Positions 1-60,000 of a DNA stretch of 60,000 nucleotides are shown here, piece after piece. Position numbers and translations under genes: made by a program. Source of the DNA: Bolinopsis microptera (lineage: Eukaryota; Ctenophora; Tentaculata; Lobata; Bolinopsidae); assembly GCF_026151205.1 (NCBI RefSeq), contig NC_087072.1, positions 13,432,169-13,492,168 of the forward strand, given 5' to 3'. The notes below the pieces were generated by a model. That model was not told the origin of the DNA. It made no database searches and worked only from the letters and a program-made list of their open reading frames with translations. The first letter of the stretch is position 1; each line of letters starts with the position of its first letter.

Positions 1-251
1 AAAAGTAGAATTTTCAGTCTAGTAAAGAGTAAATTGTAAACACAGTTTTTCGTTTTTCAATTTTTAATTTTTGACGATAATCTCTCACACAGAACTGAAA
101 GTTCTCGTTAGATTTATCAAATTAATTTTCTTATTTTTCTTACTTCTTCCTCTCTTTTCTCCTCCTCCTTTTTCTTTCTCTTGGTATATCTATATATAGA
201 GACCGCAGGTATAAATACTTATCGGTGAATCTCGGTAATTGCAATCTTTAA

Positions 252-3200
252 ATGTCAAGCTTACCTAAAGCGAAAGTTTGTGATAAATGTAACAAACGTA
301 TTCCAAAAACCGCGCCTCTGCTTACTTGCTCACTTTGCAACGACACCAAGCATCCTAAATGTATGAGACTCTCGAAATCTGATTCCCTGCACATAATATC
401 TTCAGGCTTTTCTTGGACCTGTTACGATTGTTTAGCCAGTGCCCTCCCTATCAATGCGTGCCATTCACCAGTCGAGAAGCCTGCATTCGGGCCTGTATTC
501 AAAGTTAAATGCAATTCCTGTGCAGGATGGTGCTATTCACCAAAAAACCTAAGATATTGTAACTGGTGTGGAAAAAGTATACATTCCAAGTGTATGAAAC
601 ACGAGTTAGGTTGTAAAACATGTTGTGAATCTATGATTCCTGGTTTCAACTACGAACCACACCATCTACTTGATGATTACAGCCACCTACATGACTTATT
701 TTTTAATCCATATGATAGAGAAAACATTGCAAATGATATAGGTAATCAACTTGATGATGAACAGGACAGGGAGTACTTTGATGAAATTTCAAATATACTG
801 GTAGAATGTAGATATAAGGAACAGAAGCACGTACAGAACTCAGGAGCAAACGAGCTGAAATTATTTTCACTGAATATTCGATCGCTGATCAAGAATATTG
901 AACACCTGCGAGAAAACATAGAAACATACTGCAAGTACGATGTCCTATGTCTGAACGAAACCAATCTCATTGAATCCAATTTGCCCAATGGCGTAACTGA
1001 TATTTTACTCGAGGGTTTCCATGAACCTCTACTTAAGGGCCCAAACAGAACTTCGGGTCGGGGTGGTGGTCTTGCAATTTATATCAATAAGCGAGTGTGT
1101 GAGTTTGAGAATATTGAACAATTTATTCCTAATCTCCGGGACGTAGATGAGATCACCAAATCGGCAGGTGAATTCATGTTGGTGAAAATTAACAACTGTA
1201 AAGGACTCAACAAAACCAAACTAATTGTTGACGTTTATAGGTCTCCATCACGTGACCCCGATAAGTTCATAGCTTTACTTGATTCCGTACTATTAAGCTT
1301 AGACCGTCACAACAGAAAACACATAATGTTTGCTGGAGATTTTAATTTAGACCTCATAAACCACAGCAACAATGTACATTGCCAAAATCTAGTGGACACC
1401 ATGTCGAAATACGGTTTTTTTCAGCTTGTTGCACGACCAACACGAGTTACAAGTCACAGCAGGACCTTAATTGATCATGTCTACAGCAACGATGTTCAGC
1501 ATACTCTCAGTTGCAATGTCCTGACAGTTGACATTTCAGACCATTTTGCCACCTTGACTACGATCTCTCTTGGTGATTTCTCTTACAGTCCTGCTAATGA
1601 TCGATCCAAAACCGAACGATCACAAAAGCGTGATACACGTGCATTCAACGCCGCTAATAACTTAAAATTTTACGAACTGATCGACGCTGAAAATTGGGAG
1701 CAAATAACATCAAACATGGATGCTAATGAGCAGTATGATAAGTTCAACGAAATTTACAACAAGCACTATAACACCGCGTATCCAATCAAATCTAAGCATG
1801 TCAGAAGGATGAATGAAAGGAAAAACCCCAAGCCTTTTATTCTGCCGTGGCTTGAAGACGCGTGTGCTCGAAAAAACTTGATGTATTTTGAATCCACAGT
1901 TTGCCCCACACAGAAAAATGTTGCTACGTACAAAAAATTGAAAAATTTTTGTGAAAAACATATCAATCTAGCAAGGGACAAATACCACAAAAAATACTTT
2001 GAAGAATATCAGTACAATTCCAAGAAACAGTGGGAGATGATAAATAAACTTCTAGGCAGGAAAGCTAAGCAAAATTCCAAATTCAAATTGAGGAGAGATG
2101 ATGGAAACTTGATAAATTCGAACCGCGATGTTGCTGAACATTTCAACGCGTACTTTGCTAATATAGCAACTAGAATCAAAGATCAGATCAGTGCGCGTAC
2201 CACTTTCGACCCTGGCGGGCATGCAAGATATTTAGACAGCCAGGTTGAGGAGAGCATGTTCATCTCGCCAACTGATCCTGTCGAAATCCAACGAACAATA
2301 TGTACCTTGAAAAATAAGGCCACACAGGATGTAAAAGTTGAGCCGCTCAAGATTGCCAAGGATTGTCCTAAGTTTTGTGGAATACTCTCAAATGTAGTAA
2401 ATTCTTCCTTCAATGAAGGCTGCTTTCCGACATCACTGAAAATTGCAAAGGTAGTTCCTATCCTTAAGGGAGGCTCAAAACTAGATGTGAAAAACTACAG
2501 ACCAATATCATTGCTCTGCACCTTTTCAAAAATCTATGAGAAACTCATGCACAGAAGAGTCCTTGACTTCCTGGAGCGACATAGCACTTTATTTGAAGGA
2601 CAATACGGTTTTCGGCCGGGTCGGTCGTGTGAACATGCGCTCCTTGATGCAACCAACACGATTAGACACAACCTCTCCAAAAAAGAGGTCTCTCTACTCC
2701 TCCTACTTGATTTTAGCAAAGCGTTTGATGTAATTTCCCACGATATTCTCTTAGACAAACTGTATCATTATGGCATAAGAGGACTAGCACACCAATGGTT
2801 CAAGTCTTATCTAAGTTCCAGGAGTCAGTATGTTTCAATAGGGGGCACAAATTCTTCCTCACAGTCCATGAGACACGGAGTGCCGCAAGGCAGTATTTTA
2901 GGACCTTTACTTTTCATAATATATATCAATGACATGCCAAAAATCAAATCGTACGCTAAATTTGTTTTATATGCTGACGACGCAAACATAATTATCTCAG
3001 GTAAAAATCATCAAGAAATACTACAAAAGATGACCGAATTTTCACCTTTATTGATAAACTGGGTAGATCAAAATGGTCTTTCGTTAAACCTTAAGAAAAC
3101 GTGCTACATGCTCCTCTCACCCAACAGAACCTCAACACCTGACGTAAATATTCAAATTGCAGGCACCACTATTGAGCGAAAAACTGAGGCCCGATTTCTT

Positions 3201-3914
3201 GGCGTAATTGTTGACGAAAAATTGACCTGGACCAGTCACATTACTGCTCTTAAAGCGAAAATGATGCGGTATATTGGTATTATGTACAAAATAAAAAGTC
3301 GGCTGCCGATTAAAGTTAGACTCCAGATATACCAAAGCTTTGTACAGTCTCATATAAACTATTGTTCATTGATATGGGGTTTTGCTGCAAAAAGCCATAT
3401 AGATGCTTTATTCAGCAAACAGAAGCAAGGAATAAGGGCTATTATGCCTGGCTTCGTAAACTACTACTTTAAGGAAGGTGCCTTACCACAACACACAAAG
3501 CCATTTTTCAGTGAACATGAAATTCTCACTGTGCATGGTCTTATCGTTTACAACTCAATTATCTTGATGCATAAAGTTAAAAACATGCCACAATTAGTCC
3601 CCAAAAACATCTCTCAAGCTTTTCCCGCCGACATACCCACAAAACTTTCTGATCACACGTCAGCCTGCTCCTGGCTCCAGTTATACGGGAAAAGACACTT
3701 TCAAAACAGTATTTTCTACAAGGGACCACTGCTCTCTGTCTTCGCAGACAAAGCAGACGTTACTACACTTCCGACATTATTTTCGATAAATCTGTTCAAG
3801 AGTAGTGCCAAGAAAATGCTACTTAATCTTCAAAGTGATGGTGATGTTAACGAGTGGCAACCATTCCTACTGCACAATGTTCCTGGCCTAAGACAGTCTA
3901 GACGTGAAATTTAA
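252..3914 (+). CDS. Non-LTR retrotransposon polyprotein, PHD finger + endonuclease + reverse transcriptase, intact
   Basis: A single uninterrupted 1,220-residue frame. Residues 10-60 form a C4HC3 PHD-type finger (C10, C13, C26, C29, H34, C37, C57, C60), followed by a second Cys/His cluster at 87-125. Residues ~203-440 are an APE-type endonuclease (N208, E236, GDFN at 362-365, DH at 408-409, SDH at 429-431). The reverse transcriptase follows with NYRPISLL, GFRPGRSCEHAL, LLDFSKAFD, GVPQGSILGPLLF and the catalytic YADD at ~907-910. There is no RNase H domain. Architecture resembles the CR1/Jockey group, but with the PHD finger fused to the pol frame instead of sitting in a separate ORF1; clade is not certain. 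No stop or frameshift suggests recent activity. It lies in sense orientation upstream of the KAT2 exons, probably inside a KAT2 intron. The pyrimidine-rich 5' flank (1-251) is likely its 5' UTR. Confidence 0.93.
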   Translation: MSSLPKAKVCDKCNKRIPKTAPLLTCSLCNDTKHPKCMRLSKSDSLHIISSGFSWTCYDCLASALPINACHSPVEKPAFGPVFKVKCNSCAGWCYSPKNLRYCNWCGKSIHSKCMKHELGCKTCCESMIPGFNYEPHHLLDDYSHLHDLFFNPYDRENIANDIGNQLDDEQDREYFDEISNILVECRYKEQKHVQNSGANELKLFSLNIRSLIKNIEHLRENIETYCKYDVLCLNETNLIESNLPNGVTDILLEGFHEPLLKGPNRTSGRGGGLAIYINKRVCEFENIEQFIPNLRDVDEITKSAGEFMLVKINNCKGLNKTKLIVDVYRSPSRDPDKFIALLDSVLLSLDRHNRKHIMFAGDFNLDLINHSNNVHCQNLVDTMSKYGFFQLVARPTRVTSHSRTLIDHVYSNDVQHTLSCNVLTVDISDHFATLTTISLGDFSYSPANDRSKTERSQKRDTRAFNAANNLKFYELIDAENWEQITSNMDANEQYDKFNEIYNKHYNTAYPIKSKHVRRMNERKNPKPFILPWLEDACARKNLMYFESTVCPTQKNVATYKKLKNFCEKHINLARDKYHKKYFEEYQYNSKKQWEMINKLLGRKAKQNSKFKLRRDDGNLINSNRDVAEHFNAYFANIATRIKDQISARTTFDPGGHARYLDSQVEESMFISPTDPVEIQRTICTLKNKATQDVKVEPLKIAKDCPKFCGILSNVVNSSFNEGCFPTSLKIAKVVPILKGGSKLDVKNYRPISLLCTFSKIYEKLMHRRVLDFLERHSTLFEGQYGFRPGRSCEHALLDATNTIRHNLSKKEVSLLLLLDFSKAFDVISHDILLDKLYHYGIRGLAHQWFKSYLSSRSQYVSIGGTNSSSQSMRHGVPQGSILGPLLFIIYINDMPKIKSYAKFVLYADDANIIISGKNHQEILQKMTEFSPLLINWVDQNGLSLNLKKTCYMLLSPNRTSTPDVNIQIAGTTIERKTEARFLGVIVDEKLTWTSHITALKAKMMRYIGIMYKIKSRLPIKVRLQIYQSFVQSHINYCSLIWGFAAKSHIDALFSKQKQGIRAIMPGFVNYYFKEGALPQHTKPFFSEHEILTVHGLIVYNSIILMHKVKNMPQLVPKNISQAFPADIPTKLSDHTSACSWLQLYGKRHFQNSIFYKGPLLSVFADKADVTTLPTLFSINLFKSSAKKMLLNLQSDGDVNEWQPFLLHNVPGLRQSRREI

Positions 3915-4546
3915 ACTTTTAACATTTAACCTGAATCGAATTTCAACTGAAACGAATATAATCTAAGTTTAAATTAAGTCTATTGTCTAATTAATGGCTT
4001 GCAACAGGGAGCAGTATGAAAATCACACAACCCAGCACATAGAAACTACACTAAATGACACAAATTTAAATGACAACTCGCAATTACTGACTACCAATAT
4101 AATAACCGCTCGCATAACTACCCCCACTTAGCGTAGATAAGCAAGCATTTCACTGCCGCTAAATTCTTTTTCCATACATTAATCTCAATCGCGCACTCAT
4201 AATTACTGTAAGCGCTGAGTTACCGGCCAAAATCATTAATCACTGATGGTAAAATTTTGCACAAAATTTTAAAAACAATAGTCCAAGCTGTTCAGTGCAA
4301 TTCTAAACTTCTTAACCTATAGGTTATGGATGTGTAATATCATGTGTAGCGTGAAGCGTTGTGTTTTTTAAATCTGTAGTTCATAGTACTTCATGATCAC
4401 AGTGTACTTTTTGATAAACCGTGTGCAGTGCCCTTTCCAGAGGGTTTTTTTTAAAAGAATTCTTTAACGTTACTATTTTCTATCTATTACTGTTTGTATT
4501 ATAATTTTGAGTAAACATTAATCGAGTAAACCGCTCGATTCCCAAT
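3915..4546. other. LINE 3' flank and unique intron sequence
   Basis: This stretch holds the presumed 3' UTR of the LINE and the sequence leading into the exon array. It is AT-rich, has no open frame of note, and I could not recognise a KAT2 exon in it or fix the 3' end of the LINE. Confidence 0.4.
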
Positions 4547-7365
4547 CAACATTACTCTTTCACTTTCTCTTTCTCTTTCTCACTGCCTACCCCTGCTAAC
4601 TGCAGTGACAGGAACCCTGAATCAGACCAAGCTGCTTACAAAACTATTTATCTGAGGTTTAAACTTTAACAACATTACTCTTTCTCTTTCACTTTCTCTT
4701 TCTCACTGCCTACCCCTGCTAACTACAGTGACAGGAACCCTGAATCAGACCAAGCTGCTTACAAAACTATTTATCTGAGGTTTAAACTTTAACAACATTA
4801 CTCTTTCTCTTTCACTTTCTCTTTCTCACTGCCTACCCCTGCTAACTACAGTGACAGGAACCCTGAATCAGACCAAGCTGCTTACAAAACTATTTATCTG
4901 AGGTTTAAACTTTAACAACATTACTCTTTCACTTTCTCTTTCTCTTTCTCACTGCCTACCCCTGCTAACTGCAGTGACAGGAACCCTGAATCAGACCAAG
5001 CTGCTTACAAAACTATTTATCTGAGGTTTAAACTTTAACAACATTACTCTTTCACTTTCTCTTTCACTTTCTCTTTCTCACTGTCTACCCCTGCTAACTA
5101 CAGTGACAGGAACCCTGAATCAGACCAAGCTGCTTACAAAACTATTTATCTGAGGTTTAAACTTTAACAACATTACTCTTTCTCTTTCACTTTCTCTTTC
5201 TCACTGCCTACCCCTGCTAACTGCAGTGACAGGAACCCTGAATCAGACCAAGCTGCTTACAAAACTATTTATCTGAGGTTTAAACTTTAACAACATTACT
5301 CTTTCTCTTTCACTTTCTCTTTCTCACTGCCTACCCCTGCTAACTACAGTGACAGGAACCCTGAATCAGACCAAGCTGCTTACAAAACTATTTATCTGAG
5401 GTTTAAACTTTAACAACATTACTCTTTCACTTTCTCTTTCTCTTTCTCACTGCCTACCCCTGCTAACTGCAGTGACAGGAACCCTGAATCAGACCAAGCT
5501 GCTTACAAAACTATTTATCTGAGGTTTAAACTTTAACAACATTACTCTTTCACTTTCTCTTTCACTTTCTCTTTCTCACTGCCTACCCCTGCTAACTACA
5601 GTGACAGGAACCCTGAATCAGACCAAGCTGCTTACAAAACTATTTATCTGAGGTTTAAACTTTAACAACATTACTCTTTCACTTTCTCTTTCTCTTTCTC
5701 ACTGCCTACCCCTGCTAACTGCAGTGACAGGAACCCTGAATCAGACCAAGCTGCTTACAAAACTATTTATCTGAGGTTTAAACTTTAACAACATTACTCT
5801 TTCACTTTCTCTTTCTCTTTCTCACTGCCTACCCCTGCTAACTGCAGTGACAGGAACCCTGAATCAGACCAAGCTGCTTACAAAACTATTTATCTGAGGT
5901 TTAAACTTTAACAACATTACTCTTTCACTTTCTCTTTCACTTTCTCTTTCTCACTGCCTACCCCTGCTAACTACAGTGACAGGAACCCTGAATCAGACCA
6001 AGCTGCTTACAAAACTATTTATCTGAGGTTTAAACTTTAACAACATTACTCTTTCACTTTCTCTTTCTCTTTCTCACTGCCTACCCCTGCTAACTGCAGT
6101 GACAGGAACCCTGAATCAGACCAAGCTGCTTACAAAACTATTTATCTGAGGTTTAAACTTTAACAACATTACTCTTTCACTTTCTCTTTCACTTTCTCTT
6201 TCTCACTGTCTACCCCTGCTAACTACAGTGACAGGAACCCTGAATCAGACCAAGCTGCTTACAAAACTATTTATCTGAGGTTTAAACTTTAACAACATTA
6301 CTCTTTCTCTTTCACTTTCTCTTTCTCACTGCCTACCCCTGCTAACTGCAGTGACAGGAACCCTGAATCAGACCAAGCTGCTTACAAAACTATTTATCTG
6401 AGGTTTAAACTTTAACAACATTACTCTTTCTCTTTCACTTTCTCTTTCTCACTGCCTACCCCTGCTAACTACAGTGACAGGAACCCTGAATCAGACCAAG
6501 CTGCTTACAAAACTATTTATCTGAGGTTTAAACTTTAACAACATTACTCTTTCACTTTCTCTTTCTCTTTCTCACTGCCTACCCCTGCTAACTGCAGTGA
6601 CAGGAACCCTGAATCAGACCAAGCTGCTTACAAAACTATTTATCTGAGGTTTAAACTTTAACAACATTACTCTTTCACTTTCTCTTTCACTTTCTCTTTC
6701 TCACTGCCTACCCCTGCTAACTACAGTGACAGGAACCCTGAATCAGACCAAGCTGCTTACAAAACTATTTATCTGAGGTTTAAACTTTAACAACATTACT
6801 CTTTCACTTTCTCTTTCTCTTTCTCACTGCCTACCCCTGCTAACTGCAGTGACAGGAACCCTGAATCAGACCAAGCTGCTTACAAAACTATTTATCTGAG
6901 GTTTAAACTTTAACAACATTACTCTTTCACTTTCTCTTTCTCTTTCTCACTGCCTACCCCTGCTAACTGCAGTGACAGGAACCCTGAATCAGACCAAGCT
7001 GCTTACAAAACTATTTATCTGAGGTTTAAACTTTAACAACATTACTCTTTCACTTTCTCTTTCACTTTCTCTTTCTCACTGCCTACCCCTGCTAACTACA
7101 GTGACAGGAACCCTGAATCAGACCAAGCTGCTTAAAAAACTATTTATCTGAGGTTTAAACTTTAACAACATTACTCTTTCACTTTCTCTTTCACTTTCTC
7201 TTTCTCACTGCCTACCCCTGCTAACTACAGTGACAGGAACCCTGAATCAGACCAAGCTGCTTAAAAAACTATTTATCTGAGGTTTAAACTTTAACAACAT
7301 CAGTCTTTCACTTTCACTTTCTCTTTCACTTTCTCTTTCTCACTGCCTACCTTTGCTAACTACAG

Positions 7366-12023
<4,658 letters not shown>

Positions 12024-12480
12024 CTGAGTGATTATTATCATAAAGTTTTTCTTCAGTTATGAGAGTGCACATTTTAGAAATTTTTATTTTAAAGTTCAAT
12101 TTTGTTTAAAAAGCTTATTTTTCAATCACGTGATCGTGGTATTTATTGTCAGACAGTGAAAATCAATTCTTATATCCTGCTTTTTTCTTTCGTCTGTTTT
12201 TCATTGGTTACTGCAGTAATACATATCTGATTCAAGTAAAACATATCCAAAAGTTACGGCAGCACTTTTATATGATATGTATACTGTTTATATTGGAATA
12301 AGGATGGTTGTTTACTAATTGTAATTAGTTAATATGATTAAAGAAAGCTCCAATTAATAAATAATCCGATAACCTAGGTTTTATGGTGGTAGTAGGTTGG
12401 AGCCGACTGGAATGTGCCGGCTGGTATCACAATGGCGCGGGATTGTAGTTCCTCTCTCCCGACATTACACTCTTCGCAAC
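12024..12480 (+). other. KAT2 3' UTR and intergenic spacer
   Basis: AT-rich sequence after the KAT2 stop. AATAAA at 12356-12361 is a candidate poly(A) signal about 330 nt downstream of the stop. Nothing else recognised. Confidence 0.5.
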
Positions 12481-12490
12481 AACCAATCAG
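12481..12490 (+). promoter_or_regulatory. CCAAT box upstream of COQ10
   Basis: AACCAATCAG matches the NF-Y consensus and lies about 135 bp before the COQ10 start codon, in a locally GC-richer stretch. This is a sequence match only. Confidence 0.5.
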
Positions 12491-12623
12491 CGAGATGCGC
12501 GTCTACTCTCACTAGATTTACACCACTTCTGGGGTAGGTGCACTTACTGTTCTATTTTGCACGAATACGTCTGATCAAATTGGATATCGCAAATTGAGAT
12601 TAATATTTAATCTATAGCTTGTG

Positions 12624-15600
12624 ATGATGAGTGAATGTGTGTTGTTCAGGCAGCAGACATCAGCATCTCAACAATGTAGGACAGCATACAATCCTTTTAA
12701 TCATTACGGAGAGAGTGAGGACATTCCACATGACCATGAAACTGATGAGGCTGATAAACCGTAAGTTCAACTCTGAATACTCAGCTCTAATCTGAACACT
12801 CTAATCTGAATACTCTAATCTGAATACTCTAATCTGAATACTCTATTCTGAACACTCTAATCTGAATACTCTATTCTGAACACTCTAATCTGAACACTCT
12901 AATCTGAATACTCTAATCTGAATACTCTAATCTGAACACTCTAATCTGAACACTCTAATCTGAATACTCTAATCTGAACACTCTAATCTGAACACTCTAA
13001 TCTGAATACTCTAATCTGAACACTCTAATCTGAACACTCTAATCTGAATACTCTATTCTGAACACTGTCTCTTGAACACTGATACGTCATGTTTGCCAGA
13101 TATTTTAGTGAGATAAATGACACCTTGTAATGTATAGACTCTAGAAGTGTGCTGAGAACACTAGAACAGCAACTACTACATTAATATAGTAGTAGCAGCA
13201 GTGTACTAGCGTATATAACATTCCTGAACTTATGCCTATTCTATATGGTTCTGTATTGTAAAAGGTTATGATATCAACGTTTTCTGTACAAACTTTGTAA
13301 ATTTTTATACATTGTGTAGAGCGTTTGGTACATGTACATTTATTGTACAACATACAAATTAATGTGATTATTATTTTGTTTTCTAACCACCGTTTATTTG
13401 CAGTAAAGGAAAGCAAAAGCGGCAGGACAAGCGCCGTAAACTGCAACAAAGTGGCCACAGCACCCACAACCACTCTGATGATTTAGACGGGGACTCAGTA
13501 ACTGACAGTGTGTTGTTTCACGACTTCAGAATAGTTGGGTGGTCTCCTGAGGAGATCTACTCTGTTGTTATGAATGTAGCGGAGTATAAGGAGTTCATTC
13601 CTTACTGCATTAAAAGTCCTGTAGTGTCGCAACATTCTACTAAGAGACATGATTACATGGAGGCTGAATTGGAGGTTACATTTTGTCGAGTTACTCGTTT
13701 TTAATTGCTTTATGAGACTAACTATGGGTATCAGACTATCCAAACAAATTGTTGAAAGGGTCTACTTAAAATGGAGATTGGAAGGCGCACACAAATTATT
13801 CTTGGTTTTAATGCGCACACGTATGTTTTTAAAACGCGCGCGCGCGTGCGCGCGATTCGATCCAAATTCTTTAGAATAATATCCACAAAGTTTTTAACTA
13901 TTAGTTCGATTTTCTATTTTTGACTTTATATTGAAATTGGCTTCCATATTTAGATATTTACCAGGCTTAGCGTCCATAAACACATTCAAGACATGGCGGA
14001 ATGACAGGCTGAGCGCCGCCCATTAACTTCCACATTACATGTTGACTAAGCTTACCGAAGCAATGATAAATAAACAATTCCTTTAGGTTGGTTTTAAATA
14101 TTATCAATTGAGCTACACTTCTAAAGTTGATGGATCCACTACCTTGGATGGGAAAAAGATAGTAACGGTATGTAAATATTACCTGAATTAAATGTATTCA
14201 CAATCCATTCATCCCTTATTTACGAACCCAATAAACTGAATTTTCTTGTATCTCCATGTATCTAATGTGGGGGTCACGAAATCCTCTCCGAACCTCCACG
14301 TGGTGTGGCCTGGTTGGCACTAACGGGTGGTGTGCTCTCTTGTTGAGTACTAAGGTTGGGACTTGCCAACTCAAAGTTCCCATGGGAACCAGGAAGTCAA
14401 CAATAACAGCTACCAAGCACCAGGAAATTTCTCTTTCGGATATCAGGTTACAAGATAGTACACACACAAATGACGATACGTTAGACACAGATACCTAGCT
14501 CTAAGAGCTATTAAATCACCAGGAAATTCTCTTTCAGCTTTCAGGTCCCATCGAAGTCACCCACCACAGAGCTAGGGATTCCAATTCGCTCATCCTGACT
14601 ACAAGGACACACTGATAATGAGTAGTCTTGGCACTTCCTCCCTCCAGTAACCACTTTTCAGGTCTTTTCAGTTAAGACAGCTAATGCGTAAGGGCTGACA
14701 CACGCTAGACACAGGCTCGTGATAAGACAAAATTAGGGATTTCAACTCTGACTACGAGAACACACTGATAACGAGAATTCCTGGAACTTCTTCCTCCAGT
14801 AACCACTTTTCAGGGGACCGGGTTAGCTTTGCCACACTCTTTATTGAAGTGTGACTGGACGCTCTACAATCATCTAGTAGCAGCAGAGTTTGACTGACAT
14901 CCTTACTGGTTCTATTCAGTTTCTACAGCGGAAGTTCTCAACACTCGAATCAGTTCATCTCGGACATCCTGCAGAGATGCTTTATCACAGCCTGCCCCAT
15001 TACACGGGGAACCCTTAGATCTACAGTACCCTGGTGGACAGCTTAGCTCTTTAAGCATAGTGGACCTCTTTATTTCTGAGACGCAAAGCTAACCGGACCA
15101 GAAATAAACATCAATGCAATGCTTAGGGGATGCAAATAGGACATACAACGTTTAACGATTTACTCGAACTTTTGATTCATTTTTAAGCTCGACGTTACAT
15201 GGTATCAATTCAGGACAGATATTCCTTCTTCAGGTTCATTGAGGAAATCGTACCCGCTATTTGCGTTATACATGGCAAGTTTCTGGACTAATGATAACTT
15301 AGGATCTCAATCAATCATAAATTCCTCTCAGATTCCCAGGCTGCATTTAAAGCCCTTAACAGCACCACTTTTAACTCCAGGTTCGTTCTGAACATCTCAG
15401 ACCAACTCAACTCGCTAGGTTTTCGCATCGAGTAGAACTTTGTTCCAGGACATGAAGGAGTATACGGTAAAGAACTATAATCAACACACAAATAAAAGAT
15501 TACCTCTTCAATCTCCATATCAAGAAGTATAAACAGGTGGCACTCAGTGATAAAGGAAAAACCCCACTAACATTTTTCCTCAACAAAAACAGGTACAAGA

Positions 15601-16759
15601 AAATTAACATCACAGGTACTCACATCAGATGGCTAACATGGCTACTATCAGGACACAGCCCACTAGCATACTTCCAGACGGTAGCAAACAACTCCAATTT
15701 CGAAACACAAGACTGTGAACACTGCCCAGGGGAAGTAGAAACATCACAACACTTCCTATGTGAATGCATCCAGCTGATGACAACTAGAATGAGGATATTT
15801 GGTAAACCCATCCTAACAATTGAGGAACTCATCAATAGTAAACTCGGCCACATTATCAAATTCGTGGAACAGTCAACAAGGTTTGACAGAGACGATCTAT
15901 TTGGATAAGCATCTAGGACATACACCAAGGTTCATAAACAATCATACACTAGACCCACACAGGACCATCCCAGATAGTGACACATATTCAGGTGTGGACC
16001 ATGCTCGGAAGTCCCTCGCCTGCCCGCCAAAGAAGAACATCTGAAGTGGGTTTGCTCTGAGCAAGGTAGTAACAGCTTCGAGACTCCAGAGGTCTGTTGC
16101 GTTGATATCTATTATTCTATGTTTTTGTATATACTTAGGGAGTCCTGGAGTGTGGCTAGCAGGAGTCACACTCTGTGGGCACGGCGAGAAGGCCTCCCTC
16201 TTCACTAGGAGGCCAGAAACCGTTGACCAAAACAGAGAGAGAGAGAGAGAGTATCTAATGTGGTCACTAATGTCACTGCTTTTAAATTTTCAGGCGGTGT
16301 GCGAAAACAAGAAGCTGTTTGACCATCTTAACATGGAATGGGTAATCGCTCCCGGACCTAAGGAACACACCTCTACCATGGACTTCAATGTCTCGTTCGC
16401 GTGAGTTTTATTTGTCTTCTTTTATGGGGATTTTTCTACAGGTTTTAGAAGGTTTTGAGAATGATATATCGATATACCGTGAATATAACCGTTTATGCGA
16501 ATAGTGTAGCTAAAAATGAACGGTAATCAAAACCGGCTAATATTATCTTAGAATTAACATCACCCGCTCAGTATAAAATTACCTCAGGTTTTCCAATGTA
16601 GTTTACAACACGGTTGCCAGTATGTTCAAATCTTCAGTCGTCGATCAAATGATCCCGGCTTTTGAGAGCCGACTACGTGAAGTGTACGGTGAGCCCACCA
16701 TCCTCTCATCCTTATCAGCAGCTGCTGGAAAAGTTCACCGGCGCAAAAAAAGACGGTAG
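12624..16759 (+). CDS. COQ10: Coenzyme Q-binding protein COQ10 (START/polyketide-cyclase fold), five exons
   Basis: Binds ubiquinone in mitochondria and is needed for efficient respiratory function. Exons 12624-12760, 13404-13674, 14087-14167, 16294-16400 and 16588-16759 total 768 nt, exactly 255 codons plus TAG, with all phases agreeing. Family landmarks: FRIVGWSPEEIYSVVMNVAE, YKEFIPYCIKS, AELE joined to VGFKYYQLSYTSKV, KLFDHLNMEWVIAPGP, STMDFNVSF, and the C-terminal helix MFKSSVVDQMIPAFESRL. The START domain begins only at about residue 85. The N-terminal extension is acidic/His-rich, then Lys/Arg-rich (KGKQKRQDKRRK), and does not look like a standard mitochondrial presequence. Length is near that of human COQ10B (238 aa). 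The donor after exon 2 (GTTACA) is weak but the protein join supports it. ATG codons at 12624 and 12627 are both possible. Confidence 0.9.
12776..13080 (+). repeat. 14-bp minisatellite in COQ10 intron 1
   Basis: About 21 copies of CTCTAATCTGAAYA, with CTATT and AATAC variants, starting shortly after the donor of exon 1. Confidence 0.9.
13834..13854. repeat. Alternating CG/TG tract
   Basis: About 21 bases of alternating pyrimidine-purine (CGCGCG...TGCGCGCG) in COQ10 intron 2, the type of sequence that can adopt Z-DNA. Confidence 0.7.
14271..16250 (+). mobile_element. Decayed non-LTR retrotransposon with RNase H, flanked by a 13-bp target duplication
   Basis: GTATCTAATGTGG occurs at 14258-14270 and again at 16251-16263, bracketing the insertion. 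The 3' end is a (GA)n tail. Inside, around 15330-15470, a broken frame reads SDSQAAFKALN then FVPGHEGVYG, the signature of a LINE RNase H domain, with an in-frame TAG between. 15537-15908 is an open C-terminal segment (GHSPLAYFQTVANN, CEHCPGEVETSQHFLCEC), a zinc-knuckle-like motif found after RNase H in such elements. The endonuclease and most of the reverse transcriptase are absent, so it is truncated or deleted. It lies in sense orientation in COQ10 intron 3. Confidence 0.82.
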
Positions 16760-16777
16760 AATAGTCAGTGTTAATGA

Positions 16778-17141
16778 GCGCTCCTACTAAATCGCTCGCC
16801 CAAATTTTAAGAAAATTCTTGTGAAAAGGCCCTTTGGGTATAAAATGGGTCGGAATCGATGTATTTTTGGACGCTGATTCCGAATCACCCCCCATGACGT
16901 AGGGTAAAAATGCTTCCTTGGAGAGTTATGGGCAAAAACCCGTTTTGGTCACGTGACAGGCTAGTAAAATACGATTGTTTATGGCTCGGGTTAGGGTTGT
17001 GGTAAGGGTTATGGTTAGCTTTGGGGTTATGGTTAGGGTTAGGGTTGGGATTATGGTTTATATAAAACCGTTTTGTACGGCTGCAAAACCATAAAAACCA
17101 AAGTCACGTGAAATTTTTGGGCGAGCGAATTAGTAAGAGCC
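16778..17141. mobile_element. hAT-type MITE, 364 bp, carrying telomere-like repeats
   Basis: Imperfect terminal inverted repeats (left GCGCTCCTACTAAATCGCTC; right end GAGCGAATTAGTAAGAGCC) are flanked by an identical 8-bp duplication GTTAATGA at 16770-16777 and 17142-17149. The interior (16985-17060) contains degenerate GGTTAG/GGTTAT repeats. It begins 18 bp after the COQ10 stop codon, so it probably forms part of that gene's 3' UTR. Confidence 0.85.
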
Positions 17142-17149
17142 GTTAATGA

Positions 17150-17639
17150 GAGACTCTACAGATTTTATAACCGAACGTTCATTATGATCATAGGAATTTT
17201 TCTAATTTTCTATGTGACGATTATATAATTCGGATGTGACCCCATCGATGATTCTGCAATGTATTTATTTGATCACAGAAATATTTGGGATAAAAGTTGC
17301 ACTACTCCCGTGATTCCCTGTATTCAGTAATACCAACACCCCATACCAACAATGAAGATAATATACTGAACTTGAAGATTGGAGTGTTGACTGTATCGGA
17401 TGTTGCTTGTTGTAAAATTGTAAAAGGAAACAATTTTTCCGTGAAGATGTGTTAAGTGATAATTGGTACTAAGAATTTATTTGATTTTCAAGTTCTGTGC
17501 AATCTGGCTTCGTTCACTGATCTCAATGTTTACCCATATACCAGAAAGAAAACGCAGCGTTTAATTTTAATCAAAATAAAATAAATGATAAAAGGAAGCA
17601 ATCCTGAATTATACTGGAATCGTAAAACACATCTGCATC
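17150..17639. other. AT-rich intergenic sequence
   Basis: No coding frame, repeat or RNA gene recognised. Confidence 0.4.
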
Positions 17640-17962
17640 TTCACAGGCGATTCCCTTGAGAAAAGTCTTTAGCATTAGACACGAAGTAAATCCTGTGCTC
17701 GTGCACCCCCTCACCCTCCAAATTTTTCAAGGGTGGCTTATGAGCTTATGATCGACTTATCGAGAACCGTAGCCCCACACTCGTTGTCTTCCTCACAGGC
17801 CACCTTAGCCGTCTTCACACTGCTGTAGAAGGTGATGAGCTCGTTTTATTTGGGGTGGGGTGGTAACATGACTTTAGCACGGAGTTCGCACCATCCACCT
17901 GGTACTTTTGTGTCTGATGGGATGAAGAGGATCACCAGGGTAAATAGTATCACGGTATTAAG
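17640..17962 (-). pseudogene. Broken copy of the secreted PAN/apple-like family
   Basis: On the minus strand the sequence reads VILF, then GGWCELRAKV, then FYSSVKTAKVACEEDNECGA, closely matching the intact neighbour at 18062-18424. It has lost the ATG equivalent (GTG), has in-frame stops (TAA after PPHPK and further TAA/TGA), and the DKIPYRKVPGGP block is scrambled. It is the 3'-most member of the family in this window. Confidence 0.8.
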
Positions 17963-18061
17963 CGTGACAATGATACAATGACATCAGTGAAAAATATTGG
18001 TTATAATCAACAGTAACTATTCGGATCCCCACTGTCTTCTAAAATTGTCCAATGTTAATAT

Positions 18062-18424
18062 CTAAGAACGGACATCTCCACAAGCCCCCTTGATAAAAGT
18101 GTTGTATCGGAAATAGGTCTGAGTATCTCTTGTCTCCACATCCTCATCAGATACCAGGTAAATAGTTTGAGCGTGTATCACCGGACCTCCTGGAACCTTC
18201 TTGTAGGGGATCTTATCCAGACCCACAGCTCCACATCCAGCATCTTTAGCACAGGCTTTCTTAGCTTTCTTCACGCTACTAAAAAGGTTCCTTGAAGTAT
18301 TGTGAGCGTGGTGCCGTATAACCTTATTTAGGAGGTGGCACCATTCTCCTGTGGTTTCAGAAGCTGTTTCCGTGATGGGGAGGGTCGTCAGGACAATAAA
18401 CAGTATCATTGGTTTAGTTGTCAT
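18062..18424 (-). CDS. Secreted cysteine-rich protein, PAN/apple-like family, member 1
   Basis: Single-exon gene of 120 residues. A hydrophobic N-terminus (MILFIVLTTLPI, with a second Met at residue 6) fits a signal peptide. Four cysteines (C29, C58, C64, C115) follow the family pattern: GEWC, then SVKKAKKACAKDAGCGAVGLD, IPYKKVPGGPV, QTIYLVS, a YN(T/S) motif and a final KGxC. The AKxACxxDxxCGxV core resembles single PAN/apple domains, which bind protein or carbohydrate; this link is inference from pattern only. It lies about 1.4 kb beyond the innexin stop, in the same orientation, and next to a broken copy. No function is known to me. Confidence 0.85.
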   Translation of the reverse strand: MTTKPMILFIVLTTLPITETASETTGEWCHLLNKVIRHHAHNTSRNLFSSVKKAKKACAKDAGCGAVGLDKIPYKKVPGGPVIHAQTIYLVSDEDVETRDTQTYFRYNTFIKGACGDVRS

Positions 18425-19804
18425 GCTACTCCTAATCTCTTTTCCTAAAAAACAGGGTTATCTTACATATAGTTACAGCTATAAAATAAAAGAGGGATAA
18501 TTCGAGAGCAATGATCTTCATTCTCCATCGATTTTGTCCCCTTTACTATACTCAACAACTAGTGCTCTGAATCGTATCCTTGCAGGTTATGATTATATTA
18601 ATTGTCCTGGCTCGCCAATCCCTGCGCGCGGCGCTCTTTTCAAGCTTCCTGAACAGGAAATGAGAGGAGCGGGCAACAGACTAGCAAGCTAGGTAATACT
18701 AATAGTTGTCACCAATCCCTAATAGTAATTTAATCAAACCATAGACCCATGCTTTTATCAGTTGTATGGAGGCAGAAACTCTAAGTTTAATCCTTACTTA
18801 AAAGCACCGGACGGTGGTCAATCACAATATCTAATCAATCGAAGTTAAAGTCTAATAAATCATTCACCAAAATGAAATGCCCTAGTGAGTCATTAATATA
18901 ATATAAGGCACCGTACAAACAATATAAGGCACCGTACAAACTGTGTTAGAAAACAAAGCAAGGACTCAGTATGTAATAATTCAGAGTGTTACCCTCTTAA
19001 CAGAAGTCTGATGAGCTGGAACGAATAAAGAAATTAAGTAATAAGTATTACATAATATTATATTATTATATTGTACCTGTACGGTGAGATTGACAATAAA
19101 ACCTTATACCTTGTTTGTCGGGCCCAAACGTTATACCCTTGTATTCTTTTTATTGCCATTAAGTTTAACATTATTATAAACGATAAAGCTTAATATTTCT
19201 TTCTTCGTCTAATATCATATTAATATTATTACGTAATTGAAATTACTCTATGAGATAATTTTCCGGAACAATGAACGTTCATCGAACCATAAAGTAAATA
19301 ATCATCTAAAAACAGTTCAGTACCACTTGAATATTATTTTCATGAGTTGAGTTTAATCTATATCATCTTTTTAATCAAAAATACGGTATATTGCGTTAAA
19401 CCAGCACCAATAAAACACAGCCGAAACTGAACTTGAACACCGAACCGAACCGAAATTTCGGTCGTTTCCTAAAATGACATTCAGCCAAAGCAATTTTATA
19501 ATTTGTAAGAAATTTGAAAACTAAAAAGTTTAAATTGTGGACAATAAAATTTCCGAGGGAATGATTTTGTTGTAGTTGTTATGATAACAGTGGACTCGAT
19601 CTTTTTATTTTCAGATCTGATATTACTTATGAAGTAGCCTCAATAAATGATAGCCTTTCTTTCAAAGAAAATGTATTTTGTACATAAAATGATAATAAAC
19701 AATAAATTTCAAATACTACTAGTACTATACTATATTTCAAATATAACAATTTTGTCATATCATCAATTAAAAGACATCAAATTTTGCACAATAGTTTTCT
19801 CCCA
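18425..19804. other. AT-rich spacer
   Basis: No gene recognised between the secreted gene and the innexin stop. A 22-bp direct duplication (ATATAAGGCACCGTACAAAC) lies at about 18900-18940. Confidence 0.4.
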
Positions 19805-22800
19805 TCATGACATAGTATTACTTCTGGGTCTCATAGTAATGTTATTGTTAGCTTTATTCATGTTACTGTTTGTTTTAGTCATACATTGAGGAACCACTCC
19901 AAACGCCAGAGCAGCGGACTCCATCAGGGGTTGACGGGGCATCTCGGGCGGGGCCCCGTTTATCCTGTAAAACTCTAAGGCAGGCTTGTTCTTCCTCCGT
20001 CTCTGCAGGCTATCTATTTTCTTTACAACTTTAGAGGACACCATAGCTAGCATGTATCCGCTCATATTCTCTGATAGTTTAGCAACCACAATACGGCCTG
20101 TTTAATACCTTTATTACACATGTTGTCATGTGGTTTAAATTAATGACTGTTAATGTGGCCTATAATATCCAGATACCCATTAACTTTATATTTTGTACTT
20201 TTTTAATATACCAAAGTACTAAGACTGTACTTATTAACCAGTGGCGTAACGTTGCCTGTTGGCAAAATTATAATTGTTCAGGAGTCAGGACTACAGTGCT
20301 GCAAGCCGCCGTTTATTTCAAAACGGCGGCGGCGTGATTAAAATCGGCGGCGGCGGTGTAATCGGCGTGAGGTCACGTGATTTCGCAGATTAAATTTTCC
20401 TCTGGAATAATGCCATGTGGAGACTGGAGAGCAATTTTTAACAGTTTTGAATTTTGAAACGAGGCTCGTAATATTTAGTAGTATATAGTATAAACAGGTT
20501 CATGCCGTGTACGCCGTATGAAAACGGCGGCGGCGGCGTTGCCGGTAAATCATCGGCGGCAGCGTTCGGCGGCGGCGTGCAGCACTGCAGGACTAATTAA
20601 ATGTTCAATCTGTATTCTGTATGTAGCTTGAAAAATATACCTGAAGGTCCAATGTATCCGAACATCCGTGTGAAATCAGCAGTGGTCTGCATCATGGAGG
20701 AATTAACAATCCACTTGTGTGTTATGTTAGGGTTCAGGAACTTGAACATTGTGTAAAACCAACTATGCAGTTAAAAGTTAGTGGGTAATGTTAGGGTTCA
20801 GGAACTTGAACATTGTGTAAAACCAACTATGCAGTTAAAAGTTAGTGGGTTATAATGTTGGGGTTCAGGAACTTGAACATTGTGTAAAACCAACTGTGCA
20901 GTTAAAAGTTAGTGGGTTATAATGTTGGGGTTCAGGAACTTGAACATTGTGTAAAACCAACTATGCAGTTAAAAGTTAGTGGGTTATAATGTTGGGGTTC
21001 AGGAACTTGAACATTGTGTAAAACCAACTATGCAGTTAAAAGTTAGTGGGTTATAATGTTGGGGTTCAGGAACTTGAACATTGTGTAAAACCAACTATGC
21101 AGTTAAAAGTTAGTGGGTTATAATGTTGGGGTTCAGGAACTTGAACATTGTGTAAAACCAACTATGCAGTTAAAAGTTAGTGGGTAATGTTAGGGTTCAG
21201 GAACTTGAACATTGTGTAAAACCAACTATGCAGTTAAAAGTTAGTGGGTAATGTTAGGGTTCAGGAACTTGAACATTGTGTAAAACCAACTATGCAGTTA
21301 AAAGTTAGTGGGTTATAATGTTGGGGTTCAGGAACTTGAACATTGTGTAAAACCAACTGTGCAGTTAAAAGTTAGTGGGTTATAATGTTGGGGTTCAGGA
21401 ACTTGAACATTGTGTAAAACCAACTGTGCAGTTAAAAGTTAGTGGGTTATAATGTTGGGGTTCAGGAACTTGAACATTGTGTAAAACCAACTGTGCAGTT
21501 AAAAGTTAGTGGGTTATAATGTTGGGGTTCAGGAACTTGAACATTGTGTAAAACCAACTATGCAGTTAAAAGTTAGTGGGTTATAATGTTGGGGTTCAGG
21601 AACTTGAACATGGTGTAAAACCAACTATGCAGTTAAAAGTTAGTGGGTTATAATGTTGGGGTTCAGGAACTTGAACATTGTGTAAAACCAACTATGCAGT
21701 TAAAAGTTAGTGGGTTATAATGTTGGGGTTCAGGAACTTGAACATTGTGTAAAACCAACTATGCAGTTAAAAGTTAGTGGGTTATAATGTTGGGGTTCAG
21801 GAACTTGAACATTGTGTAAAACCAACTGTGCAGTTAAAAGTTAGTGGGTTATAATGTTGGGGTTCAGGAACTTGAACATTGTGTAAAACCAACTATGCAG
21901 TTAAAAGTTAGTGGGTTATAATGTTGGGGTTCAGGAACTTGAACATTGTGTAAAACCAACTATGCAGTTAAAAGTTAGTGGGTTATAATGTTGGGGTTCA
22001 GGAACTTGAACATTGTGTAAAACCAACTATGCAGTTAAAAGTTAGTGGGTTATAATGTAAGGGTTCAGGAACTTGAACATTGTGTAAAACCAACTATGCA
22101 GTTAAAAGTTAGTGGGTTATAATGTTGGGGTTCAGGAACTTGAACATTGTGTAAAACCAACTATGCAGTTAAAAGTTAGTGGGTTATAATGTTGGGGTTC
22201 AGGAACTTGAACATTGTGTAAAACCAACTATGCAGTTAAAAGTTAGTGGGTTATAATGTTGGGGTTCAGGAACTTGAACATTGTGTAAAACCAACTATGC
22301 AGTTAAAAGTTAGTGGGTAATGTTAGGGTTCAGGAACTTGAACATTGTGTAAAACAAACTATGCAGTTAAAAGTTAGTGGGTTATAATGTTGGGGTTCAG
22401 GAACTTGAACATTGTGTAAAACCAACTATGCAGTTAAAAGTTAGTGGGTAATGTTAGGGTTCAGGAACTTGAACATTGTGTAAAACCAACTATGCAGTTA
22501 AAAGTTAGTGGGTTATAATGTTGGGGTTCAGGAACTTGAACATTGTGTAAAACCAACTATGCAGTTAAAAGTTAGTGGGTTATAATGTTGGGGTTCAGGA
22601 ACTTGAACATTGTGTAAAACCAACTATGCAGTTAAAAGTTAGTGGGTTATAATGTTGGGGTTTAGGAACTTGAACATTGTGTAAAACCAACTATGCAGTT
22701 AAAAGTTAGTGGGTTATAATGTTGGGGTTTAGGAACTTGAACATTGTGTAAAACCAACTATGCAGTTAAAAGTTAGTGGGTTATAATGTTGGGGTTCAGG

Positions 22801-25514
22801 AACTTGAACATTGTGTAAAACCAACTGTGCAGTTAAAAGTTAGTGGGTTATAATGTTGGGGTTCAGGAACTTGAACATTGTGTAAAACCAACTATGCAGT
22901 TAAAAGTTAGTGGGTAATGTTAGGGTTCAGGAACTTGGACATTGTGTAAAACCAACTGTGCAGTTAAAAGTTAGTGGGTAATGTTGGGGTTCAGGAACTT
23001 GAACATTGTGTAAAACCAACTATGCAGTTAAAAGTTAGTGGGTAATGTTAGGGTTCAGGAACTTGAACATTGTGTAAAACCAACTATGCAGTTAAAAGTT
23101 AGTGGGTTATAATGTTGGGGTTCAGGAACTTGAACATTGTGTAAAACCAACTGTGCAGTTAAAAGTTAGTGGGTTATAATGTTGGGGTTCAGGAACTTGA
23201 ACATTGTGTAAAACCAACTATGCAGTTAAAAGTTAGTGGGTAATGTTAGGGTTCAGGAACTTGAACATTGTGTAAAACTAACTATGCAGTTAAAAGTTAG
23301 TGGGTTATAATGTTGGGGTTCAGGAACTTGAACATTGTGTAAAACCAACTGTGCAGTTAAAAGTTAGTGGGTTATAATGTTGGGGTTCAGGAACTTGAAC
23401 ATTGTGTAAAACCAACTATGCAGTTAAAAGTTAGTGGGTTATAATGTTGGGGTTCAGGAACTTGAACATTGTGTAAAACCAACTATGCAGTTAAAAGTTA
23501 GTGGGTAATGTTAGGGTTCAGGAACTTGAACATTGTGTAAAACCAACTGTGCAGTTAAAAGTTAGTGGGTTATAATGTTGGGGTTCAGGAACTTGAACAT
23601 TGTGTAAAACCAACTATGCAGTTAAAAGTTAGTGGGTTATAATGTTGGGGTTCAGGAACTTGAACATTGTGTAAAACCAACTATGCAGTTAAAAGTTAGT
23701 GGGTAATGTTAGGGTTCAGGAACTTGAACATTGTGTAAAACCAACTATGCAGTTAAAAGTTAGTGGGTTATAATGTTGGGGTTCAGGAACTTGAACATTG
23801 TGTAAAACCAACTATGCAGTTAAAAGTTAGTGGGTTATAATGTTGGGGTTCAGGAACTTGAACATTGTGTAAAACCAACTATGCAGTTAAAAGTTAGTGG
23901 GTTATAATGTTGGGGTTCAGGAACTTGAACATTGTGTAAAACCAACTATGCAGTTAAAAGTTAGTGGGTAATGTTAGGGTTCAGGAACTTGAACATTGTG
24001 TAAAACCAACTATGCAGTTAAAAGTTAGTGGGTTATAATGTTGGGGTTCAGGAACTTGAACATTGTGTAAAACCAACTATGCAGTTAAAAGTTAGTGGGT
24101 TATAATGCTGGGGTTCAGGAACTTGAACATTGTGTAAAACCAACTATGCAGTTAAAAGTTAGTGGGTTATAATGTTGGGGTTCAGGAACTTGAACATTGT
24201 GTAAAACCAACTATGCAGTTAAAAGTTAGTGGGTTATAATGTTGGGGTTCAGGAACTTGAACATTGTGTAAAACCAACTATGCAGTTAAAAGTTAGTGGG
24301 TTATAATGCTGGGGTTCAGGAACTTGAACATTGTGTAAAACCAACTATGCAGTTAAAAGTTAGTGGGTTATAATGTTGGGGTTCAGGAACTTGAACATTG
24401 TGTAAAACCAACTATGCAGTTAAAAGTTAGTGGGTTATAATGTTGGGGTTCAGGAACTTGAACATTGTGTAAAACCAACTGTGCAGTTAAAAGTTAGTGG
24501 GTTATAATGTTGGGGTTCAGGAACTTGAACATTGTGTAAAACCAACTATGCAGTTAAAAGTTAGTGGGTTATAATGTTGGGGTTCAGGAACTTGAACATT
24601 GTGTAAAACCAACTGTGCAGTTAAAAGTTAGTTCGGTTATTCTATTTTAATTTAGAACCATTCTAAATAAGAAAAATAATGTAGAACTACATTATTTTTA
24701 TTATTTAGAATGGTTTTATTATTTAGAATGGTTTTATTTAGATGTATTATCGAGAAGCTTTGTGGAGGAGGTAGTATTCAAATTCATTCAACCTTTATTC
24801 AGTTCTAACACGATGTAGTTATAATCAATATGAAAACATCGTTCATTTGATCATTCTAGTTGCGTTTTATACTGTCCATAGTTAAAACATAGTACCTGAT
24901 AGCATTGAGGAATATAAGAGCAACGTTAAGGTACCACATCACTAGGAACAGGTATTGGTACATCACATTTAGCGCCAGAGTACACATTCCTGTAACATTA
25001 GACAAGTCAGCACTCAAGACACGACAATAATTTAGCGTTTTAGTTATAAGTTTTTAATAATTTAGCGTTTTAGTTGTAAGTTTTTAATAATTTAGCGTTT
25101 TAGTTGTAAGTTTTTAAGTTTTTACAACTACTGCAGCTGGTTAGAAATCGTTGAGAAAATAAATGGCCGTAAGAAAATATGTATTAGATACGACACGTCT
25201 GGTATAAGAGGAAATGCAGAACCCACTCTTTGTATGAATCATGTTACCATAGTTACCATAGTTACCATAGTTATCATGGTTACACTGCAGAGTACAGTAC
25301 GGTTATTGATAGAAACTTAAAAACCAACCTGTTTCAAACTCCAAGCCTGAAGCAGCCCACTTCTCGATACGACACGCCACCACTTTAGGGAAGAGAACAT
25401 CCTTCACGTGAGTCTGGGAGCCTCCAGTCGGCATCCCGAACATCAAGCCGTACGTGATCCAGTTCCCTATCTTGAACATGCGTGCGGTAAGCAGCATGTG
25501 TCCTATTGCTATCA
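19805..25514 (-). CDS. Innexin, 3' half (TM3, second loop, TM4, C-terminus); exons 7-10 of proposed gene
   Basis: Gap-junction channel subunit with four membrane helices. Exons on the minus strand, all phase-compatible: 25329-25514 (HMLLTARMFKIGNWITYGLM; VLFPKVVACRIEKWAASGLE), 24896-24989 (C, then MYQYLFLVMWYLNVALIFL, TM4), 20641-20762 (WFYTMFKFLNPNITHKWIV, RMFGYIGPSG) and 19805-20097 (RIVVAKLSENMSGYMLAMV, then a basic tail; stop TGA at 19805). The second extracellular loop has the two expected cysteines. The intron before exon 20641-20762 consists mostly of a satellite derived from that exon's own acceptor; the acceptor chosen (TAG before T-TGG at 20762) is the only one giving both correct phase and an open frame. 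The missing 5' half is proposed to be at 52153-54267. A short exon preceding 25514 was not found. Confidence 0.87.
20294..20587. mobile_element. GC-rich hAT-type MITE, 294 bp
   Basis: Begins CAGTGCTGCA and ends TGCAGCACTG, with GCCGCC/GGCGGC stretches next to both ends, and is flanked by the 8-bp duplication CAGGACTA at 20286-20293 and 20588-20595. It lies in the last innexin intron (20098-20640). No coding capacity. Confidence 0.9.
20726..24633 (-). repeat. ~59-copy satellite of 64/67-bp units, each an innexin 3' splice site plus exon start
   Basis: On the gene's sense (minus) strand each unit reads CCCACTAACTTTTAACTGC, then AYAG, then T TGG TTT TAC ACA ATG TTC AAG TTC CTG AAC. The first part is a branch-point-like CTAAC about 16 nt before an AG acceptor; the second is identical to the first ~34 nt of the real innexin exon (20641-20762). 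Two unit lengths exist: 64 bp (ending AACATTACCCAC) and 67 bp (ending AACATTATAACCCAC). The acceptor is TAG in most copies and CAG in a sizeable minority. Units are nearly identical apart from these sites. The array fills most of the intron 20763-24895. Confidence 0.92.
25022..25120. repeat. Three-copy ~30-bp tandem repeat
   Basis: AATAATTTAGCGTTTTAGTT occurs three times, each followed by GTAAGTTTTT or ATAAGTTTTT, in the innexin intron between TM3 and TM4 exons. Confidence 0.85.
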
Positions 25515-26096
25515 CTGAGGGATGGAGGGCTCATTTTTATAATTTTTTTTGTAAAAGTAGGAGTTTGAATATTTAAATATTTAGAGTAGCCATACCTATA
25601 CTGTTTTATAAATCGACATGAGCAGTCCTCTGCACGTGCATTTAGTGCTTCAGTCCGATAATAACCATAGACCAATCGTATTTCGAAGCAATATTGTCAG
25701 CTTTTTGACACATATTGCGTAAAAATTGGCATTTTAATCATGTGAGAGTTACAAATATAGTTATGTTTTAAATGGCCCACTTATCGTTCGGGGATATTTT
25801 TGTCCGTTATCGTTATGTAATATTTATATTTTGCTTTAGTATAACTATAAGATATGACGAAATAAAAAAGCTATGTTTTCAAATAAAATGCGTTCCAATT
25901 ATTACTTGCTATATTTTTATCAGTAGCAGAAATCAGAACAATATTCGATAGATTTTCAAAATGCTTCGTTCTTCAAAAACACCGCCTAATTAAACGCTTA
26001 GTAATTCTTGATTGACGATGCCAACCCAGTTTCCGGCTCGTTATAGCTCTGCTACGAGTCTAGAGTTTCATTAAATATTTGTAAGATTCTGCAGTG

Positions 26097-26546
26097 TTAT
26101 TCCTCCATAGGACAGGGCCCCTTAACATAGGTATTAAATCTCCGTTGGCCTCCTAGAACAGGTTTTGTCTCCACGTCCACAGCTGATACCAGGTAAATAG
26201 TTTGAGCGTGTATCACGGGACCTCCTGGAACCTTCCTGTAGGGGATCCTATCCAGACCCACAGCTCCACACCCAGCATCCTTCTCACAAGCAGATTTAGC
26301 TCCGTCCAAACTGCTGTAGAACTTGTTCTCTTCCCTGTTGTAGAGCGAGATGAAGCTCTTGAATCTGGCGCACCATTCTCCTGTAACCACTGGTGCCGGG
26401 GTTGGTGCCGGGGTTGTCGTAACCTCAGCAGGGGTGGTGGAGCCCCAGGTTTCCCAAGAAGTGGTACTGTCAGGAGCAGAGGTGCTCGATAGGATAGGTC
26501 TGCTGAAGAGAGATACCAGCGTGAATAACATTACGATGTACGCCAT
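26097..26546 (-). CDS. Secreted cysteine-rich protein, PAN/apple-like family, member 2, with Thr/Pro-rich linker
   Basis: Single-exon gene. I chose the ATG at 26546, because MAYIVMLFTLVSLFSRPILS is a good signal peptide; a longer frame to 26627 adds 27 residues without signal character. The 149-residue product has a Ser/Thr/Pro-rich linker (residues ~20-55, likely O-glycosylated) before the family domain: GEWC (C59), AKSACEKDAGCGAVGLD (C87, C93), IPYRKVPGGPVIHAQTIYLV and VKGPC (C145). It is nested in the giant innexin intron in the same orientation as the host gene. It differs from its siblings in having the stalk. Confidence 0.86.
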   Translation of the reverse strand: MAYIVMLFTLVSLFSRPILSSTSAPDSTTSWETWGSTTPAEVTTTPAPTPAPVVTGEWCARFKSFISLYNREENKFYSSLDGAKSACEKDAGCGAVGLDRIPYRKVPGGPVIHAQTIYLVSAVDVETKPVLGGQRRFNTYVKGPCPMEE

Positions 26547-28402
26547 TTTACTTTTGGAAGACCTGTTATGGAACATTTGTGAAATTACAAAAATTGTAGT
26601 ATGTTTAAATAGCACTTCACTCTTCAAGAGTAGTGTTAATATTGTTTTAATTTCGTCTGGCCGAGTGGAGATACTTCAATCTACGAGGAGTGTCTAAAAT
26701 CCCATATTAAATAAAATAAATCGCATTAACCTGAATTTACCAAATAGATGCAAGAAATATTTCAAGCATGATTTTCAATTATTCATGTTGGATAAACGCT
26801 CACGTAATGTCCATCCATTTGATGCCACCCAAATTAAAGTTCAGTAGAATGTTTTGATGTGTAATGTCCGCACAAATAAAGTTCGATAAGTAATACTAGT
26901 ACTAGTACTACAAGTACATAGATACAGAGATACAGAGCCCGCGAAATTTTATGATATATAACGGATTGAGCACTGAAGATTTTAATATCTAATGTTAGAA
27001 TATAAACGTTGAAGAGAAACCGTATGGATCATGAACAAAGCTAAGGCGCAAAGTGGGCAAGTAAATTAGTTAGTAAATTCACAACTGCTTGTTGAATTTT
27101 CACCTCTTTAAATTGTGGCTTTATTACAATAAAATAATTTAGAGCTATAATGGTTATCAATTATAATAGGGGGAAGGTGCAGCTGAGACCACATATTCCA
27201 CGATGGTATCTGATACTAGTTACTACTACTAGTACTAATAATATAAGCTATAATGGTTAATGCATATAAATAAAATAACTCAAATTAATTGCAGTATTTA
27301 GGACCTTAGCTGTTTGCGTTTGCCCATGTTTCTCCTCGTTAATTAGAGGAGTTAATTACTGATGGTTTGGTAAATTATGAACGAAATGAGATGTTTACCT
27401 GCATTTAATAGGAGAGGGGTGAACATTGTTTTTGGGGTTTAAGGTCTCTAGAACAGGCTCAAATCGACTGGCCATATTATTTACAACTTAATTCCTTTAT
27501 TTACAACGTAATGCCCAAAAATTATGCCTAATTTTGGAGTTATTGGCCAAAAACTGATCTTGGCAATGCTGACCCATTTTTTAAACGTTTGATAGAAAAA
27601 TATTAAAGACCTCTAGATCATGAGTTTAAACTAACCGCAGGGTGGGGGAGTGACAGGTTAAACCGGGAAAAACTTCCCGAACCCACTTCCAAGCGATGCA
27701 GGGCCCTCGATAAGAATATAAGTTTGTAACTTCCTGCCCTTTTCAAAAAATCATCCGGATAATTTCAACTGAGAGACTGTAATTTCTGTTAGAATATAAA
27801 AATTCTGAAGCGTTGTTACTTCTATCATTCAGCTGATCCAGCAAACTATACGTTATCCTAGTGTAAGTTCCAACTATAAAGTGCGGTAATTCTACCAATC
27901 AGTGACGTCTGATTTATCGTGTGAACAATTATAAATGATGAGAAAACTTACAAAAACAAACAAGCGAACAACATTTACATTAGTAATTAATGTCGTCAGC
28001 TGAGTCCGTACGCCGTAATAGCATCTAAAGCAAAATCACTGATTAGGGGGTGCACTGTTAATCAGGAGCTCTATGAGGCAACCTTCCAGCAAGATCAAAG
28101 ACTTGTTTACTGCTTAGATTTAGACAATAATTCAATACATACCTCGTCGATAGGTCTCTTCGAACCTCAAATTTAAGAATTTATTGCAATGTTTTCCTTT
28201 GCATAACAAAAACCTTGTCGCGTATAACTGAATAACTTGAAAAAGAAGAAGAATTGTGGGTTTGCAACCATCCGGAAGTATAATCTAGATCTGTTAAACA
28301 GACTACGAGTTACCGGGGCGCCATGACATACTTTTGTTTCGCCGCATAATCTCCAAGTGTGCTAACTTACAATTAGTCGGATCCCAACCGTTCTAAAAGG
28401 CT
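26547..28402. other. AT-rich intron sequence
   Basis: Part of the proposed giant innexin intron. TATTTAAA lies about 60 bp upstream of the gene at 26546. Otherwise no gene or clear repeat recognised. Confidence 0.4.
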
Positions 28403-28560
28403 ATCTCGTTAGCTTTTCGTGTTAAAAGCGATTTCTCAACGGTTATCACCTCTCTAGATGATTCTTAAAACATTTGGACTTCATGGCAAGGTTGAAATAC
28501 ATGCAATGAGGGCGTTTTCGGCCACACCCTTTTTCAGAGTTTCGCGGTCACTCGAATTAT

Positions 28561-28870
28561 TGTATTTCAGCCCAGGAAGGTCTTAAAGACTATTCCGATA
28601 CACCAAAATGTGCCTAATAGCCACATTTATATACAACTTATGAAGCAACATATACCTTAAAATGCTTTGTTTCGGAAATATGGCCGAAAAACGGTTTTTG
28701 GCTTGACGCAGTTCATAATTTCCGTGATTTTTGGCATTTCCGCCTAGGAAGGTCGTAGAGACTATTCTGATACACCAAAATGTGCCTAATAGCCACATTT
28801 ATATACAACTTATGAAGCAACATATACCCTAAAAGGCTTATTTTCGGAAATGTGGCTGAAAAACGGATTT
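28561..28870. repeat. Two-copy ~180-bp tandem repeat in the left arm
   Basis: Both copies contain GATACACCAAAATGTGCCTA and TACAACTTATGAAGCAACAT, at about 28600-28650 and 28770-28830. The right arm of the inverted duplication has only one, hybrid, copy. Confidence 0.88.
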
Positions 28871-29866
28871 TTGTCGAGCAAACAATGACAATATTCACAA
28901 ATGGGCTATTGGACTGTTAACTAGAAAGGTCTTAAAGACTCATGAGCAACACAGTATTTGTCACAAGATGTAAGATGACTCACTTTGTGTCCAGAAACAC
29001 CTACAAAAATTGGAGAATGATCTACTTTATTGGGCATCTCTTTTAATGGGCCAGGCCAGCAGCATATTTGTGTCTTACGAAATGGCAATTTTTCAAAATT
29101 ACGGTTTCTTTAGTAAAGGTCAATGGGTCAGTTACAAACAGCAAATTGTTCGCAATTGCCGACTCATGCACATCATATACTCAAAAACGCTCACATAAGG
29201 AGTCATTAGTAAATAACTAATACATGATTTGTGAAAACTCCAACAATTTTTCCTTGGTACAAATTTAAATAAAATGTTGGACGTGCCAGACCAAAATTCA
29301 ACTTCAAACTTTTTATTTATTCATGCCATGAAACCATAATGAGTTATGTGCCCATCCTTGGAGAACCCGGCGAATGTCCTTGCTGTACGGCAGTGTTAAA
29401 CAAGGAATTGAAACAGAGGGGTTCTGTTCAGGCCCTTCACACTTTGTTTCTGTCTAGTTCTAATGTACCGTCACAATAGTGACTTTAATTTATGTACCAA
29501 GAATACCAGACCTAAAATAAATCGGCACTGGATCCGGATCAGATTGTTGCTTGACCGCTGACCAGTACCCCACTTTTTAATTATGATTGATTTCGCTGCT
29601 TCGACCAATGTTGGTCTGTAATCCCTGGATTGAGATTTGTTGGCCGCAATTTAAATTAGCTAATTTCTTATAATACCGCAGTGGTCTGGTTCCCACTTCA
29701 GAATGACCCCATATTCTTTTTTTAAGTCGCATAGATTTTCCCATCGTTTGATAATGTGTGTCAACTGTCATTCCCTCGTTTTTTAATCAAGTGGTGACTG
29801 GCTATTTCTTCTGTTATTACAGCTGTGAGCTGCCTCGAGATCTTATCTGGGGCATGGGCACAAATA

Positions 29867-30633
29867 CAGGGTGGGCCAAAAGTCAGTGTGCAAACGTTGG
29901 CCTTAATAGCTCAGTCACTGAGTGCCCAATTGAAATACTTCCTTCTGGTATGACTTAGTACCACCACTGGTTCGAGGAATTTGCCAACTCGAAAAATATT
30001 CGTGTTCATTTTTTTCAAATGGAGGTTCATTTTCACATTTATTTGATAGTTAGGATAGTCTGATCAAGCTAAATGTTATTGAATTGTGTTTGGCCATTCG
30101 AATTACGTTTGTCCTGAAAGAATTAGAACTGTAGCTTCTCAGATGACCGAGATATGAAGCATAACGAGTTTATTCATTACGTGTGATCAGGTGATTGGTT
30201 TACCTAATCACGTGATAAGGTGACCCCGTTAACTACCCCGTTAAACATTATGGGAATTGTTAAGGGTGCCCAATTAAGGTGTCGTGTCACGGTGTCACAT
30301 AATCACCCAGTCAATTTTGTTAACGAGATACACAAAATGCTTGATAACTTCGTCATTTCTAATCTGTTTTGCCTCATGTTTTCAGATCATATGCAACATT
30401 TGATAATCTACCGTCTCTGAAAAAATTAGGCGTTCAGCATGTTCAGAGAAAACAATATAGGTGTTTTAATAATGAATGGGCGTGGTCTAAAATATTCGAA
30501 TTTTCAAATTTTGACGACGGAATCCTCGAACCAGTAAGTACAGTATGCCATCTGCAAAGCAACAGCTCTCAAATATAAAACACGACGGAGGTATAAGACC
30601 CAACGTTTGCACACTGACTTTTGGCCCACCCTG
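29867..30633. mobile_element. Tc1/mariner-like MITE, 767 bp
   Basis: Perfect inverted termini of over 30 bp starting CAGGGTGGGCCAAAAGTCAG, flanked by TA on both sides. No transposase frame. The matching position in the right arm of the inverted duplication lacks the element. Confidence 0.92.
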
Positions 30634-32909
30634 TACTTGAACATTAGAAGATTAGAACTGTAATTCTAGAACTTCAGATTAAGGTTACTTGGCAGAATAG
30701 CATTAGCAGGGTTCGAGATTTGACTGAGGGCATTCAGGTAACATACCAGGTTCACATCACCAGTTGAAGTGAATCTTAATTTCAGCATGCAATGCCTTTA
30801 TGCCTTATAGGTTATAATCTTATAGTAGGATCACGGGGTTTTTATAATAGAAGGTCTCGAGATGCTGATTTAGCTATTTAGGTTTCACATGTGACATTTT
30901 TCCAGCTTTGGGTAAAGTGGATTTTAGAGCGGGGAGGGGGTCTAAATGACCAAAATCTGAACGATCTCTTACTTACGGGACACTACGGGACAAGGGACGG
31001 ATATCGGGCCTAATAGCTGTTTTTTAATGAGAGGCTGGAGTTTGGACCTAGATGGTCAACGTGAGGATAGCATGAGGATTTAGGATGCTCTGCCTGCCTT
31101 TCGTGGGGTATTGTAACCCCTAAAGCTGGTATATCTTATCTAAATTAACCTTGGTTGCATCTCGTGCTGTTTCGAATATATAATTAGATTTATAGGTCCA
31201 ATATCAAGCAAAAAAGTCTGATGTTACACTTACATGATCTCCGACGCGAGGATCTCCGAAGTCCGATCTTAAAGTTGGATCTCAGAGCCAAAAAGAGGAA
31301 CGTAAGCCTTGGTTCCTTTCTTTGAGAGTCAAACAGGAAATTCGGGGTTATCAACTCAAACTCGGATTCGTAGCACAATTAAAAAAACAAAGAATAAAAA
31401 TCTTAATGAATTTCCCGACATTCTAAAATTAATATCAGTTCGTATTCATATATATATATAGCCTGACTGACAATTTTCTCGACTGACTGACAATGTTTCT
31501 TCTTTTCCCCATTTAGAATACAAAGATTAGTACATTTTAGCTTATGATTAATATTATATTTTTACCTATAGTTTACCTAGATCAATTCAGTGGCCCAAAC
31601 TCCAGTAGGTTACAAGACTTAAGTTCAATTCGAGGAACACTTTGATTAAGCATGATCCTTGTCTAGTTGGAGTTTTCGCATATCATGCAGTAGTTATCTA
31701 CTAATCACTCCTAAACTGAGCGTTTTAGAGTCGAATCTCGAACCCTGCCATTCGGCCAAGTAATCTTAATCTGAAGTTCTAGAATTACAGTTCTAATGTT
31801 CTAGTACTAATGTATTAGTGCCCTAGATAAGATCTCGAGGCAGCTGTAATAAAAAAGAGCTAGCCAGTAACCACTTGATTAAAAAACGAGGGAATGACAC
31901 ACATTATCATACGATGGGAAAATCTATGCGAACCAAACCACTGCGGTATTACTATTATGGTAAATGAGCTAAATTAAACTGCAGCCAACAGATCTCAATC
32001 CAGGGATTACAGACCAATATTGGTCGAGGCAGTGAAGTCAATTATGATTATAAAGTGGGGTACTTATACTGGTCAGTGGTCAAGCGTCAATCTGGCCCGG
32101 ATCCAGTGCCGATTTATTTTAGGTCCGGTATTCATGGAACATATATCATGGTTTCATGGCATGAATAAATAAAAAGTTTGAAGTTGAATTTTGGTCTGGC
32201 ACGTCACATATTTTATTTAAATTGGTACCAAGGAAAAATTGTTGGAGTTTTCACAAATCATGTATTAGTTATTTACTAATGACTCCTAAAGTGAGCGTTT
32301 TTGAGTATATGATGTGCATAAGTCGGCAATTGCGAACAATTTGCTGTTTGCAACTGACCCATTGACCTTTACTAAAGAAACCGTAATTTTGAAAATTGCC
32401 ATTTCGTAAGACACAAATATGCTGCTGGCCTGGCCCATTAAAAGAGATGCCCAATAAAGTAGATCATTCTCCAATTTTTGTAGGTGTTTCTGGACACAAA
32501 GTGAGTCATCTTACATCTTGTGACAAATACTGTGTTGCTCATGAGTCTTTAAGACCTTTCTAGTTAACAGTCCAATAGCCCATTTGTGAATATTGTCATT
32601 GTTTGCTCGACAAAAATCCGTTTTTCAGCCACATTTCCGAAAATAAGCCTTTTAGGGTATATGTTGCTTCATAAGTTGTATATAAATGTGGCTATTAGGC
32701 ACATTTTGGTGTATCGAAATAGTCTTTAAGACCTTCCTGGGCTGAAATACAATAATTCGAGTGACCGCGAAACCCTGAAAAAGGGTGTGGCCGAAAACGC
32801 CCTCATTGCATGTATTTCAACCTTGCCATGAAGTCCAAATGTTTTAAGAATCATCTAGAGAGGTGATAACCGTCGAGAAATCGCTTTTAACACGAAAAGC
32901 TAACGAGAT

Positions 32910-34184
32910 TCCGTTTCGTCTCGGACTAAATAGACGAATGGAGTTATACAATTACAAGTTATATCCATCTACTTGTAGTGATAAATATTCGCAATCAGCT
33001 CCCATTAAGATTACATTCACACATAGTTGAACAGCATGAAATAAGTGGACAACAAACGAACGAATGGACTTTAACTTTAACTTTGAAATGATCGTCGCTT
33101 GAGATCGGAGATTTCAAAACTTTCAGGAAAGATGTTAAATAAGATGTTTTATTGGTGCCGTGAGACCCCTTGAAGTAACTTAAAAATATCCATTATCAAA
33201 TAATGGATGCTGAGACATTGCAATAGCCTGAATCCTAACTGTGCACCAGCTGCTTACTTATAAAATAACCTGTGTTGCTCACCATTAATACTTGCATCCA
33301 TATATTATTATCTTCCCTTCAACACTTGGCTCCTCTGTCGGATCATGATTTCTAGTCCCGACATCTGGCAAATGACGAGTAAAATACCACCAATTAACTG
33401 TTACCAGACCAAGAAATGGAAGTAAAAGGTCCACTTACATGCCAGACTGGAGATAATTTCCAGACCGAGAAAGTAAAAAGCGGAAAGTCCAGTGCATTTA
33501 GTTCTAACATGCTTTGATGAAAACTGGAGGTTCATATTATCGAACAAACGTCCATTATCACGTTTTCAGGCCAATCAAATGAGACGTAAAGGTATAAAGT
33601 AGTAACATTGAGTCGATGAAGCTGAGCTCACATTTAGGAGGAATTGTTATAAAATAATAGCACAATAATATCTCCAGTTCTCCAGCTGTAAAGCACTTTG
33701 ACGTATTATTGTATCATGGGCCATAATTAAGTTTGAATCAGTAAGTTTGTAACTCCATAAGCGGCTGGCTTGGATCAAGGCTTTTTAAGGTCAAAACTTA
33801 TATGAGACTTCTTACACTTCTTAAAAGATCTCATAACAAGACATGAAGTGAACGATGGATGCTGAGAAATTGATAAAAAATAACACGATTTGCTCGAAAC
33901 CAGCTGCTTACTTATAAAGTAACCTGTGTTGCTCACCATTAATACTTGCATCCATATATTCATTATCCCTCCTTGAACACTTGGCTCCTCTGTCGGATCA
34001 TGATTTCTAGTCCCGACATCTGGCAAATGACGAGTAAAAAAATAATATCAATTAACTGTTACCCGGCTGAGAAAGTAAAGTGGAAAGTCCAGTTTTTTTA
34101 GTTCTAAGATGTCAGGCTGAATTCTGGAAATATGAAGGATCCAAAAATGGTATTTTTAAGATCTCACAAATTAGTCTACAGATT
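32910..34184. repeat. Intron sequence with a ~200-bp direct repeat
   Basis: About 33248-33400 and 33900-34060 are near-identical (for example GCTCACCATTAATACTTGCA and CTCTGTCGGATCATGATTTC in both). The remainder shows no recognisable feature. Confidence 0.8.
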
Positions 34185-35202
34185 ATAGATGTGGATACTG
34201 GCGGGGAGGTGAAACACATTTGTTTACTTTAATAGTGAGCACATGTTCGGCGGGTTGAGGAGGTGAAACACATTTGTTTACATTTTTAGGGTAAGCACAT
34301 GTTCGGCGGGTTGAAGAGGTGATACACATTTTGTATTATAGAAGGCTTGTAACACTTGTAACGCTTTCTTGTTACCCCCCTTTGAAGGCCCCGCATTATT
34401 TTCTGAACGAAAGCTCAAAAATAACCGAGAAATCGACCTTCTTATTAACTCATTTTGATGACTGTTTCTGACCTAAATTGCACGAAAAATCGATTTAGTT
34501 AGGTTTCAGAACCTATAAACACTTCCTTATCCCTCAAAATTGATGTTTTATAGTTGATACGAGCAACAAGCAACATATGTTTTGATCCTTCGGTTCTACT
34601 CATGACCTAGGCAGTTAAGCTGAACCCGACAGATCGAGACAATCCTCACCTTAACTGATCAAACTGGTACTAACACAATTTTCAGATATAAATGTTCTTT
34701 GCGATACGTTTATTGCAGCTTTTGATCAGTATTAAGGTGAGGATTGCCTCGATCTGTCGGGTTCAACTTAACTGCCTAGGTCATGAGTAGAACCGAAGGA
34801 TCAAAACATATGTTGCTTGTTGCTCGTATCAACTATAAAACATCAACTTTGAGGGATAAGGAAGTGTTTATAGGTTCTGAAACCTAGCTAAATCAATTTT
34901 TCGTGCAATTTTAGGTCAGAAACAGTCATCAAAATGAGTTAATAAGAAGGTCGATTTCTCGGTTATTTTTGAGCTTTCGTTCAGAAAATAATTCGGGACC
35001 TTCAAAGGGGGGTAACAAGAAAGCGTTACAAGTGTTACAAGCCTTCTATAATACAAAATGTGTATCACCTCTTCAACCCGCCGAACATGTGCTTACCCTA
35101 AAAATGTAAACAAATGTGTTTCACCTCCTCAACCCGCCGAACATGTGCTCACTATTAAAGTAAACAAATGTGTTTCACCTCCCCACCAGTATCCACATCT
35201 AT
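34185..35202. mobile_element. Foldback palindrome, ~475-bp arms with ~50-bp loop
   Basis: ATAGATGTGGATACTGG at the left end is mirrored by the complement at the right end, and the arms remain near-perfect complements through to the centre at about 34665-34715. Within each arm GCACATGTTCGGCGGGTTGA occurs twice. The structure resembles foldback-type transposons; target duplication is not clear. A transcript through it (it lies in an intron) would form a long hairpin. Confidence 0.88.
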
Positions 35203-36459
35203 ATAAATGATACATATAAAGGCAATGAGACTGAGTCAATGAAACGGAGTTTATTTCAAGAGGAGTATAGGTCGAACCCAACTATTGAGCTATTTGCACT
35301 TATGTTGCAGAACTAGCGCCGTAATATCTCTTGCAGTTGTGAAGTGCTCCAACTACACATGAGGTGAACCAAGTAAAACTAACAAGTTATGTAAACCAAC
35401 ATATCCATGATAATTCATACGGCATAGTAGTGGTATAATTGGTGAAGTGAAGTGACATGTTTTGTTTGCCATTTAGCCGTATGAATTTTTTCCACAACTT
35501 ATAGTGAGGCTAATAGACATCATTCTGGGACAGATCTATCGAGAATTTTCTTCCAATACTTATTCAAATTAAATAATAAAATAAAAAGTTGATCGCACAC
35601 TGCAGTGAATGGAAACGAGTGTCCGATTCGGACCAAAGAACTGCGGATGCAATTATTGCTTAGTAATATAATACTAATTCGTACGTTATTTTCAAAATTT
35701 CATTAGACTTAAAATTTTGTAGGAAACGAGTTTAACAACTAAAAAGACAAACACCGCATAAGAAGAGCGTATCTAGAGTTTGCAAGGCCATTGGCCAAGA
35801 AACACCAGCTCATAAATATGTTTGGACCAGTACTGACTGGTGACCACGGCTATCTGGGCTTATGTTAATAATTAATATCATTAATTTAAACCGTTAAATT
35901 ACTATTTCCCTCATGAGGTTGAACTGAGTCGCTCCTTTAAAAAAATTACTACAGCGTATTGGTTTCTGTGATATGTCTCTTCAAAGATAGGCACATAGCA
36001 TCCTTGGAAAGGTTGGTATTAGTGTCACATGGAGAAACGTCTTATATATTGGTGTGGAGACTAATAGTAAAGAAGTGACTAGGTAACTATAGTAACTGAA
36101 GTAACTATAGTAACTAGGTTTACTGTGATCATTAACTCACTAAGCGTCATGGAGCTTGGATCTCATGTTTGTTTCCAATTAGTGAAATAGGGCGGTGAAT
36201 TACTGAGCTGACTGTGATTATTGAAGAGATATGAGTTGCCTGCAGCTCCAGTTCTTTAACCTAGCAGTCAAATATTGGTCGTCGATATGTCCAATTACTC
36301 CTATGATGATGATATTTGCGAAGATTACTAAATAAAGTAAATTTTTTTTAAACAGAAGACTGAAGAGGCCAATTAAGTCATGTTTCACAAATGTAGAATT
36401 ACATTGTGTTGCGTTTTTATGATGAGTTTTAAGAGCGAGAAAAAGCTTTTAACCAACTA
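35203..36459. other. AT-rich intron sequence
   Basis: No gene or clear repeat recognised. Confidence 0.4.
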
Positions 36460-36589
36460 CAGTAATACCCCGATTTACCGCGGAGTTTTGGAGAAAATCG
36501 GGGTTTAATTGTTTACATTATGTAATATGTACATTAAGCCCTATTTTGGGGAACAGAAATGGCCGCGGTAAATGATCGGGGTATTACTG
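36460..36589. mobile_element. pogo/Tigger-like MITE, 130 bp
   Basis: Ends CAGTAATACCCCGATTTACC and its near complement (GGTAAATGATCGGGGTATTACTG), flanked by TA. The CAGTA-TACC terminus is typical of pogo/Tigger elements. Confidence 0.85.
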
Positions 36590-36967
36590 TATTGGTAAAG
36601 ATGCGCAATACAATAAAGTTTTTGTAATGACGTTAGTTAATCGGAATTTAGCAATGACCACAACACAGCTTCAATTAACTGGTTTTAGAGATTTGGTGAT
36701 CTTATCCTGATCTAGCTGATAAGCTACTGAGTTTTTAATTTGTTGGTTTTTCCATCTTTCTTTTGATTTTGTTTTTAAATTATACAATTGTGATTAATTG
36801 GCTAGCTACGAGTTAGGATTAAATAATGTCAACATAACGATGAATAACTCATGGAATTGATTTAACTATTCAAAGAAATGTCACCAATATTTTAATAAAA
36901 ATAAAATTCGTTATGTCTACACTTTACAGTCTTAACCCAGATCAATGCCAGTGCAAAAAATAACCCT

Positions 36968-37273
36968 TTAGCACTTCACGTAGGAGTTGTACCGGTAGCT
37001 TCCTCTTCCTCCTTTCTTTACCTTCTCCATGTCCATCAAGTAAATAGTGTGGTCGAACACTTTAGGCCCTCCTGCTACTTGCCGGTAGGGTATCCGGTCC
37101 AATCCTACTCCACCGCAGCTGTTGTCCTCCTCGCACACGGCTTTTGCTTCATCCACGTCTTTGTAGGCAGGAGCTAGACGGTTGAAGTTGGTGTAAAAGG
37201 TCCTCTTTTTCTCGCACCAGCTTCCTGCTGTCAGCCCCAGTAGAGCTATCATAGTCACAAACAGCAGCTTCAT
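36968..37273 (-). CDS. Secreted cysteine-rich protein, PAN/apple-like family, member 3
   Basis: Single-exon gene of 101 residues, the shortest and most minimal member. MKLLFVTMIALLGLTAG is a clear signal peptide. Four cysteines: C20 (SWC), C47 and C53 in DEAKAVCEEDNSCGGVGLD, and the terminal C101. The IPYRQVAGGP and TIYLMD blocks and a YRYNSY motif are conserved, but at the DNA level it is more diverged than the other three. It is nested in the giant innexin intron in the same orientation. A TATA box (37305-37316) lies about 37 bp upstream of the ATG, implying a very short 5' UTR. Confidence 0.87.
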   Translation of the reverse strand: MKLLFVTMIALLGLTAGSWCEKKRTFYTNFNRLAPAYKDVDEAKAVCEEDNSCGGVGLDRIPYRQVAGGPKVFDHTIYLMDMEKVKKGGRGSYRYNSYVKC

Positions 37274-37304
37274 TCTACTGGATACTTTGTATGATTATGA
37301 CAAA

Positions 37305-37316
37305 ATATTTATATAG
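37305..37316 (-). promoter_or_regulatory. TATA box of secreted gene 3
   Basis: CTATATAAATAT on the minus strand, about 37 bp before the start codon of the gene at 36968-37273. Confidence 0.55.
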
Positions 37317-38744
37317 TTTATGGAATGCCCACAAACTATAATTAAAGCCCCGAACTAGATTTGTACCTGCATGACGGTTGTGCCCAAATATACCTAGTCC
37401 ACAATCTAAATTTTATTCCAAGATTGGCATATTCGTGCCAAAAATGGCTAATCGGGGACCGTGTGACCCTAAAAGATCAGTTATGGGCTATGGCTCCTAT
37501 ATATATAAATCGCAAGTTCCACAAAAGTGAAGAATTGTTGCAAGAAATCAACGAAATACTTTAAATAGTATCGTTAAGTCCCAATTTTTATTCTTTCTTC
37601 TTAAAATATTGCACGCATTTCGTTTTTCTGGTCCTGTTACTGCTAACAAAGTTAAACTGAAGGGTCTTAGATTTGCCGCATAATTACAAAATTACCCCAG
37701 AGCGGGTCAGATTTGAATGAAAATGTTGGTAATTTGTCGCTTTTCTGATGCCCCTGTTGATCAAGTCAAACATTTGAGGACTAAAATTTCAACCAGAAAA
37801 ACAAATTCTAGCGAGTAAGTTATTTATGTCCGTTTGGCTAGTTATTTGAAAAGGTGTATTAGAAATTTCTTTATTTTCGCCCATAGCAAATTTGGATGAT
37901 AAATAAAATAAAATATATATTATTGTTTAAGCATGAATAAAATATAACATAATGTCCCGGAAAGTGAATTAGGTCTAACAGCTCAGTACAATTAAAATGG
38001 CGCAGTTTTATATAAAAATGGCGTAGTTTTAATACTGCGACATATTATTTCTATGAGACCTAGCCGCATGAGGAAGCGGGTGAAGCTTTATCAGCTCATT
38101 CTGTCATTTGAACTCGTTGCCATGACAACAGCCTTCTCTCATGTGGACTTGGAACTCGTGGACCGTGAAACTATGTTTCACTGAAACTTGCTATGTCGCT
38201 TGTGGTCTCGAGCTTCTGAAGCATATACTGCCTGAGCTGCTAACTACAAAACTGTGAAACTAGAATTGCAGAACCTTCAAACCTAGATTTCTGTCAACTA
38301 CTTAACGATTATGACAACGATCAGAGGTCTCAATTTGACAAGTGTGAAGATAGTAACACGTGATCTGTACGCCCTGGTTAGCCTGGTTTTAACTGGTTTA
38401 CAAGAGAAACTGTCATTTGTTTTACTGGTGTCTTCCTCACGTGTCATTTGTTTTACTGGTGTCTTCCTCACGTGACACTTCTTTCATCCACAAACATCTG
38501 GTACACTTACCTCTTATTTAATAGCTCTCTTGTTAGCGAGACCTGCCATATTACTGGAGAAAATGAAATACATATTGAATTTCAGAACCAAGGCATTGAA
38601 ATCAGAAATTAATGTCTGAATTCTAAGAAATGCGATTGGAGAATGAGGTTATTTGCTAAATAACGTGGTCCATAAAAAGTGTGATTAATTGAAGAGAAGA
38701 CATGACAACAAAACAAGGATGTTAATCTAAACATAAAATGTAGG
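37317..38744. other. Intron sequence
   Basis: A two-copy direct repeat of TGTTTTACTGGTGTCTTCCT lies at about 38415-38475. No gene recognised. Confidence 0.4.
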
Positions 38745-39170
38745 CTGCCGGACAGTTGCGCCCAATCTAGATCTAGCTTCCATGGGAAGATGACGAATCA
38801 AAACCAATTAAAAAACTGCTTGATCAGATACGACAGTTGCGCACAATCAATATTGAAATCCCCCAATTAATCTTGAAATCCTATTTAATTGTGAGCTTAA
38901 GATCATGTAGACTTAGCGCCAAATTATACTTGTAGAAAATCATTTATGTGTTACAGTAATACTATAAGTTGAAATCCCATGAATCAAGTGGAAGCCTTCA
39001 ACCATATTGCTAGTGCGGGGATAGTCTGGGTCAATCAAAACCATTTCACAGTGATTCATAAAAATGTAGGTGTCCTGCTTCTTGATATCACATCCCTCCA
39101 CAAGAATCAGATCAGGTCACTGATTGGGAACCTGAGGTGTGGGAAATGGGCGCAACTGTCGGTAGGCCAA
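38745..39170. mobile_element. Putative MITE, ~420 bp
   Basis: GACAGTTGCGCCCA near 38750 is mirrored by TGGGCGCAACTGTC near 39148, with weaker complementarity outside. A third, internal, copy of the motif lies near 38831. Target duplication was not resolved. Confidence 0.6.
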
Positions 39171-39179
39171 AATGTAATA

Positions 39180-39330
39180 TGAATGTTTAAAAATTTCCAA
39201 TTTGCTTGTTAGACCCATTCTGGTTACCAAAAGCAAAAAGGGTTACCACCCTGGCTATATAGTGTTACAATTTGCTTGTTCGACCCATTCTAGAGTGGTA
39301 ATCAAAAGGGTTACAACACTGGCTTTAGCA
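39180..39330. repeat. Two-copy ~80-bp tandem repeat
   Basis: CAATTTGCTTGTTNGACCCA occurs twice, each followed by a GGTTACMAMMCTGGCT stretch. Confidence 0.7.
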
Positions 39331-40430
39331 AAGATGATAACCAGTAAAATAACCAATCTAGAATGGGTCTTAGATTATAAAAACAGACTGAACTATTGGT
39401 ATGGTTGTGTCGCTGTGTTAGATTGAGAAATATGCCTCATCTCGAATTGTGAGGTCTTTAGCCAGTCTAATCCAGTCTCTATTCAGAGTACACGATGCGT
39501 TGGGTCTTACTTAACTGATTCCATGCGGCTACAACCAGCAGGTTAAGTGATGTTTGTTTCTATTGTACCACACTTCGGCTTACACCCGGGAGTTAACAGC
39601 CATTAGCCACAAACTGGAATGCCAACCATTTGTCTAAACCAGAGCTAAACCCCAACACCAACCTTAATCGTGTTCAAATTGTGGCACCAACTGAAATGTG
39701 GCGAAATAGTTTAGCTTTTGTTACGATTATGAATGTGATATTTTCTAGCTTCAGCCTTGGTGCATAGGCACCATTTTAAAACTCCTGCCATATCATTGTA
39801 ACTTTTATCATGGTATTATTGGTGGTGAAAGCATTTTCTACGGAGAAATGTTTAGAATAACAAGGATAGTTGTCATGGTAACGTAGCCAGTCACAGATCA
39901 TTCCATCTGCTGTAACCGAACATTATGTCTTAGCTCTTAGCTCTTTCTAGATGAATAATTGTGATGATGTTATGAATATTAATTAAGGACCGTTTAGCCA
40001 TCATCAAATACAGTTAGGTCATGGTTTGTGAGCTGTGGGACCTGTTAGATGTGGTTATGATCGCCAGGAAAACACCTGATGACCTGATGTGCATTTCATC
40101 AAATCACACTGCCCGCGTTTGAGTTCTGAACAGTTAAATGTATATCATGGTTATACAGAAAAGGGTGTGGGCCAGCTCTCAAAACTCGAGCTAATCAGAT
40201 CAACCCTTATATGGCAGGGATAATACTAGACACATGCACTTTCATGTTACTTCTGGTATAGTGGTAGTAGTTCCTCTTGTTTTTGACTTTTTGGGAGGTT
40301 AGATGTTTAGATGAAGTCAAATCTGGGGATGAGGGGATAGCGTATAATTCATGGTTTTTTCAATCTTTATTTATTTTTTGGTATCGTTAACAGGATCTTC
40401 TCTCATAGCGTAGGTATTAGCTCAGCTCAG

Positions 40431-40954
40431 GAGGGTAGTCCTTTAGAGGGTAGTCATTTAGAGGGTAGTCATTTAGAGGGTAGTCATTTAGAGGGTAGTC
40501 ATTTAGAGGGTAGTCATTTAGAGGGTAGTCATTTAGAGGGTAGTCCTTTAGAGGGTAGTCATTTAGAGGGTAGTCATTTAGAGGGTAGTCCTTTAGAGGG
40601 TAGTCATTTAGAGGGTAGTCATTTAGAGGGTAGTCCTTTAGAGGGTAGTCATTTAGAGGGTAGTCATTTAGAGGGTAGTCATTTAGAGGGTAGTCCTTTA
40701 GAGGGTAGTCATTTAGAGGGTAGTCATTTAGAGGGTAGTCATTTAGAGGGTAGTCATTTAGAGGGTAGTCATTTAGAGGGTAGTCATTTAGAGGGTAGTC
40801 ATTTAGATGGTAGTCATTTAGAGGGTAGTCATTTAGAGGGTAGTCATTTAGAGGGTAGTCATTTAGAGGGTAGTCATTTAGAGGGTAGTCATTTATATGG
40901 TAGTCATTTAGAGGGTAGTCATTTAGAGGGTAGTCATTTAGAGGGTAGTCATTT
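40431..40954. repeat. 15-bp minisatellite, ~35 copies
   Basis: Units GAGGGTAGTCATTTA, with CCTTTA variants at irregular positions. As the unit is a multiple of three, one plus-strand frame (EGSHL/EGSPL) and one minus-strand frame (NDYPL) stay open throughout. Confidence 0.95.
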
Positions 40955-42539
40955 GCAATTTTATAACGGCGAATCTACTAAAAAGGTGGTGACTTATGCC
41001 ACTCTTCAGTTATGAGAAGAATTAGCCTTGTTTGAGACACGGGCAGTGTGGGTCACTATTAAACTCTAGTAGAATGGTTACATCACCATTTCAGCAGTTC
41101 CCTGGTCATTTATATGGCTCAGTTACTACAATAGTAACTATGTTGGTTACTACAATAGTAACTATGTTGGTTCTATCAACTGATGCCTCAAATGTTGACA
41201 TCATGGTATGAATATCATGCCCTAATGTGCAACACCTCAGATACATTCTACCAAAAATTCAGTGGAGCCGGTGATGTCCTATTTCCGTCCGATTACCAAC
41301 CATACAACCTTATTTGCGTGGGATTCTTTACAATAGATTCGGGGCAACATTTTAAAACATCATTCCATGTGGTACACTAGTTCGACACGCACGTCGCACC
41401 TCTTCCGACATGTAGTGCAACAAATCCTAAAGTTCATCTCTGTCGAACTAGAGTGCGCTACCTAGACTCTAGTTCGACACGTACTGAAGTTCTGCAAGAG
41501 TACTGCGACTGGGTGAAGGGGATATTCATAAAGGTAAATTTTATTTAGATTAGCTTTCAATTCAGTTTTTTTCATTGAACAATTTTGTCAGTCACATATG
41601 AAATTTGATAACGTTCCGTGAGCCAGAAGTTCGACCAGGAATGAAAGTAATGGTAGAGGACATGATGTTTGATACTACTATTGTACCTTCATATATATAC
41701 CATCTCATCATTTCATGTAATAAGTCGGAGTTACTCCGCTGGACATTTTATTATTATTATATTGATCCATGACATTTTATTCAATAAGAACTTATGTTTA
41801 ATTTCGAACGTTCTCCATGTGTTTCATGTGGAAGTTCTCGTGTTAGAAGTAGTTTACTGTAAACATTTGTAACCATCACTTCATGTGGTTTGCCGTCTTC
41901 CTGCCACACACTTATTGACTCATTATATGAAAAGTCGAATAGAAGTCGAATAGAAAAAGGGAAGCATATAACACTGCCCATACCTTATTGGACATAATTA
42001 TCACGGACAAGTTTTTCACGGAGCAAATTTTTCACGGACATAATTATCCACGCTTATGACCGCCCAAAAATGTTCACAAAATTGTGAAAATTGTTGGTGA
42101 TTTTTTAAGAAGTATTTTACTCCTTTTCTGAACTCTAGAATCAAAGTCATAGTGATCATGGTGTTATAACTTAAGTGCTTTAACTTACTGTTATGTAGAT
42201 TGAATACAGAGTGAATGTGACTGAGGAGTGATTATGTCCGATAAGGTATATAATGTTTGCGCAGATTTTAGAAAGTTATCGGTTATTTAGAAATAAAACA
42301 ACAATTATAATCAGAACTTTATAATAATTTTACACTATGTAATCATAACCTTTCGGTTTTCACAATCGTAACAATTGACCCTCGGATAGTGATCTATTAA
42401 ACTGTTTCATTCGAACTTCTGCATAAAGTTAAGTGGACATGCAAAAGAATTTGTACAATAAACACTGTGCAATGAGTTTCTTTATTGTCGTTCAAATTTA
42501 AGTCGTTAAAAGATACAAGTTGACGAGTCTTCCCTAATT
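40955..42539. other. Intron sequence
   Basis: A two-copy 27-bp repeat (TTACTACAATAGTAACTATG) lies at 41120-41170. Otherwise no feature recognised. Confidence 0.4.
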
Positions 42540-42914
42540 TTACTGTACATTTCTCAACGTCTTGCTCTTCTTTTTCTTCGTCTTGCATTCCCCTTTTGCA
42601 TAAAAGCCGTATCTCCAGGACGGTGAACCTGATTGCAATATCCCGAACTCTCCGGGGATCAGGTAGATAGTCTTGTCGAACACCACCGGACCTCCTGGAA
42701 CCTTCCTGTAAGGGATTTTATCCAGACCCACAGCTCCACATCCAGCATCTTTAGCACAGGCTTTCTTAGCTTTCTTCAGAGAAGGATATGCTTTAGTCTC
42801 CCTGTTGAAGCTTTGGAGGAATCTGCCTTCGTTTTCTCTCCACTCAAATGTACACTTGTTCTTTTTGGCTGCCACCACCGAGACCACTAACAGCACCAGA
42901 AGAAGATATCTCAT
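42540..42914 (-). CDS. Secreted cysteine-rich protein, PAN/apple-like family, member 4
   Basis: Single-exon gene of 124 residues. MRYLLLVLLVVSVVAA is a clear signal peptide. Cysteines C21, C53, C59 and C110; the first is displaced relative to siblings (C four residues before a conserved W instead of WC). The core SLKKAKKACAKDAGCGAVGLD is almost identical to member 1 and IPYRKVPGGPV to member 2. A Lys-rich C-terminal tail (KTKKKKSK) is unique to this member. It is nested in the giant innexin intron in the same orientation. A TATA box (42955-42966) lies ~43 bp upstream of the ATG. Confidence 0.87.
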   Translation of the reverse strand: MRYLLLVLLVVSVVAAKKNKCTFEWRENEGRFLQSFNRETKAYPSLKKAKKACAKDAGCGAVGLDKIPYRKVPGGPVVFDKTIYLIPGEFGILQSGSPSWRYGFYAKGECKTKKKKSKTLRNVQ

Positions 42915-42954
42915 TTTCCTGTTTTAACGGGATTTAATTAGTCGAGCTGGAACG

Positions 42955-42966
42955 TTTTATAAAAAG
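42955..42966 (-). promoter_or_regulatory. TATA box of secreted gene 4
   Basis: CTTTTTATAAAA on the minus strand, about 43 bp upstream of the start codon. Confidence 0.5.
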
Positions 42967-43659
42967 AATGTTTAATTTGAAACTAACCAAAAGTAAAGAT
43001 GGGAATTCAATAAGTTATCATGAATTAAACAGCAAAGAAAGGACGCTTGGAAAACGCCCCTGCATTTTTACAACGACTAACAGTCAGCAAGTAAACTTGC
43101 ATATATTATCATTAACACTAACAGTACGTTGTTACTCAAAAAACTAAATATTACGCTAAGTAAATGGCGTCACATTTTGTTGAACCCCGTGCCGATCATT
43201 GACAACAACCGCATGGAGCGAGAGTAAACACATTTGTCGGAGTTGCAGGCTGCTGGCACTTTGACAAACGTCACATTGAGGCAAGATACAACACTCTCAA
43301 GTATTCAGAGAGCTTACTCAAGATCTTATTCAAGAGCTTGTGTACACTGAATAGTCGGCAAATAAACATATTCAATATTCATTGATATAATGTCTTAATG
43401 TATTGATATATTATGGGTATGAGGATGAATGTGATACAAATATGTATTGTTTGTCTCCAAGTCCAACGCCCAACATTATTAAAGTTTAATCGTTACTATC
43501 TGTCTCAGGTGGAAAGCGATTAACAAAGCGTAATTACCGTCTGTTTAAATCCCGTGTGGGGCAAAGTTGGTTTATTTGTAATTATTAAACCGGATAAACA
43601 AAGTTTATTTATCACAGTGCTGGCAAGCACGACCGTTGCATTTATTGTGGGTATACTAT

Positions 43660-43725
43660 GTTCCCCATTTACTATTATACCCCCTTTACTATTATACCCC
43701 CTTAACTATTATACCCCCTTTGGTA
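43660..43725. repeat. Short tandem repeat (TATTATACCCCC)
   Basis: Four imperfect copies of a 14-16 bp unit, directly upstream of the GC-rich hairpins. Confidence 0.8.
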
Positions 43726-43744
43726 CACGTTACAAGCCTCTTTT

Positions 43745-43801
43745 GTGCACGCGAAGCGTGCACTCCGGCCGGAGGCGGCGGCCGAAGGCCGCCGCCTCCG
43801 G
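43745..43801. repeat. Two adjacent GC-rich hairpins, both with GAA triloops
   Basis: 43745-43763: GTGCACGC, loop GAA, GCGTGCAC (perfect 8-bp stem). 43769-43801: CCGGAGGCGGCGGCC, loop GAA, then its perfect complement (15-bp stem), with outer ACTCC/GGAGT pairing beyond. It stands out from AT-rich surroundings. Confidence 0.92.
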
Positions 43802-43883
43802 CAGGAGTTTTCCAGGCATTAAGACTCATCGGAAGTCGTTAAGCACAATTATTTTTAGTTCAAAACATTCTAATTTGATGTGA

Positions 43884-45193
43884 AAGATGACAGGAATAAA
43901 AAATAGTTATGTTGAGATTTTTAAGAAATTTGCATAAAATACTCGCCAGCACTGTTATACGAAATTCGGTAAAAAACCCAAAATCGCCATATTCAGGTGC
44001 CTTAAAAACCATGTTAAAATTGAGTTAGAGATCTGAAATTTTTCAGGGCGTCTAGACGTTGATCAAATCGACTGCAAAAAAAGTTTCAGGTTTCAGGAGT
44101 ATCGGGAAATGGGTTTTCTAGAACCCCTGTTTTACGACAGATTGTCGTGATATATATATATATACATATTCAGGGATAGACGCTTTGCCAGTCAATTTTA
44201 GCCTGTATTTAATTGTCCATAGATTCAAAAGTATAAAAGATAAAGCCATTTCCGACCACAGGTCTTGCAAATAATTGTTTACACTTTAGTTTACATTGTA
44301 TAAAAAAATTATTTGACGTCATAAACACCCCTTGATGACGTCATCAAGTTAACCGTTTTTAAAACTTGATTTTTGACAAAGTAATAACTTTTAAAATTAA
44401 TTTTAAACCATTAAGGAGTAATTTTATTCAAAATCTGAGGAGATTTTCATCTTAGATAATTGTTCAAGCATTCTGAAAATCTACCGGAAAGTTTTTCTAG
44501 CTTGCTCTTTCATAAAGATATTCGTCATTGAAGTTTGTGCTTTTTTGAAGAACTATTTTATAAAAACGTCAATTTTGCGATTTAGTATTCTCTGGTGTTG
44601 GGCCATGCCTTGAGTTGAGGAGCTCAGTTCTGCTTCCTATAGGTATAAATTGTGCATTAGGCTAGTTTTGAAGTTGAAAATCGAAAAGTTGCACACGTGG
44701 GGACACGCCCAAATTGATAGAAAATTGCTAAAATCACTGAAAATTGCTGTTTTCGTCATTTTCTGTCAACTTTAGAGTGCCGTTGTGATTACAGTTCTTC
44801 TTGAAATACTTTGAAACTTTGCATGCTTATCAAGCTATATATAAAACAATTACATGAAAAAATTTACGGCGATTCAATATTGGATGCGCACGCAACGTCC
44901 GCTCAAAGTTTGCACGTGCGAAAGGTGAGAATTTTGCTCATTCGTGATTTCCAACAAATTCTGCTTTGCCACGACAGTTTAATGTCATTATATATGAATT
45001 TAATGCCAACTTGAATGAGTATTAGGTGGCATATTCAGTCAGTGATCGACCGATATGCTTACCTAAACACAAGGAAATGTTTTTAAAGGAAAATTTCGAA
45101 ATCGTTGAAACTTCCTCCTTATTAATTAATGAAGATATCAGTTTATATTTCGACTTTATAAAGTACCCTGACATTATAATCAAAAAGAGATGA
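43884..45193. other. Intron sequence with two CRE-like sites
   Basis: TGACGTCA occurs at 44314-44321 and 44336-44343. No gene recognised. Confidence 0.4.
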
Positions 45194-45700
45194 TATTTTA
45201 CCAAAACCCATATTCATGGGTAGAGTGGACCGCTGCCAGTGTCTCTCTTTCCCAAACAAAAGGAAATGATATTAATTTGATTGACCGTTCTCAAATGCAA
45301 AATGATACCGAGAATGAAATCGGTCGCTCGCTTTTCCCATTCATTTACAATTGTAATAGATTAAGAAGATCTACCCAAAGGCAGCTGTACTCGGCAATAA
45401 AGATTCAATAAACTTCAGCTAATTCAATAAGCAATAACTACTACCCTTACCCCGAAATACTAGGTATCGATCCGAACGCAACCCAAAGAGATTTTTACAG
45501 CATCTGACTGATGTAATCAATCGAAATTTATTACAATTCGTAAGCCGTGAATGAATGGGAAAAGCGAGCGACCGATTTCATTCTCGGTATCATTTTGCAT
45601 TTGAGAACGGTCAATCAAATTAATATCATTTCCTTTTGTTTGGGAAAGAGAGACACTGGCAGCGGTCCACTCTACCCATGAATATGGGTTTTGGTAAAAT
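45194..45700. repeat. Inverted repeat, ~165-bp arms, ~170-bp loop
   Basis: 45194-45359 is mirrored by 45530-45700 with few mismatches (ATTTTACCAAAACCCATATT versus its complement). The left arm is part of a 73-codon open frame without recognisable motif. Confidence 0.9.
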
Positions 45701-48700
45701 TATATTATATTTATAAATTAATTTAATATAATTTATTTTATTAGGCATCGTTTACAGATTGCGTAATCCTTTTTTTTTGCAATTTTAGGACAGCTGGAAC
45801 CACTTAATGCATGGCTATATTGTGGAAATTACACTAGCAAAAGGTTTTCCAAACCCAATCCTTTAGGTATTTCGTAAGACCCCATCAAACAGTAAATTTG
45901 TTGCAGCATTTCAACAAAATTAACATTGAATAGCCGGTCGGAATATGTCCGGTACGTTTCGAGGTTCGAAACATGCGATGGATATTAAGTAAGAATAAGA
46001 GCCCGGTGTTTGTGTTTTATACCCTCCCCTGCTTTACGGACGATTCTGGTCGAAACAAACGGTTCATTAAGAGACAGCTGGATCAGGGCGAACCCCTTTA
46101 AGAAGCAGCTGCCTGTCTGGGGAACTAATTTACTTTGAAGTTCTGCAGCATATAACTAAACCTAGTAAAGGCATAAGTATTCATAACGGGTGGCAGAAAC
46201 TGCAACAATAATAATATTGCAATTATATTATAAAACTATAAAACAACAGATGACTAATGAGTTAAACTGATCTTTCCGATCTGTCCTGTGGAGGGCACTA
46301 TCATTAGTAATAGTGCCATCGTCACATTACTATAAACGTGACGTCACATCAGTATAAACGTGACGTCACATCAGTATAAACGTCGCAAAGAAAGCGTACG
46401 CACCTTCTGTCCCAGGTACGAGATATAACGGCCCAGAAACTGTAGTATTATTGTCAGGATGATGCTCCGCACAACAATGGATATAATTATGTTTCACTGT
46501 GTTCTGTGAGGAATTTAACGTGTGCAGCTATAGTTATACAATATTGAATATACATGCACTCTATTCTCCCCCGTCAAGGAGCCTCACTCTGTATGTGACT
46601 ATTCAACCGTTAAACAATTATCAGTTGCAATATGAACAAGTTTAACATGATATCGTCCATGAAGTTAAGTTTGAGGATATTGGTAAATTTCTAAAATAGC
46701 GTTTTCGACGGTATTTTAGAAATCAATCTAGCGTGTTCTTAAGTTCTGAACATTAGCCACGTGACCCATACTCCTATATGTACTGCTCAGAAATAAAATG
46801 TTTTGCTTTTAGGTACTATAATGTAAAAATAGATACAGTCTGGGCGAGAGTCATGTAAAGATAACCATTCGTCGAAATATCGTCCCAGAGTCTTAAACCA
46901 AGAACTTAAATTTAAAAATAACTGAATGTTAGTGAACTGGAAGTACGTGAAGCAGCTATATACGGACAGCTGCGCTCATCATATTTGGTCTCAACATTCC
47001 TCCTTATCTGCTTACTTGTATCAAGATATATGCCTGTAGTCTCGTAGTGTATTTAAACTGTGCTACACTTCAGTCTGTTACTATGATCTGTGATAAATTT
47101 AAATTTGTAAATGTTCAAGTAAAAAAGGGTCGTTCTAAATAAGAATTCCACTGTAGTTTGCTTGCATCAAGAATCAAGATTCTTTGGCCTTACTAGCTTG
47201 CATCAAGATGTAACTTATAAGTTATACTTTATAGTATGGTAGGTAAACTGTGCTACACTTCAGTATGGACGAAATTTACAAATGTTTACCATGTTCAGGT
47301 GTTGAAATTTTGCCAATGTTAACATATCACTGCCATATAATAATTTATATGACCAGTGTGTGGTTGAAATATTGTTAATTGATCCATAGTACGTAATATA
47401 GGGTGTTTAAGTTGGTTTACTAATATTTACTCAATTTCACACATGTTCATGAGATATCATACAAATGTATGTGACAAAGTTTACCTATTTCTGCCTTCTG
47501 TATTTGTATTTGCCTATAACAATGAAATATGTGAACAATTCCAAACACATTCAGCTCACAAAATAATGCTAGACTATTCGGCATTCCTTGTCAGGATGTC
47601 ATAAACATCCCTCATGTAAATTTCTTAAATGTGTGACGGAGTTTACATGGTGCTACCATTTAACGAAAAAAGTCGCTAAATATGTAGATAATAGTCATAT
47701 GCAACTATCCTATGAATTGGAAATTCGAAAATTTTGTCAAACACGGCAACAAGGGGTCCATAAAAACTCTGTCACGTTTTTATAGTGTGACAAAGTTTAC
47801 AACTCACTGCCGGCCGCATTTAAGCGATATGTTATCGACTGATAAAGATACCGTTATGCGACAAAGTTTATCTAGACTAGAGGATAACGATTATCCTAGG
47901 CAGTAGGCATAGAGGGTTTATATAATTTCATAGTGTGACACATTTTACATCTTCGTGTCATTTAGTAGGGTCACTAATATTTACCAATATCCTCAAACTT
48001 CAAAGTCCGTATACTTATATTTACGATAACGATGATAAAAACTGTATCAAAGATATGAGATCAATAAATATGATAAGTAATTATGTTGTGTTTGGATTTG
48101 ACGAATTGGCTATGATCGTCAAGGGTCCACTTTCTTCAAAAAATTAAAAATATAACCAAGTAAAAACTTACCAAAGTACAAAAACTTGACAGCGGTGACC
48201 CCGAAAACAAGACTGAAGTCACCCCAAAACCGGTGAAACGAGGAAGTTGTTGCGTATCTCGGGTAAACAACCTGTGAGGAAATTCAGATCATCATCTGGA
48301 TTGAAAACTTTATTTAACTTTTAAGATGTGAAAATTCAGTTTGGCATCTTAAATCTGCTGAAAATTCTGCCCGAAGAAGCCTTTCAAAATTAGCTGCACA
48401 CTCTTATCATAGATTTGAGAAGCATCTAATTCTAGATTATATATTCCCTTTGTAATTGTAAAATTAATTTTGTAGTGGGGGACAGAAAGGGTATGATAGC
48501 TCCTTTTAAAGGTTTTACACATTGCATGTATTTTCCCGGTTGTTAGGCCTGAGGGCTGGTTAAAGATTATTAAGAAATAAAACATTAAGCTCAGCTCACA
48601 ATTATTGTACACCACACCTTTCATGTTAGTAGATTTGAGAATTGAATTATGAATTTTACTACAGAAAATCTTGTTAACCATCAAATTCAATTTCATTAGA

Positions 48701-48824
48701 CACCTGACTAACTTATTTAATAAGTTATTAAATTAAGGCTAAATAATCCTCAAAAAGCTCCAGCCTAGGCGTCAATCTACCTACTTACCTACAAATCGAA
48801 ACTTCTTAACTTCTTAAAACGAAG
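45701..48824. other. Intron sequence and protease upstream region
   Basis: Contains a 22-bp duplication with CRE sites (46331-46382), a repeated AAACTGTGCTACACTTCAGT (about 47056 and 47248) and scattered TGACAAAGTTTAC-like motifs (47462-47950). No other gene recognised. Confidence 0.4.
46331..46382. promoter_or_regulatory. Tandem CRE-like sites
   Basis: A 22-bp unit containing TATAAACGTGACGTCACATC is duplicated; TGACGTCA, the CREB/ATF consensus, lies at 46339-46346 and 46361-46368. Confidence 0.5.
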
Positions 48825-50670
48825 ATGTTGCTCCTAGTATTGACATGTCTGCTATTTGGAGGGGCTGTGACTGAGGAATCTCTAACCCACCTGCTGGAGT
48901 CACCTCAAGCTCTGCTCAACTCCTACCTATCGTACCAGCTTCAAAACGGTAAAGCATACTCAACCTCTGAACTGAGACTCCGAGTTAAACTCTACAGACA
49001 AGCCGTGAAGTTTGTGGTGTCTCAAAATGAGCTGCATGGAGATGAATGGCAGAGCGGACTAAACTTCTTGTCTGATTTGAGCGCAGAGGAACAGAAGAAT
49101 TACCTTGGCTTCAATGCAAGTGCTCTCCTTACTGCTGACAGTGCAGAACCTCATTCTTCTGAAATGCTCTCCGTCCCCTCCTCTTTCTCCTGGCTTGATA
49201 AAGGAGCAGTTACTCCTCCCAAGGATCAGGCTAAATGTGGTAGTTGTTGGGCGTTCAGCTCAACCGCGGCTCTTGAAGCTGCCTACAAGATCAAGTCGGG
49301 AAAATTAAAGAGCCTGTCGGACCAGGAGTATTTGGACTGTGTTTATCCTCTGAATAAACGTAAGTTTGAAGTTCATGATCTTTAAACTGATTGCTTTACG
49401 GGGCCCGGGGGTTGGTTATTGAAACATAACGTTAAATACGGTCCTCGAAAGAGTAGTTATTATTATATCTCACAAATACCAGCTGCAATAAACCTTGACA
49501 GTTGGATAAACGCTCAGTTAGGGGAACATCCCAGTCTTTATGCCCTGACAAATCTTAAATCTTAATGTGTTCACTTTCTGTAAGTACTTTCTAATGTCCC
49601 TGTTCTCATGTCGCTGTCTAGTCAAGAGATTAGATAGTTAACATGTCATTATATTTGGGTAACCCCATTAATCCAGAGCGAGGTCACCACCCACCATTTA
49701 TTGCCTGGAATTTAATAAACTACCACTACCAGCTTTGAAGTGTGAAGTGTGAAGTATGAGGTGTGAAGTGTGAAGTATAAAGTGTGAAGTGTGAAGTGTG
49801 AAGTGTGAAGTGTGAAGTGTGAAGTGTGAAGTGTGAAGTGTGAAGTGTGAAGTGTGAAGTGTGAAGTGTGAAGTGTGAAGTGTGAAGTGTGAAGTGTGAA
49901 GTGTGAACCACACAATATAACCACTCCCCAACTCAATAGTGAATATTACAGGACAGAACGGCTGTAATGGTGGCTACTACTTTACTGCCTGGGACTACAA
50001 CAAGAAGAACTCCAGGATGGGACGATCACGTGACCGGTTGTACACTGCCAAGGCGGGATCTTGTTCTAAACTTCCTGAGAACTCCCTGAAATCCCACTCA
50101 GTGACTGGCTACACTGCAATGCCCAACAGAAACGAGCAGGATACCCTCCTGGGGATCACTAGGAACGTCCTCTCTGTAGCGTTCGAAGTAACGGCCACTT
50201 TCTCCGCTTACAAGTCGGGTATTCTGCGGGACAACACGTGTACTCACAACAGTAACCACGCAGTAGCAGCAGTGGGCTACACTCCGCAATATATCCTGGT
50301 AAAGAACAGCTGGGGCACCAAATGGGGTGACAGAGGTTTTGTAAAGTTCTCCCGCAACCACCACGGCTGCGAGCTTCACAAGTTTACCGCCTACCCTACA
50401 CTGAAACCCACTAACAAGCCTGATAATGATCCTGAGGATGATGCAACTGTCTACGACCCGGACAACAGAGAGGGTCCCACTGATCCGTACAACCCTGGTC
50501 CGGAACCGCCGTGTGTGGATGATAAGGAGTGGTGTGGACCTGCATACTGCGGGAAAAGCTACGAGAAGTACTGCCGTAAGACCTGCGGTAAATGTACGGA
50601 TGATAACAGCTGCCCTGAAGGAACAGTGAAGTGCCCTGATGGAGTGTGCCGGCACACCCACATGTGCTAA
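48825..50670 (+). CDS. Secreted papain-family cysteine protease with C-terminal ShKT domain, two exons
   Basis: Exons 48825-49359 and 49952-50670 join in phase (LNK-R-QNGCNGG) to give 417 residues. [16 protein letters not shown] is a signal peptide. An I29-type inhibitory propeptide spans ~25-100. The mature domain starts near [19 protein letters not shown], with oxyanion Q135, catalytic C141 (CGSCWAFS), GCNGG, and in exon 2 the catalytic His ([11 protein letters not shown]) and Asn ([14 protein letters not shown]). An acidic Pro-rich linker leads to a six-cysteine ShKT domain (CVDDKEWC ... CRKTCGKC) and a final [13 protein letters not shown] segment. ShKT domains on proteases are common in cnidarians. 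It lies inside the giant innexin intron on the opposite strand. All catalytic residues are present, so it should be active. Confidence 0.93.
49740..49905. repeat. 7-bp microsatellite (GTGTGAA)n
   Basis: About 23 copies in the protease intron, ending about 46 bp before the exon 2 acceptor. Confidence 0.95.
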
Positions 50671-51514
50671 ACCCACATGTGCTAAACTCACGTGTGCTGA
50701 ACCCACATGTGCTAAGCACTCACCTGGGCCTATTTGGGAAACTTGAGTGGGATCCTCTGACGTGATTGTTTGATATTTAATTCAAAACATTTGTCAACTT
50801 TGTGTTTGGTTTTGTCAGGTATTTTGTCAATTCAGTTAAACGAAGTTATTTTGAGCCGTTATGTCACCAATACACATTGATAATGATAATGATAACCTGG
50901 GTTTGCTTGGAGCCTATGGAAAAATAAAAAACTAATTTATCAGAAAAATAACACTTGGACACGACATGAGGTCATGAATTTCAAATATAGTGAGCTTCAT
51001 TGGCCGACAGGTTATTCAAAAGTACGGAATGAGATCAAGAATAGGAAACATATCATGCAGAAAGTCTTGAAGCAGGACTGGAAATTCCAAAATCGAGGGT
51101 TTTTAATTAATACTGCTCCTAGTTAAAGTAATAGAAAATATTACTGAGCGGCGGTCAGCCTGTCATTTCGACGAATCTCTATTTTACGAACATTATGGCC
51201 TGGGGTCCCCAGGTACGTGATATAAAATAATGTAGTTGTTGCTCGGGCAGCCACCCGGTCCAATCAAATCTGGAGGCTTCTCCAGTCAAATATATATTTG
51301 TTTAATGCGTAATAATTAATTCATAACGCAATGACATCTGCAATTGCTGTTCGGATTCCGTTAAATTTAAACGATTTAATTTGATTAAAATTGGAACTTT
51401 ATTAAATTTATTTATATTTGGTGGCTTGTACAATTTGCTGTTTGAACAGCAAATTGTACAATTCACCCTTTAATTCCAAATTACAAGTTTGAGACTCGAG
51501 TCAAGGTTAAAATG
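50671..51514. other. Protease 3' flank and intron sequence
   Basis: CACATGTGCTAAACYCAC-like units are repeated just after the stop (50655-50716). A perfect 17-bp-stem palindrome lies at 51426-51461. Nothing else recognised. Confidence 0.4.
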
Positions 51515-51845
51515 ACAGTTACGTAAATTTCATGCTATTTTGATGATCTGCATGATTAGTGATTACCAAGTTAGTCGCTCTCTTCCTGAGAAGATTGTGA
51601 TTTGTGAGGGTAACGCTGCCGTTTTTAATGAAATACCAATGTTCCTGGACGACGCCATATGTTTTAATCAGAATGATGTCAGTTTCCCAGACAGGCGTGG
51701 GTGTTTCTTTAGTCTCAACCTTTCCATTGCCTCTATAAATGTACCTTGTTTCAAAAAAGCTCTAATTAATTTTGTAATTACATTCGCTGGGTGATCACTT
51801 TCTTCGCGTCGCAACATAACGTCCACAAACTTTGGATTCTTGACT
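51515..51845 (-). pseudogene. Unidentified decayed coding sequence
   Basis: Two overlapping minus-strand frames read like protein. The first (51845 down to 51668) contains NPKFVDVMLRREESDHPANV and ITKLIRAFLKQG and ends in a stop. The second (about 51740 down to 51520) contains PVWETDIILIKTYGVVQE and HNLLRKRATNLVITNHADHQ. A +1 frameshift near 51730 would join them. I do not recognise the family; a transposon fragment is most likely. The plus-strand frame over the same bases is probably a shadow. Confidence 0.45.
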
Positions 51846-51930
51846 TGTATTTTTTGTATTTTTTGTATTTTCTGTATTTTTTGTTATATTTTTTGTATTT
51901 TTTGTATTTTTTGTATTTTTTGTATTCTTT
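51845..51930. repeat. (TTTTTGTA)n simple repeat
   Basis: About ten imperfect copies of an 8-9 bp T-rich unit. Confidence 0.9.
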
Positions 51931-52152
51931 AATTGTTCAAGTGTTTATATGGAAGAATTTTGCCGATATGCATTAATATTATCACTGCCAGTGGTCGGTT
52001 TTAGATGTTGCAGAAACATCGTTACTCGCTTAAATTTTGTTGCTTATATTAAATATTTTGACAAGCCTACACTGTATAATAGCCCCCAAAACCACCTAGT
52101 TGTTAATAGTTCTATCAATTTCTAACTAGTGGTAATTAACTATAGTAACTAC

Positions 52153-54267
52153 CTCGTTGTAAAGCCATGTAGACACCTTCTTCACAACCATCTTTGGATG
52201 CTGATCGATAATGTTTTCATCTTTCAGGAGGTTTATGAGTGGCTTGATCCTTCGCAACTCTGAAATAAATAGCCGCGATATTCATGACGTGTTTAAAGAT
52301 GAATTTGCCTCAATTATTAAAAACGTGTTCTATTATTGACATCTTGCCTGACATTTTCTTCCTGTATAAATCAACTTTTATCCACAAACTCCGACAAAGA
52401 ATGCGCTATTTGTTTTCTGAACACAAACTCCAATTAGAAAATTTGCCGTAATTAGAAAACTTACTTGTTGTTTTAAGAATGAGGTAAGGGAAATAGTAAG
52501 CAACTGCAACAGCAATGTAGTAGAATGGAACCCATTGATACCAGCTGTGGAATACTTTCTTTTCGAACATTTCTTTCTCATTACAAGGATAGTTTATCTT
52601 TCTGCGAAAAAATATGTCTTCGCCAACTAGAACGATTTTTTCTCCGAAAAATCTCAAAACAAATTTGGTTAGTGCCTGCATGGTAAGTAAACCGAACGAG
52701 TTATCAAATGCAGGTCCTATAAATACAACAACTAAAGTAGTAAACAACTAGTAACTACCATAGTAAACTATAATACTATCTTATCGATTTAGACAATGAA
52801 AATTATTATATTATTATATAAAACATATTATTATATTAACCCTGTTTTGATGTTCAATCGTCCCACACAGGGTGCGATCCCGGGGTACGGGGTTTGTCCG
52901 GGCATGTCGTACGCGTCCATGTGGGTGTATATACCTTGGAAGTAAGGTGAGATTTCCTAAAAGTAAATTGTGACTTTTGTCAATAATAATCAGTGCCCAT
53001 TTTAAAATCATTCCCTTTATTTTGTATATTTACTGATTGTGGGGGAATAATTTGCATTTAAAACTTCAGTTTTAATCTGACACATGACTTGTTACTGTTA
53101 AATTGTAACAATCTTTCTAATTTCTAACCTTGCGTCCAACAATACTGCTCTGCAAAATCTTTATCGAACTTTGTGAACTTGAGACAGCTGATGTTGGCTC
53201 CTATCAGCTGGTTAAACGTGCTGAAGAAACTCTTGGTTAGTTGAGTTATAGAGGGAGAAAGAGATTGTGGGAAGTATTATAGATGTAGAGGACTAACAGA
53301 TTGTGGGAAGTATTATAGATGTAGAGGACTAACAGATGGCCTAGGCTCGACAGGGACAGGGAATTCTTACCAGCTGTTAGATTATATCTAGAAATGGTGT
53401 AAATTGTATTTAAATAATATGCTATGTCAGCAACTTGGTTGATCAGTGTATTAAATTTCCAGAATATTTTACATTTTTATTTTAGCCCAGTGATATTTCC
53501 AATCAAGAAATTGACAACTTCTTTTATAATTATACGACTGACGCCTTATGCTCAGATCGTCAGATTAATAATTCAAAACGCGTTCTCATCATAGTATTTG
53601 GTTATCCTTATATCTATAGGAGTCTGAGTAGCCATTGTGGTTAATCAGTGCGACTACTTTACCTATTACACATATACCATCAGCTTTTATTGTGCGATCA
53701 GCAATTATTACAACATCTAAAAAGCGTTATATTGCATTCATTTATAGTTTTATCAGTTGCAGATTAGCAATGTTAGGTATGCGCTAGCCACATAAAGGCG
53801 AATGCCTATGTAATTTATATTTATTTCCCGATTTTGACCGGGACCGGGATCAAGCCGGGATTCCGGTCGATCCCTTGGTCTGACAAGGAGTTAGAGGGTT
53901 TTGAGGTTGTCTGAGAGCTTAAGACTATTTCAATTTGGGGATAGGATGGAGTTACGAATACAAGAAACGAAGAAAGCGATCTGAGGGAAATGCCAAACAA
54001 AAAGTTTTGCATTGCTAGTGAGAGCAGGTCTTTATACATGTGTAGATGTATGATATGAGAAGGTTAAATAGATTCAGAGAAGTTGTTCAGTAAATTATCA
54101 TTAAATATCTCCAGATCAGTTTATATAGCCCACCTTAAAATAGCCCACATCACCATCAGTCTGGTCATGGTGTTCCTATTTATCTGGTCCGTAACGTCAT
54201 CTATACTGCTCATGAAGGGAATCGCTCCCTTCATCTTATCCAACCCGATAGTAAACAAGTAGGACAT
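52153..54267 (-). CDS. Innexin, 5' half (N-terminus, TM1, first loop, TM2, cytoplasmic loop); exons 1-5 of proposed gene
   Basis: Exons on the minus strand: 54134-54267 (ATG at 54267; FMSSIDDVTDQINRNTMTRL, TM1), 53129-53229 (NQLIGANISC, AEQYCWTQ), 52841-52934 (GIYTHMDAYDMPGQTPYPG, then APC), 52465-52652 (GEDIFFRRKINYPC; WYQWVPFYYIAVAVAYYFPY, TM2 with the innexin YQWV signature) and 52153-52259 (LRRIKPLINLLKDENIID, VVKKVSTWLYNE). An in-frame TAG upstream of the ATG supports the start. All phases agree if exon 4 begins after the AG at 52653; an open extension to 52747 exists but is out of phase with exon 3. The first extracellular loop has more cysteines and is longer than usual. There is no TM3/TM4 here; the complementary half lies at 19805-25514, same strand and correct order. 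Confidence 0.85.
53268..53335. repeat. Two-copy 33-bp tandem repeat
   Basis: GATTGTGGGAAGTATTATAG with the following 13 bp is duplicated in the first innexin intron. Confidence 0.9.
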
Positions 54268-55856
54268 GATGACAAACTTTAACCTGCAGATACCCTACTG
54301 ACAATTAAAGGTACAGACTTGACCCTGATACACTACTGACAATCAAGGTTAACTTAAAATGTGTATAACTTGGCACTCAACAAATAAACTGACTAGACAA
54401 GGAGAAAGTGACTAGCGTGACTATGATAGAAATACAAAGCATTGACACGAGACTGCGGCTCTGAAATCACAGTGTAGAACATTAGCAGAAGATAAGGCAA
54501 GGGTACCCGGTACAAAGTGAAAAGAGAGCAGTAAAACCGGGGTTACCTGCCTGCATACTAGCGGCTCTCATGCCCAACAAAAGAGATGACCTTAGAAATT
54601 TTGGATCCATGGTAATTAGCCATACATTTGTACATTTGGTCTAATCGTTCATGTACTGACTGCTCTCTTCAGACATTTCATCATACCGCATAAAATTATC
54701 GGCATTCTGTCAAATAATACACGACAATTGCTATTGTTACATAATGACGAATTGTGAATAAGATTGTAGCCACCCCTGTTACGTTGGGCAAGATGATTGT
54801 TATGTTCAAATGGTCATAATTGCTCCCAAATCGTTGCATAATGGTAAATGGCGGAGAGATTTGCATGTTGCTATGTTAAGATTGCTAGAAGTGTGCTCGT
54901 CAAAGCCATCAAGCTCAAAGATAGTGCAATTATGTAAAATATTACAATAACCAAAGGTACCCATTCATCTAATATTAAGCTGTCAAATAGATTACACGCT
55001 TATTATATCTAATCTGGATACATAAAACAAGCTTAAACCCGTCTGATTCAGCCATTCTCACCGCTAATTCGTGTCGGGATTACATTTTCCAATCAGACCA
55101 CCAATTTCTTAAGTCTAAACGTTGCGAAAATCACTGACTTTCTATGTGTATGCTTTGTGTATGTGTATTTCTCGCTGCCAAGAATACGACTAGTTAAGTG
55201 GAGTGATATAAGAGGTAAATTTTGCTGAAGATCGTTTCTCTTTCATTTATCTCTTGGTAACGAGATATAACTGTTCTAAGGACTGATTCATTGCTCTCAG
55301 CTTTACTTTTTTATGATAGTTGAGCCTTCGTGGGAATACCTTGCTGTACCCGATGAGTGATGAGGTATATACTCCTTCTGGACTTAATGATAATGACTGT
55401 ACAGACTATATACGCAATAGTGCAATACCCCTTATATAATATTAATATGTATATACCCTTTGAGCAACCAATGGGCGGGAATATGTTGACAATGCAATCG
55501 GACGTTTCGATCACGTGAAAGCAGATGTGATTAAGTTCAAAACAAGCGCTGATCTCAGATCTAGACCAGATTAGTTTTGGAGAGTCTTCCGATGAATTAG
55601 AAGTACCGTTGTAGGTCAGGGCTTTGTGTTCAGAGTGTATGATAAACGTTCTAAAAGGTCGGGATACGTTTCTTGTACTTTATCGCATCCCCAATTTTCC
55701 TGGGGTTTTGAGCTTTATTTATCACGTTATCAGTGCTGGAGTTAAATTAAAGTATCATAAATGATCATTTTTCCTACTAAGTTGAAGTATTGGCTGTTAC
55801 ATAGTTGAGGTTAAGAGGATTTTTGTATCATGCCAAAATTACACACTATGATTGAT
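54268..55856. other. Sequence upstream of the innexin start
   Basis: AT-rich. No gene, core promoter or repeat recognised with confidence. Confidence 0.4.
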
Positions 55857-56269
55857 CTTCTCTCGAAAGTTTTCCCATGCCCAAAGGGGCCATCTACTTA
55901 GGACGTCCGCCAAAATCGCAGATTTTCAGACCACCCCCTCCCCCTGTCCGGGTGAGTCCGAATTTTCAAAACCACCCCCCTCCCTCCCCCGGACGTCCGG
56001 ATTTCCAGCTACTTTTAAGAGTACAAATAAAACCAACTCAAATTCATTGTTAATAAAATTCAAAGATTTGAAATAGAATTCAAAGAGTTGAAATAAATGG
56101 GACTTTTTCGTTAATTCTGCCAAAATTTCCGGACGTCCGGATTTTCACAAACCACCCCCCCCCCCCCTCCCCCTGTCCGGATTTGCCCGAAATTCCAAAA
56201 CCACCCCCCCCCCCTCCTTATTCGCCGGACGTCTTAAGTAGATTCTCTCGAAAGTTTTCCCACGCCCTA
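55857..56269. mobile_element. C-rich MITE-like element, nested between 26-bp direct repeats
   Basis: ATCTACTTAGGACGTCCG (from 55892) is mirrored at 56226-56243 with one mismatch. Inside are several CCACCCCCC...TCCGG tracts. TTCTCTCGAAAGTTTTCCCA lies before the left end (55857) and directly after the right end (from 56243). The direct repeat is too long for a normal target duplication. Confidence 0.65.
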
Positions 56270-56535
56270 TAACTGAAGTTCTAACGAGACGTACAATTAC
56301 ACAAATCAATGTCAAATTTAAGAATTAACAATCGTTTTGTTTCTCGACACCAATAATTCTTTTGTCATGGCTGAAAATGGTCTGATTAATGCTAATTTTC
56401 ATCATTAACTAACAAACATTAACGTTAGTACATCGTTATATGCGCATATGTTGCACGTACTAACTTTGAACAGGTCATGAAATTTATAGCAGTCATTTTC
56501 TTTGAAGTCAGTTAAAGATGGAAAGCAGTAACCTA
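56270..56535. other. Intergenic sequence
   Basis: Nothing recognised. Confidence 0.3.
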
Positions 56536-57090
56536 GCGTCACCCAGTTTCATACCATTTTGTTACCATGGTAACAGCGTCACCATGGTAACAGCGTCACC
56601 ATGGTAACAGCGTCACCATGGTAACAGCGTCACCCAGTTACAGCGTCATCCAGTAACAGCGTCACCCAGTAACTTGAGCGTCACCCAGTTTCATACCATT
56701 TTGTTACCATGGTAACAGCGTCACCATGGTAACAGCGTCACCGTGGTAACAGCGTCACCCAGTAACAGCGTCACCATGGTAACAGCGTCACCATGGTAAC
56801 AGCGTCACCATGGTAACAGCGTCACCCAGTTACAGCGTCATCCAGTAACAGCGTCACCCAGTAACTTGAGCGTCACCCAGTTTCATACCATTTTGTTACC
56901 ATGGTAACAGCGTCACCATGGTAACAGCGTCACCGTGGTAACAGCGTCACCATGGTAACAGCGTCACCATGGTAACAGCGTCACCATGGTAACAGCGTCA
57001 CCATGGTAACAGCGTCACCATGGTAACAGCGTCACCCAGTAACAGCGTCACCCAGTTACAGCGTCACCCAGTAACAGCGTCACCCAGTTT
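56536..57090. repeat. 17-bp minisatellite (ACCATGGTAACAGCGTC)n with larger blocks
   Basis: About 30 copies, including shortened variants (ACCCAGTAACAGCGTC). A larger block starting CCCAGTTTCATACCATTTTG recurs at about 56546, 56685 and 56877. The unit contains the palindrome GTTACCATGGTAAC. Confidence 0.95.
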
Positions 57091-59345
57091 CGTACCATTT
57101 TGTTACTCATGGTATATTAACATCTGGCTTGTACTAGGGATATTTAAAAGATTTGTATTTCGGAGGACAAACCATGAACCATGATTTTCTGGCATTATGT
57201 TCAATGTTGATAGAAGCACGCTTTTCCCTTTACCCTCACCAACAAGTATGCCCTGCCCACGAACCACGTAAGAAAAACGAAATCAATTAATTCAACAAAA
57301 GTCATCTCCCAACGGCAACCCGTCAATTTTTCAGCTAGATTCAGCTTTGGATTTTCAGCTAGAATATTTATTCAGCGTCGAAATATTCAATTATCGACGA
57401 ATCAACTTCATGATGCTAATTTTATGAAACTATTTACAAGTCACAAATTTTACTGAGCACTGATGACCGTTTTAATATTTCAAATTGTACTTGTAGACCT
57501 GCTTTTGTTTATCGATTTGTGTAAATCGTTTGCACCATTCTCTCATCGTCACGTGACAGTATGACGCCACGTGACGCAATTAATTCGACGATTGGTTTGA
57601 CGCTATCACTTGAACAGCTGGCAACTATTTATTAGCTGTTTGTGTTTATTTTACATTTGAACATTGAGCCGCGCATGGTGATTTTATTTTTCCGCACCCA
57701 TGCCTTAAAAGCTTATATTCACCAATTTTTCGACTGTTTTTTATTTCAGGGATTTCATGATTGCATGTATTTATTTCATCGGCCCTTAATTTTTTCCTTT
57801 TCACCCTTTTGAAAAAAGGCAATAGTGAAAGGTTACGAATGGACGTTTTTGCAGAAAAACGTGGATTTTGGAAATAGCGGTAGGTGGGTCAAATATATGT
57901 CGTGTTCCTTACTTGCTTCCGTTCGTTTCCATGTCAACTTGCCGCGCGCACGCGCACGGGGATTGCTTGCGGAGATGTGGTGTATAGCTAGTCTGTGGTC
58001 AATGAATGCGCGGCACTAGCGTATTTTAATGTATACTAGTAATGTATAGTATTTTGTAATAAGCCCAACTTGAATGTGGCACGCGTAGTCTACTGATGTT
58101 TCAATATTATTATTATAAGGTGAGCTGATTAGAGCTTATATTAATAGTTATAGTGAAATGGAAATCTAGCGTCCGCCAAAACGAAACAACGGGCGCAATT
58201 CTTGTTCGGACATACATGTATTACCGGCCTTTAAATTTACTTTTGTTCGGCCTTAATAATTGTTTCTTGAAACAAAATTTTTTCAAAATCTGCCTGATTC
58301 AAATTTAAACTAAAATATTTGTGATAAACAGGTCGTGTATAAAGAATTTGCAATTTTATACTTTATTTTGCCGGCCCTATTGTTTAAGTTTGGTAACGTG
58401 GAAAAATTGGCCAATTTGTTATTAGTAATCAAGCTGATTGAACGGACGGAACTGTTGCCGACCAATACACTGAATAAACAAAGCTGATATGATGATCTCT
58501 GTCACAGTCAGCTGTTTTCAGTACAGTCGAGCATACAAATATATAGCCAAAGACATTAAACCAGCGTGGGAGTTGAAATTTCAAATTTGCGGATTTAGCA
58601 ATTTGAGATCTTCAGTACGATAGATATTTGCGCATACTGACTCAATTATCATCTGGAAGTAAATAAAATGAGACATTTAGACTTTACAGTTCCGTTTACT
58701 AATAATTATTATATTATGTTCAGAATTAAGAAAAACTGTCAATATTTGAATTTCATGTTGTACTTGTAAAAGAAAAAAGTTAAACTTTCCTCAATATTTT
58801 TACTGAGACTTTAGTTAAAAGTTTTGAAGAACACTCCAACACCAATAAGTTATAACGATAGCACCAAATATCATAGTATTACTATTTACAACGAGTAAAG
58901 GCCATTTCGTAAGCATTTAAGATTCGGTTATATATATCTTGGTGGCAAGAGATTATTTATAATCTCAGGGAATAGTGATCGTGAAGGCAGTGAAGCCAAT
59001 AACCTCTCCTATTCCAATGACCATAGTGCGTGATGAAGAATCACATCCTTTTCGAGGTGCTACTATTAAGCATTGTAATCTGTCCTGGGTGACTCCAGTA
59101 TAAACAGATGACGTGCAACAAAACACTATGGATCTAGACAGGCAAAGGTCGATAAAAAACCGGGTGCGAGATGCTGGCAACTTCTCCTCTCTAAAAGTTT
59201 GCTACTGAAACATTACACACAAATCAAGGACGGTGTGCTTCTACCTCTGCAAGGTCGGGTGAGACCAGGATGACGGCAACTGGGCAAAGCCTCATGGACC
59301 CCAGTGGCCTGATGAGAAGAGTGGTTGCTCGTCATAACAACTGAG
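57091..59345. other. Intergenic sequence
   Basis: AT-rich with a small GC-rich patch near 57940-57960 (CGCGCGCACGCGCACGG). No gene recognised. Confidence 0.4.
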
Positions 59346-59419
59346 TAATTAGTCAACAGATCGCTCATGTTGACACTGACTTCAGCAAGTCCAATCCTAT
59401 CAACTACAGCAAACACTCA

Positions 59420-60000
59420 ATGTACTTTGGAACCTGGAATGTTTTATCTTTAGTCAGCTCATCTTCACAGCTTTATCAACTCAGTCAGAACATTGATCAC
59501 TACAGTCTTGATATTTTGGGTATTACTGAAACTCATATGCCAGGATCTGGAAGTACACTTTTGGACAATGGTAGTCTACTTATTCATTCTGGTAGGGGAG
59601 ATGGTATCAAAAGGCAAGGGGTTGGCCTATGTCTTTCCAAAAAGGTCAGGAACTCCCTGATCTCTTATGTACCTACATCAGAGCGGGTCTTAACAGCTAG
59701 GTTACACGGCAAACACCTCAACATATCTGTTGTTGTAGCCTACGCTCCGACTGACGGTGCTGATGACGGAGAGAAAGATCGTTTTTACAACGTTTTATCA
59801 GACACGTTTGGTGAACTGCCCCGACATGATCTGAAACTGCTACTGGGTGACTTCAATGGAAAAGTTACTTCAAACAGATATGGATTCGAGGGAGTTATTG
59901 GTGGAGAATCTCTCCATAGTTCATCAAGCGACAATGGGACCAGGCTCATGGATTTCTGTGCAGCCAATCAACTTGTTATTGGTGGAACTCTGTTCCAGCA
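59420..60000 (+). CDS. Non-LTR retrotransposon endonuclease domain, truncated by window end
   Basis: Open frame from ATG 59420 (or from the stop at about 59346) to the window end. It is an APE-type endonuclease: FGTWNVLSL, LDILGITETHMPG, GVGLCLSKKV, VVAYAPTDGADD, LLLGDFNGKV, then DNGTRLMDFCAANQLVIGGT. The last stretch is characteristic of RTE/craniofurin-type endonucleases (NGxRLxxFCxxNxLxIGGTxF) rather than the CR1/Jockey-like element at 252-3914. The reverse transcriptase must lie beyond the window. Confidence 0.85.
   Translation, partial: MYFGTWNVLSLVSSSSQLYQLSQNIDHYSLDILGITETHMPGSGSTLLDNGSLLIHSGRGDGIKRQGVGLCLSKKVRNSLISYVPTSERVLTARLHGKHLNISVVVAYAPTDGADDGEKDRFYNVLSDTFGELPRHDLKLLLGDFNGKVTSNRYGFEGVIGGESLHSSSSDNGTRLMDFCAANQLVIGGTLFQ

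Follow-up and report, generated by a model that had tools for sequence, protein, structure and literature searches.

How does a gene keep to the right acceptor when the intron ahead of that acceptor is filled with near-identical copies of it? The question is raised by a locus of the lobate ctenophore Bolinopsis microptera (contig NC_087072.1, a window of 60,000 nucleotides in all), where an innexin gene has in its penultimate intron (intron 8, 4133 nt) a long tandem array of units, each spanning a putative branch point, an acceptor dinucleotide and the beginning of the next exon. A precedent exists in amphioxus, for which passages of PMC3087553 describe 'mirages', that is, copies of a boundary between intron and exon that are arranged in tandem like a minisatellite and lie beside the authentic one, in Adh3 and in the globin genes BflGb6 and BflGb9, to which passages of PMC3902484 add PGBD5 and TnC.

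The host gene

Matches to the innexin family (PF00876) were obtained both for a C-terminal piece, running from TM3 to the C-terminus (E=1.3e-13), and for an N-terminal piece (1.3e-7), and the former is also related to the solved Innexin-6 structure (5h1q, presumably that of C. elegans; 2.2e-8). A search with the assembled chain retrieved P0003, 'innexin shaking-B-like isoform X2 [Bolinopsis microptera]', of 452 aa, so that the family match, the relation to a solved innexin and the NCBI name all place the gene where a first, sequence-only reading had placed it. Pfam scans of translated stretches in which stops were written as X missed the innexin exons, and the Thymopoietin match that they gave, with no passing stretch behind it, was discarded as spurious.

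By exact peptide mapping, P0003 was placed on ten in-phase exons from 54267 down to 19808 (Table 1). Residues 283-314 (TM4) fall at 24898-24993 and residues 315-356, which comprise the WFYTMFKFLNP segment, at 20639-20764; TM4 is thus joined in the annotated protein to the exon that follows the array, and not to a different downstream exon that would leave this segment non-coding. The start segment of exon 9 includes SWFYTMFKFLNP. The remaining introns measure 194, 205, 239, 339, 543, 913, 3881 and 22,657 nt, the largest (22.7 kb) separating exons 6 and 7.

The gene shares its surroundings with other coding sequences. Four related small, probably secreted proteins with GAVGLDKIPYRKVPGGPV-like motifs are encoded at 18065-18457, 26100-26675, 36971-37294 and 42540-42923, three of the four genes lying inside the 22.7-kb intron, and the one protein scanned against Pfam gave no match. 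A cathepsin-L-like gene with a cysteine-rich tail, so named from the look of its sequence, occupies the other strand of the innexin's fifth intron (48810-50670), and a 15-bp array at 40431-40954 is open on both strands, with EGSHL repeats on the plus strand and DYPLN on the minus strand.

Table 1. Positions within the window of the innexin exons, the acceptor array and the KAT2A donor arrays
Feature	Position	Strand	Details
Innexin exons 1-3	54134-54267, 53129-53220, 52841-52934	-	junction edges by eye
Innexin exons 4-6	52465-52601, 52153-52259, 48172-48271	-	junction edges by eye
Innexin exon 7	25329-25514	-	end of TM3 to second extracellular loop
Innexin exon 8	24896-24989	-	TM4, 94 nt; donor GTACTA at 24895, joins exon 9
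Innexin exon 9	20641-20762	-	122 nt, SWFYTMFKFLNPNITH...GPS; 5' edge acceptor TAG, donor GTATAT at 20640
Innexin exon 10	19805-20097	-	C-terminus and stop
Ghost acceptor units (n=58)	20763-24630	-	CTAAC + (T/C)AG + copied exon 9 start
Hairpin, near-perfect, strong	24656-24715	-	~25 nt upstream of first ghost unit
KAT2A exon 6 ghost donor units (23/26)	4547-7420	+	123-135 bp; Tandem Repeats Finder array, P0007 mapping
KAT2A exon 11 donor junction	9957-10004	+	junction ..GGGGATGCAG|GT; three 16-bp copies

Anatomy of the acceptor array

Tandem Repeats Finder delimits the array at 20724-24640, with a 67-bp period, 59.0 copies, 97% matches and a score of 7328, and splitting the minus strand yields 59 acceptor copies with exon starts from 24612 down to 20762, the last being the real site and the 58 others being called ghosts hereafter. 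The observation of about 59 copies of a 3' splice site plus exon start filling the intron is therefore confirmed. Judged by eye, a unit combines the last ~18-26 nt of the intron with the first ~39-46 nt of exon 9, ATAAC on both sides blurring the intron/exon join. Most ghosts are 67 bp long (46/58), the others 64 bp (12/58); the acceptor ends in TAG in 46/58 and in CAG in 12/58, and the spacing from CTAAC to AG is constant across 59/59 copies.

Identity to the real acceptor was found for 44/58 ghosts over -3..+6 and for 41/58 over -18..+33, the latter meaning that local sequence barely distinguishes the correct acceptor. Past +39, real exon 9 differs from the 64-bp units, as seen by eye, at two third codon positions within a few bases. 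The earlier description of each unit as CTAAC, AG and exon start holds for 59/59 copies, but its claim of identity with the exon has to be narrowed, as two unit lengths occur and the match to the real site extends over -18..+39 in 7/58 only.

Twelve unit types succeed one another along the array in an order that appears random and non-periodic, and no higher-order repeat was found within it, in the sense of a recurring word of at least five units. The hairpin upstream of the array has a folding energy of -29.2 kcal/mol over 106 nt (z -9.3) and could have acted as a trigger of slippage.

What the ghosts encode

When exon 8 is joined in turn to each acceptor, the frame stays open for 1/59 only, namely the site at 20762, which is also the acceptor used in the annotated protein P0003; that the last unit alone would provide both the phase and the open frame required by exon 24896-24989 had been correctly read. 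All ghosts (58/58) run into a stop after 1-17 residues, their products before it being SWFYTMFKFLNPNIITH (43), SWFYTMFKFLNPNITH (9), single-residue variants (5) or S alone (1), with SWFYTMFKFLNPN(I)ITH read immediately before the stop in 52/58. Except in the S-only ghost, this stop is the TAA of the following unit's CTAAC (CAC-TAA-C); being supplied by the branch-point-like sequence of the next unit, it is automatic. With 1/59 copies open, the structure does not belong with arrays of alternative exons.

Ghost stops precede the exon 9 donor by distances between 137 nt (last ghost) and 3920 nt (first ghost). A stop lying far before an exon junction makes a transcript a target of nonsense-mediated decay, and by this distance rule innexin mRNAs spliced to a ghost would be expected to be such targets.

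Since its tandem units lie across an intron-exon boundary and the last of them is itself a genuine exon of the gene, as established by the mapping of P0003 and the PF00876 match, the array is by anatomy a mirage, or splice-junction minisatellite.

Donor arrays in a KAT2A-like gene

Some 13 kb from the innexin array, a KAT2A-like gene carries the mirror case, with 26 ghost donors; the two genes are not adjacent, other open frames lying between them. The ghost copies follow upon the last ~80 nt of the real exon 6 plus GTTTAA. The real exon 6 and three more ghosts are located upstream of the window (L065:7279-7752 region), and the split into 3 ghosts before and 23 after is due to a ~6.8-kb stretch that holds a LINE-like ORF (252-3914; LINE by eye) and is probably an insertion. 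Ghosts and real donor are identical in 25/26 cases over -3..+6 and in 23/26 over -40..+15, and 26/26 ghosts read LRFKL and then a stop. A TAC-to-TAA change was seen in two of them.

In the corresponding protein P0007, 'histone acetyltransferase KAT2A-like isoform X3', exon 6 occurs once and the frame is given only by the real donor. The annotated choice yields a 140-nt exon 6 and a 10,270-nt intron, where the last ghost donor would leave an intron of 212 nt. A reading of the array as a whole exon, with the CTAACTACAG acceptor plus 51 nt, was rejected, as the stretch is coding (ANYS) and the array donor-side by the P0007 mapping. Farther along the same gene, the donor junction of exon 11 is present in three copies (Table 1), two of which have the form CAG/GT. 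Regarding chaperonin genes, the 35 matches listed were without tandem ghosts, although the model used is scarcely able to score short ghosts.

Origin of the array

A search of 264,652,675 bases of genome with the innexin repeat, in which the search tool skips very common words, returned one candidate locus, with 59/59 matches all at the present place, so that the array does not fall into the dispersed or centromeric satellite class; the KAT2A repeat, searched likewise, gave 27 matches, also at its own place only. The closest innexin paralogue found (C9) runs in a single open frame through the exon 9 start, without an intron, at 57% identity over the matched part. Among six proteins aligned and compared as proteins, P0001, P0004, P0005 and P0006 are gapless through SWFYTMFKFLNPNITHKWIVNSS. 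No gap being present at the exon 9 start in any of the four relatives that extend over it, the array is younger than the exon and has the junction as its source; the open frame of the C9 paralogue through the junction and the confinement of the repeat to one locus likewise make the array a derivative of it. The proposal that a satellite of ~3.9 kb arose from an intron-exon junction is upheld on both grounds.

In P0002 (eukprot sb/3471130), whose tag we take to stand for Pleurobrachia, what is missing corresponds precisely to exons 8 and 9, and the reading frame continues across the gap. Their absence may reflect skipping, or else a gap or mis-modelling at that place, and the edges of the gap suggest that the flanking intron positions are common to both genes.

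A look for acceptor arrays at other innexin loci, which the sequence-only reading had called for, yielded no further case: among 50 of 65 locus stretches (L009-L058), with ~1.5 kb on each side and several of them overlapping or coming from the present gene itself, 1/50 had an array, and that one was the present exon. Two pairs of innexin matches with equal scores, each match in one open frame and with the same translations within a pair, were seen on C1 (C1:4254005/C1:4378223) and C7 (C7:6754013/C7:6935049), which are either recent duplicates or haplotypes placed side by side.

Site choice and rival explanations

The explanation that we consider probable as a whole is that of a mirage born by junction duplication and tolerated by way of exon definition. 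A short stretch straddling the junction of intron 8 with exon 9 would have been tandemly duplicated, by slippage or by a microhomology-joined duplication, and amplification to 58 extra copies would then have made a 4133-nt intron out of one of about 283 nt, a history consistent with the arithmetic of the locus (3850 bases of ghosts in total, leaving about 283 nt of intron 8), with CTAAC and AG retained in every ghost. Exon 9 would be defined across the exon, acceptor 20762 pairing with the near donor at 20640, while a ghost acceptor would require a longer exon, of 186-3972 nt; any splicing to a ghost would lead to an early stop and presumably to nonsense-mediated decay.

According to passages of PMC9225289, which concern human data, intron definition favours the sites nearest to each other across the intron and exon definition those nearest across the exon, with a switch between the two modes near 200-250 nt of intron. 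The annotated innexin acceptor entails the longest intron (4133 nt, as against 283 nt for the first ghost) and the shortest exon (122 nt), and since in both genes the choice made in the annotation couples the shortest exon with the longest intron, it fits exon definition. The annotation thereby suggests that sites in innexin and KAT2A are chosen in this manner, with the proviso that annotation pipelines prefer open frames, so that annotated proteins are no measure of ghost use. A counter-point comes from four short innexin introns (194, 205, 239 and 339 nt): in such a short-intron setting the first ghost, whose 283-nt intron is near the change-over at ~250 nt, would have the advantage under intron definition. 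Both annotated proteins, moreover, bear isoform labels (X2 for P0003, X3 for P0007) that point to other isoforms beside them. Some ghost splicing, of whatever size, may occur.

The origin could be sought elsewhere than in the junction. That the exon 9 start was taken from a pre-existing satellite which had landed in the intron would account for the near-identity of exon start and repeat unit, but it is largely contradicted, and must be deemed most improbable, by the gapless alignment of this segment with the C9 paralogue and with P0001, P0004, P0005 and P0006, and by the lack of the repeat at any other genomic place in the search. An assembly artefact, the array being far shorter in the animal, would be in line with the errors that assemblies make at tandem repeats and with the occurrence of some innexin paralogues twice with identical scores; the twelve unit types in non-periodic order, the seamless flanks and the second junction array of different build 13 kb away make it very unlikely. 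Less can be held against an ordinary intronic minisatellite whose overlap with the junction is coincidental and without consequence. Over 70 kb and two genes, with 32 arrays of period at least 12 and the KAT2A array counted as two, junction-spanning arrays numbered three (3/40) against about 0.65 expected by chance, given how many arrays there are and how large their units (Poisson P 0.029, post hoc); at such a density of arrays, junctions need not be favoured targets, and the excess is weak evidence for a preference, which is not claimed here. Coincidence would nevertheless explain the origin and not the correct reading of 59 near-equal sites, and we regard it as rather unlikely as a full account, even though its origin step is compatible with junction duplication tolerated through exon definition.

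A functional role could also be envisaged, in which ghost use diverts pre-mRNA to stop-bearing transcripts and the copy number tunes gap-junction output or the amount of a truncated innexin. Such a splicing rheostat would be in keeping with the presence of AG and CTAAC in 58/58 ghosts (the CAG form in 12), with the early stop that 58/58 place after an intact TM4, and with the fact that the shortest introns come from the first ghosts. Against it stand the automatic origin of the stop from the branch-point sequence and the seemingly random order of the 12 unit types, without repeated words of at least five units, and tuning of this kind appears doubtful.

Relation to known systems and significance

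The novelty implied by the sequence-only reading was too high, since amphioxus mirages had already been published, as passages of PMC3087553 and PMC3902484 attest. As far as these passages go, the likeness is extensive, with 5' and 3' boundaries both affected and AG/GT retained in many copies. Of two BflGb6 haplotypes, one carries 6 units and the other 3, with 81-100% identity among units, and mirages are reported to be unstable in length, among haplotypes or in somatic cells; regular splicing is undisturbed according to the authors, as RT-PCR suggests (passages of PMC3087553). Unlike BflGb6 as there described, the present genes carry 58 ghosts in innexin and 26 in KAT2A, with AG in 58/58 innexin ghosts and 97% matches by Tandem Repeats Finder. 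Unlike the amphioxus cases, moreover, the host is a ctenophore and not a cephalochordate, and two arrays, one at an acceptor and one at a donor, lie 13 kb apart.

Two further systems invite comparison. Tandem alternative acceptors and arrays of mutually exclusive exons also have several acceptors competing for one donor, but the ghosts are without a usable exon, 1/59 being open. Intron gain by tandem duplication of an AG/GT segment, as cited in passages of PMC3087553, is alike in that the duplication spans a splice signal, but no new intron results here and the ghosts are intronic in the annotated product. No report of splice-junction arrays in ctenophores was found in the open-licence PMC literature; the terms 'tandem repeat' and 'intron' are absent from the main text of the B. 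microptera genome paper (PMC10232365), and 'tandem repeat' appears once, in another sense, in the Mnemiopsis chromosome paper (PMC11797021). What is new with respect to known mirages is the phylum, the scale and the pairing of a donor with an acceptor array. That junction arrays recur in the ctenophore genome and act as copy-number-dependent decoys setting gene output, the genes surviving by strict exon definition, is a generalisation that we think unlikely.

The locus adds to the mirages of lancelets a case from an animal lineage very remote from them, and indicates that junction arrays can reach about tenfold the size of the amphioxus globin cases, as described in passages of PMC3087553. It may also offer a natural competition between splice sites, with 58 near-equal acceptor rivals in one gene and 26 donor rivals in another, for a question often addressed by means of built minigenes, and one in which the rules of intron proximity and exon proximity predict opposite winners in both innexin and KAT2A.
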